Made by a program: the position numbers and the translations under genes. Shown here in pieces: positions 1 to 46,455 of a stretch of 46,455 nt of DNA. Every line of letters starts with the position of its first letter. Position 1 is the stretch's first letter. Under the pieces are notes generated by a model, which was given only the letters and a program-made list of their open reading frames with translations, ran no database searches and had not been told where the DNA came from. Source of the DNA: a virus; the IMG/VR virus record IMGVR_UViG_3300011420_000012, positions 1 to 46,455 of that record, one strand, 5' to 3'.

Positions 1-369
1 AATCCCGACGACCTTGACGGTCGCTTTATCGGGCCACTCTGTGCGGAAACTGAGCGAGAAGCCGTGCTGCGAGAGAATCGGCCGGACGCCTTCGACGATG
101 TCCTCGAAGCGCGCGTACTTGCCTTTGTCGGTTTTCCCGCGTTCGACGATGGTTGGAATCTCAGCCGCCATCAGGGCAAATTCGCCGTTGAACGCGGATT
201 CGGCGTTTTTCGCCATGACCCGTTCCTGCATCACAAGCAGGCGTTCCAACTTATCGACCGGCACGTCAGGGCTGAGCGTCATCCGCTCGATCATCTGAAT
301 CAAGCCGCTCTGTTCTGACTGAACAACTGGCGCGGCCGGATCAATCAGGGCCGGTTGCTGGCTTTTCAT
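1..369 (-). CDS. erf: ERF-family single-strand annealing protein, N-terminal part (cut by window start)
   Basis: The ATG at 369 opens 123 codons that run without a stop to base 1. The translated segment has the ERF-family N-terminal pattern: NAESAFNGEFALM around residues 50-62, then a KGKYARFEDI motif (the 'Y-A-x-(F/L)-x-D' ERF signature), then GVRPILSQHGFSLSF. ERF proteins anneal complementary single strands during phage recombination and circularisation. The missing C-terminal half is encoded at the other end of the window (46095-46455), so this is one gene broken by linearisation of a circular map. The start overlaps the stop of the preceding gene by four bases (ATGA, 366-369). The family call is strong and the in vivo role is inferred from the family. 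Confidence 0.9.
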   Translation of the reverse strand, partial: MKSQQPALIDPAAPVVQSEQSGLIQMIERMTLSPDVPVDKLERLLVMQERVMAKNAESAFNGEFALMAAEIPTIVERGKTDKGKYARFEDIVEGVRPILSQHGFSLSFRTEWPDKATVKVVGI

Positions 370-617
370 CGGGCGCCACCTTTCCGGTGGTCCCACTCGT
401 CACCGGTAATCGGATCAAAGTCCGGCACGGTGACAGGATTCGGCGCAGGCGGTTCCGCTTCAAGCGCCTCAAACGCTTCGGTGTCCTTCTCGATCCACTG
501 TTGGCACGCGACACACTGCGGTTCGATCGAATGCGAGCGGGGATCAATCAGCTGTCCGCAGCAGGCCCGCTGACGGACGCCCACGGTGACGGTGAACGGC
601 GGCAGGTAGTGCGTCAT
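366..617 (-). CDS. Hypothetical protein with Cys pairs, upstream of erf
   Basis: This 83-residue protein is coupled by ATGA overlaps to the genes on both sides (614-617 and 366-369). It has a CC pair near residue 19 and a CVAC pair near residue 35, enough for one small zinc-binding site. The C-terminal half is acidic and proline-rich. The position between a small membrane protein and ERF in the early operon suggests an accessory role in early infection. No family was recognised. Confidence 0.75.
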   Translation of the reverse strand: MTHYLPPFTVTVGVRQRACCGQLIDPRSHSIEPQCVACQQWIEKDTEAFEALEAEPPAPNPVTVPDFDPITGDEWDHRKGGAR

Positions 618-865
618 GACGCCTTCCCCTTCACCGCGTGCAGGCGAGGCCGCGCGTCTTGGGTCTTCGCAAGCTCCGCGATCCGCGCCGCTCGCAGTTG
701 GTCGACGCCGAACGTCCCGTCCGCCTTTTGCACCAGCTTCGACGCCTTCGCCCGGCGCAGACAGCCGATGAGTTCCAGCGTCCCGACCACCAGACAGGCA
801 GCAAAGACGATGATCACCGCTGTGAGAAATGTTCCGACCGGTTGCGTTAGAATGTTGTCTGACAT
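614..865 (-). CDS. Small single-pass membrane protein
   Basis: 83 residues. A hydrophobic stretch of about 22 residues (TAVIIVFAACLVVGTLELIG, residues 15-34) predicts one transmembrane helix near the N-terminus. A basic cytoplasmic-type tail with RRAKASK follows. It overlaps the next gene by ATGA at 614-617. It belongs to the leftward early operon between the HTH regulators and ERF. The function is unknown; such early phage membrane proteins often act in exclusion or host takeover, but nothing here proves that. Confidence 0.75.
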   Translation of the reverse strand: MSDNILTQPVGTFLTAVIIVFAACLVVGTLELIGCLRRAKASKLVQKADGTFGVDQLRAARIAELAKTQDARPRLHAVKGKAS

Positions 866-900
866 GTCGTAGGGCGTCCTCGTCGCCCGCGTCGTGTTAG

Positions 901-935
901 GGCTCGCTGTTTACGCAGCGGGCCTGTTTTTATTT
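901..935 (+). terminator. Rho-independent-type terminator reading on the plus strand
   Basis: The arms GGCTCGCTG (901-909) and CAGCGGGCC (916-924) pair over nine positions, one of them a G-T pair. The six-base loop is followed by TGTTTTTATTT (925-935). The T-tract lies only on the plus-strand side, so the hairpin terminates rightward transcription. No plus-strand gene was found upstream of it, and it sits between two minus-strand genes. Confidence 0.6.
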
Positions 936-1070
936 CCGCCCAAACCGCCGGTGCTGCTGCAGCGTCAACCACCCGACGACCGCCAACGTCACGACCCAGA
1001 ACGTGGCGCCAATCACGAGGCAGGCGGCGAAGGCCTTGAGCGCGATCCAGAGCGCGAGATCCAGCGTCAT
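930..1070 (-). CDS. Tiny membrane protein
   Basis: This 46-residue protein starts at the ATG at 1070, which overlaps the stop of the upstream HTH gene (ATGA, 1067-1070). A hydrophobic core (ALWIALKAFAACLVIGATFW, then VVTLAVVGW) fills most of the chain and could form one long or two short membrane helices. The tail is basic (QQHRRFGRK). A longer in-frame extension upstream overlaps the previous gene and looks non-coding. The function is unknown. Confidence 0.6.
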   Translation of the reverse strand: MTLDLALWIALKAFAACLVIGATFWVVTLAVVGWLTLQQHRRFGRK

Positions 1071-1420
1071 GCGATCCGCCGCACCGTGATCACCGTCTGC
1101 ACGTCCACACCGTCTCCAGCTAATTCCGCTAAGGCCAATACCAGCGCCACGCGCAGTACGGGCACCGCGAACACCGCATCCATCTGCGGCCGTTCCGTCC
1201 CAGCAATCCACCGCGCGATTTGTGCTTGATCCCGATCGAGGAGCGCCGCGGCTTCCTTCTGACTCACACCCGCTAAGGCACAGCACCGAGAAATCGCGCG
1301 GCCAATCTGTTCACGCCACGGCGCCTCAACTTTCTTGAGGGCCTTCGCCATCGTCGGGCGAATGCCATCAAGTCTTGTGCGTTGAGTCGCGGTAGGGCGA
1401 TCGGCCAAGGTAGAACCCAT
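1067..1420 (-). CDS. HTH (XRE-like) phage regulator
   Basis: The C-terminal part has a helix-turn-helix pattern: CALAGVSQKEAAALLDRDQAQIARWIAGTE, where GVSQKEAAALL is the first helix and QIARW lies in the recognition helix. RPQMDAVFAV and a hydrophobic helix follow. This architecture is known from small regulators in temperate phages and prophages. The 117-residue form starts at ATG 1420. An internal ATG at 1351 would give 94 residues and matches where the family similarity begins; neither start has a clear Shine-Dalgarno. The AT-rich region just upstream (1421-1646) holds a strong inverted repeat that this or the neighbouring Cro-like protein may bind. Confidence 0.8.
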   Translation of the reverse strand: MGSTLADRPTATQRTRLDGIRPTMAKALKKVEAPWREQIGRAISRCCALAGVSQKEAAALLDRDQAQIARWIAGTERPQMDAVFAVPVLRVALVLALAELAGDGVDVQTVITVRRIA

Positions 1421-1646
1421 GTCAGGCCGCGCGGTGAATGATCGAATCGATTGCTGGTGCCAGCGTCATATGGATGACTCGCGCTGGCCGGTGTGGTATA
1501 AGGAGACTGCCTACCTACTGACTCTGAATCTGATTCTGAATCGGAATCAGATAGTCAATAGAACATACATTATCAGTCCCAAATACTATCCGGCCTATTC
1601 CTGTCCGTTATCTCTGGTTGATGCCCTACATATGTCCGGTTCCGAT
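1421..1646. promoter_or_regulatory. AT-rich non-coding region between two early HTH genes
   Basis: The 226 bases between the Cro-like gene and the next HTH gene are clearly richer in A and T than the rest of the genome and hold no convincing gene. A plus-strand open frame over it (1419-1745) runs antisense into the Cro-like gene and lacks protein-like composition. The main structure is the repeat at 1519-1557. I could not fix a promoter here with confidence. Confidence 0.5.
1519..1557. repeat. Nested inverted repeat with iterated GAATC/GATTC, probable operator
   Basis: The arms ATCTGATTC (1528-1536) and GAATCAGAT (1544-1552) are perfect 9-base inverted repeats around a 7-base loop. An outer TGACT (1519-1523) pairs with AGTCA (1553-1557). 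The pentamer GAATC or its complement occurs four times in about 25 bases. This geometry suits a dimeric or cooperative repressor site upstream of the HTH gene at 1067-1420. There is no T-tract beside it, so a terminator is less likely. Confidence 0.55.
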
Positions 1647-1859
1647 TCACGCCGCGATCCCCAGCAAGACATCCAACGGCACACCCGTCCGTTCTCGGAG
1701 ACGCTTCGCCAAGGGCGGTCTGGGCGTCTGTGTGCCGCGCTCTAGTTTCGAGTAGTACGCCTGCGTAATGCCCAGAAACTCGGCCGCGGCACGTTGGTTG
1801 AGGCCGCGATCGGCCCGCCACGCGGCGAGGCTGCTGTGTGGCTGCACTTTGTGCGTCAT
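1647..1859 (-). CDS. Cro-like HTH repressor, first gene of the early operon
   Basis: 70 residues from the ATG at 1859. A single XRE-type helix-turn-helix fills the protein: LAAWRADRGLNQRAAAEFLG, then ITQAYYSKLERGTQTPRPPL, then a final helix. No second domain is present, as in Cro-type phage regulators. It is divergent from the CI-like gene at 1992, and a sigma70-like promoter (1877-1905) lies directly upstream, so this should be the first early leftward gene. The overlapping near-palindromes suggest autoregulation or repression by the divergent regulator. Confidence 0.85.
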   Translation of the reverse strand: MTHKVQPHSSLAAWRADRGLNQRAAAEFLGITQAYYSKLERGTQTPRPPLAKRLRERTGVPLDVLLGIAA

Positions 1860-1943
1860 TGGAGTCAACGTGGTAGAAGATAGTCCAACATGGAGTCAGT
1901 GTCAAGCCCCTGTGCAATATTTATTTCCTATGGACTGAGTCCA
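1860..1943. promoter_or_regulatory. Operator cluster of the divergent repressor region
   Basis: Three related sites are visible. TGGAGTCA occurs at 1860-1867 and again at 1891-1898. AGTCCA-ACA-TGGAGT (1882-1896) is a near-palindrome with one mismatched position. TGGACTGAGTCCA (1931-1943) is a perfect palindrome. The half-site TGGA(C/G)T is shared by all. This is the layout expected for binding of a CI/Cro-type pair between divergent genes. Which protein binds which site cannot be told from sequence. Confidence 0.6.
1877..1905 (-). promoter_or_regulatory. Early leftward promoter (TTGACA-17-TATCTT)
   Basis: On the minus strand a perfect -35 box TTGACA (1905-1900) is separated by 17 bases from the -10 box TATCTT (1882-1877). 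The Cro-like ATG begins 18 bases past the -10 box. An operator-like near-palindrome (1882-1896) fills the spacer, so a bound repressor would block RNA polymerase. Confidence 0.75.
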
Positions 1944-1991
1944 CAACCGAAGCCGTTGCGGACTCTAGGGTTAGCCAGTAGCATCAGCGCC

Positions 1992-2408
1992 ATGACGCCA
2001 GCCGAACGCGCTCGTCAGCGAATCCGGGAGGAAATGTCCGAACGGCATCTCAGCCAGCGCGATCTGGCCGATGAGATCAGTAAACGCACACGCGAGCAAT
2101 GGACCCAATCAAAAATCGGGAAACTCCTGACCGGCTACACGGAACTGGGCGTGAATGAGCTCGCGCAACTGGCTGACGCCGTGGGGATTTCGATGGCTGA
2201 AACCGTCAGGGACCGGGGGATGGAGTTCTACGCGGAAGCCACGCCGACCGAGCTCCGCATTCTCGCCCACCTAAAGCGGTATCCAGAACTCTTGCAGGCC
2301 GTGCTGGTGATCCTTCGGCTCGGTGTCTCACAATCGGACCAGAGCGGCCCAAAACCGCGTAGGAGAGGCCGCCCGAAGCAATCAGAACTGGCCAAAAAAC
2401 GTGCGTAG
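1992..2408 (+). CDS. CI-like HTH repressor with basic, AT-hook-like tail
   Basis: 138 residues from the ATG at 1992. Residues 1-75 form an XRE-type helix-turn-helix: ERHLSQRDLADEISKRT, a turn, then WTQSKIGKLLTGYTEL. After a short helical region (ATPTELRILAHLKRYPELLQ) the C-terminus is strongly basic and contains RRRGRPKQ, which resembles an AT-hook. No LexA-type peptidase domain is present, so any switching would not use RecA-stimulated self-cleavage. It is divergent from the Cro-like gene and faces the operator cluster. It is the best candidate for the immunity or latency repressor. Confidence 0.8.
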   Translation: MTPAERARQRIREEMSERHLSQRDLADEISKRTREQWTQSKIGKLLTGYTELGVNELAQLADAVGISMAETVRDRGMEFYAEATPTELRILAHLKRYPELLQAVLVILRLGVSQSDQSGPKPRRRGRPKQSELAKKRA

Positions 2409-2441
2409 TGGAGTGGTCCAGGTATTGCTGAGTCTGATGGC

Positions 2442-2642
2442 ATGCGACGCGCGCCGGTGTTGCCGTTCTACCCGGCGCACCTCTCTCTCGGCGACAAACT
2501 GCAGCGGCTTGCCAACTGCTCGCCCGAGATGCTCAAGGCCCTTGAGGTGCTCGTGGATTACGCCTATCGCAGCACATGGCCCTACCCTATCGATCCGCTC
2601 AAGCAGGGACGCCAGAGACGCCGTCGGACAGAACCCCCTTGA
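2442..2642 (+). CDS. Small hypothetical protein of the repressor operon
   Basis: 66 residues on the plus strand, 33 bases after the repressor gene. The middle segment (LGDKLQRLANCSPEMLKALE, then VLVDYAYRS) is a plausible pair of amphipathic helices, and the end is basic (GRQRRRRTEPP). There is no clear ribosome binding site before the ATG at 2442. It resembles small downstream partners of phage and prophage repressors in its position only. The function is unknown. Confidence 0.6.
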   Translation: MRRAPVLPFYPAHLSLGDKLQRLANCSPEMLKALEVLVDYAYRSTWPYPIDPLKQGRQRRRRTEPP

Positions 2643-2664
2643 CGACGCGTGTAGACTGCACCGT

Positions 2665-2862
2665 ATGCCTGATCGTACCCCGTTCCGACTCAAACAATAC
2701 GATGCCGATCCCGATCAGTTCGATCTGATCGCGACCGACCCGCCCGCGACCCTGCGCGTTCACCGCCGCGATCTCGATCCGCTCGTCGCCCTCTTGGTCC
2801 ATGTCCAGCGCCAACTGCGGACCGAAGCGGTCCCCGCCGTTACACCGCGCGCCGCCGCCTAA
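2665..2862 (+). CDS. Small hypothetical protein, last gene of the plus-strand operon
   Basis: 65 residues from the ATG at 2665, rich in D, P and R (MPDRTPFRLKQYDADPDQ at the start). It ends with TAA at 2860-2862, which overlaps the TAG (2859-2861) of the convergent late gene on the other strand, so the two operons meet tail to tail with no spacer. No domain was recognised. The predicted protein has a natural composition, with a compact core of DLIATDPP, VHRRDLDPLVALL. Confidence 0.6.
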   Translation: MPDRTPFRLKQYDADPDQFDLIATDPPATLRVHRRDLDPLVALLVHVQRQLRTEAVPAVTPRAAA

Positions 2863-3059
2863 TCCTCCGGCCGGATGTGGATCTGGCGCAGGAAGGCTTG
2901 ATCGTCCACGCTCAGTGTCGTGAGGCTGTTGTATTTCGGCGCGAACGTGGTCCAATCGGTCGGCTCGTGACATTCCGGGCAGATGTCCAGGATTTCGCCA
3001 TTCGGCGTATAGGGTCTCCCACACGTCGGCCGCTTGCAATAGAGGGTAAGCGTCGGCAT
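2859..3059 (-). CDS. Zinc-ribbon small protein, last late gene
   Basis: 66 residues. Two Cys pairs, C-x4-C (CKRPTCGRPY) near the start and C-x2-C (CPECHE) about 18 residues later, form a classical zinc ribbon. The ATG at 3059 overlaps the stop of the metalloprotease gene (TGATG). It is the last gene of the leftward late operon. Zinc ribbons of this size in phages are often nucleic-acid or protein adaptors; no specific role can be assigned. Confidence 0.75.
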   Translation of the reverse strand: MPTLTLYCKRPTCGRPYTPNGEILDICPECHEPTDWTTFAPKYNSLTTLSVDDQAFLRQIHIRPED

Positions 3060-3805
3060 CACGGCACAATCGGATCCACGCAGGCAAACCGGCCTTTTTT
3101 CTTGCACGGATGCGGGATGCAATCCTCATCGATGAGCCCATCGCCGTCGTTGTCCAGCCCGTCACCGCAGACTTCGACGACCGGCACGACGACCGGGTTC
3201 ACGCCGTAGAGACTCCGCGCGCCGTCGATGTCGTCCTGATCCAGCGTCCGAACCTGATCGCAGAAGCCGAAATTGGCTTTCATCGTCGCGGTGTCCACGG
3301 TACTGTGACCCAAGCCGAGGATGTGCCCGAATTCATGCGTGGCAAAATCTTGCAAGTAGATCCCGCCACTACAGGGCACGCCGGATTGCAGGACGGGATA
3401 CACGCCGTCGCGGATAAACATGTCCGCTTCCACGAGAAAGCCCGTGTTGTCGTACCACCAGTAGACGTTCCCGCCCGAGCAGTTGCCGGCATCATCACAG
3501 GGGGCGAGTTCGATCACGTTCACATTGTCCCGTGAGCCGGGCTCATACAAGCTGGTAATCCCCGAGCGGCGCGTCGTCAGCCCTTGAAACGTGAAGTGCA
3601 GCGGGATGCCCGCCTGCTCCGGCCAGTTGTTCGCGGCTTGGATCAACTCCGCCACCGCCTGCTCGGGTGTCATCTGCGCGCTCATCTGCGAGACGTTGAC
3701 GTAGAACGGCACCTCCAGCAGCGCCCACCGATGGCCGAAGAGGGTGTACGCCTCAGAGACGACGCCGATCGCGAGTAGGACGGTGACGAGGATGAGGCGA
3801 CGCAT
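3059..3805 (-). CDS. Secreted matrixin-type zinc metalloprotease
   Basis: 248 residues from the ATG at 3805, preceded by a perfect AGGAGG. Residues 1-20 are a Sec signal peptide (MRRLILVTVLLAIGVVSEA, cut before Y). The catalytic motif HEFGHILGLGHS (residues 157-168) matches the metzincin HExxHxxGxxH with the matrixin-like Ser after the third His. A Met-turn candidate (ATMKA, Met175) follows about 18 residues after the first His. The C-terminus has CGDGLDNDGDGLIDEDC, a calcium-binding type-3-repeat/MopE-like motif used in secreted bacterial proteins. There is no long propeptide or cysteine switch, as in many bacterial relatives. It should be exported and cleave extracellular protein. It lies after the lysis genes in the late operon, where morons are often found. 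The substrate is unknown. Confidence 0.9.
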   Translation of the reverse strand: MRRLILVTVLLAIGVVSEAYTLFGHRWALLEVPFYVNVSQMSAQMTPEQAVAELIQAANNWPEQAGIPLHFTFQGLTTRRSGITSLYEPGSRDNVNVIELAPCDDAGNCSGGNVYWWYDNTGFLVEADMFIRDGVYPVLQSGVPCSGGIYLQDFATHEFGHILGLGHSTVDTATMKANFGFCDQVRTLDQDDIDGARSLYGVNPVVVPVVEVCGDGLDNDGDGLIDEDCIPHPCKKKGRFACVDPIVP

Positions 3806-3815
3806 GTAACCTCCT

Positions 3816-3968
3816 TCAGCTCCCTGGATGGCGCAAGGCTTCACGCAGTTGCGGCACGGTCGGCAAATGGCCCGTAAATTGAAGCCACTCCGCCACCAGA
3901 AACAGGATCAGGGACAGCAACTGATCGTCTGGTTGGGTCGCCGCGGACCAATTCGACGGCTCAGGCAT
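3816..3968 (-). CDS. 50-residue protein with hydrophobic segment, lysis region
   Basis: This frame, found by reading the gap between the holin-like gene and the protease, starts at ATG 3968, overlaps the previous stop by eight bases, and ends at TGA 3816-3818 just before the protease ribosome site. The sequence has an acidic start (QPDDQ), a short hydrophobic helix (LLSLILFLVAEWLQF, residues 17-31) and a basic amphipathic end. Its tight fit between neighbours supports translation. It could be a small lysis accessory; no family was recognised. Confidence 0.55.
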   Translation of the reverse strand: MPEPSNWSAATQPDDQLLSLILFLVAEWLQFTGHLPTVPQLREALRHPGS

Positions 3969-4281
3969 CGGGCGTGGCGTTGTTCACGAGATTCACGGCG
4001 CCGATCACCGTCGTGATCGCCGAGTCCGCCACCACGGCCGCCTCGGTCGGATTGATCACGACCTTGCCTTTCGACGCCGCATTCACCCCCGCCGCGCCGG
4101 CTTTCACCAACTCGAGCGCCGCCGCTTTCTTCTGAGCCCCAGAGGCGCCAGGGATCTTTTCCGCTTCCGCAATCGCCGACACGATGATCGGGGCGAGGAT
4201 CGGGCCGATGCCCGGCACCGCCACGGCGATGATGATCGGCCCGATATGCTTGAGGATCGATAACCAACGGGGTAACGCCAT
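3961..4281 (-). CDS. Holin-like small membrane protein
   Basis: 106 residues from the ATG at 4281, with GAAGGAG six bases upstream. One long hydrophobic stretch (residues 12-36: IGPIIIAVAVPGIGPILAP, then IIVSAIAEA) with glycine and proline kinks predicts a membrane helix or hairpin. An Ala-rich amphipathic region follows (QKKAAALELVKAGAAGV). It clusters with a SleB-type hydrolase, which fits a role as holin or pinholin. Several other small membrane proteins nearby are rivals for that role, so the name is tentative. Confidence 0.65.
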   Translation of the reverse strand: MALPRWLSILKHIGPIIIAVAVPGIGPILAPIIVSAIAEAEKIPGASGAQKKAAALELVKAGAAGVNAASKGKVVINPTEAAVVADSAITTVIGAVNLVNNATPDA

Positions 4282-4291
4282 ACACACTCCT

Positions 4292-4471
4292 TCAGAAAAA
4301 TAAATGGCCGCCTAACAGCCCCATGAGCAACCCGGCGATGAACGGCACCCAGCGCGTCCGCGTGGCCCCCTTCCAAATCCATTCCGAAATCGTCGGGGCC
4401 TTGTGCGTGATCGCGGCAACCACTTCATAGAGCAGCACTAAGCCGATCCCGACGTAGAGGATCCAGATCAT
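4292..4471 (-). CDS. 59-residue two-helix membrane protein
   Basis: Read from the gap between 4281 and 4542: the ATG at 4471 overlaps the stop of a tiny upstream frame (ATGA) and the frame ends with TGA at 4292-4294. Helix one is WILYVGIGLVLLYEVVAAI, helix two is VPFIAGLLMGLLGGHLFF, joined by a polar linker (THKAPTISEWIWKGATRTR). The TISEWIW...PF..G.L.GHLF pattern recurs in small membrane proteins of many phages. It may be a holin or antiholin component. Confidence 0.7.
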   Translation of the reverse strand: MIWILYVGIGLVLLYEVVAAITHKAPTISEWIWKGATRTRWVPFIAGLLMGLLGGHLFF

Positions 4472-4542
4472 CGCTTCACCAGCGACAGCAACTCATGGAG
4501 CGCCGCCACCAACGCAAACCACCGCGATTCGAAGAAATCCAT
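4468..4542 (-). CDS. Possible 24-residue leader or micro-protein
   Basis: A 25-codon frame starts with the ATG at 4542 inside the stop of the preceding gene (TGATG) and ends with a stop overlapping the next start (ATGA, 4468-4471). The peptide is amphipathic: MDFFESRW, then FALVAALHELLSLVKR. Exact fit at both ends suggests at least translational relay between 4542-4943 and 4292-4471. Whether the peptide itself has a role is unknown. Confidence 0.4.
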   Translation of the reverse strand: MDFFESRWFALVAALHELLSLVKR

Positions 4543-4943
4543 CAGACACTTCCCGTCAACAGTGGGTACTTCTGTTGCAGCCGCGTGAACACGACGCCGA
4601 TGTCTTTCAGCAACGAGCCCACGGCCGGCACGAGGGCAATGAGGCAGCCGGTTTGGAACAGGTGGAAGAAGTCCGCCGCCTGGATGGCCGCGATAACCGG
4701 ATCGCTGGACGCGGGCAGCATCTTCGGCGCGAGAAAGCCGTTCAGCGTGAAGAAATACATATACCCGAACCGGACGGCGAGGGCGCGGGTCGGGCTAAAC
4801 GCTTGCACGATGAAGTCCGGCATATGCGCGCCTTCGGTCTTCGCCTCCGTCGTGGAGGGCAATCGGCTCGCATCGCCGGTGGTAATGACCGTCACGACCA
4901 CCGGATCAACCGAACGACTTTCTGTGGTTTTTTCGTCGGGCAC
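4542..4943 (-). CDS. Membrane protein of the lysis region
   Basis: 133 residues from a GTG at 4943 that follows AAAGGAGC at good spacing. The first 50 residues are polar and Thr-rich (TTESRSVDPVVVTVITTG). The second half has two hydrophobic stretches, one around FGYMYFFTLNGFLAPKML and one around FHLFQTGCLIALVPAVGSLL. It lies between the GH-like gene and two tiny membrane proteins. It may be part of the lysis machinery; no family was recognised. Confidence 0.7.
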   Translation of the reverse strand: MPDEKTTESRSVDPVVVTVITTGDASRLPSTTEAKTEGAHMPDFIVQAFSPTRALAVRFGYMYFFTLNGFLAPKMLPASSDPVIAAIQAADFFHLFQTGCLIALVPAVGSLLKDIGVVFTRLQQKYPLLTGSV

Positions 4944-4958
4944 GTTCGCTCCTTTGGG

Positions 4959-6014
4959 TTACGCCTGCAGTTCCTCGAAAAAGACTCGTACGCAGGCCTC
5001 GACGTGCGACGGCCACGGCAGGCTATAGACGCCTTCCTCTGTGTGTGCGAGGCCGCCATTGGCGACCTTGGCGTGCTTCGCCATCAAGCGCATCCAGTCG
5101 TGATTGAACCCGTGCTGATGCGGTTTGATCCCTTCCTCCGGAAACATCGGCACGAACGGCCACGACTCGTTATCGAGGAACACATACGGGTCGTAGTTCG
5201 TCGCGCCTTTCGGCGTCGGGTAATCGCGCCGCGCGTGATAGACGACGAAGTCCCACCACGGTTCAGGGGGGCGTTCATCCGTGAGGAAGCTCCCGCGTGA
5301 ACTGAGCAGGCCGAAAGGTTTCGGGAACGCGTCTGGGTTCACCCCGCCCCACTGGCCGTGATTCATCTCGTTGCCGAGATCGAGTAAGACGAAAGACGCA
5401 TACGGGCGCAGCAGCTCTTGGGAGTACTGCCAGAATTCCAGTTGGTGCTGTTGCGAGGGCATCATTTGTTTCGCACCGGCGAAGACACACCAGAGCAGCA
5501 CCAGGCCCGCGTCACTGAACAGATCCGCCGTGCGTGTCACGATGTCGGCGTAGGCGGGTGTCATCGACGGCAGGAAGCCGGCGCCTTCGTGCATCCCCAG
5601 CACGCGCCCGAGATTCGCGCCTGCGGCTTTGCGCTGCTCGAGCACGGGGCGTACGTCGTCACCCTTCGCCACGCGTGCTGCCAGTTGCAGTTCCGTGGAA
5701 CCTTTGACCAGCCAGCGTTGACCGTTGCGGACAAACTGATCGCCCTGAATCGACAACGGGCCAGCCGTGGCCACCGGCACGAGATGGACTTCGGGCAGCC
5801 AGTCCTCCAGCACGACGCTATCGTTCACGGGCGCGAAGCCTTCCGCCGTGACCCACCGCTCCGCGCCCCCAACGCTATTCGTCGTAAATTCGAGAATGTC
5901 GTCGTGGTAGAACCCAGCGACCAGGCCGCTGTTGTCGTACGGCCGCAACATGACATTGGCGAGCAGGACCGGGACCGACTGCGGATCACGCACAATCAGG
6001 CGAATCGTTCTCAT
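4959..6014 (-). CDS. Glycoside-hydrolase-like TIM-barrel protein
   Basis: 351 residues from ATG 6014, which overlaps the stop of the SleB gene (ATGA, 6011-6014). Residues 1-80 look like a small beta-domain. The rest resembles the clan GH-A barrel: RNGQRWLVKGSTELQL, a strand ending in LLWCVFAG, then LLDLGNEMNHG, where Glu216 sits as the acid/base Glu of 'NEP'-like motifs. GGLAHTEEG near residue 320 offers Glu326 or Glu327 as nucleophile. There is no signal peptide. It could cleave a surface polysaccharide or cell-wall glycan in or around lysis, or be carried in the virion. The family assignment is by pattern only. Confidence 0.65.
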   Translation of the reverse strand: MRTIRLIVRDPQSVPVLLANVMLRPYDNSGLVAGFYHDDILEFTTNSVGGAERWVTAEGFAPVNDSVVLEDWLPEVHLVPVATAGPLSIQGDQFVRNGQRWLVKGSTELQLAARVAKGDDVRPVLEQRKAAGANLGRVLGMHEGAGFLPSMTPAYADIVTRTADLFSDAGLVLLWCVFAGAKQMMPSQQHQLEFWQYSQELLRPYASFVLLDLGNEMNHGQWGGVNPDAFPKPFGLLSSRGSFLTDERPPEPWWDFVVYHARRDYPTPKGATNYDPYVFLDNESWPFVPMFPEEGIKPHQHGFNHDWMRLMAKHAKVANGGLAHTEEGVYSLPWPSHVEACVRVFFEELQA

Positions 6015-6502
6015 GCGATCAGTCCTCGCTCGAGCGGTTCCACGAGAAACACATGCGCGCCGAGTTCGGCCATGAGGTCGAGACGCTTCGACCACAGCGG
6101 CGCGTTCGGCGATCGATAAAGGTCGGCTGTGAGGTAATGCGTGGCGCCGTGTGTCCGATCCCGCAGGCGGTGTTCAATAATCCCCACGGCGACCCACGCA
6201 CATTCCATCCAGGCGGCTTCACTCGGACTCTCCCCGCGCACGACGCGCTCGCTGATCTGCATCAGCCGCTGATGGTTCACATCCGTGCCCGGATTCCAGC
6301 AAGAGAATTGCTGCGGCGCCAACACCACGCCCTTGTAGGTCTTCTCTGCAGCCCGATACCGTTTATGCCGCGCGAGGCGGTTTTTAATCACCCAGCCAAT
6401 GCCGACGAGCCCCTCAATGGGTTCGCTGCGGCCTTCGGCCCAGAGCGTCGCCGCAAGCGCCGCGTATTCCGTGAGCGCCGTTTTGATCTCAGCTTCGGTC
6501 AT
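6011..6502 (-). CDS. SleB-type cell wall hydrolase (endolysin candidate)
   Basis: 163 residues from the ATG at 6502; an upstream GTG at 6538 is a weaker alternative. The Hydrolase_2/SleB pattern is clear: LWAEGRSEPIEGLVGIGWV with the catalytic-type Glu23, IKNRL, then VVLAPQQFSCWN, and a C-terminal ATHYL followed by PLWSKRL. SleB-family enzymes cut the glycan backbone of peptidoglycan. There is no signal peptide, so release would need a holin, and small membrane proteins flank the gene. This is the best endolysin candidate. Confidence 0.9.
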   Translation of the reverse strand: MTEAEIKTALTEYAALAATLWAEGRSEPIEGLVGIGWVIKNRLARHKRYRAAEKTYKGVVLAPQQFSCWNPGTDVNHQRLMQISERVVRGESPSEAAWMECAWVAVGIIEHRLRDRTHGATHYLTADLYRSPNAPLWSKRLDLMAELGAHVFLVEPLERGLIA

Positions 6503-6559
6503 CAGCGTTGAGGCGAGTCCTGTTACCGGGGAGGGCACAGGACTCGCCGCTTCGTCGTG

Positions 6560-6766
6560 CTAGACCGTCGGGTCCGGGTTGTCCGGATCCGCCGCAATCC
6601 CTTCGAGCTTCGTCACAATCGCGTCGGCCTTGGCCTGCACCTCGGCGACGTCCGCATCGCTCATCCCGGTGCCAATCTTGGCCTTGAGGCGTTGAATGTC
6701 GGCGGCGATGTTGTCGGTCGCCGTGTCGATCTTCGCAAGTGCCGCTTTGAGTTCTGCTGAGGCCAT
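6560..6766 (-). CDS. Small coiled-coil protein
   Basis: 68 residues from ATG 6766, preceded by CAAGGAGCG at workable spacing. The chain is almost entirely heptad-rich helix (MASAELKAALAKIDTATDNI and after), ending in an acidic DPDNPDPTV. The same frame stays open up to an ATG at 6895 that overlaps the previous stop (TGATG). That would add 43 basic residues with much poorer composition, so the short form is preferred. Short coiled-coil proteins at this place in phage lysis regions have no defined function. Confidence 0.65.
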   Translation of the reverse strand: MASAELKAALAKIDTATDNIAADIQRLKAKIGTGMSDADVAEVQAKADAIVTKLEGIAADPDNPDPTV

Positions 6767-6894
6767 AAGAATCTTCGCTCCTTGTTGTTTGAGCTCGTGA
6801 ATGGATTTCAGGATCACGGTGAGCCGGACGTGACCACTGTCGCGCCGGAGACGACGCACAGGCATTGTCGACACGGGGCGGCGGATGGCCGCCA

Positions 6895-7074
6895 TCACCG
6901 TAAGACGTTCGGCACAGACCCGCCGAACGTGCGGATCAGGTAGAGAATGACGACGACCACCACGATGATCTGAATCGCCACTGTGAACATCGGATCCATC
7001 GGGATCTTGGTGGTAATGAGCCACACGAGAAAGCCGAGGAGCGCCAACGCCAACACGAGCACAATCAAGTCCAT
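6895..7074 (-). CDS. 59-residue two-helix membrane protein
   Basis: The ATG at 7074 follows GGAGGGTGAC. Two hydrophobic helices (LIVLVLALALLGFLVWLI and FTVAIQIIVVVVVILYLI) are joined by a short TTKIPMDPM linker. A GGSVPNVLR tail follows. This helix-linker-helix pattern ending in 'PNVL' is common among very small phage membrane proteins of unknown role. It is a holin or antiholin candidate by context. Confidence 0.75.
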   Translation of the reverse strand: MDLIVLVLALALLGFLVWLITTKIPMDPMFTVAIQIIVVVVVILYLIRTFGGSVPNVLR

Positions 7075-7094
7075 GTCACCCTCCACACCGAACG

Positions 7095-7418
7095 CTAGCG
7101 TGTCCCGGCGGTATCTCCGCCAATGCCGCCGCTGCGTTGGTGGTTCGTCCGACCAAAATAAAACCCTGTGACGAGATTCGCCACGCCGAACAGAAACACA
7201 ATCGCCGCGAGCTGCATATCGGCCGTGCCGAGCCACTTCCCAAAGACCGCCAACAGCGCCGACACCATCAGCGCGCCCCAAATTACCGACAAGGCGATCC
7301 GCATTTGGGTCGTTTCCCAAATGAGATTGATCGCACGCTGGCCCGCTGTCACCCGATCCTGTTCATCGGTCGTCGACGGCGGGAGCGGCGCCGCTGTTTC
7401 CGCCGTCATGGAGGTCAC
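7095..7418 (-). CDS. Two-helix membrane protein at the head of the lysis region
   Basis: 107 residues from a GTG at 7418, chosen because AAAAGGA lies nine bases upstream; the ATG at 7409 lacks one. A polar N-terminus of about 40 residues is followed by RIALSVIWGALMVSALLAVF and LAAIVFLFGVANLVTGFYFG, two predicted membrane helices. The tail is Gly-rich and polar. The layout (cytoplasmic N-terminus, hairpin, short tail) resembles class II holins. Other small membrane genes downstream compete for that role. Confidence 0.7.
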   Translation of the reverse strand: MTSMTAETAAPLPPSTTDEQDRVTAGQRAINLIWETTQMRIALSVIWGALMVSALLAVFGKWLGTADMQLAAIVFLFGVANLVTGFYFGRTNHQRSGGIGGDTAGTR

Positions 7419-7442
7419 GTCGTGGTATCCTTTTTGCCCTAT

Positions 7443-7565
7443 ATGCGTCCGTGGGTTCAGCGCCTGCTGAACGAGGTCGACATCTACGCCACGGCTCTAC
7501 TTGCCTGCTGTGGCCTGCTCTATCTGATCTGGGCTATTGCCCTGCCCCTGTTTGGCCTACGCTGA
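7443..7565 (+). CDS. Possible 40-residue antisense membrane peptide
   Basis: A plus-strand frame sits in the 115-base gap between two minus-strand genes and overlaps the last 32 bases of the 516-residue gene. It reads MRPWVQRLLNEVDIYATALL, then ACCGLLYLIWAIALPLFGLR, a convincing single membrane helix. There is no ribosome binding site or plus-strand promoter that I can see. It may be chance. It is listed because no minus-strand frame explains this stretch. Confidence 0.25.
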   Translation: MRPWVQRLLNEVDIYATALLACCGLLYLIWAIALPLFGLR

Positions 7566-9084
7566 GTTGCTTCATTACCGCATCCCCCAGCCGCGGAAAC
7601 TGCCGAAGGAGTTGCTGCGTCTGCTCCGCCGTGAGCGCCAGCCCTTGCCTGGAGATCGACCGCGGAGAGGCCAAACCGCGCGCAATCAGCCACGCGGTCG
7701 CGCCATTCCGTAGCTTGTCGTCGAGCCCACTGCCCGGCTGCAACATCGCGCCGACGACGGCCGCCGCGCCGCTGATGCCTTCGGCCGCGAGCGGCAACCG
7801 CCGTAATTCCGCCTGTCGAATCGCGCGGGTCGCCCCGATGAGGCTTTGCGTCTGCGCTTCCGACGCCGCGATCCCTTTGATGGTCTCCAAGGCGTCTTTC
7901 GCGCCAGAGGCCACCGCTTCGTTGAACCGTGCGCCGAGCGCCTGATCCGCAGAGACCCCACCGCCCGCCTGCTGCGCTTTGAAGACGGGCTTCGCGATCG
8001 TCTGCGCCGCGCGTTTCATGTCCTTCACGGCTTGGGGCGTCATCGCCGCGCCGTGCTCGTCGAGGTACGTCAGCACCATCGTGGAGAGACGCTTCAGATC
8101 GGGGCCGCTAATCGGCTGATCCTTCACCGATGCGGCGAGGTCACTGATCTGCTTCGCGGCCATCTGCTGCGGCTCAAAAGTGGTCCCGGCTTCGCCCGCC
8201 TCTTTCAGCAGATTGCGCGTCGTCGCGCCGGATTTCTGGAGCAGGGCTTTCGCTTGCTGACTACCTGACTTCGCGCCAGGCAATGGCACAAGGCCGCGCC
8301 CAACAGGAAGCCGGTTCTTGACGATCGTCTCCATCACGTTCGGAAATTCCTTCACCAGCCCGATCGGCGGACGCACCGCGTTCTCGATCAGGGACCGCCC
8401 TGCCGCACTGGCCCCGCGCATCAACCCTTGGCCGCCGAGTTCATACACCGCTTGGAGGCCGCCTTCTTTCGCAAGGTCCGTCGCCGCATCCATCGCGGTC
8501 CCCGGTGGTTCGACACCGCGTAATTTCTGAATGAGCTGTCGAAGGGATTCGCCTGTGATGCCGCCCAGCCCCGCACCAGCCACCGCCCCAGGCACGCCCC
8601 CTACGCCAAACCCGCCCACGGTGCCCCCGATGCCGCCAATCACCCCGCCCGCCGCGCCGCCGAGCGTCGGTAAGAGCCCTACGAGACGCCCGATCTTCGA
8701 GGTATCACCGATAACTTCGGTCTTGAAATTCGGTTCTTCCGGCACCGGCGTCCAGCCTGCCGGTGACTCACTCGCATCCGCAAACGGGGACTGTCCGGCC
8801 TTGAGACGTGGCCGCGCGTAGTCGACCGCCTTCTGAATAATGGCTGGCGGAATCTTTGTCGGATCGCTGATGTCGTTCGAGAGCAGCCACTGCTTCTCTT
8901 GTGGTGTCAGCGTCGGCACGAGCGTCGGAATTTCGACTTCTCTACCGTCGATGTTCACGCCAATGGAAATTTCAGAGGACACCGACCCGTCTGGGCGCGG
9001 CAAGGCTCCGAGGAACCCGGCGCCCTTCTTGGAACCATCTGCCCGTGTGCCGTAGTCCGCGACAGGCGTCCACCCTTGCGGCAT
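7534..9084 (-). CDS. Internal virion / ejection-type protein with glycine-zipper segment
   Basis: 516 residues. Residues 35-95 hold a conserved phage segment (EISIGVNIDGREVEIPTLVP, then KAVDYARPRL and SPFA) found at the N-terminus of long phage structural proteins. Residues 130-185 are extremely Gly/Ala-rich (GGAAGGVIGGIGGTVGGF), a glycine-zipper membrane-inserting type. The rest is mostly helical. It is the last of four large overlapping genes after the tail genes, the usual place of DNA-ejection proteins in podoviruses. Insertion into the host envelope during DNA delivery is inferred. Confidence 0.75.
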   Translation of the reverse strand: MPQGWTPVADYGTRADGSKKGAGFLGALPRPDGSVSSEISIGVNIDGREVEIPTLVPTLTPQEKQWLLSNDISDPTKIPPAIIQKAVDYARPRLKAGQSPFADASESPAGWTPVPEEPNFKTEVIGDTSKIGRLVGLLPTLGGAAGGVIGGIGGTVGGFGVGGVPGAVAGAGLGGITGESLRQLIQKLRGVEPPGTAMDAATDLAKEGGLQAVYELGGQGLMRGASAAGRSLIENAVRPPIGLVKEFPNVMETIVKNRLPVGRGLVPLPGAKSGSQQAKALLQKSGATTRNLLKEAGEAGTTFEPQQMAAKQISDLAASVKDQPISGPDLKRLSTMVLTYLDEHGAAMTPQAVKDMKRAAQTIAKPVFKAQQAGGGVSADQALGARFNEAVASGAKDALETIKGIAASEAQTQSLIGATRAIRQAELRRLPLAAEGISGAAAVVGAMLQPGSGLDDKLRNGATAWLIARGLASPRSISRQGLALTAEQTQQLLRQFPRLGDAVMKQLSVGQTGAGQ

Positions 9085-10418
9085 CAGGGTTCCACCGTCC
9101 AGCCCGCCGGTAAGGGGGTGCCTGGGGCCGCTTCGTGGAGGGTCCCTTGTGGATCACGCGCGCGAATCTTTTGGCCAGTCGACGGCGCGCTCGTGGACTC
9201 TGGCGTGCCGCCGAGCAGCACATCGTCAAAGACCGTTGCCGGATCAAGTTGGTATTTCTTGGTTTGCGCCTCAATCCGCCGCCGCTGGCCTTGCGTGTGC
9301 GCTTTCATCGACGCGGAGAACTGCTTCGCGGTGTCGACCATCCCGGCCATCTCGCGATCTGTCAGCGTCGTGCCGCCTTGGGCGAGACGGGTCGTATAAC
9401 CCTCAAGCCGATTCAGGAGCGACTGCCCTTCCGTGGTCCGCGCGTATTCCGATTCGCGCACGACGGAGGTCGGATCGAGAATCTTCTGGAACGTCACGAG
9501 CACGGCCTGCGATCCGCCGTTCTTGTCGCCTTGCCGGAACCGGGTGAGACCGGTCGTCATGAGACCGAGCTGGCGATCCACTTCACGGGTCGCTTTCGTC
9601 GCATCGGTCCAGGCGCGTGCGAGCCGCTCACTCATGCCGAACTCTTGGGCGGCGGTCGGTCCCCCAGCACCCGGCAGCGGCGCATCCAAGCGCCGTTGGG
9701 CGGAGTCGATTTGTAACTGCTTCAGCGTCTTGTTCATGTCCGCCAGATCGGGATCCGCGGTGAGCGTTTTGCCTTCCTTTTTATAGGCGGCTTCGTCGGC
9801 TCCGGTAGCCGTCTCGAGGGTCTTGCCGCGGTCCTTCAGCCAGCGCCCAAAACTCTGTTCATAGTCGCTGGGCTTCTCGAGCGGGAGCGGTTTCTTGGGC
9901 TGCGCGATCGGCTGCCCGGTCGGACTCACCGGCCGCCGCCTGGTCAGATTGAGCGCCGTGCCGATCGGCACCGAGGCGCCCGTCTTCGTCTCAATCGATC
10001 CGCCCGCCTGCGCGAGTTCATCGAGGTTGTAGCCCGCCTTCTCTAGGGCATCCAGTTGGTCTGACAGTTCCTTCGTCTGCCGCGCCGCCTGCTTGCTCTC
10101 GGGAAAGGTCAGGTGTCCGAAGTCCTGCGGGTTCATCCCGAACGTCTCGACGCCGGTCTGTGTCGCCAGTTCTTTTAGCTGCTCGAACATGACGGGATCG
10201 TCGAGGCTCAGGAGTTTTTCGGCCACGCGCAAGCGATATTCCCCGCTGGCTTCGCGCTTCTTCGCGGCCTCCGCGGCTTTCCGCTCGCGCGCCTGTTGGG
10301 CGAGTTGCGACCCTCGCGTATAGCCCGACAGAAACGCCCCATGACTCGGCCCGCCGCTGGCAAGCGTCCCCACGACCGGGGCGGTCATTTTGAGCAACGC
10401 TTTCCAGTCAATCGCCAT
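9084..10418 (-). CDS. Large helical internal virion protein
   Basis: 444 residues from ATG 10418, overlapping the previous stop by two bases. The first 30 residues are mildly hydrophobic (ALLKMTAPVVGTLASGG). The rest is charged, helical and Gln/Lys-rich (QLAQQARERKAAEAAKKREA), with coiled-coil-like regions around residues 55-75 and 225-255. It starts and ends within neighbouring genes, so the block 7534-12744 is translated as a unit. There is no enzymatic motif. A virion-internal or ejection role is inferred from place and composition. Confidence 0.7.
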   Translation of the reverse strand: MAIDWKALLKMTAPVVGTLASGGPSHGAFLSGYTRGSQLAQQARERKAAEAAKKREASGEYRLRVAEKLLSLDDPVMFEQLKELATQTGVETFGMNPQDFGHLTFPESKQAARQTKELSDQLDALEKAGYNLDELAQAGGSIETKTGASVPIGTALNLTRRRPVSPTGQPIAQPKKPLPLEKPSDYEQSFGRWLKDRGKTLETATGADEAAYKKEGKTLTADPDLADMNKTLKQLQIDSAQRRLDAPLPGAGGPTAAQEFGMSERLARAWTDATKATREVDRQLGLMTTGLTRFRQGDKNGGSQAVLVTFQKILDPTSVVRESEYARTTEGQSLLNRLEGYTTRLAQGGTTLTDREMAGMVDTAKQFSASMKAHTQGQRRRIEAQTKKYQLDPATVFDDVLLGGTPESTSAPSTGQKIRARDPQGTLHEAAPGTPLPAGWTVEP

Positions 10419-11899
10419 TAGAGGTTCTCTAACAGGTTGCCGAGAAACGCGCCCCAGGCATCCGCGTTTTGCTGATCCGTTTGTTGCCCGTAGACCTGCT
10501 GCTGCCACGCCTGTTGACTGGCGAACTGCGATTGCTGATTCTCTAATTGCAAGAGATTCATCAACGTCGCCATCAGCTGACTCTGATCCTGGCTGCCCTG
10601 CCCAGACGCATCGAGCATAAGGTTCAACCGTCGTTCATCCAGCGCCGGAAGCAAGCCCGCGGTCGAGACGAGTTGCTGGCCGCGTTGATCGTCTTCCGCC
10701 CGCTGCTGCCCGGAGAGCGAGGTCAGGTTCGAAAGAATCTGCAGCTGTTGGTCTTTGCGCCGCTGTTTTTCGTCGATCGCTTGGAGCGCGGTGTCGTTCG
10801 CCGCGCCCGCCACCGCTTTCTGATAGCCCTGATCAATCGACCCGTAGGCTTGATCCTGAAACAGCCCCGAACTCGGCGTGATCCCGCGCGCCCCAAGGCG
10901 TTCAATCGCGGACTGCCGCTGCGTATCACGGGCTTGTGTGAGCGGTTCCAGATAGTGCGCCCGCATCGCCGCGTCTTCTCCGGCCGTGTAGGGCGCCCCG
11001 CCCAAATCCTCCACCCGTGTCAACGCCAGCAGTTGCAGCAACGAACTCATCGGATCAGTCACCGGCTGCCGCAACTGCTGCAAACGGGAGAGGATTTCGT
11101 TGACGTACAGATCGGTATTCGGGCTCGCCTCATAGCCGGTGCCGACGGCTGTGGTGGCAGAGGGGTCGGTACGGGAATCGGACCACGACGCCGCGGGACT
11201 GGCCGCCCCAGTGGGTCCTGTGGTCGCTCCGCCGATACGGTACCCCGTCAGTGGATCGAAGCCGCCATTCATCTGCGCCCGTTGCTCCGGCGAGCCGGGC
11301 CGCGGATCCCCAGGGCTCGCTTTCAGAAACGCAGTGAGGGCGGCCGAGTACGGCGTGCCGGCGGCGGCGGCACGGTCCCACGGATCGCCGGGCCGGGGAT
11401 CATTCGGACCGTTTCCAAGTTGCGTCCACTGCACGCGCTGATTCGGCCCACCGAAATCGAAATACAGATCGAACACCGTGCCGTCCGGGGCCTTGATCGC
11501 ATCGTCCCCTTGCGCCGTCCAGCCTTGGAAGAGCGGATCGCGGAGGACATCCCCGATCTTGCCGCCGCCCGCGAGAATCGACCCCGCGCGATACTTGATG
11601 GTGTTCCAATCCGGGTTCGCCCACTTCGCCGCATCAAACCCGAGCGGCGCCGTCGCCGTGCGCGCATCGGTGATCTGGCGGGTCTGCTGCACGGGGAGAC
11701 CGCCGCCAAAATCGGTCGGCGCGATCGGCGCCGGTGGCAGCGACCCCCCGCCCGTGATCCCGCCGCGATTGAGGTAATTAAAGTCCGGCCGCTGATCGAT
11801 CAGTTGCCCGTCCGAGGGCGCGGGGGTCGTCGGCTCCGTGGGCAGGGTCGGCACCAGCGGATCCGTCGGCTTTTTCTGCCAGGGATACCGGAGCAGCAT
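10418..11899 (-). CDS. Large Gln-rich internal virion protein
   Basis: 493 residues. The first 110 residues are Pro/Thr/Gly-rich and probably disordered (TLPTEPTTPAPSDGQ). A central globular part follows. The C-terminal 180 residues are helical with Gln-rich runs (QLENQQSQFASQQAWQQQ). It overlaps the following gene by two bases and the preceding one by one. It fits the group of ejection-type proteins; no catalytic motif was found. Confidence 0.7.
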   Translation of the reverse strand: MLLRYPWQKKPTDPLVPTLPTEPTTPAPSDGQLIDQRPDFNYLNRGGITGGGSLPPAPIAPTDFGGGLPVQQTRQITDARTATAPLGFDAAKWANPDWNTIKYRAGSILAGGGKIGDVLRDPLFQGWTAQGDDAIKAPDGTVFDLYFDFGGPNQRVQWTQLGNGPNDPRPGDPWDRAAAAGTPYSAALTAFLKASPGDPRPGSPEQRAQMNGGFDPLTGYRIGGATTGPTGAASPAASWSDSRTDPSATTAVGTGYEASPNTDLYVNEILSRLQQLRQPVTDPMSSLLQLLALTRVEDLGGAPYTAGEDAAMRAHYLEPLTQARDTQRQSAIERLGARGITPSSGLFQDQAYGSIDQGYQKAVAGAANDTALQAIDEKQRRKDQQLQILSNLTSLSGQQRAEDDQRGQQLVSTAGLLPALDERRLNLMLDASGQGSQDQSQLMATLMNLLQLENQQSQFASQQAWQQQVYGQQTDQQNADAWGAFLGNLLENL

Positions 11900-12744
11900 T
11901 AGCGTCCTCGACTCTGCAAGAGTTGCTGAATCATCGCGCTCACGGCGGGATTCATCGCCTGTTGAGGCCGTGGGGCGTGCGCGATCTGACTCGCCTGCTG
12001 CACCCGCGGCGCATTCGCGGACGGGCCCATGCGACTGGCGAGTTGAATCGCGGCGTCTTGCAAGGGTCCGGTGCGCTCGAGCCGCTGGCGACTCAAGGCC
12101 ATGAGCTGACTGAGCTCATCGTTCAGCGGCCCACTGCCCGGCGCGCCCATACCACCACTGCCACCAGGCAGCGGCGGCATCGACGACCCGCGCGATCGGG
12201 TCGCCGCAAACGCGCCCAGCGGTAGCCCCACCTTCAGCAGTTGCTTGATCGCGTCGGACACGCCGCTCCCGCCCCCAGCCAATCCCGCGGCGGTACCCGC
12301 CCCGGCGGCCCCGGCGGCGATCCCGGCCGCTGTACTGCCCGCCGCGGTACCAGCCCCGGCGCCCAGACTCGCCGCGCCCGCGCCTGTGGCCCCGACGCCA
12401 CTGCCCGCCGCCGCGCTGCCGCCTCCAGCCGCCGCCCCAGCCGGCAACAGGAAGCCCGCGCCGACCATCCCTCCCGCCGCTAACATGATCAGGTTGGGGT
12501 GCCGCTCCGCAAACGATTTGTGCTCCAGTTGGCCGTTGACGTTCAGCGCATAGTCGGGCGGAATCGTGATCCCGCTCCGCGACAACTCTTGCGTGATCTG
12601 CGCGCTGAGCTGCGCGCCCGCCCCACTCGCCCGCGGCATCCCAGTGGCGACCGTCTGTGTCCACTCCTGCCCCAGTTGTCGAATGCGCGGATTCGCATCG
12701 AGGGCGGCTTGCAGTTGCGCGAGGGCCTGAGGGGAGGTGGCCAT
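11899..12744 (-). CDS. Ala/Gly-rich virion protein
   Basis: 281 residues from ATG 12744 (overlapping the previous TAA by one base). A helical start (QALAQLQAALDANPRIRQLG) leads to a segment with LIMLAAGGMVGAGFLLPAG and then about 70 residues of nearly pure Ala/Gly/Thr/Ser. This may form a membrane-active glycine zipper. The C-terminus is helical and Gln-rich. It is the first of four ejection-type proteins. The low-complexity DNA here (GCC/GGC runs) is protein-coding and not a DNA repeat array. Confidence 0.7.
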   Translation of the reverse strand: MATSPQALAQLQAALDANPRIRQLGQEWTQTVATGMPRASGAGAQLSAQITQELSRSGITIPPDYALNVNGQLEHKSFAERHPNLIMLAAGGMVGAGFLLPAGAAAGGGSAAAGSGVGATGAGAASLGAGAGTAAGSTAAGIAAGAAGAGTAAGLAGGGSGVSDAIKQLLKVGLPLGAFAATRSRGSSMPPLPGGSGGMGAPGSGPLNDELSQLMALSRQRLERTGPLQDAAIQLASRMGPSANAPRVQQASQIAHAPRPQQAMNPAVSAMIQQLLQSRGR

Positions 12745-13097
12745 TAGCCTTCCACGTACACGGTCAGCGGCGCGTTCGTCGCGCTGCTCGAGAGATAGAT
12801 CCGTTTGTCGTCGGCGGCGCGTTCCACCGTCAGCGGCACGATCTGCGCGCCGATGGTATCGAGCGGCAGACACGGTACCAGTAAGTACGGCGTTCGCCCG
12901 AACCCATGACTGATCGCAAACTGGGCATTCGCGCTCGCGGGCGTCGTGGCGGTGAAAAATCCCGCGCCGAAGTTCTCGCAGGGATCCGCCACATTGCCGG
13001 TTGGATGCCCGAAGCGCAGATCCTTCAACACCGCGCGGAAGATGCGCAGGAACGCCGGCCGCACGGCCGCCGGCAAGCTATTGACTTCCCGTTCCAC
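12744..13097 (-). CDS. Small virion-associated hypothetical protein
   Basis: 117 residues from a GTG at 13097, with no obvious ribosome site. The first third is helical (AVRPAFLRIFRAVLKDLRFG). The remainder looks like a beta-sandwich with ISHGFGRTPYLLVPCLPLD and a DDKRIYLSSSATNAPLTVYV end, a pattern seen in small phage tail or fibre-associated domains. It lies between the fibre gene and the internal virion proteins and is probably structural. Confidence 0.65.
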   Translation of the reverse strand: MEREVNSLPAAVRPAFLRIFRAVLKDLRFGHPTGNVADPCENFGAGFFTATTPASANAQFAISHGFGRTPYLLVPCLPLDTIGAQIVPLTVERAADDKRIYLSSSATNAPLTVYVEG

Positions 13098-13115
13098 GTA
13101 GCCAAGACTCGCCGT

Positions 13116-13298
13116 TTAGCTACCCTCCGACGTCGTCGCCTGCGAGGCGATGAGCAGTTCCGTCAGGACGGCGATCATCCCGTCGATCCGGGCCAGCTCG
13201 ATCGTGGCGCGATCGGCGGCTTCGAACGCCCGGTGCCGCAGATCGGTGACGCGCACCTGTTCCGCGCCGGCGACGTCGAGTCGTTCCTGAAGGGTCAT
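13116..13298 (-). CDS. 60-residue helical protein
   Basis: The ATG at 13298 overlaps the stop of the fibre gene by one base. The protein is a single helical run (LQERLDVAGAEQVRVTDLRH, then AFEAADRATIELARIDGMIA) with a hydrophobic end, so a short coiled coil is likely. Its place next to the fibre gene suggests a fibre- or tail-associated small protein. No family was recognised. Confidence 0.65.
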   Translation of the reverse strand: MTLQERLDVAGAEQVRVTDLRHRAFEAADRATIELARIDGMIAVLTELLIASQATTSEGS

Positions 13299-14245
13299 CA
13301 AATCACCTCGTACATGATGTCAATCTGAAAGGCCGCATTCACGGTGGTTTTCGAGGCGTACGTCACCGTGGCGCGGTTATTCGTGATGTCGGCCGTCACG
13401 AGACCGAAGGTCAAGGCCGACACTTGACTGCGGAGGATGCCGTTTAATTCATCCGTCGCGGCAAAGTCCGACGCCACCGGGAGGCTGAAGTCGATGGTCG
13501 TCGCCGTATCGCCCGCGGCGGTGGCATCAATCTCAACGACACAAGAGGCCATGATCGTGTTGCCGACGCGGATGTAGCGCCCGGTGTGAGGCGTCGAGGC
13601 CGCGACGTTCGCCCCGTTGGTGAGCGTGGGGGTCCAGTCGCCGGTCGCAAGGCCGGTGTTGTTCGTGATCGCGGGGATGCTCACCGTTCCGCCGAACGTC
13701 GCCGCCTGGGCCGCGCTGAGCGAGAGCGCGCTGATGCCGCCCCCCGTCGTCAGGCTAAGGGGCCCCGACGCGTGGGAGGCACTGATGACGATCCCGGCCG
13801 CGCCCGTCCCAATGAGCAGTGTGGTGCCCGCTGAGCCGACGACTCCCGACCCGTAGACGTAGACGCCACCAGACGCGGCATCCGAGGTCGCAAGGAGCAC
13901 CGCGCGCGCGGCGGCGCCAGCGGAGCCATTCGCGACCGTCAGAATGTTGTCGCCGTTGCCAGTGGCGCTGAACTGATGCGGGCCGAACCCCGTCACGGTC
14001 AGCAGCCCGCCGATGGTGGCGTTGCGACTCAGAAAGAGATCGCGCGGGCGCGTCGCGCCGGACTTCCCGATGTCGTACGTCGCATCGACAAACTTCAGAT
14101 CATGCGCGAGTCCCGTGCCACCGACGAGCGCGGCTTCCAGCGCGGCGACTTCCTCTTGCAGGTCGTTGACATGCGCGGGCTGAATCGTGTCCCCCGCGAG
14201 ACGCGTGGTGAAGCTTTTGACGGAGGCTGGATAACTGGCCGCCAT
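13298..14245 (-). CDS. Tail fibre / spike-type protein
   Basis: 315 residues from ATG 14245. The N-terminal 45 residues (KSFTTRLAGDTIQPAHVNDL, then EEVAALEAAL) form the short coiled-coil head seen in many phage fibre proteins. DIGKSGATRPRDLFLSRNAT begins a repeated beta-structure like that used in phage fibre shafts. The C-terminus has a beta-sandwich-like domain beginning GDWTPTLTNGANV with HTGRYIRVGNTI, known from fibre tips. There is no chaperone-type C-terminal peptidase. It follows the tail nozzle gene by two bases and most likely binds the host. Confidence 0.8.
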   Translation of the reverse strand: MAASYPASVKSFTTRLAGDTIQPAHVNDLQEEVAALEAALVGGTGLAHDLKFVDATYDIGKSGATRPRDLFLSRNATIGGLLTVTGFGPHQFSATGNGDNILTVANGSAGAAARAVLLATSDAASGGVYVYGSGVVGSAGTTLLIGTGAAGIVISASHASGPLSLTTGGGISALSLSAAQAATFGGTVSIPAITNNTGLATGDWTPTLTNGANVAASTPHTGRYIRVGNTIMASCVVEIDATAAGDTATTIDFSLPVASDFAATDELNGILRSQVSALTFGLVTADITNNRATVTYASKTTVNAAFQIDIMYEVI

Positions 14246-14247
14246 CG

Positions 14248-16143
14248 CTAGAGGCCCCGCAAGGCCGCCTCCGGAATCATCCCGATGCGGTACGTGAACC
14301 AGCGGAAGGCTTGCGCGCCGGTATAGATCGCGCGCAGTTGGATCGTGTGGCCTTCGGCGTCCAGAGGCAGGGTCAACGCGTGCTGGCGCCGGCCCGCGCC
14401 GGCATAGGTCGCCGTCCCATACAGGCCCGTGCCGTACACATCCACGCTGCCGCTGATGGGCACGTTTTGCGACCCGACCGACAACGCATCCACCAGAAAC
14501 TCCACGCCAAAGGTCCCGGCGTTGGGTTCGTATTCCAGGAACGCTTCGGGGAACCGCGCCGCGTAGGGACTGACCGGAAAGACCGGGCCGTGATACTCGG
14601 CGGTGAGGTCGGCCCCGTCCGCCGTCGTGCCGACGCGCTCCTGATACAGCTTCCCGATCGTGAGCGACCAGGAGAACAACTTGCCGCGATTCCCAATCGT
14701 CGGCTCGTTCCCGTCCCAGCGGAGATAGCCGCCGATGGGGCGATCGGTCGTCGTCCACGCCGGTACCTCTTGCAACCGCGTCCGGCCGAGGTCGAGAATC
14801 CATTCCCCCGGCGTCCCAAACGGGTAGAGGTTCGTCACGCCGATCGCGACTTCCTTCGCCGCCTGGTGATACACGAGCGGGGTGCGTTCCAGATCCGCCG
14901 CGCTCGCCGTCGTGACGTAGGTCCGCCAGCCGATCGCACTCGGCGCGAAGCCGTCAATGTCATCCGAGAGCAAGCGATCCGTCGCGCCATCGAACAAGTA
15001 CATCCCTTCCGCCGCCGCATGAATCGCCCCATCCTCCACCGCATCAATCGCGCGAGGGCCGAGCGCCCCGGTCTGACTCGCGCCGGAGGGGCGGACTTCA
15101 AAGTCGAGCGATGTTTGCCCAATCACGAGAAAGACTTTGCTCTGCCCGAAGACGAGCAACGTATCCCCCAAGGGCAAGAGCGCTTGAATCGAATCGCCCT
15201 TTTCGAAGGGGATGTCGATGTAGAAGCTATCGGGCCAGGACTGCGCCTCGAAAATCTGGGTGAAATACACTCGGTTCCGCACGGTGGCATCGCGCGCCCA
15301 CCAGCGGTTTTTCCAGATCACCCCAAACGACAGGATCGGCGGGACGTCGTGATCGCTCGGGGCTTCATCGCCCGATCCCCAGATGTTCGCCGTGACGTCG
15401 AACGTCACCGAGGCGCCGCCGGGATTCGCCACTGTGCCCACGCGCCGCCGGACCGGTTCCCCGGCCGTCACATCCCGCGCATAAACGACCAACGTGTCGA
15501 CCTGGGCATTCGGATGCTTCGGCAGGGTCACGCGCACGGAGAGATTGCCGCCTGAGGGCGTATGGCTGACCGTCGCGCTTTCGTTGCTCTCGTGCAGCAA
15601 CGCATCATCGCGGCCGGTGTAACTGAACTCGTATTGGTTGCCAGAGACCAGCGACCCGCCCGCGAGATTCGCGGCGGTCGGCGCGGCGGCCGGCGCGGCA
15701 ATCCCGAACGAGGTCCACGCCGCTCCGTCAACGCTTTTCTGCGCGGCCGTGGCCCCATCGAAAATCGCGACCATATCGCGGTCATGCGGAAAGAAGATGT
15801 CGTTCGTCGTCGACCAGCCCGTCGAGACCGCGGCGCCCCACACCCCGGCATCGCTCGGCGTGTAGACGCCGCCATTCCAGGCGGCGAGGGTGAACGGCGT
15901 CGTCGACCCGAGATAGACCCGCTGCGCGCCTTGGGGCCGTCCCGATCCGAGACTCGCCGTCGAGAACGACACCCAGCCGGGATACATGACCTGGGCGCCG
16001 GGTTCGCGCAGACTCCAGTTGCGACACACGCGCGACCGATTCGGTTTGAGCAACGTCGGCGCTTTGCGCAGATCGAGCCCGCCCGACAGATCGGTGACGG
16101 CAATCAACTGCTCGTCGGCGGTGACGGTCTGACGTTTCGCCAT
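14248..16143 (-). CDS. Tail nozzle / stabilisation-type protein (P22 gp10-like)
   Basis: 631 residues rich in beta-strands and Trp/Gly. The start LIAVTDLSGGLDLRKAPTLL resembles the N-termini of podoviral tail nozzle proteins ('gl n.r.sp..l..g.a..l.N'). Propeller-like blades follow (FPHDRDMVAIFDGA; LPLGDTLLVFGQSKVFLVIG; AEGMYLFDGATDRLLSDD). Size and position next to the fibre and adaptor genes agree with a short-tail component. The assignment is by pattern and position, not by a catalytic motif. Confidence 0.75.
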   Translation of the reverse strand: MAKRQTVTADEQLIAVTDLSGGLDLRKAPTLLKPNRSRVCRNWSLREPGAQVMYPGWVSFSTASLGSGRPQGAQRVYLGSTTPFTLAAWNGGVYTPSDAGVWGAAVSTGWSTTNDIFFPHDRDMVAIFDGATAAQKSVDGAAWTSFGIAAPAAAPTAANLAGGSLVSGNQYEFSYTGRDDALLHESNESATVSHTPSGGNLSVRVTLPKHPNAQVDTLVVYARDVTAGEPVRRRVGTVANPGGASVTFDVTANIWGSGDEAPSDHDVPPILSFGVIWKNRWWARDATVRNRVYFTQIFEAQSWPDSFYIDIPFEKGDSIQALLPLGDTLLVFGQSKVFLVIGQTSLDFEVRPSGASQTGALGPRAIDAVEDGAIHAAAEGMYLFDGATDRLLSDDIDGFAPSAIGWRTYVTTASAADLERTPLVYHQAAKEVAIGVTNLYPFGTPGEWILDLGRTRLQEVPAWTTTDRPIGGYLRWDGNEPTIGNRGKLFSWSLTIGKLYQERVGTTADGADLTAEYHGPVFPVSPYAARFPEAFLEYEPNAGTFGVEFLVDALSVGSQNVPISGSVDVYGTGLYGTATYAGAGRRQHALTLPLDAEGHTIQLRAIYTGAQAFRWFTYRIGMIPEAALRGL

Positions 16144-16146
16144 TAG

Positions 16147-16860
16147 TTAGTACGTCGACTGCTGAAAATCTTCCCACGTGCCAAACGACGACGGCGCCGA
16201 TCCCTCGCCCGTGACGCCACCGCGCCGGAGGAATTCCAAGAGCACCGCGGGATCCAAGCCACCGATCGGTGACTCGGGGGCTGGCGGCGGCGCCGGTTCG
16301 GGCGCCAAGATCCCCGGCGTGATCCGGGGCGGCAAGGCCGGCGCGGGCGGCGGGGGAGGAGCCACGGGCTCGGGCATCGGCGCGGCCATCGCCGCGGGAG
16401 CCGGGGCCTGATGTTGCGTCCGCGGATCCGTAAAGTCGCGGATCCCCCCGGTGGGAGCCGGGGCGGCCAGGGCCGGCGTCGACCGCCCAGCGGTCGGCAC
16501 GGCCGTGACCGGCGGCGCGGCGGGCGGACGCGGTCCCACCGGCAACACCGCGGGAGGCGGGGTCGGGGCCGACGCGCGCCCGCGACCGGCGATCAAACTC
16601 TGGAGCAGCGCCTGGAACACCGCCGCGTGCGGATTCGCCGCCTGCCCGGCTGGCGCCAGCGGGCTGGCCGGCACGCCACTCGCGCCCGGACTGTGCAAGA
16701 GCGCCGCCGGGGCAATACTGTGCGCTCCCACGACGCGCGGGAGCCGCAGGCTGAGCACCTTATAGGCTTGGTTGAGATCGCCCGTCAGCGCGCCTTGGCG
16801 CGGGCCGTCGTCGGCCTGCTCCGCCGAGGGCATAAAGGTGATTCCGATGGGTCTCGGCAT
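16147..16860 (-). CDS. Proline/alanine-rich structural protein
   Basis: 237 residues from ATG 16860, with GGAGGCGGG just upstream. A short globular head (PIGITFMPSAEQADDGP) is followed by about 150 residues of Pro/Ala low complexity (PAPAAMAAPMPEPVAPPPPP), then a short helical end (LDPAVLLEFLRRGGVTGEG). The latter resembles short docking peptides of virion proteins. It lies directly before the tail nozzle. It could be a flexible linker or scaffold component of the tail; no family was recognised. Confidence 0.65.
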   Translation of the reverse strand: MPRPIGITFMPSAEQADDGPRQGALTGDLNQAYKVLSLRLPRVVGAHSIAPAALLHSPGASGVPASPLAPAGQAANPHAAVFQALLQSLIAGRGRASAPTPPPAVLPVGPRPPAAPPVTAVPTAGRSTPALAAPAPTGGIRDFTDPRTQHQAPAPAAMAAPMPEPVAPPPPPAPALPPRITPGILAPEPAPPPAPESPIGGLDPAVLLEFLRRGGVTGEGSAPSSFGTWEDFQQSTY

Positions 16861-16869
16861 CCCCGCCTC

Positions 16870-17319
16870 CTAGACGACGGTGAAGATGCCGGCTGAATTC
16901 ATCTGGAGCGTCAGCGTGTTGCCGCTCGAGAGCGTGAACTGCGAACTCGTGAGCGAGGCGTTACAGAGCAGATGCCGGTTCGCTGACGCCGCGGCCGAAA
17001 TCCAGATCGCGGCCAGCTTGATGTTGGGAATCGTGCCGCCCGTGCCGGTCCAGATCGGATCGTCCGCGTCGAACTTGTATTGCTTGGCGGACTGCCCGAC
17101 GGTCCACGCTTCGTTGGCCAGGGCCTTCCCTGACGAAGAATAGCCGTTCGCCTCGGTGACTTCGTTCGTCAGCGAGTTGTAGACGCCGAGCGTCAACGTC
17201 GCGGCGTTGCTCGCCGAGGTGTGCAGGGTGATGCGGAAGGCCGCGCTCGCCAACGTCAGGGAGGCGTTGCCGATCTTCTTCTTCGCCAGGTTATAGATTT
17301 TCCACGCTTGGGCCGCCAT
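16870..17319 (-). CDS. Beta-rich structural protein
   Basis: 149 residues with a helical start (AWKIYNLAKKKIGNASLTLA) and then alternating beta-strands typical of a jelly-roll (FRITLHTSASNAATLTLGVY; SGNTLTLQMNSAGIFTVV). The 'W..Y..AK.kiG' start followed by this fold recurs in phage structural genes near head-tail joining proteins. No cofactor or catalytic motif is visible. It is probably a virion surface or connector protein. Confidence 0.7.
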   Translation of the reverse strand: MAAQAWKIYNLAKKKIGNASLTLASAAFRITLHTSASNAATLTLGVYNSLTNEVTEANGYSSSGKALANEAWTVGQSAKQYKFDADDPIWTGTGGTIPNIKLAAIWISAAASANRHLLCNASLTSSQFTLSSGNTLTLQMNSAGIFTVV

Positions 17320-17357
17320 GTCGCGCTCCTTCGAGGCTTAGCAGGTTAACGAATTGC

Positions 17358-17570
17358 CTAGGACTCCGGCTCCACGACGAATCGCGCGCGATGGGGCTCC
17401 AGATCCAGCGGTGTCACATGGGGCCCGGTCGCGCAGCCCCGAATACGAGGGGGGGGCATGCGGAGACTGCGCGCCACGCCCTGCCGCCCATGCGTCGGGC
17501 AGATCGGCTCGCGGCCCTCCTGAAACGCCACCACACACCCACAGCGGAGACGCACCTGCGGCCCGCTCAT
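17358..17570 (-). CDS. Small Cys-containing protein
   Basis: 70 residues; the ATG at 17570 overlaps the adaptor stop (ATGA, 17567-17570). CGC near residue 10 and CPTH near residue 24 suggest a single zinc site. The rest is basic and proline-rich (RSLRMPPPRIRGCATGPH). Its coupling to the adaptor gene suggests a structural or assembly role. No family was recognised. Confidence 0.6.
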   Translation of the reverse strand: MSGPQVRLRCGCVVAFQEGREPICPTHGRQGVARSLRMPPPRIRGCATGPHVTPLDLEPHRARFVVEPES

Positions 17571-18331
17571 GGATAGATCCGCGGATCGAGCGGCCGTCGC
17601 GGCCCTCGCCGCACCAGCCCGCGATAATCCTTCGCGAAGCGCACCCGCTGCCCGCCCTTCGGTTTGCTGGTCGCCAGATACTTTTCCACTTCAAGTTCAA
17701 ACTTCTGCAGCGCCACCCCTTCACGGGTCGGATCCTTCCGGTACTGTTCGCAGTCGTGCGCGCCCCAATACGCCAAGGCTCGGTGATACGGTCGCAGATG
17801 TTTCAGAATGTTCGCCGAGTAGGTAAACGGCTCATCGGGGTCCATACTCATGTCCGCCGGGATGATCACGACTGGCACCAGGATCGACCACGTATCAGAG
17901 CCCGAGACATCCGGCGCGGGGTGCAAGCCGAGATAGAGCGCGCCGCCATCGGGCCGGAGGTAGTACTTGAGCGGCGTGGAGGCCGAGGCCGCCATCCACC
18001 CCGGCTCCTCAACATTCAGCCGTTCGATCGAGGTGAACTCCAGATCGTCCCCCTCGATGTACCGGGTCGTCGACCCAGACACGATCTTGATCTTGATGCC
18101 TTCCTTCGCAATGCGGAGAAAGTCTGTGGCCGAGACTTCCAGGTCGTATTCCTGGGTCCCATCGACCATCGCCACGGTGACGCGCCGCTGGAGACATTCC
18201 GTGCGGCTGTTCCACTCCAGCTGCCCGGCATTGATCCCGGCTTTCCGGCGCGCGGCGGTGAACAGCACGGTGCGGTCCGCGCTACCGAGTTCGCGGTCGA
18301 GTTCCTCGCCGTAGAGTTGGGCGAACGTCAT
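17567..18331 (-). CDS. Head-tail adaptor-type protein
   Basis: 254 residues. The helical start (TFAQLYGEELDRELGSADRT), the beta-hairpin middle with VDGTQEYDLEVSATDFLRI, and the C-terminal helical part (YHRALAYWGAHDCEQYRKDP) match podoviral adaptor proteins that sit under the portal ('gp4/gp1-like'). The region with EYDLEV...FLRI is typical of phage proteins that start 'lrr.in.a..el' and end in a helical tail. It lies between capsid-associated genes and the tail nozzle, as expected. Confidence 0.7.
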   Translation of the reverse strand: MTFAQLYGEELDRELGSADRTVLFTAARRKAGINAGQLEWNSRTECLQRRVTVAMVDGTQEYDLEVSATDFLRIAKEGIKIKIVSGSTTRYIEGDDLEFTSIERLNVEEPGWMAASASTPLKYYLRPDGGALYLGLHPAPDVSGSDTWSILVPVVIIPADMSMDPDEPFTYSANILKHLRPYHRALAYWGAHDCEQYRKDPTREGVALQKFELEVEKYLATSKPKGGQRVRFAKDYRGLVRRGPRRPLDPRIYP

Positions 18332-18332
18332 C

Positions 18333-18617
18333 TCAGCCCGTGATCACTGTCAACACCGCCGTGCCGCTGGGAAAGTCTTCGACCAGGAGCCCGTCGAAAA
18401 ACATCCCGTCGCGCCCGTTCCACAGATCGGCGTTGTCGGTCGCGGCTTCGACCATGTAGTCGGCAATGATCGACCCGCCGGTATCGGTGAGCCGGAGCCG
18501 CTGCGCGGCGGCCCCGGCCGTCACCTGAAACGTCAGCCCCACAATGAACACGACGCCGGGATACGCGTCGGCGTCGGCGGTCATCGTGATCGACTTGCCT
18601 TTCCGTGTCACACTCAT
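18333..18617 (-). CDS. Small beta-rich structural protein
   Basis: 94 residues with strands KSITMTADADAYPGVVFIVG and GAAAQRLRLTDTGGSIIADY, ending in TAVLTVITG. It fits a compact beta-sandwich. The gene is one base from the adaptor start. Small proteins of this type next to beta-helix and adaptor genes are likely virion components; no family name can be given. Confidence 0.65.
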   Translation of the reverse strand: MSVTRKGKSITMTADADAYPGVVFIVGLTFQVTAGAAAQRLRLTDTGGSIIADYMVEAATDNADLWNGRDGMFFDGLLVEDFPSGTAVLTVITG

Positions 18618-18620
18618 GGC

Positions 18621-19532
18621 CTACACCAGGGTGCCGTTGGTGGCGACCGCGGCGGCAGACCAGTTTCCCGCCCAGTGAACCGCATCCCCGGTAATCGGCG
18701 CCGCGCCGGAGCCAATGCCGAACTTGTTCCCCATCACCTTCCCGGTGGATCCGGTCAACAACACGATCGCTTTCGTGGCCGAGGCCGTGCGATTGACGAT
18801 CGTGTTGTCCTTAATCAGGACGTCCACCATCGCCGCCGTGATGTTGTTGATCGCGCCCAAGGTCGTGGTGTAGTTGCCGGTGATGTCGTTCCCGACAATC
18901 TCAAAGTGCCGGCACTTGCCGGACGCCCCGACGATCTGCAGGAAGTTCGTCATGTTGGCGACGGCGTCCCCGTGGACCTTGTTGTAGTAGAACCGGAAGC
19001 GCTGCACGCCGGTCAGCGTGATGCCCAAGAGCGCGACAAAGGACGTGATCGCACAATCGAACTCGCATTCGATGATCGAGCAATCATCCCCGGTGATCGC
19101 AAACATCGTCGTCACCGCATCAATCCCGGTGCCGACAAAGACGAGATTCCGCAGAGTGACGTTGGCCGCCGAGATGGTCCACGTCGCATCCGCGGTCGTG
19201 GCCCAGGTGAACGTCGGCCGGTTCCGGCCCGCGCCACACCCCACAATCGACACGCCCGCTTTGGCGCAGGCAATCGCCGCGGCGGCACCGAGCGTTTCCG
19301 CATGGCCGGCCATGACGTAAATCACATCGTCGTTGTTGGCGGTCGCCAGCGCGAGCGCCTGCGTCACGGTCGCCAACGGCTGCGAGGGATTCGCCCCGCT
19401 GTTGCCGTTGCTCCCATTCGCCCCGCTCCGATTGCAGACGAAGAACGTATTGCCGGTGTAGACGCGCGCCGCACCCGGCACGACGGGAATGCCGAAACTC
19501 GCCACGCCGTTCGAAAAATTAGTCAGGCCCAT
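18621..19532 (-). CDS. Right-handed beta-helix virion protein
   Basis: 303 residues from ATG 19532, with CGGAGGACC upstream. The start (LTNFSNGVASFGIPVVPG) is a short capsid-associated-type segment found in genes next to phage major capsid genes. The rest reads as successive rungs of a parallel beta-helix (VTLRNLVFVGTGIDAVTT; CSIIECEFDCAITSF; FEIVGNDITGNYTTT; VLIKDNTIVNRTAS; GKVMGNKFGI). There is no catalytic motif of pectin or glycan lyases that I can see. It may decorate the capsid surface, possibly binding carbohydrate. Confidence 0.8.
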   Translation of the reverse strand: MGLTNFSNGVASFGIPVVPGAARVYTGNTFFVCNRSGANGSNGNSGANPSQPLATVTQALALATANNDDVIYVMAGHAETLGAAAAIACAKAGVSIVGCGAGRNRPTFTWATTADATWTISAANVTLRNLVFVGTGIDAVTTMFAITGDDCSIIECEFDCAITSFVALLGITLTGVQRFRFYYNKVHGDAVANMTNFLQIVGASGKCRHFEIVGNDITGNYTTTLGAINNITAAMVDVLIKDNTIVNRTASATKAIVLLTGSTGKVMGNKFGIGSGAAPITGDAVHWAGNWSAAAVATNGTLV

Positions 19533-19533
19533 G

Positions 19534-19650
19534 TCAGGTCCTCCGGTAAGCGGGCGCTGTCGCAGTGACCGGAATCACCAGCGGGGCCGCACCCGCCACG
19601 ACAGCGACCAGGATGTTGCGACAGAGGCACCTACGCGCCGGTATTGCCAT
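19534..19650 (-). CDS. 38-residue hydrophobic peptide between capsid and beta-helix genes
   Basis: This frame starts at ATG 19650 inside the end of the capsid gene, runs 39 codons and stops one base before the beta-helix start codon. The peptide begins MAIPARRCLCRN and continues ILVAVVAGAAPLVIPVTATA, with a hydrophobic run of about 17 residues. The fit at both ends suggests translational coupling to the next gene. It may be only a relay frame; composition does not decide. Confidence 0.4.
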   Translation of the reverse strand: MAIPARRCLCRNILVAVVAGAAPLVIPVTATAPAYRRT

Positions 19651-20551
19651 ACGAATTGCGCCAGTCGATCGAATCCCACACTTCGCGGGCGCGCAGCTTA
19701 TACAGCCGGTTGCCGGTGCGGGCGTCGGTCATCGGGGCCGGCATATGGATCGGGCGCCGTTCCATATGCACGAGGCCGTTGCTGTCTTTGTCTTTCGGGA
19801 GCAGGTACCACGCATCCGTGTCCGCGGTGAGGAAGGGATTCACGACGACCGTGATGTCCAGATCCTTCATCGGGTTGATGTCGTTGTTCGCTTCGCCCGG
19901 AATCAGCGAGGACTTCACGATCCGCATCGCGTTGAAGCGGTTCGCCGGGGCGACCACGAGGTAGAACCCCTTCGCCGGGGCGACGATCTGGCCCGATTCG
20001 ATCTTCGTGTCGGTGTCCAGGTCGATGAACCCTTGCGCGAGGGAGGTCACGGAGAGATCGGCATCCGTCGAGGGCCGATTCTTCGCCGTGCCGCCGCGCT
20101 TCAGGGTGTGCGCGGTGTGGAACAACGCCAAGCCGTCCGCCGTGAGCTGCGTCGAGAACCCATTCTCGAGCACCGCGGCAAACTGCTTGTCTTCCACCTG
20201 GCGCATGGAGAAGACCAGGAACTTCGATTTCTTGGCGAGGATGTCTTCCTGATCGTCCTCTTCCGCCGTTTCGGACACCTCGAACATGAGGCCCCATTCG
20301 AGCGGGGTCACGTCCTTGGTATTCGCCTGCTGAATGAGGTCCGTGGCGTACTCTTCGCCTTCGGGCTTCTGCGGGACGTCGCCAAAGGGCGCGACGGTGA
20401 CGATGCGCTCGAACTTGCGCGTCGTGGTTTGCTTCCGACAGAGTTTCGGGAAAATCGGCTGCAGCTCGCGGACGTTTTTGTCGAGCAGCGCCGTCACCAG
20501 CTTGTCGACATTGTCGACATTGGCGGGAATCGTGCTTCGAATCTGTGCCAT
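19631..20551 (-). CDS. Major capsid protein
   Basis: 306 residues from ATG 20551, preceded by CAAGGAGCC. The N-terminal helix (NVDKLVTALLDKNVRELQPI) with RKQTTTRKFERIVTV, the middle FHTAHTLKRGGTAKN, and the C-terminal DLDITVVVNPFLTADTDAWY followed by a DSIDWRNSYGNTGA end match HK97-fold capsid proteins of the gpT-like group. No protease domain is fused and no separate maturation protease gene was seen. The gene is served by the promoter at 21383-21410, fitting high expression. It forms the capsid shell. Confidence 0.85.
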   Translation of the reverse strand: MAQIRSTIPANVDNVDKLVTALLDKNVRELQPIFPKLCRKQTTTRKFERIVTVAPFGDVPQKPEGEEYATDLIQQANTKDVTPLEWGLMFEVSETAEEDDQEDILAKKSKFLVFSMRQVEDKQFAAVLENGFSTQLTADGLALFHTAHTLKRGGTAKNRPSTDADLSVTSLAQGFIDLDTDTKIESGQIVAPAKGFYLVVAPANRFNAMRIVKSSLIPGEANNDINPMKDLDITVVVNPFLTADTDAWYLLPKDKDSNGLVHMERRPIHMPAPMTDARTGNRLYKLRAREVWDSIDWRNSYGNTGA

Positions 20552-20609
20552 AAGAGGCTCCTTGCGACCGCAAACAGGACCAGTCGCGAACTGGAATCAG
20601 TGAACGGTG

Positions 20610-21113
20610 CTAGGTGCCCGCGCCGAAAATCGTCGCCTTCGGATCGAAATGCACGACCGCGTAGACTTCGAGATCGCCTTCCGCCGTCTGTTGGTTCATC
20701 GTGACCGGGTTGAGGTATTCCTCGATCACGACCGAATCATTGCCGGCGTCCGTGGTGTCCACGACCCAGATCGTGAGCGAGGCATGGGCCTGGAGCGCCC
20801 GCGCGGAGCCGCGATCCGTGAAGTCGACGGCATCGGCCGCCACCGTCGTGACGATGAACCGTTTGTCGGGATCGGCGCACCAGACAGGACACATCGCGCC
20901 CGTCACGCCCGTGGCATCCGCCGCGGCGATCCCGACGATCGCCGCCGTGGGATTGTCGGCCGCGACTTTGATGCGGTTTTCGGTCGAGGCGGCATCCATA
21001 ATGACCGGGTAGCCGCGTTTAAAGGTTTGGGACGCGGCTTCGGGATAGTGCTTGATGCGGCAGCGGCCATAGGGCCGCATGATGTTGCCCGCGCTGGGTA
21101 CGAACGTGGCCAT
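20610..21113 (-). CDS. Capsid decoration-type protein
   Basis: 167 residues from ATG 21113, with GGAGG six bases upstream. The beta-rich chain begins FVPSAGNIMRPYGRCRIKHY, with strands PVIMDAASTENRIKVA and AAIVGIAAADATG, as in head-fibre or decoration proteins located immediately before major capsid genes. A small hairpin (21131-21146) sits just before the ribosome site. Position and fold suggest a capsid surface role; the family is not certain. Confidence 0.65.
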   Translation of the reverse strand: MATFVPSAGNIMRPYGRCRIKHYPEAASQTFKRGYPVIMDAASTENRIKVAADNPTAAIVGIAAADATGVTGAMCPVWCADPDKRFIVTTVAADAVDFTDRGSARALQAHASLTIWVVDTTDAGNDSVVIEEYLNPVTMNQQTAEGDLEVYAVVHFDPKATIFGAGT

Positions 21114-21277
21114 GTAAGCCTCCAGCTCGCGCCGTCAGTCGACGGCGAGAAACAGGGATAGAGATGGAGGTTGAAATGCATGTCACGCGTCGGGCTTCAA
21201 CCGACCCCGCGCGTGCTACACCCACACATGGCCCGGTGGGCGAGGCTTTCACGATGCGTCACGTCGCACCGCTGACG

Positions 21278-21298
21278 GCTTCAGGGAGCGGCTGAAGC
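21278..21298. repeat. Seven-base-pair hairpin in the capsid leader
   Basis: GCTTCAG (21278-21284) and CTGAAGC (21292-21298) are perfect inverted arms around a seven-base loop. There is no following T-tract on either strand. It would form in the leader RNA of the capsid transcript. Confidence 0.5.
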
Positions 21299-21382
21299 AC
21301 CCGCACGAAACGATCAGATCGGGACCGCGACCGCCTCAGACTCCCGAACGCGGCTGAGGACGCGCAACGAACCTATGGGGTC

Positions 21383-21410
21383 AGCCTAGACCACTCTCAC
21401 GCTGTGTCAA
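21383..21410 (-). promoter_or_regulatory. Promoter for decoration and capsid genes (TTGACA-16-TAGGCT)
   Basis: On the minus strand a perfect -35 box TTGACA (21410-21405) is followed after 16 bases by TAGGCT (21388-21383), which keeps the two T and one A of the -10 box that matter most. It starts six bases past the stop of the upstream gene. It is the only clear promoter I see inside the structural block. Confidence 0.6.
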
Positions 21411-21415
21411 GCGCG

Positions 21416-22084
21416 CTAGTCGTCATTTTCGACGGCGTCGGCTTCGTCGCCGAGCGTCGTCTTCGGCCGCCGGAAGTATTCTTCCTTGATCGCTCCGTTG
21501 AAGATCCGCTGCCCGGCTTCATCGCCCAAGGCTTCGCCGGCCGCTTCGGCGCGATCTTCGCGTCGGGCTTTCGCGGAGCCCATGTGCACGTCCATCTGGG
21601 CTTTATGCCGCCGTTTGATCTCGAGGTGGTAGAGCAACGGCTGCTTGCCGAGAATCTCCTGCCCCCGGTCCCCACGGCGAACGAACTGATCCTTATCAGA
21701 GCGGAACAGATCCGCGACGTCATCGGCGTCCTTGAGTTCGTTCAACTGGACGGCGATATAGCCCTTGGCGCGCATCTCCGCGTTGCGGCCTTCTTTCGCC
21801 AAATTGAAATAGCGGACATACCACTGGCGCACGGGCTTGTGACAGAACCGACAGGTCGTGTCGGAGTCGCGGAGCTTGTACTGATGCCCGGAATCGACGC
21901 AGGCGTTCGCGTCTTCATCCTTGAGCAGAATGGGGAGCGACCCAATGTCGCTCGGATCCACCATGCGGCGACTGAGGATGTCAATCGCGGGAAAATCCTT
22001 GAACCGGGCCGCGAGGGTCGCCGCATCGGCCATCGGGACGGCTGGGGCGCGCTTCTTTTTGGGTCCTGATGTCTGGACAGGCAT
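21416..22084 (-). CDS. Head-region hypothetical protein with Cys4-like site
   Basis: 222 residues; ATG 22084 overlaps the previous gene by one base. The N-terminus is basic and proline-rich. A middle segment has CVDSGHQYKLRDSDTTCRFCHK, with three Cys and two His able to bind zinc. The C-terminal half is charged and helical (RRHKAQMDVHMGSAKARRED). It lies between the scaffold-like gene and the capsid leader and is likely an assembly factor. No family was recognised. Confidence 0.65.
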   Translation of the reverse strand: MPVQTSGPKKKRAPAVPMADAATLAARFKDFPAIDILSRRMVDPSDIGSLPILLKDEDANACVDSGHQYKLRDSDTTCRFCHKPVRQWYVRYFNLAKEGRNAEMRAKGYIAVQLNELKDADDVADLFRSDKDQFVRRGDRGQEILGKQPLLYHLEIKRRHKAQMDVHMGSAKARREDRAEAAGEALGDEAGQRIFNGAIKEEYFRRPKTTLGDEADAVENDD

Positions 22085-22944
22085 TAGTCTCTCCCGAGCA
22101 CGATCGCGCGACCGCCGCTCGACTCTAAGCGTTTACTGGAGGCCGCGTATTCCTTCTCCGTGAGGCCCAACTTGTCCAACGAGGCTTTGGTCTCCTGGCT
22201 GATCGTGGGCTGGGTCGGCCGACGCCCTCCGGCCGTGGCCTGCCACAACGGCTCATCCGGCACGGCGACGGTCCGCCCTTTCCGCACATCCAACCCGATC
22301 GCGCTGTTCAACACGATGTCCATCACATCTGGATTCGCCAACAGCGCCGGGTCGAGCTTCGAGGAAATCTCCCGAATGCTCTCCTGAGTCGCGTAGGGGC
22401 GGCCGTTGTCGTCGGTGAGGGTCATGGCGTGATGGACGTTCCGTTCGGCTTGTGAGCCAGCCACGATCCCCGCTAAGGGACGCAGGGCCGCATCCGTCTG
22501 CCGGCGGGTCCGGGCATCAATGCGAGTCATCACCCGCTTCGCCCGCGCGACATCGAGCGTGGCGCCGTCAGACAGGTAGAACCCGAACCCTTCCGCGACA
22601 GCGGTGGCATCGGAATCGTCGGGTTGTTCCGTGGATCCCGGTGAGGCGTGCGTGCCTTGGACCACCCGAATCGCCGCCGCGCGCAGTTTCGGATCGGTCA
22701 CGAGGGCATCAATGAACGGCTGCGCTTTATCGAGCCGATCCTTCAGTTGCGCGGATTCAGCGGCGCTGGCTTCCAGTTCCTTGTTACGCTTGTTGAGGTC
22801 ACGCGCGGACTTCTTGGCGCCGACGAGGGCGCTCAAGGGGACCATCTTGTTCCCCTTGCCGTCGTCGACGACGAGGGAGGCGACTTCGGCCACTTCGGCG
22901 TCGTCGTCGGGTGCGGCGTTCGGATCGGGTTGCTCGTCGCTCAT
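22084..22944 (-). CDS. Scaffold-like protein
   Basis: 286 residues from ATG 22944, overlapping the GroES-like gene stop (ATGA, 22941-22944). An acidic start (DEQPDPNAAPDDDAEVAE) leads to a long coiled coil (SARDLNKRNKELEASAAESA), then a charged helical middle. The short C-terminal end is positively charged (YAASSKRLESSGGRAIVLGR). This layout, acidic and coiled with a basic end, is typical of phage scaffold proteins, and it lies between portal and capsid genes. No protease motif was found. Confidence 0.7.
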   Translation of the reverse strand: MSDEQPDPNAAPDDDAEVAEVASLVVDDGKGNKMVPLSALVGAKKSARDLNKRNKELEASAAESAQLKDRLDKAQPFIDALVTDPKLRAAAIRVVQGTHASPGSTEQPDDSDATAVAEGFGFYLSDGATLDVARAKRVMTRIDARTRRQTDAALRPLAGIVAGSQAERNVHHAMTLTDDNGRPYATQESIREISSKLDPALLANPDVMDIVLNSAIGLDVRKGRTVAVPDEPLWQATAGGRRPTQPTISQETKASLDKLGLTEKEYAASSKRLESSGGRAIVLGRD

Positions 22945-23360
22945 GCAGCACTCGCTTTCTGAAGGGGTTCCACCACGCCGAGGATCTCGGCTTCTCGTAA
23001 GATCACGTAGTCAATGCCATCACGTTTAAACTGATCGCCGACTGTCGGCGGGAAGATGACGCAGTCGCCCATCTCCACGTCGAAGGCTGCAGGCCCGAGC
23101 CGCTTTAGGTCGTGTCGCAGGCCGGTCACTTCGACCGCGGTCAGCGCGCCGTCGACAGACGACACCTGCGCAAGGAGGGCGAGGACCTCATCCAGGTCCA
23201 CGGTCGCGCTCTTGATGCCGAGCTGTACCACGACCCCACGCGTCGGCGTCCGCAGCACGTCAGGATCGCGCACCAGCAGAATCCCACTGGCCGTGATGTG
23301 GTCTTCCTCGGGCGGTAAAGCCACGAGCACGCGATCGCCTAACACTTTCACGTCCATCAT
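22941..23360 (-). CDS. GroES-like co-chaperonin with a central insertion
   Basis: 139 residues from ATG 23360 (GTG 23363 and ATG 23357 are alternatives; CGGAGG fits best with 23360). The GroES signature runs in two parts. VKVLGDRVLVALPPEEDHIT with ASGILLV (the mobile loop with its hydrophobic ILL tripeptide that contacts GroEL) and TRGVVVQLG come first. DVEMGDCVIFPPTVGDQFKR, then YVILREAEILGVVEP, closes the barrel. Between them about 40 extra residues (near 48-90) replace the roof hairpin. A phage co-chaperonin would redirect host GroEL towards capsid assembly, as T4 gp31 does. No groEL gene is present. It is coupled to the scaffold-like gene. Confidence 0.85.
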   Translation of the reverse strand: MMDVKVLGDRVLVALPPEEDHITASGILLVRDPDVLRTPTRGVVVQLGIKSATVDLDEVLALLAQVSSVDGALTAVEVTGLRHDLKRLGPAAFDVEMGDCVIFPPTVGDQFKRDGIDYVILREAEILGVVEPLQKASAA

Positions 23361-23677
23361 CACGCCCTCCGAAGACCAGCAAACGGGCGCCGACTCTTCG
23401 CCTCTGGGCTCAAGGCTTTGATCTGCTGCGCCGGCCAGCCCATGATCTCGTTGACGGCGCGTGCCGTAGCGTCAATCTCTTCCGCGACCCGCGCGATTTC
23501 GTACGGGCGATCGGGACCGTGCGGCACTTTCGCCAACGCCGCATTCATGCGCCGCCCGTACCCCGCCGGCCCGTACGACTCACTGACCCAGGCCTGAAAG
23601 AGCTGCCAGCCGTCGCTCTGGAGCAAGTCCTTCAGTGCGCCGAGGGCGGGTGTCTCGTCGTCGCGATCACTGGACAC
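23360..23677 (-). CDS. Small protein between portal and GroES-like gene
   Basis: 105 residues; ATG 23677 lies inside the portal gene end, an 11-base overlap. The chain is helical with LGALKDLLQSDGWQLFQAWV near the start and a basic end (KSRRPFAGLRRA). The 'LL.s.gW..l..w' start is seen in small proteins next to phage portal genes, but no function is known. Confidence 0.65.
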   Translation of the reverse strand: MSSDRDDETPALGALKDLLQSDGWQLFQAWVSESYGPAGYGRRMNAALAKVPHGPDRPYEIARVAEEIDATARAVNEIMGWPAQQIKALSPEAKSRRPFAGLRRA

Positions 23678-25658
23678 GGGGCGCTCCTGGCGGCATCAAC
23701 GACGCCATGAGGGCTTGCAGATCGGGCGGCGGGGCCCCCACGCCGGGTTGTGGCCCGCCCGGATCCATCCCGCCCGCGGGCGGCAGGCCCATCTGCGGCG
23801 GCGGCGCCATGAGCGCCTTGAGGAACACGCTGGGATTGCGGATCTTGTAGACGCGCGCCCACTCTTCCGCGACCGATCGCATCACATCCGGATTCTGAAA
23901 CATCTGCATGAAGCCGGGGAACATCTTCGAGAGATTCCCAATCGCCACGAGACTCTCGTTGAAGTACTGCATCCGCCGCCCGGAATCGGCCGTCTCCACC
24001 GAGCCATACGGCTTGAACCGGAATTTGCCCTTGAGCATCTGGGCCGTGAACCGGCCATCGAAATCGGCCACGCCGCGCGCCTGCAACGCCTGGACGACTT
24101 CCGCGGGCGCTTCCAAGCCTTTGGGATCGGCTTCCAGGGTATCGATCCAGATCGCGTGCCGCAGTTCCATTACGGTCGCAATCGCCGTCCGCAGATGCGC
24201 GATCGGTTCCTCAATGCGGACATGGGAGGCTTGCGCGACCATTTCGTCCTGACCCAAGGTGCGCGACTGCCGGGATTGTGTGCCGACCGAGGCCACATCG
24301 GACAGCCCCGAAATGCGTTCCTTGAGCATGAACAACATCTGTTCCTGCTCAACGCAACTCGAGGGGACATCCTTGATATCCAGCTGTTGAATTTCGTTGT
24401 GATCGCGCACGGTGATCTTCCGGCCAATCCCGAACGGTTCGAGTTCCGGATCCCAGAGCGCGGTCGATAACACCGTCATCGGGGCATTGGTGCAGAGCGC
24501 CTGCCGATCGGCCTTCATGTTCCGCAAGGCGGTGTGTTCTTCGGCCATCGTCAACAGCTTCTCCGCGAAGATGTAGCCGTAGACCGAATTCCGGCGGGGA
24601 AAGAACACAAACGGCACACAGCGCGGCTTGCCGACTTTTTGCACGAACGTGTCGAGCTTGAGTCGCAGGAGGCAGCGGGTCTTCGCCCCCACCGTCGCGA
24701 CGTACCATTCTTCGCGGCCGTCCCCGTCCAGATCGCGCTTGATCGACAGTTCGTAGAGTTCCTTTTCCGCAGACGGGCCCCGCTGCGGCGCAACGATCGG
24801 CGCCGAGGGCGTGGTGTCCATCTCCACGTCGGATTCTTCCCCGAGCAACTTCACGGCCTCCTCGTCAAACACGCCGTCGTGCGCCCGTTCCTGCAGCAGC
24901 GGGACGCGCATCTTGAACCGCTTGGCGTACCCGAAGACTTCCCGGTGATGCTTCGCGTGCCCCGGCAGGAAGACGAAATCCCGCATGGAGATCACGTCGT
25001 ATTCCGGCCCGAGACGACGGGTCTTGGTGTATCGCCGTTCCACCTTGGCCGACGGCTCGCCGTCCTGCGCCGGGACCGGCTCGTCGCCGTCCATTTTCAG
25101 CTTGGGCGTGAGCGTCTTGTCGGGGCCTTCACTGAAGATCGGGCCGCCGCTCTCCGGGTGCAACTCCAGGGCGACGTCAACCGTTTCCGTCCGCCGGACC
25201 GTTTCGATCCGCTCCCGCACTTCCAAGATGAAGCAATCCTCGAGCAGCCCGCCATGCACGACTTTCGCGAGTTCGGCGGGGAGACCTTCTTCGTGGATCT
25301 GCCACTCGTGAAAGGCTTCAACAATCGGGGCCCGGGACGCGCTCTGGCCCCAGCCATCGACCACACAGAACGGTTCCACGCCGAAGATGGTCCGGAGCAT
25401 CCGGGCGCGGAGGGCATCCACGGATTCGGTAATAAACGGGCTCGTCAGGTCCGCCGCGCCGGGGAACGGGCGATCCTGCGCCTCGGACTGGCCTTGTTCG
25501 TAGAACCAATCGAGAAGATCGAGCGTGCCGCCGGTGTCAATCGTCTCAGACCGCGCGTTGAAGGCGTCCTCGACGTCTTGCACCAGATCGTTGGCGAGCT
25601 GCTCCCGTTCTTCCGCGGTCAGCTTGACGTCGAACGCCTCAGATTTCGCTCTGGCCAT
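23667..25658 (-). CDS. Portal protein
   Basis: 663 residues. The N-terminal helix-rich part (LANDLVQDVEDAFNAR; WFYEQG; DRPFPGAADLTSPFITESVD) matches the group of podoviral portals in which 'PFPGAADLTSPFITE' is a conserved stretch. The central wing and stem contain LRRTI-like helices, and LSDVASVGTQSRQSRTLGQD near residue 455 belongs to the typical 'G...........r.tat' region. A Pro/Gly-rich tail (PPPQMGLPPAGGMDPGGPQP) ends it. It forms the ring through which TerL packages DNA. It overlaps the next gene by 11 bases. Confidence 0.9.
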   Translation of the reverse strand: MARAKSEAFDVKLTAEEREQLANDLVQDVEDAFNARSETIDTGGTLDLLDWFYEQGQSEAQDRPFPGAADLTSPFITESVDALRARMLRTIFGVEPFCVVDGWGQSASRAPIVEAFHEWQIHEEGLPAELAKVVHGGLLEDCFILEVRERIETVRRTETVDVALELHPESGGPIFSEGPDKTLTPKLKMDGDEPVPAQDGEPSAKVERRYTKTRRLGPEYDVISMRDFVFLPGHAKHHREVFGYAKRFKMRVPLLQERAHDGVFDEEAVKLLGEESDVEMDTTPSAPIVAPQRGPSAEKELYELSIKRDLDGDGREEWYVATVGAKTRCLLRLKLDTFVQKVGKPRCVPFVFFPRRNSVYGYIFAEKLLTMAEEHTALRNMKADRQALCTNAPMTVLSTALWDPELEPFGIGRKITVRDHNEIQQLDIKDVPSSCVEQEQMLFMLKERISGLSDVASVGTQSRQSRTLGQDEMVAQASHVRIEEPIAHLRTAIATVMELRHAIWIDTLEADPKGLEAPAEVVQALQARGVADFDGRFTAQMLKGKFRFKPYGSVETADSGRRMQYFNESLVAIGNLSKMFPGFMQMFQNPDVMRSVAEEWARVYKIRNPSVFLKALMAPPPQMGLPPAGGMDPGGPQPGVGAPPPDLQALMASLMPPGAPRVQ

Positions 25659-25937
25659 TTAGCCCGCCTCTCCATCGAGACATTCTGGACGCACGCGAAA
25701 CCGCCAGGTGTGTGTCGGTTGCGCGAAGACCACTTCTTGGCCCCCATCGGGGAGCGGGGTCCAGACGTCCAGCCGCAGATGATGCAGGCCCGCCTCCTTC
25801 GCGATGATCGCGACCGCTTGCGCCTTTGCCCGCAGATCCCCCGAGAAGACGCCGAGATGTTCCAGGGTGCGGCCATTCAGGCGCGCCAACGTCCAGACGA
25901 CGGGGTTGAGCGTGCGATGAAAGGGCGCCCGGCTCAT
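25659..25937 (-). CDS. Small hypothetical protein between terminase and portal
   Basis: 92 residues; ATG 25937 overlaps the preceding stop (ATGA, 25934-25937). A basic start (MSRAPFHRTLNPVVWTLARL) is followed by alternating strands and helices with GLHHLRLDVWTPLPDGG. The coupling to TerL and portal suggests packaging or assembly, but no family is recognised. A long in-frame upstream extension overlaps the terminase antisense to normal composition and is rejected. Confidence 0.65.
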   Translation of the reverse strand: MSRAPFHRTLNPVVWTLARLNGRTLEHLGVFSGDLRAKAQAVAIIAKEAGLHHLRLDVWTPLPDGGQEVVFAQPTHTWRFRVRPECLDGEAG

Positions 25938-26146
25938 CGCGCCTCCACCTGAATCCCCGCGGCCGTGAGGAGATCGATCAACGCATCCGCGCGCTGATCC
26001 CACGCCGCGACCGCCGTCCTCGCCGCCGCGATCTGACTCGTCAGGCGCGTCTTTTCGGTCAGATAGGACGCCTCCAGCGTCGCGAGGGCGGCTTCCTGTT
26101 CCTGCACGTAGCGGGTAAGACGCGCTTTCAGATCGGCACCCGCCAT
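25934..26146 (-). CDS. Small coiled-coil protein after terminase
   Basis: 70 residues from ATG 26146, overlapping the TerL stop (TGATG). One continuous coiled coil (LKARLTRYVQEQEAALATLE, then SYLTEKTRLTSQIAAARTAV) ends in a short hydrophobic helix. Tiny coiled-coil proteins between TerL and portal are frequent in phages; their role is unknown. Confidence 0.7.
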   Translation of the reverse strand: MAGADLKARLTRYVQEQEAALATLEASYLTEKTRLTSQIAAARTAVAAWDQRADALIDLLTAAGIQVEAR

Positions 26147-27795
26147 CAGTAGCCCCCTCGCCGCACGCGATGCGGCACGCGCCCGACACGGCGCCGCCGA
26201 TGCCCATGCCGCCACGTGTCGAGTTCGTCGGGATCGCGATCCTGCTGCGCCTTGCGGAGCGCGATCTGGTCCGCCTTCGACGGCAGATCGTGATCCCGTC
26301 GATACGCTTCCTTGGCCGTCGTGCGAAACGCCTTCGCCAGCGCAATTTCCGACGGCTTCGGCTGATAGAAGTTGTGAATCACGTACTCGGACGCGTTCAT
26401 CACATGCTCGAAGAACCCATCCTTTTTCGGCAAGCGGAGATTGCCGTCTGTCTGACTCACCCGACGGTGATCGTCGTCCCAGATATACCCAGCGGCGAAC
26501 GCCTCGAGCAGGACGGGCACCGATCCGGAACTCCGGGGGTTCCACATCTCAAACCGGGGATTGAGCAGGAACGCGGGTTCAAACGGTTGCGCGTACCGGA
26601 CGGGGACTTTCGACCCGTCGGTGGTCCGCTCGAACCAATCGTTCGGGTTCTCGTCACTCAGGACGAAGCGCCGCACGGAATGCAGCATGTAACCTTGCAG
26701 CGTCTCGACACAGGCCTTCCGGACGGTGTTGGTGTTGCTATCCGGGAGGGTCTTCAAGGCCACGCCGCATGTCGCGAGCGCCCGGACCGCGTTGACCGAG
26801 ACGCCTTGGGAGTTGCGATGACTGCCGGCCGGGTCGCCACAATGGACGAGGCGATGCTGCGGGAACCACTCCCGGGCGGTCTGCTGGACGTGTTCCGCAA
26901 ACCCGTCCTTCCCGTCCAAGGTCACATCTGAGCCCATGATCCCGCCAAGCAGCCAGAGCGCGCCCCACGGCAGAAACTGCGCGAAGACCACCGCGGGATG
27001 TTTCGCGCCAAAATCCCAGCCGGCGATCACGTCGACCAATGGATACGGCTGGAGCCCATTCGCGACATGCTGCAACGGATCAAAGCAGCCGGCATAGACC
27101 GGGGCGCCTTCGACGTTCGCCCCGCGAATCCCTTCCAACTTCGGCCCGCGCATCGGATGGCCCACGGGATACATCTGCTCCGCCGCCTGAATGTCCGCGG
27201 CGTCCAAGTTGTGTGCGTTGTCCCAGATCGAGGCCGACACATACAGGTGATCGGGATGGCTGTTGTCGTCGGGGAACATCTCTTTGTGGGCCAGCCAGTG
27301 CCCGTGATGCACCGGGTTCGCGTCCGCGAGGAATTGCTTGGGATACCCCGGCTGCGACAAGCGGATCATCCATTCCTTGGCGACGTCCTTGGGCACTTCC
27401 TCTAGCTGGCTGATAAAGATGCCGGCGACGGTGAAGCCGCGCGGCTTGGAGTGCATCGACGCAAGTTCACTGGACTTGAGGTGAATCGCGTAGAGTTTGG
27501 AGCCATTCGGAAAGGCATAATGCGATTCACTCGCATTCCAACTCCCATAGGGCACGCCCATGAGATCGCAGACGTGGCGATAATCAGGCACCAGTTTCGT
27601 GTGGAGGTCGTCTTCTTTCCACCGCGCCATGACCAGACTGATCCCGGGATATTCCTCGATGCGCATCCGCCACTTGATCAGACACGTCCAGGTTTTCGAG
27701 CTGCGAAACGCCCCTTCATGGAGGACGAAGCGCTCGGTCGCCTCGAGCACGCGGGCGGCCGGATCAGAGAGCGTCACGGTGGCCTGCGTGTTCAT
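26146..27795 (-). CDS. terL: Terminase large subunit
   Basis: 549 residues. The ATPase part has a Walker-A-type GAFRSSKT (residues 28-35) and a Walker-B-type VAGIFISQLEEV (123-134, with Glu132/133). The nuclease part has AGWDFGAKHPAVVFAQF (Asp261) and HCGDPAGSHRNSQG (Asp321), the acidic residues of the RNase H-like terminase nuclease. It cuts and pumps DNA into the head. The extreme C-terminus is strongly basic (RHGHRRRRVGRVPHRVRR). ATG 27795 overlaps the TerS stop (ATGA). Confidence 0.92.
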   Translation of the reverse strand: MNTQATVTLSDPAARVLEATERFVLHEGAFRSSKTWTCLIKWRMRIEEYPGISLVMARWKEDDLHTKLVPDYRHVCDLMGVPYGSWNASESHYAFPNGSKLYAIHLKSSELASMHSKPRGFTVAGIFISQLEEVPKDVAKEWMIRLSQPGYPKQFLADANPVHHGHWLAHKEMFPDDNSHPDHLYVSASIWDNAHNLDAADIQAAEQMYPVGHPMRGPKLEGIRGANVEGAPVYAGCFDPLQHVANGLQPYPLVDVIAGWDFGAKHPAVVFAQFLPWGALWLLGGIMGSDVTLDGKDGFAEHVQQTAREWFPQHRLVHCGDPAGSHRNSQGVSVNAVRALATCGVALKTLPDSNTNTVRKACVETLQGYMLHSVRRFVLSDENPNDWFERTTDGSKVPVRYAQPFEPAFLLNPRFEMWNPRSSGSVPVLLEAFAAGYIWDDDHRRVSQTDGNLRLPKKDGFFEHVMNASEYVIHNFYQPKPSEIALAKAFRTTAKEAYRRDHDLPSKADQIALRKAQQDRDPDELDTWRHGHRRRRVGRVPHRVRRGGY

Positions 27796-28085
27796 GCGGC
27801 CGTGCTCACCTTGACGAATTTCACCGTGTGTTGAATCGGCCCGCCTTCGGCGCCGGTGAGTTCCACTTGTTTCCGGGGTTGCCCGTGCCGATATTCAATG
27901 AGCGTCCGATTGGCCAACAACCGGGCCCGGACATCCTTATCCGATCCGAAGGCAATCCGCGCCAGCTCTTCGAAACACCGGATGGCGCCCGGCCCCGTGA
28001 GCTGATCAATCAGATCGGTGATGTCCGCACTGGACTTGTTCCGCACGCCTTTCGGCCGGCCGCCTTCGCCGCGTTTGTACGGCAT
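27792..28085 (-). CDS. terS: Terminase small subunit-like protein
   Basis: 97 residues. The start KRGEGGRPKGVRNKSSADIT is the 'GRPkGs.Nk' motif of phage small DNA-binding packaging proteins, followed by a helical region (DKDVRARLLANRTLIEYRHG). The end (GEGGPIQHTVKFVKVS-type) resembles small terminase relatives. It lies directly before TerL with a four-base overlap. It would recognise the packaging site. Confidence 0.75.
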   Translation of the reverse strand: MPYKRGEGGRPKGVRNKSSADITDLIDQLTGPGAIRCFEELARIAFGSDKDVRARLLANRTLIEYRHGQPRKQVELTGAEGGPIQHTVKFVKVSTAA

Positions 28086-30742
28086 TACCGCGCCCGTCCC
28101 CGGCCACGCGCCTGCATACTCTCGTGATCGGCCCCGTCCCCAAACCCAACATTCGCCCGCTCACTCGAGAAGACCAACGTGCCCGCCTGGAGTGCGACCG
28201 TCACGGCTTCGGCCGTGACCGTGCCGGTGAAGACCAGCGCACCCGCGGGAATGGGCGTGCTGTGGGTGTCGGCCAGACTGCCCACCTGCCCGGCGATCGT
28301 CAGCGATCCGACCGGCACCGGCAGCACCAGCGCCACGAGCGGCAGCTGCCCGCTCAGCGTCAGGGCGCCGACATCCGGCACCGCGACGACGGCGCCGCCA
28401 ATCGATCCCGCCACCCCGCTGAAGGTCAGCGCGCCGGCCGGGAGTCCGAGCGCGGTCGCAAGACTCGCCGCGAGCCCGGTATAGGTCAGTGCCCCCACGG
28501 GCAGCGGATCGGCCAGCGCGACCACCGCGGTCTGACCGGTGAACGTGAGCGTGCCGACGGGCGCGATCGTCGTCGCCTGTAGACTCGGCACGGTCCCCGC
28601 GAACGTCAGGGCCCCCGCCGGCACCGCAATGGTCACGTTGCTGCCGGGAATCGCCACACCGGGGACCTGGCCCGTGAACGTGAGCAGACCGGCCGGCACC
28701 GCGTCCGCGAATAGCAGCTGCGGCGCCTGGCCGGTATAGTTCACCTGCCCCGGCCCCGGGTCGAAGAACGCAATCGCAAAGTACTGACCGGCCAACGTCA
28801 GCGATCCGGCGGGCAGCGCGATGTTGCCCCCGGCGACGACCCGCGTCGGCGTCTGACCGGTGAACGTCAACGCCCCGGCCGGGACGGCAATCGAGGATCC
28901 GGCCGCCCCAATCGACACCGTCGGCGCCAGCCCGGCAAATGTCAGCAGCCCCACATCGGGGCCCACGAACCCAATGCCGACATCGCGGCCGATGAGCGTG
29001 AGCCCGCCCTCCGGCAGCGCGACACTGCCGCTCGTGGCCACCGTGGGCGCCTGTCCCGTCAGCGTCAGCAGACCCGCGGGGAGCGGCATCACACCGACGA
29101 GCAGCGGTGTCTGCCCGCTCCACGTCAACGCCCCGGCCGGAATGGCAATGGTCGTCGCCGCACTGACGGAGACCGTCGGGGCCGCGCCGCTGAACGTCAC
29201 GACACCGACATCGGGCCCGAGGAACGCCGAGGCGACCGTTTGGCCCGTCAGACTCAGCGCGCCCGCCGGAACCGCAAGCGCGGCCGCGCCCCCGACGGTC
29301 GGTGCCAATCCCGTGTACGTGATGGGACCAGTCGGCAGATCAATGATGAATTGGAACGCTGGACCCTGACCGGTGATCGCCAGACTGCCCGCGGGTACGG
29401 CGATCGTTGTGCCTCCCCCCGCCACGATCGTCGGCGCCTGGCCCGTGATAGTGATCGCGCCCACGTCCGGGCCGGCAAACGCCACCCCGACCGACTGCCC
29501 GGTGAACGCGACGACCCCGGCGGCGAGCGCCGTCGCGAACGCCAGATTCGGCCCTTGCCCCGCAAACACCAGCGAGCCCACGACCATTGCCAGCGGCGTG
29601 ATGACGCTGTTGACTTTGTTGCCGAGCAGCGTCGTGCCGACCCGCCAGCCCGCATAGAAGCGCGGGCCCATCAGCGGCGCCCAGACTTGTTGCACGACCC
29701 CCGCAGCCCCTTCCATATACGCCGTGTCGCCGGCCGACCAGTTCGACCCGCCGTCGGTGGACTTGGTGTAGTAGACCTTCGTCGTCGTGTCCATCACTTC
29801 GGAGCCGTCGCGTTTCCCGTTGTAGGCCACGTAGAGGGTGTTCGACGCCTGGTCGATGAACACTTGCGGGTAATAGTGATCGTCGATGTTGGTGGTGATG
29901 TTGCCCTTGGTCGTGATCGTCGCCGTGTCCGTGATGTCGTAGACGTTATGCACTGAGGACGCGTTGTCGCGTAGCGACACCGCCGCGAGAATCAGATGGC
30001 CGTCGCTATGCCGGACTGAGGCGCTGAAGCCCATCTGCCCGGTCAGGTCTGTCGCGCCGTCCGTGTGCGTCTGGATCGTGGCCGACTCGCTCGCCGACCC
30101 CGCGCTCGAGTCCCACAGTTTCAGCGTGAGCGCCGTGGCACTGGCGTCGTAGTAGACCGCCCAGCAGTCGTTGTTGTCACCCGTATTCGAGGCCGGGAAC
30201 AGGAGGCACTGGTCGAGCGTGGCTTCCACAAACGTGGAGGACAGCGACGTGCCCCACGACGCGCCGTTGTCCGTGGACCTGAAGAAGTCACGCTCGGCTC
30301 CGGCATCGACGTCGAACGCGCAGTAGAGGTAGCCGCTCCGTGTCTTGGTCCCGGACACGAAACAGCCCCGGCCCGCGACGGCCGTGTTGTTGTTTGCGAC
30401 CAGGACCTGCGTGCCGAGCGTGTCGCCATTCGTATCCAGCGACCGGTACAGAATGTCGTCCGCCGTGACGTCGAAGAACCAGCAGTGAATCTTGGTCCCG
30501 GTGTCTCCGGGCGTCCACTGGTCGTACCACACGTCGAACGCGATCCCGGTCGTCGCCGCCGAACTATCCACGTTGACCTGTCCGCCCCACGTCGCGCCGC
30601 CGTCCGTGGTTTTGGAATAGCCGAAGACGCCATCCCCGTCGAAGTAGAACCAATAGCCGATGTCGCGCGTCGTGAACACGACACTGCGCAGGCCACGCGC
30701 CGTGACCGCCACGACCGATGCGTCGATCGAGACATCCGCCAT
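28085..30742 (-). CDS. Asp-box propeller fused to about 23 short beta repeats
   Basis: 885 residues. Residues 1-380 look like a sialidase-type propeller with three Asp-box motifs: TTDGGATWGG (45-54), STDNGASWGT (156-165) and STDGGSNWSA (328-337). I cannot identify the catalytic Arg triad and Tyr of true sialidases. Residues 382-870 are about 23 degenerate repeats of 18-25 residues with consensus (V/L)PAGALTFTGQAP-x(6-10). There is no signal peptide. It starts the block just before TerS, so it should be a virion-associated or cell-surface-binding protein. The repeats may form a stalk. The reading is clear; the function is inferred. Confidence 0.7.
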   Translation of the reverse strand: MADVSIDASVVAVTARGLRSVVFTTRDIGYWFYFDGDGVFGYSKTTDGGATWGGQVNVDSSAATTGIAFDVWYDQWTPGDTGTKIHCWFFDVTADDILYRSLDTNGDTLGTQVLVANNNTAVAGRGCFVSGTKTRSGYLYCAFDVDAGAERDFFRSTDNGASWGTSLSSTFVEATLDQCLLFPASNTGDNNDCWAVYYDASATALTLKLWDSSAGSASESATIQTHTDGATDLTGQMGFSASVRHSDGHLILAAVSLRDNASSVHNVYDITDTATITTKGNITTNIDDHYYPQVFIDQASNTLYVAYNGKRDGSEVMDTTTKVYYTKSTDGGSNWSAGDTAYMEGAAGVVQQVWAPLMGPRFYAGWRVGTTLLGNKVNSVITPLAMVVGSLVFAGQGPNLAFATALAAGVVAFTGQSVGVAFAGPDVGAITITGQAPTIVAGGGTTIAVPAGSLAITGQGPAFQFIIDLPTGPITYTGLAPTVGGAAALAVPAGALSLTGQTVASAFLGPDVGVVTFSGAAPTVSVSAATTIAIPAGALTWSGQTPLLVGVMPLPAGLLTLTGQAPTVATSGSVALPEGGLTLIGRDVGIGFVGPDVGLLTFAGLAPTVSIGAAGSSIAVPAGALTFTGQTPTRVVAGGNIALPAGSLTLAGQYFAIAFFDPGPGQVNYTGQAPQLLFADAVPAGLLTFTGQVPGVAIPGSNVTIAVPAGALTFAGTVPSLQATTIAPVGTLTFTGQTAVVALADPLPVGALTYTGLAASLATALGLPAGALTFSGVAGSIGGAVVAVPDVGALTLSGQLPLVALVLPVPVGSLTIAGQVGSLADTHSTPIPAGALVFTGTVTAEAVTVALQAGTLVFSSERANVGFGDGADHESMQARGRGRAR
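28133..29599 (-). repeat. About 23 tandem protein-coding repeats
   Basis: In the 885-residue gene the unit PAGALTFTGQAP plus a variable linker recurs about 23 times at 54-75 base spacing. The DNA units are diverged (GGxxxCxTGGTCAGG-type core on the coding strand), so the array is ancient or selected at protein level. Direct recombination between units could change copy number. Confidence 0.7.
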
Positions 30743-31093
30743 TTAGATCGGCTTCGCGCTCCCAATCCCGATCGTCACCGAGTTCTTCACCGTGACACCG
30801 GGGAGGGGCAAGGCTTCACTCGGCACGCGCAGCATCGGCACGCCCATGATCGCAATCGTGAACACTTTGCCGGCCTCGACCGGCTGCGGATTCGGGAGCG
30901 GCGTCGTCGCGTACCAATGCAGATCCGGCCAGTGAAAGCACACGGCCACCCCGATGCCCGTGGTATCCGCTTCGGCCACGAATTGCTGCTTCGCCCAGAG
31001 GCCGCCGTCCCCTTTGGTTTCGGCCGGAATCTTCGTCCAGCCGAGCACGTGGCGATCCTGGTCGAGCAACCGGACGATGAACTGCGTTTCCAT
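30743..31093 (-). CDS. Hypothetical protein before the propeller gene
   Basis: 116 residues from ATG 31093, overlapping the previous stop by one base. Compact beta-rich composition with ETQFIVRLLDQDRHVLGWTK, VAVCFHWPDLHWYATT and VTIGIGSAKPI; no motif is known to me. The gene is adjacent without gap to the propeller gene. It may be an accessory of the same surface module. Confidence 0.65.
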   Translation of the reverse strand: METQFIVRLLDQDRHVLGWTKIPAETKGDGGLWAKQQFVAEADTTGIGVAVCFHWPDLHWYATTPLPNPQPVEAGKVFTIAIMGVPMLRVPSEALPLPGVTVKNSVTIGIGSAKPI

Positions 31094-31353
31094 CAGACCA
31101 ACCCCACAATCTCTGCGTCTGCGGGTTTCCCACGGCCAATCACAAAATCCTCGACACTTGCGAAACAGCCCTGCCGCGCGTGAATGGTGACGAGCTTGCG
31201 CCGCAACGAGGTCAAGAGTTCCCGCATCATCGGTTCGGTCCAGTCCGGATTGACCGGAAACGTCGTCTTGGCCAACCCGCCGGTATGCCCACACCGCCGA
31301 CACCCCCACGAGACGTAGAAAGCCGGCGGGCCCTGGATGACCGCATTAGCCAT
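31093..31353 (-). CDS. Small hypothetical protein with Cys pair
   Basis: 86 residues; ATG 31353 lies eight bases inside the DUF115-like gene. A single C-x2-C (WGCRRCGHTGG) near residue 18 and a later GCFASVED are present, so a partial zinc site is possible. It is mixed alpha/beta. The function is unknown. Confidence 0.6.
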   Translation of the reverse strand: MANAVIQGPPAFYVSWGCRRCGHTGGLAKTTFPVNPDWTEPMMRELLTSLRRKLVTIHARQGCFASVEDFVIGRGKPADAEIVGLV

Positions 31354-32218
31354 CGCCAGCTTCGATCAGCGTGCAATCGGCACTCGATTGCAGAATGTAG
31401 GCAAGCAACCCGTCCCCGTGAACCGTGACGACAAACTGACTCCCGTTGATCCGAATCTGCTGCAGGAAGTCTTCCGCCTGCTTCACCATCCACCCGCTAC
31501 ACCGGAACACCTTAGTGAGCTCGGGATGGCCGGTCGGGGCCACCATCATCGACACCCATTTGTCCTTGGCGTTTTCCGGCTGATCGAACGCGTGATGGCG
31601 TCCCTTCAGCCAGCAGCTATCCGCCCCAAAGAGGTCAAACCGCACATACCCCACCGTCCGCAGCAAACTGATCGCGCGAGTTAACACGGTCGTGCCGCCC
31701 CCGACGCCGAACCACTGGCCCAAGTAATGCGCGTCGAGCAGATCCTTCAGCGGCCCGCTCGAACCCGTCGCCGCGTGAAACATCCAGACATCGCGCCCCT
31801 CGACCACGTCCCAGGTTTCCGGAGCACACTGGGAGGCGAGCACATACCGACACCGCGGAATCGCCGGCTCGAGGAAGCGGGCATTCTCCGGCCGCGCATC
31901 CATCACGATCTGCGTCCCCGGATGGAGATAGTGGTCGAGCGCCCACCGATACGCGCCGTTGAGCGTGACCAACTTCGCGCCCTGATGGAGCAGACCGACC
32001 AACTCGGGCAGCGTGTCGGCCAACGACGGCCCACTGCCGACGAGACAGATCCGTGTGTGCTGGAGGGCTTGCGGCTTGATCTGCGGATAGGGCCGCCGAA
32101 TCGCCGATCGGACATTGGCAAGCAACTGGTCATCATCGACGTTGACTTTGCCAGAGAGTTCGACGCCGTCAAAGACGGACAAGCGATCATCCGTCACCGC
32201 GAGGGCGTCATTGAGCAC
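31346..32218 (-). CDS. DUF115 / MptE-like protein
   Basis: 290 residues from a GTG at 32218, with GTGGAG eight bases before it. The sequence TRICLVGSGPSLADTLPEL, then AKLVTLNGAYRWALD, then GTQIVMDARPENARFLEP is the pattern of DUF115/6-hydroxymethylpterin diphosphokinase MptE-like proteins. These are related to motility-associated (Maf) glycosyltransferases. FDLFGADSCWLKGRHHA further on agrees. The reaction is uncertain: MptE-type pyrophosphokinase or nonulosonate transfer are both possible. Paired with a methyltransferase just upstream, it may modify a surface glycan or virion protein. Confidence 0.65.
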   Translation of the reverse strand: MLNDALAVTDDRLSVFDGVELSGKVNVDDDQLLANVRSAIRRPYPQIKPQALQHTRICLVGSGPSLADTLPELVGLLHQGAKLVTLNGAYRWALDHYLHPGTQIVMDARPENARFLEPAIPRCRYVLASQCAPETWDVVEGRDVWMFHAATGSSGPLKDLLDAHYLGQWFGVGGGTTVLTRAISLLRTVGYVRFDLFGADSCWLKGRHHAFDQPENAKDKWVSMMVAPTGHPELTKVFRCSGWMVKQAEDFLQQIRINGSQFVVTVHGDGLLAYILQSSADCTLIEAGDG

Positions 32219-32786
32219 GAACGGGCTCCACGAGAAACACGCCCGAGTGCAACAGATCCCGCGCTTCAACCACCGTGCCCAGTTCCCGTAGCGCATCGCG
32301 CCACCACGTGAACGATTCGACCGTCAGATGCAACGATTCCCCGATCCAGACGCCGAGGTTGTCGGCTTGCAGGCACACCGAGAGGAACACGCCACGCCTG
32401 GCCACCTCTAGCAGCCGCGAGACCGCCAACATCGTGAACTGGGGCGGGACGTGCTCGAGCACATCGGTGCAGTAGACCCACTCGTGGAAGCCGACCGATC
32501 GCTTGAGATTCCCCCAGAGACAGACTTCATGGAACGGTAACGCGCGGGCCTCCTGGGTGAGCCCGGCATCCGTGATGTCGCAACACGTCACCGGAAACCC
32601 AGCCGCCTGCAGCGCCAGCGCGCCCTGTCCGGATCCACACCCGGCATCGAGCACGCTCCCGCGCATGGTCGTGCGGGTCATGTCGAGGAAGATCGGCAAC
32701 AGCATCACGCCGGGCGAGTGCGCCGCATACGCGGGGACGTCCCACATCTGGGCGTAGGTCTCGCGCGTCTGGGTGGTCAGATCCAT
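32208..32786 (-). CDS. SAM-dependent methyltransferase (class I)
   Basis: 192 residues from ATG 32786. SVLDAGCGSGQGALALQAAG is the glycine-rich SAM motif I. VTCCDITDAG follows as motif II, and EWVYCTDVLEHVPP is the acidic motif of class I methyltransferases that act on small molecules or sugars. No DNA-target recognition region (such as NPPY/DPPY) is present, so a DNA methyltransferase is unlikely. Its stop lies 11 bases inside the DUF115-like gene, so the two are translated together. Confidence 0.8.
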   Translation of the reverse strand: MDLTTQTRETYAQMWDVPAYAAHSPGVMLLPIFLDMTRTTMRGSVLDAGCGSGQGALALQAAGFPVTCCDITDAGLTQEARALPFHEVCLWGNLKRSVGFHEWVYCTDVLEHVPPQFTMLAVSRLLEVARRGVFLSVCLQADNLGVWIGESLHLTVESFTWWRDALRELGTVVEARDLLHSGVFLVEPVRAQ

Positions 32787-32787
32787 G

Positions 32788-33537
32788 TCAGGCTTTCCGG
32801 AAGACGATCCTGGCGTCATTCCCCCCCCCGCCGCCCCCAAAGCTCTCGTAATCCAGCCCAGCGCCGCCGTTCCACAGTTCCGTGTCTTCGGCGTCGGAGG
32901 TGAGTTTGCTCCAATAACTCACGGAGTCTATCTCGCCTTTATGGGTTTGGCTGAAATCCGGCAACGACCCGATATGGAAATTCTCGGACGACTGAAAGAC
33001 CCCGCTCGTATGCGCGGTGGTGTCAGCGGTCCCGTTGTCCACTTTGATGATCAGGAGGTTATTGACGGAGTCATGCTTGACGATCAGGAGATGGAAATTC
33101 GTATCCGGCGGAGCGCCAAAATTGTTGGCCGCGACGACATCACCCGAGGTGTACCCCGAGGCCCCGTAGGCCGTGAACCGGAAGCGATCTGTGCTGGAGT
33201 GAAAGTCTGCGCTGTACTCGCCGTCGGTCCCGCCCGCTTTATTGATGACACTCATCACCGTGCCATCCCCAATCGTACTGGGGGTCACCGAGATCCGGAC
33301 CCACAGCGCGATGGTGAAATCCGTGTCACCGGGCTTGAGGCTCGCGGGGTTCGTCCGGACCAGATGCCGGCCTGAGACCTCATAATCGAAGGCCGCCGCA
33401 TCGCCAATTTTCCCGGTGGCTGAACCCACGGTCGCGGCCGACTCCGAGAGCGTATTACTCCCGTGACTATCGGCGCGGCTGTTGCCGGCGGCTTCGTTGA
33501 GCTTCCAATGCGAGACGAGCCCTGTGAGTAGTGGCAT
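32788..33537 (-). CDS. LamG / concanavalin A-like lectin protein
   Basis: 249 residues. LVSHWKLNEAAGNSRADSHG is the typical LamG start ('W.lde.sg...D..g'), with DTDFTIALWVRISV and EIDSVSYWSKLTSDAEDTEL closing the sandwich. The end is Gly-rich (YESFGGGGGGND). Such domains bind carbohydrates or serve as virion adhesins. There is no signal peptide. It lies between the G8 gene and the methyltransferase. Confidence 0.8.
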   Translation of the reverse strand: MPLLTGLVSHWKLNEAAGNSRADSHGSNTLSESAATVGSATGKIGDAAAFDYEVSGRHLVRTNPASLKPGDTDFTIALWVRISVTPSTIGDGTVMSVINKAGGTDGEYSADFHSSTDRFRFTAYGASGYTSGDVVAANNFGAPPDTNFHLLIVKHDSVNNLLIIKVDNGTADTTAHTSGVFQSSENFHIGSLPDFSQTHKGEIDSVSYWSKLTSDAEDTELWNGGAGLDYESFGGGGGGNDARIVFRKA

Positions 33538-33542
33538 AACAG

Positions 33543-36500
33543 TTACTCCGACAACGCCGTATTCAGGGCCGTGAGTTCCGCCGCGGTTAACGTGTGGTCA
33601 TAGATCACCAAGCGATGCAGGATGCCCTTAAAGAATGAGCGATCGTCACTATGCTCGGCCCACGGATTCACGCCCACAAACATGTAGAAATTGGTCATGG
33701 TCGGCGGATTGATCGACGTACGCGTGAGCGTCCCCACAACGGACCCGTTGGCGTAAATCGTTTCCGTCAGCGGCGTCCAGACCAGCATGAGATTCACGAA
33801 CGCAGCGGAGGGGTCGGTGATTTCGCTCGACTCAAACGTATCGCCGACGTTGGCATTCAGCGCGGGGTAGTTGATCATCCCCGATCGGACATGCACCTGC
33901 AGGGGCGCACTCGCCGCCCCGCGATAGAAGACAATCCCATAGGGCGGGTTCGAGAGTTCGTTGATTTCCGGATACGGCCGCACATCCAAAATCCCGATGT
34001 AACTCGCCTGCCCGACGCCGCTGTAATAACTCGCCGCCAGCTTGAGCCGAATGCCGATTGTCCCGCCGCCAGCAAACGTATTCGGAAAGTTCGTCGCCGT
34101 GAGGTACGTGCCCGCTGGTTCCGCTTCGCCAGGCCAATCCGCGCTATGCGTAAACGTGATGGTCGGATTTAAATCAATCCCATCACCGCTCACGGAATAA
34201 TCGCTATGGTGGATCGTGAGATTTGACAGCGCGTCCACATCGGTCACCCGGTTCGGCGTCGATCCCCCCGTGGTTTCCGAGAACATATAATTCCCGACCG
34301 CGCCTAACGGGAGGGACGCCAGCGCATCGCTGGTAATGGCCCCCACACAGCCGAAGATTTCGGTATAGGTGGTGTCATCACACGAGCCCAGCGCGGCATC
34401 TCCGTTCACGGCGTAGGTTTCCTGCTGCGGGAAGTAGATCCGGAACTGCTGCGGGGTCGCCCCGTAGTGCCGCGCCGTGTAGGTGGTGGACAGATGCGGC
34501 CGATCGTTCGTGTCGAAACTCTCGATCGTCCCCGTCGCCGGCGTCGCTGGGGTGCCCGTCACTTGATAGGTAAAGTGCGTGCTGTCGGTGACGGTGATCT
34601 GAAACGTGCCGTTGTATTCCGTCTGCACCGCGCCGAGCACCGTGCGCCAGCGATTCGTCACGGAGTTATGCGCGCTCGAGGTGGTCGCCGTCACCGTCGC
34701 CCCGCTCCGGGTCAACGTCGTGGAGATCGCCGCTGCTTCGCCGTTGTCGTGGAAGCAGGCCCCAGAGGTTTGCCCGACCACCGCCGCGCCGCCGTAGTTC
34801 CACTCGAAGAGGAACGCCCGGTCGGTCAACCCAACCCCACACGCGGCATTGATCGCGACGAGGGTTTCAGCGTTCCCGCTAATCCCGGCCCAATCCACGG
34901 CATCGAAGGTCCAAGTGGCCGGGGTCCACGGCTCGGTCCCGTTCGTGAACCCGCTGAACCCCATGCGCTGCACGCCGATGTCCCCCCGACAGAGAAGATT
35001 ATTGACTTCCCATCGGCCACTCGCCGCGACCGAATTCGCGAGGCACGCCGCCACGTTTTGGATGTCCGGCTGATAGAAGATCACATCGTTCGTGGCGTAA
35101 TCTCCATTGACGAACCCGGCGAGATACCCTCGCCCCAGACTGTTGTACGGCCCCCGGACCTTGTAGTGATCAAATCGATACCGGGCCAACGGATACGCGA
35201 AGAACCCATACTCATTAATGTTCCACGTCGTGAAATGATCCACGATGCTCCACTGCGTCCCGCGCGCGCCATCCGGAGGACCGGTAGAATCGCTCTGGTG
35301 AAACCACGAGGTCATCCCATCGCTCATTGCGCCGTACGCTTCGTTGTACGAGAATTCTAGAATCGGCAGGGCGCTGATGATGACATCCGTCGATTCGGCC
35401 GCGTTGGTGACGTCCGCGCCCCGAAAATCCGGGCGGCTCACCGTCCGATCCGTGCCAGTGCTGTTGACGGCGCCGCCGTGCGTCAGCGTCGTGCTGTTGC
35501 CGAACTTATACCCGACCGAGTTCGCAATCTGCTGCGTATCGCCATACGCGCCCGCACACACGTTGTTGCGGAAATAGTTATAGAAGCTCCGGAAGTAGAC
35601 ACAGGCGCCTTCCCGCCCGCCCTGTTCTCTCGGATCGGAGCAGTTATTCGCACAGCCCGCCAGTAGCGTGCCCGATCCGTCGTAGGTTTGTCCGCGCGCC
35701 CCGATGACCAGATTGCCGTCGAGCATGTTATAGAACTCGTACCCCTCTTCCGACATGATCCCGGCGCCCGTGGCGTTCGTGGTATTGAAAATGACGTTGT
35801 CTTTGATGTGCAGGTACGAGCTGTCGTGAATCGTCAGCGGCCACTTGAGCGGCATGTCGATCACGTTCCCGAGAAACGTCGCTTGAAACCCCACGTCGCT
35901 CGCGTTCGCCGGTCCCATGAATTTATGGAAATGGATCGGATAACGGCCCTTCTGGTTCGTCCCGTCGTGGGTTTTCGCGCCGGTCCCTTCCACGCAATCG
36001 CTATCGTCGGTCAGCACGCCTGTGGTGAACTGGACGCAATCCAGATCCAGTGTCGTGGTCCGGCCCATGTTGATGAACGAGGCGTACCGGACATCCACCG
36101 TGGCCATATGATGAAACATGCTGTGCCCGCGCGCCGTACTGCCGGCGAGGGTGGAGAACTGCACCGAGCGCGTGAGGTTCGCGACATGCGGCAAGATTTC
36201 TAGGGTGCCAGTGGCCGTATACCCGCCAGGATGGGCATACGTCGCCCCGGCGGCTAACGTCAAGGTCGTGCCGCTGATCGTGCTACCGGCCTTGCGTTCG
36301 TTCTCGGTAACGAATCCGACGCCGTTATTGTTGTGGTCGGTCCCATCCGCCCCGGACGCAAACGGACTGCGGAACCGCGAATCAGGGAACGCGTACTCAT
36401 CCGTGTTATTCCAGCCGGAGGGCGTCGAGGCGAGATCCAAGACCGTTTCCGCCGCGCTGACTTCTTCCGCCAACCGCACGAACGGGGTTTTCACGCACCC

Positions 36501-37046
36501 GTTCACCGTGAGTTCGCCATCGACCAACAGCCCGATCCCGAATTGCTTGGGGTCCGCGGAGGTATCCGGCGCGCCGTTGAATTCGACATCCGCCGTCACG
36601 CCACAGAAGGGATCGGCCGTGCTCCCGATGCGCAACGCGCCGTCCGAAAAGACTTGCAGTGTCCCGACCCGGATGCGCCGGGCGACCGCTTCGGAGAATT
36701 GCAACGCCCCATGCACGCCGAGATAGGGAATCGTCGTGGTGCTGTCCACGTCGTAGGTGACCGTGAGGCCTGTCGCAATGCACACCCGGTCACTGGCCCC
36801 AGGCACGACGCCGCCGCTCCACGTCGCCCCACTGCTCCAGTTCCCAGACACGGCGGCGGTTTTCGTGACCGCGCCGCTCAGATCGGGAATCTCGGACATC
36901 GTGACGGCCGTACACGCCACGCCCCCCGCCGGCACATCGTTGCTATTGCGAATAACCACGCGTTGCGGCGCAGCCGGCGCCACGAACTGGGGCCACCCCG
37001 ACGCCAGCACCAGCACCAGCGCGCGACGCGCTAGAACCCCAGCCAT
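33543..37046 (-). CDS. Secreted G8-domain beta-helix protein (CEMIP/TMEM2-like) with LamG-like C-terminus
   Basis: 1167 residues from ATG 37046; a GTG at 37085 would add 13 residues but would mask the signal peptide. Residues 1-28 (MAGVLARRALVLVLASG) look like a Sec signal. Residues 67-187 form a G8 domain (GNWSSGATWSGGVVPGASDR, then a strand repeat ending in GELTVNG). GRYPIHFH (residues 367-374) followed by LTIHDSSYLHIKDNVIF and SEEGYEFYNMLDGN match the parallel beta-helix of CEMIP/TMEM2 hyaluronan-degrading relatives. A small beta domain (SGATVTATTSSAH) follows. The last 215 residues resemble LamG. I cannot confirm catalytic residues. It should be exported and bind or cut a matrix polysaccharide. 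Confidence 0.82.
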   Translation of the reverse strand: MAGVLARRALVLVLASGWPQFVAPAAPQRVVIRNSNDVPAGGVACTAVTMSEIPDLSGAVTKTAAVSGNWSSGATWSGGVVPGASDRVCIATGLTVTYDVDSTTTIPYLGVHGALQFSEAVARRIRVGTLQVFSDGALRIGSTADPFCGVTADVEFNGAPDTSADPKQFGIGLLVDGELTVNGCVKTPFVRLAEEVSAAETVLDLASTPSGWNNTDEYAFPDSRFRSPFASGADGTDHNNNGVGFVTENERKAGSTISGTTLTLAAGATYAHPGGYTATGTLEILPHVANLTRSVQFSTLAGSTARGHSMFHHMATVDVRYASFINMGRTTTLDLDCVQFTTGVLTDDSDCVEGTGAKTHDGTNQKGRYPIHFHKFMGPANASDVGFQATFLGNVIDMPLKWPLTIHDSSYLHIKDNVIFNTTNATGAGIMSEEGYEFYNMLDGNLVIGARGQTYDGSGTLLAGCANNCSDPREQGGREGACVYFRSFYNYFRNNVCAGAYGDTQQIANSVGYKFGNSTTLTHGGAVNSTGTDRTVSRPDFRGADVTNAAESTDVIISALPILEFSYNEAYGAMSDGMTSWFHQSDSTGPPDGARGTQWSIVDHFTTWNINEYGFFAYPLARYRFDHYKVRGPYNSLGRGYLAGFVNGDYATNDVIFYQPDIQNVAACLANSVAASGRWEVNNLLCRGDIGVQRMGFSGFTNGTEPWTPATWTFDAVDWAGISGNAETLVAINAACGVGLTDRAFLFEWNYGGAAVVGQTSGACFHDNGEAAAISTTLTRSGATVTATTSSAHNSVTNRWRTVLGAVQTEYNGTFQITVTDSTHFTYQVTGTPATPATGTIESFDTNDRPHLSTTYTARHYGATPQQFRIYFPQQETYAVNGDAALGSCDDTTYTEIFGCVGAITSDALASLPLGAVGNYMFSETTGGSTPNRVTDVDALSNLTIHHSDYSVSGDGIDLNPTITFTHSADWPGEAEPAGTYLTATNFPNTFAGGGTIGIRLKLAASYYSGVGQASYIGILDVRPYPEINELSNPPYGIVFYRGAASAPLQVHVRSGMINYPALNANVGDTFESSEITDPSAAFVNLMLVWTPLTETIYANGSVVGTLTRTSINPPTMTNFYMFVGVNPWAEHSDDRSFFKGILHRLVIYDHTLTAAELTALNTALSE

Positions 37047-37068
37047 CGCAAGAATTTCTTCCACCAAC

Positions 37069-37467
37069 TTAGGGGGTACCCACACGCGGTGTGCCGGGCG
37101 GTGCCGGCGGCATCAGCGTCGGTGCCTTGACAAAAGGGTTCGAAAAGGCAGACCGCCCGCTACCCGCCGTATTCACCGCAATCACCGTGGCCCGATACGT
37201 CATGCCGGCCACGAGTGTCCCCAGCTCGGGCACCGTGAGAACAATATCGTTCGCCGCGGTGGGGGTGGGTTTCCCGAGGGACTTGGTGAGGAAGATCGGC
37301 CCGAGCCCGTTGTTGGCAACGATCTCGAGGTCATAGCGGTCCGTCGTCGCATGGTTCGCCGAGGCCGCAAACGACACCAGCGACGTCGCCGTGACCGGTG
37401 TCGGGGTTTGGGCCACGCTCGTCGCCGGCAGGAGAAGCAGCGCGAGAACCGCAATCAATGCACGCAT
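37069..37467 (-). CDS. Secreted fibronectin type III-like protein
   Basis: 132 residues with a clean Sec signal (MRALIAVLALLLLPATSVAQ, cut before T). One FN3-like sandwich follows: DRYDLEIVANNGL, then MTYRATVIAVNTAGSGRSAF. There is no catalytic motif. It lies 22 bases before the G8 gene and, with it, forms a pair of exported proteins at the start of the late block. The AAGGGG upstream of ATG 37467 is a fair ribosome site. Confidence 0.78.
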   Translation of the reverse strand: MRALIAVLALLLLPATSVAQTPTPVTATSLVSFAASANHATTDRYDLEIVANNGLGPIFLTKSLGKPTPTAANDIVLTVPELGTLVAGMTYRATVIAVNTAGSGRSAFSNPFVKAPTLMPPAPPGTPRVGTP

Positions 37468-37538
37468 GGCACGCCCCTTGACCTACTCCGACTTATTTCA
37501 GTCGTGACTCCGTTGAGTATGGGGCGTCGCGCGGTCGT
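37468..37538. promoter_or_regulatory. Gap between early and late blocks, with small hairpin
   Basis: The 71 bases separate the last early gene from the first late gene. CGACT-TATTTC-AGTCG (37489-37504) is a five-base inverted repeat. GGAGT occurs twice on the minus strand, echoing the TGGAGTCA operator half-site near 1860. No convincing promoter boxes were found. Confidence 0.4.
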
Positions 37539-37748
37539 TTAGGGCGAGAGGGATTGGGACTTCTGCGACTTCTGCGACTTTATTTGCGTGAGCAGCGCGT
37601 CGAGGATCGATTGACGAATGCGATAGACGCCCGCCGGGGTGCGAATGGCGTCCAGCCTCCCGCGGCGGATCCAGCCGCGCACCGTTTCGGCGTGGACGTT
37701 CAGACAGCGCGCGACGGTGGAGACACTCACGAGCCGATCGGGCGTCAC
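37539..37748 (-). CDS. Excisionase/MerR-type HTH protein
   Basis: 69 residues from a GTG at 37748 that overlaps the preceding stop (GTGA). RLVSVSTVARCLNVHAETVR with GWIRRGRLDAIRTPAG and YRI is the HTH_17/excisionase-like winged helix. The tail is repetitive (KSQKSQKSQSLS). Being the last early gene next to the late block, it could regulate late expression or act as an excisionase; with no integrase seen, the first is more likely. Confidence 0.78.
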   Translation of the reverse strand: MTPDRLVSVSTVARCLNVHAETVRGWIRRGRLDAIRTPAGVYRIRQSILDALLTQIKSQKSQKSQSLSP

Positions 37749-38221
37749 GCGGGTGGCTCCTGGGGGATCCCGTGCGCGGCGCAGAGGGCGGCAAGATCGG
37801 CGATGCACAAACGTTGCATGCCGCTCGCAAGGTCGGTATGTCCCTGAATTTCCTTCGTCCACTGCTGGATCAGGCCGTCGAGGGCGGCGCGGAGGGCGTC
37901 ACGTTCGTGTTCAAGACTGCTAATCGTGCCGAGGTGCTTCCAGATTTCCTCACGGTCTTGCGCTTGGACGACGCGGAGCTGCGCGACCTCCGCCTCAGCT
38001 TTGATGCGTAGCGCCTTCTCGCGTTTGTAGCCGGGATAATCGCGCGGCTCCTCGGCTCCGGCGTCGGCCACGTGTGGCAGATTCGATGGCTGAAGGCGCT
38101 CCGGTAAACCAGCAAATCCCTGCGGGTCGGCTCCGGCGTCAGGCGCGAGAGGAGGTGCGTAGAAGGATTCTGCCGCTGCATCCTGTTCGTCGTCTGTTGG
38201 CTTACCGGGATGGTCGCTCAT
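37745..38221 (-). CDS. Coiled-coil early protein
   Basis: 158 residues from ATG 38221, overlapping the previous stop (ATGA). The first 60 residues are acidic and probably disordered. A coiled coil follows (REKALRIKAEAEVAQLRVVQ, then AQDREEIWKHLGTISSLEHE), ending in a short helical domain (GMQRLCIADLAALCAAHG). The function is unknown. Confidence 0.7.
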   Translation of the reverse strand: MSDHPGKPTDDEQDAAAESFYAPPLAPDAGADPQGFAGLPERLQPSNLPHVADAGAEEPRDYPGYKREKALRIKAEAEVAQLRVVQAQDREEIWKHLGTISSLEHERDALRAALDGLIQQWTKEIQGHTDLASGMQRLCIADLAALCAAHGIPQEPPA

Positions 38222-38394
38222 GATCGCGCCTGCGGATCAGCGGGCGGCAACGGTTTGGCTTGTAACTCTTGCACACGGATCACGGTGACATCGATCAGTT
38301 TCTTCGCGGCTTGAAGTTGTCGATCATTCCAACCGAACTCTCTGGCGAGCGCGAAAAAGGGATGGGCGATGATGGTGCGTAACTCGTCACTCAT
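38218..38394 (-). CDS. 58-residue hypothetical protein
   Basis: Read from the gap: ATG 38394 overlaps the lipoprotein gene stop (ATGA) and the frame ends with TGA overlapping the next start (ATGA, 38218-38221). The peptide starts MSDELRTIIAHPFFALAREF and is mostly helical (QLQAAKKLIDVTVIRVQEL). Its exact fit between two coupled genes makes translation likely. No family was recognised. Confidence 0.65.
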   Translation of the reverse strand: MSDELRTIIAHPFFALAREFGWNDRQLQAAKKLIDVTVIRVQELQAKPLPPADPQARS

Positions 38395-38660
38395 GGTGTT
38401 GGCTCCTTCGGCACGGCATATCCTTCGCCGCGCAACATCTCATAACACAGCGACTTATCGACTACTAGCTCAATGCTGCGAACATCATCCGGCCCGAGTT
38501 CGTGAATCACGCGAAGCGAGCACTGTTGGGTATCCGTCCACCAGAACACATCGACGCCAATGACGTTGTGAACCGGCAGCCAGACATGTGGCGGGAGCTT
38601 TGCCGCGCAGCCGATCGTGAACAGCGAGACGGCGATCAACACCCACAGGCGGTCACTCAT
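38391..38660 (-). CDS. Phage lipoprotein
   Basis: 89 residues from ATG 38660. A short signal (MSDRLWVLIAVSLFTIGC) ends in a lipobox FTIGC, so Cys18 should be lipid-modified and the protein anchored in an envelope membrane. The mature part has PVHNVIGVDVFWWTDTQQCS and CYEMLRGEGY. It lies in the early operon, not in the lysis cassette, so an Rz1-like role is unlikely; superinfection exclusion at the envelope would fit but is unproven. Confidence 0.7.
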   Translation of the reverse strand: MSDRLWVLIAVSLFTIGCAAKLPPHVWLPVHNVIGVDVFWWTDTQQCSLRVIHELGPDDVRSIELVVDKSLCYEMLRGEGYAVPKEPTP

Positions 38661-38853
38661 GCGTCGTCTCCGAGACGGGAGCAGCCGGGTGTAAGGCTTC
38701 CTTCGCCACCGTGCGCAGGTGCTCCGCGTGTTCGAGCTTCACGAATTTCCCGCCTGCATCCATCGGATAGGCGGGCATCGTGTAGACGGGCAGGATATAG
38801 GTCGCGATTTCCTCTAAGGCCGCTTCGAGTTGCTTGCGCGTCGGTTTCTTCAT
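38653..38853 (-). CDS. Small hypothetical protein
   Basis: 66 residues from ATG 38853 (ATGA overlap with the preceding gene). A basic start (KKPTRKQLEAALEEIATYIL) leads to a hydrophobic YILPVYTMPAYPMDAGG segment and a helical end. It overlaps the lipoprotein gene by eight bases. The function is unknown. Confidence 0.6.
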   Translation of the reverse strand: MKKPTRKQLEAALEEIATYILPVYTMPAYPMDAGGKFVKLEHAEHLRTVAKEALHPAAPVSETTHE

Positions 38854-39170
38854 AGGGTCTCCTCTCCGGGCGAGCGCAGGGCCGCTCGAACCACCGGCGG
38901 AAAATCGCCGCAGTCGTAGTCGAGCAGTTTCAGGTGAACGTGCCACCCGCAGCCAAACGACTCTTCGCGCCCGTCCGTGAACTTATGCGTGCCCTGATGT
39001 AGAAAGGACTCAGTAACGGTCCCGTCTGCGTGGACGTGGTGCAGGCCGATGCCGCAAAGTTCGCCGCACTGACATTTGATGATGGGCTTCATCTGCTTCC
39101 CGTCAGGGTCCACAATTGGCAGCCAACAGGGAGCAGGCGCGTCGTAATTGCCTTTCGGTATCTCAGTCAT
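38850..39170 (-). CDS. Cys/His-rich small protein
   Basis: 106 residues, coupled by ATGA overlap on both sides (39167-39170, 38850-38853). KCQCGELCGIGLHHVHADG and CGWHVHLKLLDYDCG offer several Cys and His for metal binding. It is part of the dense early operon. No family was recognised. Confidence 0.65.
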   Translation of the reverse strand: MTEIPKGNYDAPAPCWLPIVDPDGKQMKPIIKCQCGELCGIGLHHVHADGTVTESFLHQGTHKFTDGREESFGCGWHVHLKLLDYDCGDFPPVVRAALRSPGEETL

Positions 39171-39694
39171 CGTGGCTCCTGGTCGGGCGTGGGCGCGGCT
39201 CCCGCAGAAGGGGTGACGGCAAGCAGGGCTGACGTTTTCGGCAGATACAGGGGATGCTTCGGCGTGCCGTCCTGATTCGTGCCGAGCGTGCGCGTCTGCG
39301 GGAGTGCCAGTATTCTGGCGCCGAGGGCCGTCGCGTAGTCGTTCAATTTATTCCTGCCCCACGCGGCCACGACGAGTTCCGCCTTCTGCGACAGCCATTT
39401 GAGGGCGCTCTGATTGTCCGGCCCGACCGCTTCGAGATGGTTCAAATGCAGCAGCACTTTCGGGTCGGTCGAGCGCCACGCATACAGATTGCCCATCAGC
39501 AGCCAGTCGAAGCCCCAATCGCGTGCGAAGCCCACGCACCGCCGAATCGTGGGGTCATCCTGTGTGGCGTCGGCTGTTGAGGGATTCAGACCGACGAACA
39601 GCACCGTGCGTTCGCCCATCGACAAGCGCCGGGACAGCCAGTAGCGATACCGCCCGCACGCGCTGATTTCGGCGGACGCGTCGAGATATTTCAC
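39167..39694 (-). CDS. DUF1643-family protein
   Basis: 175 residues from a GTG at 39694 (GTGA overlap); a longer open frame upstream overlaps the neighbouring gene and is rejected. CGRYRYWLSRRLSMGERTVL, then LFVGLNPSTADATQDDPTIR, then RCVGFARDWGFDWLLMGNLY is the DUF1643 signature. WGRNKLNDYA and the end HPLYL also match. The family is found in phages and bacteria; its biochemical function is not established. It resembles uracil-DNA-glycosylase-like folds only weakly. Confidence 0.85.
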   Translation of the reverse strand: MKYLDASAEISACGRYRYWLSRRLSMGERTVLFVGLNPSTADATQDDPTIRRCVGFARDWGFDWLLMGNLYAWRSTDPKVLLHLNHLEAVGPDNQSALKWLSQKAELVVAAWGRNKLNDYATALGARILALPQTRTLGTNQDGTPKHPLYLPKTSALLAVTPSAGAAPTPDQEPR

Positions 39695-39987
39695 TTCGAT
39701 TCCTCGGGCACCCCGGAGGCCGCAGCCGGAGGGGCTGGCATCTCGCGCCAGTGCGTGGCCTTCGCTAGTGATGACCACGTGCCGAACTTGCCCATGTGCA
39801 GACGCGGCGGAAACGTCCCGAAGATCGGATCGCCAGACGTGTTCACGTAGGCTTCCTCTGGCGCCTTCGGCACGATCCAGAAGAACAAGGGCTCGTTACG
39901 ACGGCTCACGGAGAATGTCTCGATGGGCTGCCACGCCTCGCCGGGGAGCGCCGCCAACGCCGGATCAAGTGAAAACCCTTCCTGCAT
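39691..39987 (-). CDS. DUF551-like small protein
   Basis: 98 residues. The EAWQPIETFSVSRRNEPLFF start and the THWREMPAPP end are the frame of DUF551 ('W.pi......THW.p.P.PP'). These small proteins are common in phage early regions and have no known function. The stop overlaps the DUF1643 start (GTGA). Confidence 0.7.
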   Translation of the reverse strand: MQEGFSLDPALAALPGEAWQPIETFSVSRRNEPLFFWIVPKAPEEAYVNTSGDPIFGTFPPRLHMGKFGTWSSLAKATHWREMPAPPAAASGVPEESK

Positions 39988-40020
39988 CAGTTGGGCTTTC
40001 CGGTGCAGCGGAATTTCCTG

Positions 40021-40221
40021 CTAAAGCCGTTCAATCATTTTCACAATCACGTCCTGCTCCTGCGGGTGGGGCCACGCCGCCAGGACGTCCGCCAGCTTCA
40101 CGAAGACTTCAAACAGTCGGTTGGGGTACGGTGGGACCACGTACATACCCTCAATCGTTTCCGCGAAATAGTGCTTCTTGAGCTTGTCGATCCACGCCGC
40201 GCCCGAGGGCTGGTTAGTCAT
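40021..40221 (-). CDS. Small hypothetical protein
   Basis: 66 residues; ATG 40221 overlaps the preceding stop (ATGA, 40218-40221). A compact helical chain (AWIDKLKKHYFAETIEGMYV, then RLFEVFVKLADVLAAW) without recognisable motif. Confidence 0.65.
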   Translation of the reverse strand: MTNQPSGAAWIDKLKKHYFAETIEGMYVVPPYPNRLFEVFVKLADVLAAWPHPQEQDVIVKMIERL

Positions 40222-40457
40222 CGCTGTTCCCTTAACGCCTTCCCAAGGCGGTACTTGCCGCTGACAATATCGAGAAAGCCATACCGCACGAGTTGTTGCA
40301 GGTGATGCTTGATCTGTTGAGGGCTGACCTCCGGCCCGACCTGCTGCCCGATGGCACGCAGCGACAGATCATCAATCCCCCGATTCGCCACCAGTTCGGC
40401 AATCGCGACCTGCAAGGGATGCGCGGCAATGCGTAGTTTGGTCTTCATAGTCGTCAT
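40218..40457 (-). CDS. Winged-helix DNA-binding protein
   Basis: 79 residues from ATG 40457. HPLQVAIAELVANRGIDDLS, then LRAIGQQVG, then PQQIKHHLQQLVRYGFLDI and a wing (VSGKYRLGK) form a complete winged helix like the LexA DNA-binding domain, with no peptidase domain. A palindrome at 40539-40556 lies 82 bases upstream and could be its operator. It is probably an early regulator. Confidence 0.75.
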   Translation of the reverse strand: MTTMKTKLRIAAHPLQVAIAELVANRGIDDLSLRAIGQQVGPEVSPQQIKHHLQQLVRYGFLDIVSGKYRLGKALREQR

Positions 40458-40611
40458 GGGATCACGCCCTCACCGCGTCCATGTCCTCAACCGTCACGGG
40501 CGCGCCCGAGGGCGTCATCGCTCCCCAACTGTTAAATTCATAAGAAAATCCTTATGCGCGCGAAGCGTACGTTGATGTCGCCCCACCGTTATGCCTTACC
40601 GCAACCCAGAT
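40458..40611 (-). promoter_or_regulatory. Intergenic region upstream of the winged-helix gene
   Basis: 154 bases without a convincing gene (an 18-codon frame at 40462-40518 is present but unsupported). It contains the perfect CATAAG-N6-CTTATG palindrome. This AT-rich island within GC-rich early genes is a likely regulatory site. Confidence 0.45.
40539..40556. repeat. CATAAG-N6-CTTATG palindrome
   Basis: Perfect six-base inverted arms (40539-40544 and 40551-40556) with a six-base spacer. It is AT-rich and upstream of a winged-helix gene. An operator is more likely than a terminator because the stem is weak. Confidence 0.5.
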
Positions 40612-40947
40612 TCAGACCGTCGAAGGAAAGAGCGGCTTCTCTTCCTCGCGTATCTTCCGTTTCGAGAGACGCGCCGTCGGCGGCTCGCACTGCACGTGCG
40701 AATACCCGTAGGGATCACCCGGCCGCATCGTCTTTCCTTTGCGTTTCTCGTCGCGCCGGACAGGCTCACGCAGCACCCAATCGAGCGCCTTGAAGTAGCG
40801 GCGACACGTCAGACACCGCTGCCCGCCCTTACCGCTCGCCTGTCGCGCAATATTGAGCGCTTTCGCCAGCCGCGCGAGTCGATGGAGCGCACAGAGCGCC
40901 TTGCCGTGTTCGGGAATCGCCGGACAGTCGGGAACCTCGCACGGCAC
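40612..40947 (-). CDS. Cys/His-rich early protein
   Basis: 111 residues from a GTG at 40947. CEVPDCPAIPEHGKALCALH gives three Cys and two His for one zinc site, and CLTCRRYFKALDWVLREPVR gives a second Cys pair. The rest is basic. The start lies 12 bases after an (AACG)9 tetranucleotide run, which separates it from the previous gene. No strong ribosome site is visible. The family is unknown. Confidence 0.65.
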   Translation of the reverse strand: MPCEVPDCPAIPEHGKALCALHRLARLAKALNIARQASGKGGQRCLTCRRYFKALDWVLREPVRRDEKRKGKTMRPGDPYGYSHVQCEPPTARLSKRKIREEEKPLFPSTV

Positions 40948-40958
40948 TAGCGGCGCCT

Positions 40959-40994
40959 CGTTCGTTCGTTCGTTCGTTCGTTCGTTCGTTCGTT
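40959..40994. repeat. Tetranucleotide tandem repeat (CGTT)9
   Basis: Nine perfect copies of CGTT on the plus strand (AACG on the minus strand) span 36 bases between the stop of the 40994-41241 gene and the GTG of the 40612-40947 gene. Perfect tetranucleotide runs slip easily. If read through, a frame here would encode tandem NERT units. Confidence 0.85.
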
Positions 40995-41241
40995 CATAAA
41001 TCCTGCCGTTTCCACGGATAGAACGTCCACAGAATCACGTAGCACTCCCCGCCCGCAAAGTCGCAGCGCCAGCTCGCGTCTCCCACAAACGGACCTGTCC
41101 AACCCGTCTCCGCCGAGTTCGGAAACGTGCGCCGCTGTCGACGTAAAGCGGCGGGCGGCCGCGTCTCGGGATAGCAATCCGAATCCGCGTCCCATCGCTC
41201 AACGTCCAGATCTGAAAGCGCCGGGCTACTTTTCCGCACAT
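40994..41241 (-). pseudogene. Small gene with apparent frameshift
   Basis: Two overlapping frames each look half right. From ATG 41241 (with GAGGTGAGG upstream) the first frame gives MCGKVARRFQIWTLSDGTRI and PPLYVDSGARF, then turns into arginine-rich nonsense ending at 41035. The frame one base back, open from 41239 to 40994, ends in a natural GPFVGDASWRCDFAGGECYV with ILWTFYP. The switch would be a -1 shift near 41115-41125. No standard slippery heptamer is visible, so a real mutation or sequence error is likeliest. Alternatively only the second frame is translated. Confidence 0.45.
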
Positions 41242-41352
41242 GCTGACCACCTCACCTCAACGATTTTGGGCAGGGCGTGGCGCCTCGGATCGGCCTCCCC
41301 CACTGCCTGTTCAGCTTTCAACTGTTCGGCTCTCCCCTCGCGGTGAACGCCC

Positions 41353-41784
41353 CTACTGCCCGTGTTTTGTTTTCATGTGCCGCGCGAGTTGCTGAAAGGT
41401 GCGCTGACAGTGCGGGCAGACGCCGCATGCGACACGATGCAGCAGGCGATTCTTCGCGGCCTTCGCGATGCCGGCGGCGATGTTCGCGCCCTTCGCACGG
41501 GATTCCGCCCACTGGCGCGCCTCTCGCTGCTGTGTCGCGTCCGCCTCAGCTCGCTCGGCACGGTGCTGCGCCGCCCGTAATTCCTTCTGGGCCGCCGTCT
41601 CCGTTTCGGGAAAGTGCAGCGAGTGCCCATTCGGACAGGACCATTCCCGCCCGGCCCCCATTTTCATCAACCCATAAAAGTCTTGCGTGAGGGCGTAGTC
41701 CAGCCCACACACCGGACAGTTCATCGTGACCAGCGAGGCGCCCGCCGCCCAAAACGCATCAATGACTTTGCCGGACTGCCCCAT
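41353..41784 (-). CDS. Zinc-finger phage protein
   Basis: 143 residues from ATG 41784 (a later ATG at 41724 also fits). MNCPVCGLDYALTQDFY and CPNGHSLHFPE form an N-terminal Cys4-type site. A coiled coil of about 45 residues follows (AQKELRAAQHRAERAEADAT). The end CGVCPHCQRTFQQLARHMKT with KH is a C2H2-like finger. This two-finger-with-coil layout is widespread in phages and its function is unknown. Confidence 0.8.
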   Translation of the reverse strand: MGQSGKVIDAFWAAGASLVTMNCPVCGLDYALTQDFYGLMKMGAGREWSCPNGHSLHFPETETAAQKELRAAQHRAERAEADATQQREARQWAESRAKGANIAAGIAKAAKNRLLHRVACGVCPHCQRTFQQLARHMKTKHGQ

Positions 41785-42044
41785 TACTTGACTCCTATCG
41801 CCGCCAACGCGTCCTCGACCGTCCGCACAACGCACGCTTGCCCCTTCCAACCGGCCAGAAACGCCTTCTGCGTGGGTCGGAGCTGGCCCCGCGCGGTCTT
41901 AACCTCCAGTAAGTAATTCGCGCCCCTGAAGCCCACCAGCACGTCCAGCGGCCCCTTCTCGTTCACCGTCGCGCCCACCTTCCGCAAGGCGTCACAAATC
42001 GCGTGATGATTCGCGTCGAGCCGATGCACGGTGAACTTACCCAC
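41784..42044 (-). CDS. VRR-NUC-like nuclease
   Basis: 86 residues. The core GPLDVLVGFRGANYLLEVKT matches the PD-(D/E)xK pattern of VRR-NUC proteins: Asp in PLDVL, then Glu-x-Lys in LEVKT, followed by QLRPTQKAFLAGWKGQACVV. Family members are stand-alone Holliday-junction or flap nucleases in phages. It lies among recombination and replication genes. It overlaps the next gene by one base. Confidence 0.8.
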   Translation of the reverse strand: MGKFTVHRLDANHHAICDALRKVGATVNEKGPLDVLVGFRGANYLLEVKTARGQLRPTQKAFLAGWKGQACVVRTVEDALAAIGVK

Positions 42045-42071
42045 GAGATGCCTGCTGGCGCGGCCGGACGC

Positions 42072-42242
42072 TCATCCCGCAGGATCCTCGTCTTCCGCTT
42101 CATCGTCGCCATAACTGCAGTCCCACGCGTGCTGCTCCGACTCCAGATCACACTTGCACTCAGGGCACTCTGGCGCGAGATCGTCTGGGTCGTCATCGTC
42201 TTCCCACTCAAGATCGTCCGGTTCCCAGAACTCGCTGCTCAT
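42072..42242 (-). CDS. Acidic zinc-binding micro-protein
   Basis: 56 residues from ATG 42242. A very acidic start (WEPDDLEWEDDDDPDDLAPE) precedes CPECKCDLESEQHAWDC, with four Cys and one His for a zinc site, and an acidic end. Strong negative charge suggests DNA mimicry or binding to a basic partner, but this is only composition-based. The ribosome site is weak. Confidence 0.55.
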   Translation of the reverse strand: MSSEFWEPDDLEWEDDDDPDDLAPECPECKCDLESEQHAWDCSYGDDEAEDEDPAG

Positions 42243-42273
42243 GCGGGGCGCCCCGGCGATCCCCCCCGCCGCC

Positions 42274-42762
42274 TCATCGACCGATCCTGGCGAACGCGCT
42301 GCGCTTCGGTGTCTTCCCGGCCGCCGAAAAGTTCTCGGCGCTTGGCTTGGCTGGCACTTTAAACCGCTGGCCTTTCGAGCACCAACACGGATTGCCCCAC
42401 TCGTGCGCCTGGTGTGGCTTCGACCGTCCGCACGTCGCATCCCCGGGACAGGTCAGGATCTCGAGGCCGTAGTCGTGGCAATGATCACAAAGATACTTCC
42501 ACGTCGTGTCCCGGCCCTTCGGCCAGGCGGCCTCAAGGCTCTTCGCCAGCCCGGTGACACGATCCGCTTTCGAGACGCCGTCGGCCTTCTGCGCGTCCCA
42601 AATCCGCATCGCCTCGATGAATGTTTCGGCGAGGGCTCCGAGGCGCCGAGACGCCTGTCGCCGTGACGCCGAGACCTGCCCACGGAGGCGGTTGAACGCC
42701 GTCGTGAGGGCCTTAGGACCATGCGCGGCACTGAGTTCTTGCAGGGCTGATTCGAGGGTCAT
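42274..42762 (-). CDS. Cys-rich early protein, partner of the replication-like gene
   Basis: 162 residues from ATG 42762 (ATGA overlap with the preceding gene). A helical N-terminal half (LESALQELSAAHGPKALTTA, basic RRQASRRLG) is followed by CDHCHDYGLEILTCPGDATC and CWC, a zinc cluster. This resembles helper or loader proteins paired with phage replication initiators, but no family is firmly recognised. Confidence 0.7.
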   Translation of the reverse strand: MTLESALQELSAAHGPKALTTAFNRLRGQVSASRRQASRRLGALAETFIEAMRIWDAQKADGVSKADRVTGLAKSLEAAWPKGRDTTWKYLCDHCHDYGLEILTCPGDATCGRSKPHQAHEWGNPCWCSKGQRFKVPAKPSAENFSAAGKTPKRSAFARIGR

Positions 42763-43493
42763 ACCGTCACCCCGTGCTCGTCTTCCCACTCCCGTAGGCG
42801 GTCATCGCACCAACTCGCCTTGGCCGCAAAGACGCCAATGCCCCGATCCGTGCGGGAAATCCACTCTTCGTCGCTGGTCAACAGCACCACAGCGAGTTTC
42901 TCCAGCCGCACAAACTCCCACGTGCGCAAGAGGTCGCAAACCCTTGACCAGTCAAGACTTGGCTTGAGGTGGTAATGCGCGCCCTTGCGGTGTTCGGCGT
43001 AGAGTTCGCAGAAGCGCTCGCAAAATCGTCCGGCTTGCTGTTCGATCGATTCCGCGCGATCTTTTTCTTTAATCGGAAGATCCGATCCCTTCCCTTCCCG
43101 GAACTTCGGTGAATGTTCGGTGTGATGTTCGGCCGAACGAACGGGAGAACTCACGCCACGAAGGCGGCGCATGCGAAGCTTCGCCGCGTCGCGATCCTCT
43201 TGCGCTTCGGCTTTCGAGAGATTCCACTCGAGGTAGTCATGCACTTGCACGCCCCGGCCGGGCATCTCCGTCCAGAGCGGGTTCGCGCCCGCCTGCCACG
43301 GTGTTAGAAGTTTTTGCATACGCTTCGGGCTATACGCCTTGAGTTTCCGGAGTGAGTTGATGGGAATAAGGCCATCCGTCTGGTACTTCCGGCAGAAGCC
43401 CATCCCTTGATGCCAGAGCCGGAAAGCCCCGTCGCAGAGCCAGTCAAATTTCGGGTGATCGTTGTAGTCATCACTGAGCCGAATGAACCCCAC
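42759..43493 (-). CDS. Replisome-organiser-like protein
   Basis: 244 residues. The start MGFIRLSDDYNDHPKFDWLC with FRLWHQGMGFCRKYQTDGLI and VQVHDYLEWNLSKAEAQEDR is a common N-terminal winged-helix pattern of phage replication proteins. The linker is charged (KREGKGSDLPIKEKDRAES-type). The C-terminal part has WSRVCDLLRTWEFVRLEKLA and CDDRLREWEDEHG. No helicase Walker motif is present, so it would rely on host helicase. It is the best candidate for an origin-binding protein. Confidence 0.72.
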   Translation of the reverse strand: MGFIRLSDDYNDHPKFDWLCDGAFRLWHQGMGFCRKYQTDGLIPINSLRKLKAYSPKRMQKLLTPWQAGANPLWTEMPGRGVQVHDYLEWNLSKAEAQEDRDAAKLRMRRLRGVSSPVRSAEHHTEHSPKFREGKGSDLPIKEKDRAESIEQQAGRFCERFCELYAEHRKGAHYHLKPSLDWSRVCDLLRTWEFVRLEKLAVVLLTSDEEWISRTDRGIGVFAAKASWCDDRLREWEDEHGVTV

Positions 43494-43499
43494 GCCAGC

Positions 43500-43730
43500 C
43501 TACGAATCAAACGGCAATTGCGGCAACTGGTCCAAGACGGTTTCCTGCGGCGTCTCCTGCACCGAACAGAACCAGTGCCCGGTCTCGTGCAAGACGTTCA
43601 GCACCGACTGCGCTGGGGTGTCGGTGGAGCCGTCGAAATATTCATCGTGCGGCGCGAGCGCGATCTCATCGCAGTCGATGCCTTTGAGCACCGCTCGTGT
43701 GATTTGTTCAGCGAGCTCTAAGGTCGTCAT
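43500..43730 (-). CDS. Small hypothetical protein
   Basis: 76 residues from ATG 43730 (ATGA overlap, 43727-43730). A helical start (TTLELAEQITRAVLKGIDCD) and a later SVLNVLHETGHWFCSVQETP. The HETGH string resembles a metalloprotease motif but lacks the required HExxH spacing, and the surrounding chain is too short. The function is unknown. Confidence 0.65.
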   Translation of the reverse strand: MTTLELAEQITRAVLKGIDCDEIALAPHDEYFDGSTDTPAQSVLNVLHETGHWFCSVQETPQETVLDQLPQLPFDS

Positions 43731-44020
43731 AAACGCCGCCGATACGTGATGTTCTGCGCGCCAAACGGTCCACGCGTCAGGCCCGCTTCCTGAATCCGCC
43801 CCTGTTGCAGCAGCACCGCCAGCCGGGCGCAAATCGTCGTCACTGGCAACCCGGTCTCTCGCGCAAGCTCGTGACGCGTCAACGCCCCATTCCCGAGTGC
43901 ATTCAGAATCCGCCCACACTGCGATCCCGCGCGAGGCTGCGCGGTCTGTGCGCCTGTCCAACTCGCATGCCGAGCCTGCGGAGAGCGCCCTTGAAACGGG
44001 AGGGCTGGTTGTGCGCTCAT
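43727..44020 (-). CDS. Winged-helix protein
   Basis: 97 residues from ATG 44020, with GGAGAT nine bases upstream. After a basic disordered start (PFQGRSPQARHASW) comes a winged helix: QCGRILNALGNGALTRHELA, then GLPVTTICARLAVLLQQGRI and a wing (GPFGAQNITYRRR). Such small wHTH proteins sit before phage replication genes. A longer in-frame start at 44050 lacks a ribosome site. Confidence 0.72.
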   Translation of the reverse strand: MSAQPALPFQGRSPQARHASWTGAQTAQPRAGSQCGRILNALGNGALTRHELARETGLPVTTICARLAVLLQQGRIQEAGLTRGPFGAQNITYRRRL

Positions 44021-44126
44021 GGCCGATCTCCATCTCGTGAGTAGCCCCAATCGTCCCGAATTTTCACGTGGGGCAAGCAGGCATCTCGATAGCGATACCA
44101 GAGCCGATTAAGGAATAGGAGAAACC

Positions 44127-44597
44127 TCACAAGCACGTTGCACCTTTAGCAGTGAACTGCCTACCCCTCCGATGTATCCAGGCTTCTTTCTGTGTTCGAC
44201 TCTGCACTCCACGATGTTTGAAAGCCGATTTAATATTCGCACTTGTAATGCCGTAATGCTTCGAAAGCATGTGGAACGACCAACCCTGCTTATAGAGACT
44301 GATCGCTTCTACGATGTCGATTCTCAGGTGGCGCGTGCTGTGTTCGAGTTGTGACGACAAATACTCCAGATTCTCTGGACGGTTGTCATTTCTCAGATGA
44401 TTGCGATGATGAGCATGGGTGCCTTCTGGAACAACCACGCCATCACACACGCGATGCGCGAGCACCTGGACGTAGCTACAATTACCAACCTTCCATCGGT
44501 GGACGATATATCCCTGGTGTTGCTGAAGCATTGGCGTCTCATTAGGGACAACTTCACCACCGCGTAATGTCCGCACTTGCCGGGGCGTCTTAGGCAT
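44127..44597 (-). CDS. HNH homing endonuclease
   Basis: 156 residues. LAHRVCDGVVVPEGTHAHHR followed by NHLRNDNRPENLEYLS is the HNH_3-type core: catalytic His pair in HHRNH and Asn in DNRPENL. The C-terminal part (AISLYKQGWSFHMLSKHYGI with TSANIKSAFKHRG) is a DNA-recognition helix-turn-helix. The gene is clearly richer in A/T than its neighbours and stands free between two coupled early genes, without overlap. This fits a selfish insertion. Confidence 0.85.
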   Translation of the reverse strand: MPKTPRQVRTLRGGEVVPNETPMLQQHQGYIVHRWKVGNCSYVQVLAHRVCDGVVVPEGTHAHHRNHLRNDNRPENLEYLSSQLEHSTRHLRIDIVEAISLYKQGWSFHMLSKHYGITSANIKSAFKHRGVQSRTQKEAWIHRRGRQFTAKGATCL

Positions 44598-44633
44598 CGT
44601 TCACCCGATTGATCCACAGGACGAAGCGCCAGA

Positions 44634-45047
44634 TCACGCGGCCTCCGGAAACGTGACGGCTTTCGGGTCCGTCATGTCGAGGTATTCTCTGTTCCCGATC
44701 ATGAACATCTGCGTGCTCTTGATCAGGATTTCGTTATGCTCAATCCGTTGATGACACGTCGCGCAGAGCTGCAGCCCGTTCCGAATGTCGTAGCGCGTTG
44801 GCTTGTGCGCCCGGCCGGTCACGTGGTGGCACTCCGCCCGACTCGCTTGCAGCTTCAGCGTGACGACGACTTTCCGAGCACAGCAGCGGCAGCGCTTCCC
44901 GTCTCTGGCACGGACGCCCTTCTTCCACGCTTCGAGGGCCTTCTCGTCCGCCTTGCGATCGGCTTCGGCGGCATCCAGGCGCGTCGGCCCCTTTTGGAGA
45001 TTCGGCGTCGGCCGGTTTGCCAAGGTACAGAGATCGTCCAGGCTCAT
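44634..45047 (-). CDS. HNH nuclease-like early protein
   Basis: 137 residues from ATG 45047 (ATGA overlap with the NinB-like gene). CRCC, then AECHHVTGRAHKPTRYDIRN, then LQLCATCHQRIEHNE form a zinc-bound HNH/beta-beta-alpha nuclease fold with ECHH and NGLQLC. Unlike the homing endonuclease next to it, it is co-translated with recombination genes and has host-genome-like base composition, so it may be a phage recombination nuclease. Confidence 0.8.
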   Translation of the reverse strand: MSLDDLCTLANRPTPNLQKGPTRLDAAEADRKADEKALEAWKKGVRARDGKRCRCCARKVVVTLKLQASRAECHHVTGRAHKPTRYDIRNGLQLCATCHQRIEHNEILIKSTQMFMIGNREYLDMTDPKAVTFPEAA

Positions 45048-45469
45048 GACGCGACCTGGTCGTGCTGCGCGCGCCACTTATCGGCGTCTTCGATATATAG
45101 GTTTTCTTCAGCGGCGAGCTGGACGCACTGATCGAGAAACTCGGCGTATTCCTTCTTAGTGAGGGCTGAAGTGTGCCCTGGCACGATCGCGATCGTGCCG
45201 TCCATCTGCCGCACTTCTCGCGGGATGAACATCAGCGCCAGCATGTCCTTGGCTTCTTGCTTGTGATAGCCAAGCGCCTGAAAGGCTTTCAAGACCGGCC
45301 CGTGGAAGAATTTCTCTTGCGCCCGCGTGTATTTCAACCCGACCGATTCGAGATGCAGTTCGAGCTCTTCGCCGTCCATAAACTGCTTTAGTTCGGCGTC
45401 GAAGCCATCCCGATCGAACAGCTTCAACTTCCCGCCGACGACGGTGCAGAGAACGGAGAACTGCGTCAC
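45044..45469 (-). CDS. NinB-like recombination accessory protein
   Basis: 141 residues from a GTG at 45469 (GTGA overlap). The pattern YTRAQEKFFHGPVLKAFQAL with EAKDMLALMFIP and TSALTKKEYAEFLDQCVQLA matches the C-terminal part of phage NinB/Orf-type proteins ('s..e...fie.i..wa.e'). NinB proteins help loading of recombination proteins at single-strand DNA. The gene follows the exonuclease directly, as in lambdoid recombination modules. Similarity is by pattern only. Confidence 0.6.
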   Translation of the reverse strand: MTQFSVLCTVVGGKLKLFDRDGFDAELKQFMDGEELELHLESVGLKYTRAQEKFFHGPVLKAFQALGYHKQEAKDMLALMFIPREVRQMDGTIAIVPGHTSALTKKEYAEFLDQCVQLAAEENLYIEDADKWRAQHDQVAS

Positions 45470-46098
45470 GCTGGCACTGCCGCGAGCGCACCGAGGGACA
45501 GGACTTCCTTTTCGACTTCATCGAGGAACAGCCGCACGCCGAGTTCGTGCGCGGCGAGATCGACGTCTTTCGCGTGAATGCGCGCGATCTTGAGCCGGAG
45601 CGATTCGGGAAAGGTCGGATGGTAGGAGACGAAATCCCACCAGGCGCGGCCCGTGAGCCAGAGGCCATGCACGGATTGCAGGAAGTACTCGTTCGGCAGT
45701 CCACCGCGCAGATAGTCGAGGTGTGTCGCCGCCTTCGGGCACTTCATTTCGATCCCGCCGTCGAGCGTCAGGCCGTCCGGCGAACAGCCCGCCATCAGCT
45801 CGTCATGCGCGACGAAGCCGACCGACTCCACGAGAATGCCCGTCTCGGCTTCGTAGGCGCGGCAGGCTTCGGCTTCCAGTTCGAGGCCGCGATCCATGTC
45901 GGGCGAGTGATAGCCGTTTTCTTGCGCCTGGCCGGTGAGGCGTTCGAGCACCAACTGCACCCGCGTGTTGCGCCGGCCAGCGGCTTCCCCGCCGGATTTG
46001 AGCTTGGCGAAGGCTTCCGCCACGCGCGAACCGGTGAGCCGCCCGAGCCGCGCGGCGTACCACTCCGGCGAGCGTTGCTCGCATTGGATGATCCTCAC
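45466..46098 (-). CDS. YqaJ-type phage exonuclease
   Basis: 210 residues from a GTG at 46098 (GTGA overlap with ERF). QCEQRSPEWYAARLGRLTGS is the YqaJ/lambda-exo start. GLELEAEACRAYEAETG is next. AGCSPDGLTLDGGIEMKCPK carries the PD-(D/E)xK metal site (Asp in SPDG, Glu-x-Lys in EMKC). YFLQSVHGLWLTGRAWWDFV follows, as in the family. It would resect DNA ends for ERF annealing. Pairing with ERF is the classic two-component phage recombination system. Confidence 0.9.
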   Translation of the reverse strand: MRIIQCEQRSPEWYAARLGRLTGSRVAEAFAKLKSGGEAAGRRNTRVQLVLERLTGQAQENGYHSPDMDRGLELEAEACRAYEAETGILVESVGFVAHDELMAGCSPDGLTLDGGIEMKCPKAATHLDYLRGGLPNEYFLQSVHGLWLTGRAWWDFVSYHPTFPESLRLKIARIHAKDVDLAAHELGVRLFLDEVEKEVLSLGALAAVPA

Positions 46099-46455
46099 GA
46101 CTGCACCGTCGGCGTCACCTTCGCGGCTGCGGCTTTCAGCGCGATATGCTTCGCCGTGTCATGCTTCGTCAGGTATTCGCGGAACGTCCGATTCGACTGC
46201 TGAAACGTCACCTGCAGCCGCGCCAGCCCTTCTAGCGCGACATCCTCCAGCCCTTCCAACCACTCGGCGTAGCCCTTGGGCGGCTCCGGCGCCACAGCCT
46301 TGCCCGCCTTATAGCCGTCGTCGTCCTCATCCTTGCTGGCGATGTTCAACAGATCGCGCGTGGTGTAGCGCCGACCGTAGGAGACGGCCGAGCCGAGTGC
46401 CTGAATCGCGTTCTTACTGCCGGATGTGTCGGCGTTCGCCATGAACTCCGAGCAC
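46095..46455 (-). CDS. erf: ERF-family single-strand annealing protein, C-terminal part (cut by window end)
   Basis: The frame enters the window at its last base and ends at TGA 46095-46097. MANADTSGSKNAIQAL with GSAVSYGRRYTTRDLLNIAS and KDEDDDG is the conserved ERF core ('D.sgsk.aIqA.GsavsYgrRYal..ll.I..eDDDg'). The C-terminal 60 residues are charged and probably flexible. Together with 1-369 it makes one ERF gene of about 250 residues. Aligned with P22 Erf, the junction lacks 7-10 codons, and the frame offset shows that 3n-1 bases are missing. Confidence 0.88.
   Translation of the reverse strand, partial: CSEFMANADTSGSKNAIQALGSAVSYGRRYTTRDLLNIASKDEDDDGYKAGKAVAPEPPKGYAEWLEGLEDVALEGLARLQVTFQQSNRTFREYLTKHDTAKHIALKAAAAKVTPTVQS

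Follow-up and report, generated by a model that had tools for sequence, protein, structure and literature searches.

A tailed phage encodes a G8/CEMIP-type beta-helix protein with a predicted signal peptide

Introduction

A gene of a tailed phage encodes a protein of the G8/CEMIP family that begins with an N-terminus of the export type. It lies on the minus strand at 33543-37046 of the window, the 46,455-nucleotide stretch analysed here (positions 1 to 46,455 of IMG/VR virus record IMGVR_UViG_3300011420_000012). Its product of 1167 residues carries Pfam matches to G8 and CEMIP_beta-hel above the gathering thresholds, with TMEM2 as the top fold match. Bacterial and animal members of the family are already known; a phage member that appears to be exported would be new, as no earlier description was found in the literature searched. 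Papers that combine "G8 domain" with "phage" all concern animal proteins or disease, as far as their titles and abstracts tell, and NCBIfam provides no name for the window protein.

The G8/CEMIP gene in its phage context

The contig is that of a genuine tailed phage. Genes for the large terminase subunit (26146-27795; PF04466, PHROG 2), a SU10-type portal protein (23667-25658; PF23899, E = 1.3e-14) and the major head protein (19631-20551; PHROG 371 and 133) all lie on the minus strand, as does the G8/CEMIP gene, whose GC content (0.61) is similar to that of the rest of the phage. Given these structural genes and the phage-like GC, the G8/CEMIP gene is a phage gene; mis-assembly or a host fragment was ruled out by the matching GC and the flanking phage genes. 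The gene starts at an ATG (37046), with an in-frame GTG at 37085 as a possible alternative. Scanning with the portal gave no relatives of the window phage and scanning with the terminase gave a single 5.5-kb contig, so that the phage is left with no close kin and no host assignment.

Several other minus-strand genes of the window deserve mention. An SleB-type cell wall hydrolase (6011-6538; PF07486, E = 4.2e-13) is a probable lysis enzyme. An MptE-like protein (PF01973) and a methyltransferase-like gene (31346-32840), located between a LamG gene and the terminase, may serve in glycan or host-surface modification. An 885-residue protein (28085-30742) has a weakly BNR-like start followed by many repeats of the LTFTGQAPTV type. 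A matrixin metalloprotease of secreted type (3059-3814; PF00413, E = 4e-13; HEFGHILGLGHS) combines a rule-predicted signal peptide with a CGDGLDNDGDGLIDEDC tail; it has no relative in named phages, and its weak similarity to a protease family of Myxococcus hints at a possible host of the Myxococcota type. A phage-derived metzincin is known in Listeria (PMC8235301).

Domains, predicted fold and conserved residues

The G8 domain occupies residues 75-191 (36474-36824, minus strand; PF10162, E = 2.4e-10, and 2.1e-13 in a six-frame search), and the CEMIP beta-helix segment residues 362-501 (35544-35963, minus strand; PF24606, E = 1.1e-14). In a Pfam search of the window protein they scored 40.8 bits against a curated cut-off of 22.9 and 55.2 bits against 27.3, respectively, far beyond chance. 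The beta-helix segment contains the motif GRYPIHFH (residues 367-374, at 35925-35948) as well as H407, E433 and E437. Both the G8 domain and the GRYPIHFH signature of CEMIP/TMEM2 proteins had been proposed in an earlier note on this DNA, and both are borne out by these profile matches. Further towards the C-terminus, residues 773-842 (34521-34730, minus strand) match PHROG 9998 (E = 3.8e-9), a phage family of unknown function.

The whole protein, modelled without templates, gave confident coordinates over much of residues 61-450 and low confidence over the roughly 500 C-terminal residues (664-1167). Among solved structures, this model is most similar to TMEM2, with Z = 24.8 over 530 residues compared with 20.4 for the next fold. 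When residues 55-670 were modelled by themselves (mean pLDDT 67.6), the TMEM2 ectodomain again came first (Z = 23.7, 467 residues, 3.4 Å; next fold 20.2), so that TMEM2 leads the next fold by 3.5 to 4.4 Z units across both models. Foldseek agrees for the shorter model (E = 3.4e-13), and a sequence-profile search of the PDB returned TMEM2 as its only match (E = 5.6e-14), with the motifs GRYPVHFH, TVHG and EDGIE lined up in the alignment. Structure prediction against CEMIP/TMEM2, which the earlier note had offered as a check, thus came out in favour of its reading: as modelled, the window protein is a TMEM2-type right-handed beta-helix into which the G8 domain is integrated. Ranked behind TMEM2 are phage tailspikes and many enzymes that act on polysaccharides, among them alginate lyases/epimerases, RbmB and capsule depolymerases.

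Seven residues of the window protein (R368, Y369, H372, H374, H407, E433 and E437) are invariant in all 17 phage and bacterial proteins compared. Between the G8 domain and the CEMIP helix, the window protein has about 145 residues fewer than TMEM2, and both Pfam and this shorter spacer indicate that the inserted lectin-like (GG) domain 1 of TMEM2 is absent. As that domain is implicated in hyaluronan degradation, the name "hyaluronidase" should not be assumed for the phage protein.

Viral and cellular relatives

When viral sequences and genomes were scanned directly with the window protein alone, no relative came up, and signature patterns were used instead. Three such scans of IMG/VR, in which most viral pattern matches were due to chance, identified six further contigs that encode the family; this number is a minimum, as the patterns allow no variation at the signature residues. 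Among 50,697 named phage genomes, no relative of the window protein or of four of its viral relatives was detectable. The earlier note had known of no well-studied phage protein of this kind, which agrees with the papers and named phage genomes searched; the six further IMG/VR contigs show that the window protein is not unique. The closest phage relative, from contig G004 (37% identity over 622 residues), also groups with the window protein in the tree (86/94). The tree of the family requires three or more switches between viral and cellular labels, which indicates that phages took up the CEMIP-type fold repeatedly; a single viral origin of all seven proteins is rejected. The pairing of the G002 and G003 proteins on long branches may be an artefact.

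The surroundings of the viral genes vary. The G002 gene is near a tail spike gene, that of G003 lies between fibre and head-closure genes, and that of G004 is part of a late structural operon; going by gene names read from the sequence, the G011 gene follows tail and spanin-like genes and the G025 gene is upstream of a terminase-like gene.

The nearest cellular relative found is a secreted-type protein from a Nitrosomonas MAG (E = 8e-76, 562 aligned columns). Similar G8/CEMIP genes occur at least three times in one Nitrosomonas MAG (L050, L051 and L053; two are cut at contig ends). Only 4 of 398 genomes drawn from the phylum of this MAG gave a strong match to the subfamily profile. Relatives on Roseobacter plasmids are located in polysaccharide-synthesis clusters, amid genes for glycosyltransferases, sulfotransferases and polysaccharide export. 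This location of bacterial relatives in their own polysaccharide clusters, and the acquisition of the family by phages more than once, would suit a host-derived moron with which an infected cell or lysogen shapes its own biofilm matrix, the virus not being helped directly. We consider such a role very unlikely; in the part of the window's genes that was scanned, none was recognised as an integrase or as another gene for lysogeny.

Signal peptide and export

N-termini were judged by a rule that looks for a charged n-region, a hydrophobic h-region and an AxA-like cleavage site, a crude measure. Residues 1-25 of the window protein (36972-37046, minus strand) form a predicted signal peptide with cleavage at MAGVLARRALVLVLASGWPQFVAPA/APQRV and a rule score of 4.83. 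Two nulls calibrate this value: 16 of 1223 internal positions passed the rule and three of these scored higher than the window protein, and of 9200 shuffled N-termini 312 (3.4%) passed at some score. Among the minus-strand genes of the window, the rule was passed by only three, those for the G8 protein, an FN3-like protein (37069-37467) and the matrixin-like protein (3059-3814). The signal peptide that had been called likely from the sequence finds its support in this rule-based test.

Four of the seven viral family members have export-type N-termini, three by the rule (the window protein and those of G004 and G011) and one by eye only (G025, which has a hydrophobic export-type start but fails the rule). 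The proteins of G002, G003 and G015 have no signal peptide by the same test, and the Nitrosomonas MAG protein passes weakly. Cysteine content does not separate exported from virion-type proteins. Export of the window G8 protein from the infected cell is likely, judging from its N-terminal sequence.

The main alternative is a virion protein, a tailspike-like depolymerase or adhesin whose hydrophobic N-terminus is unused for export, or which is exported and then attached to the virion. Two relatives that have no signal peptide adjoin a tail spike gene (G002) or tail fibre and head-closure genes (G003), which makes a virion role plausible for some relatives, and the late structural operon around the G004 gene and the tailspikes among the best fold matches point the same way. 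For the window protein we nevertheless think a virion role unlikely: neither Pfam nor PHROG revealed an N-terminal virion-anchoring domain, the gene is upstream of the terminase and apart from the tail genes, and the export-type N-termini of the window, G004, G011 and G025 proteins argue against it.

Sec signal peptides also occur in a group of fibre-like late proteins from IMG/VR (L067-L073, L077 and L080), in which strong signal peptides precede a common head domain (e.g., MRKLLLALALVLACAPRAAA/QITPTYSFVAGTVINPDEVNANF; six distinct sequences). Their counterpart in the window is without a signal peptide.

The LamG-like end and neighbouring genes

The C-terminal part of the window protein (about residues 984-1166; 33549-34097, minus strand) is a LamG/ConA-like domain. 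It has no direct Pfam LamG match at significance, and is homologous to a separate 316-residue LamG protein of G004 (E = 1e-28, 32% over 192 residues) that itself matches Laminin_G_3 (PF13385; 32.6 bits against a cut-off of 27.6); the LamG-like end described earlier is confirmed by this route. In G004, the LamG gene directly precedes the G8 gene, whereas in the window protein the two parts are fused in the opposite order. Such a fusion or fission is good evidence that both parts work together. The two adjoining G004 proteins both have export-type N-termini by eye, although that of the LamG protein fails the rule. A C-terminal tail consisting of FLK[VM]IIR and hydrophobic residues is also common to both (L027 5879-6829 and 6826-9261) and is possibly a sorting or anchoring tag.

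Directly upstream of the G8/CEMIP gene, across a gap of 22 nt, is the gene of the small FN3-like protein (37069-37467, minus strand; PF00041, E = 0.00098, below the cut-off), which has a rule-predicted signal peptide. Directly downstream is the gene of a separate LamG-like protein without a signal peptide (32788-33537, minus strand; PF13385, E = 4.5e-10).

A LamG/ConA-like domain would also be expected of a non-catalytic exported lectin or matrix protein that attaches to polysaccharide; such a protein could act as a decoy, for instance, or form a coat limiting superinfection or re-adsorption to debris. In line with this, one careful study found that the purified human TMEM2 ectodomain did not degrade hyaluronan and had no assignable active site (PMC10206443). 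The set of invariant R, Y, H and E residues across phages and bacteria, common with the human protein, looks more like a working site, and we regard a purely binding role as quite unlikely.

Proposed function

The reading that we favour, with about as much doubt as confidence, is that the window protein is a beta-helix enzyme or lectin that leaves the infected cell by the Sec pathway and acts on an acidic exopolysaccharide in its surroundings. The earlier note had suggested an enzyme that degrades or binds polysaccharide and is exported by infected cells, or an unusual depolymerase, a reading that the present results support in part. The tailed phage would make the protein during infection, and the N-terminal signal peptide would send it through the host Sec pathway. 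The exported protein would form a long right-handed beta-helix, ending in a LamG-like domain that binds carbohydrate, and would act on acidic exopolysaccharide or a capsule surrounding the infected cell, with the invariant H372, H374, H407, E433 and E437 as the most likely active or binding site. The most likely benefit to the phage would be a loosened matrix, through which progeny could spread and reach new cells.

More tentatively, the protein may belong to a Sec-exported late module that remodels the matrix around infected cells and that would comprise the G8/CEMIP enzyme, a LamG lectin and the FN3-like protein, joined in relatives by fibre-like proteins that have signal peptides of their own, and possibly by the window matrixin protease. 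We think such a module rather doubtful; if real, it would act outside the virion and be the phage equivalent of toolkits that degrade extracellular matrix.

In human CEMIP and TMEM2, the catalytic site and even the activity are unsettled, the activity of TMEM2 being disputed. A soluble phage member that lacks the lectin insertion reduces the candidate site to the few residues that the phage and human proteins have in common, and assays on it could be simpler. An exported enzyme of this kind would also widen the range of phage depolymerases from virion tailspikes to enzymes exported by the infected cell, which would be relevant to biofilm biology.

Comparison with known systems

The ectodomain of human TMEM2 (CEMIP2; PDB 8c6i) and its paralogue CEMIP (KIAA1199/HYBID) have the same G8-integrated right-handed beta-helix as predicted for the window protein, and share with it the GRYPxHFH, VHG-type and EDGxE motifs, but are only 18-19% identical to it. 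TMEM2 has a membrane anchor, in place of which the window protein has a predicted signal peptide. R265, D273 and D286 of TMEM2 sit in the inserted lectin-like domain that the window protein lacks, and mutation of residues of this domain is reported to reduce hyaluronan degradation (PMC10206443). Bacterial G8 proteins (from the Nitrosomonas MAG and from plasmids of Leisingera, Salipiger, Ruegeria and Antarctobacter) likewise combine G8 with the CEMIP helix, but are cellular, and some are annotated with calcium-binding-repeat, PA14, LamG or type I secretion domains. We know of no activity data for bacterial or phage members of the family.

Phage tailspike depolymerases (Sf6, CBA120 TSP2 and Klebsiella capsule depolymerases) are also right-handed beta-helices, phage-encoded and directed at polysaccharides, but are virion proteins without a signal peptide and, to our knowledge, without G8/CEMIP sequence motifs. 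The streptococcal phage hyaluronidases (HylP, PL16) are phage enzymes against an acidic polysaccharide capsule, but they form a triple-stranded beta-helix and belong to a different family (PMC11669647). A parallel for export is Lys44, the secreted endolysin of Oenococcus phage fOg44, which lyses the cell wall, a target unlike that proposed here, yet shows that a phage enzyme can be exported during infection by means of a Sec signal peptide (PMC6116005).
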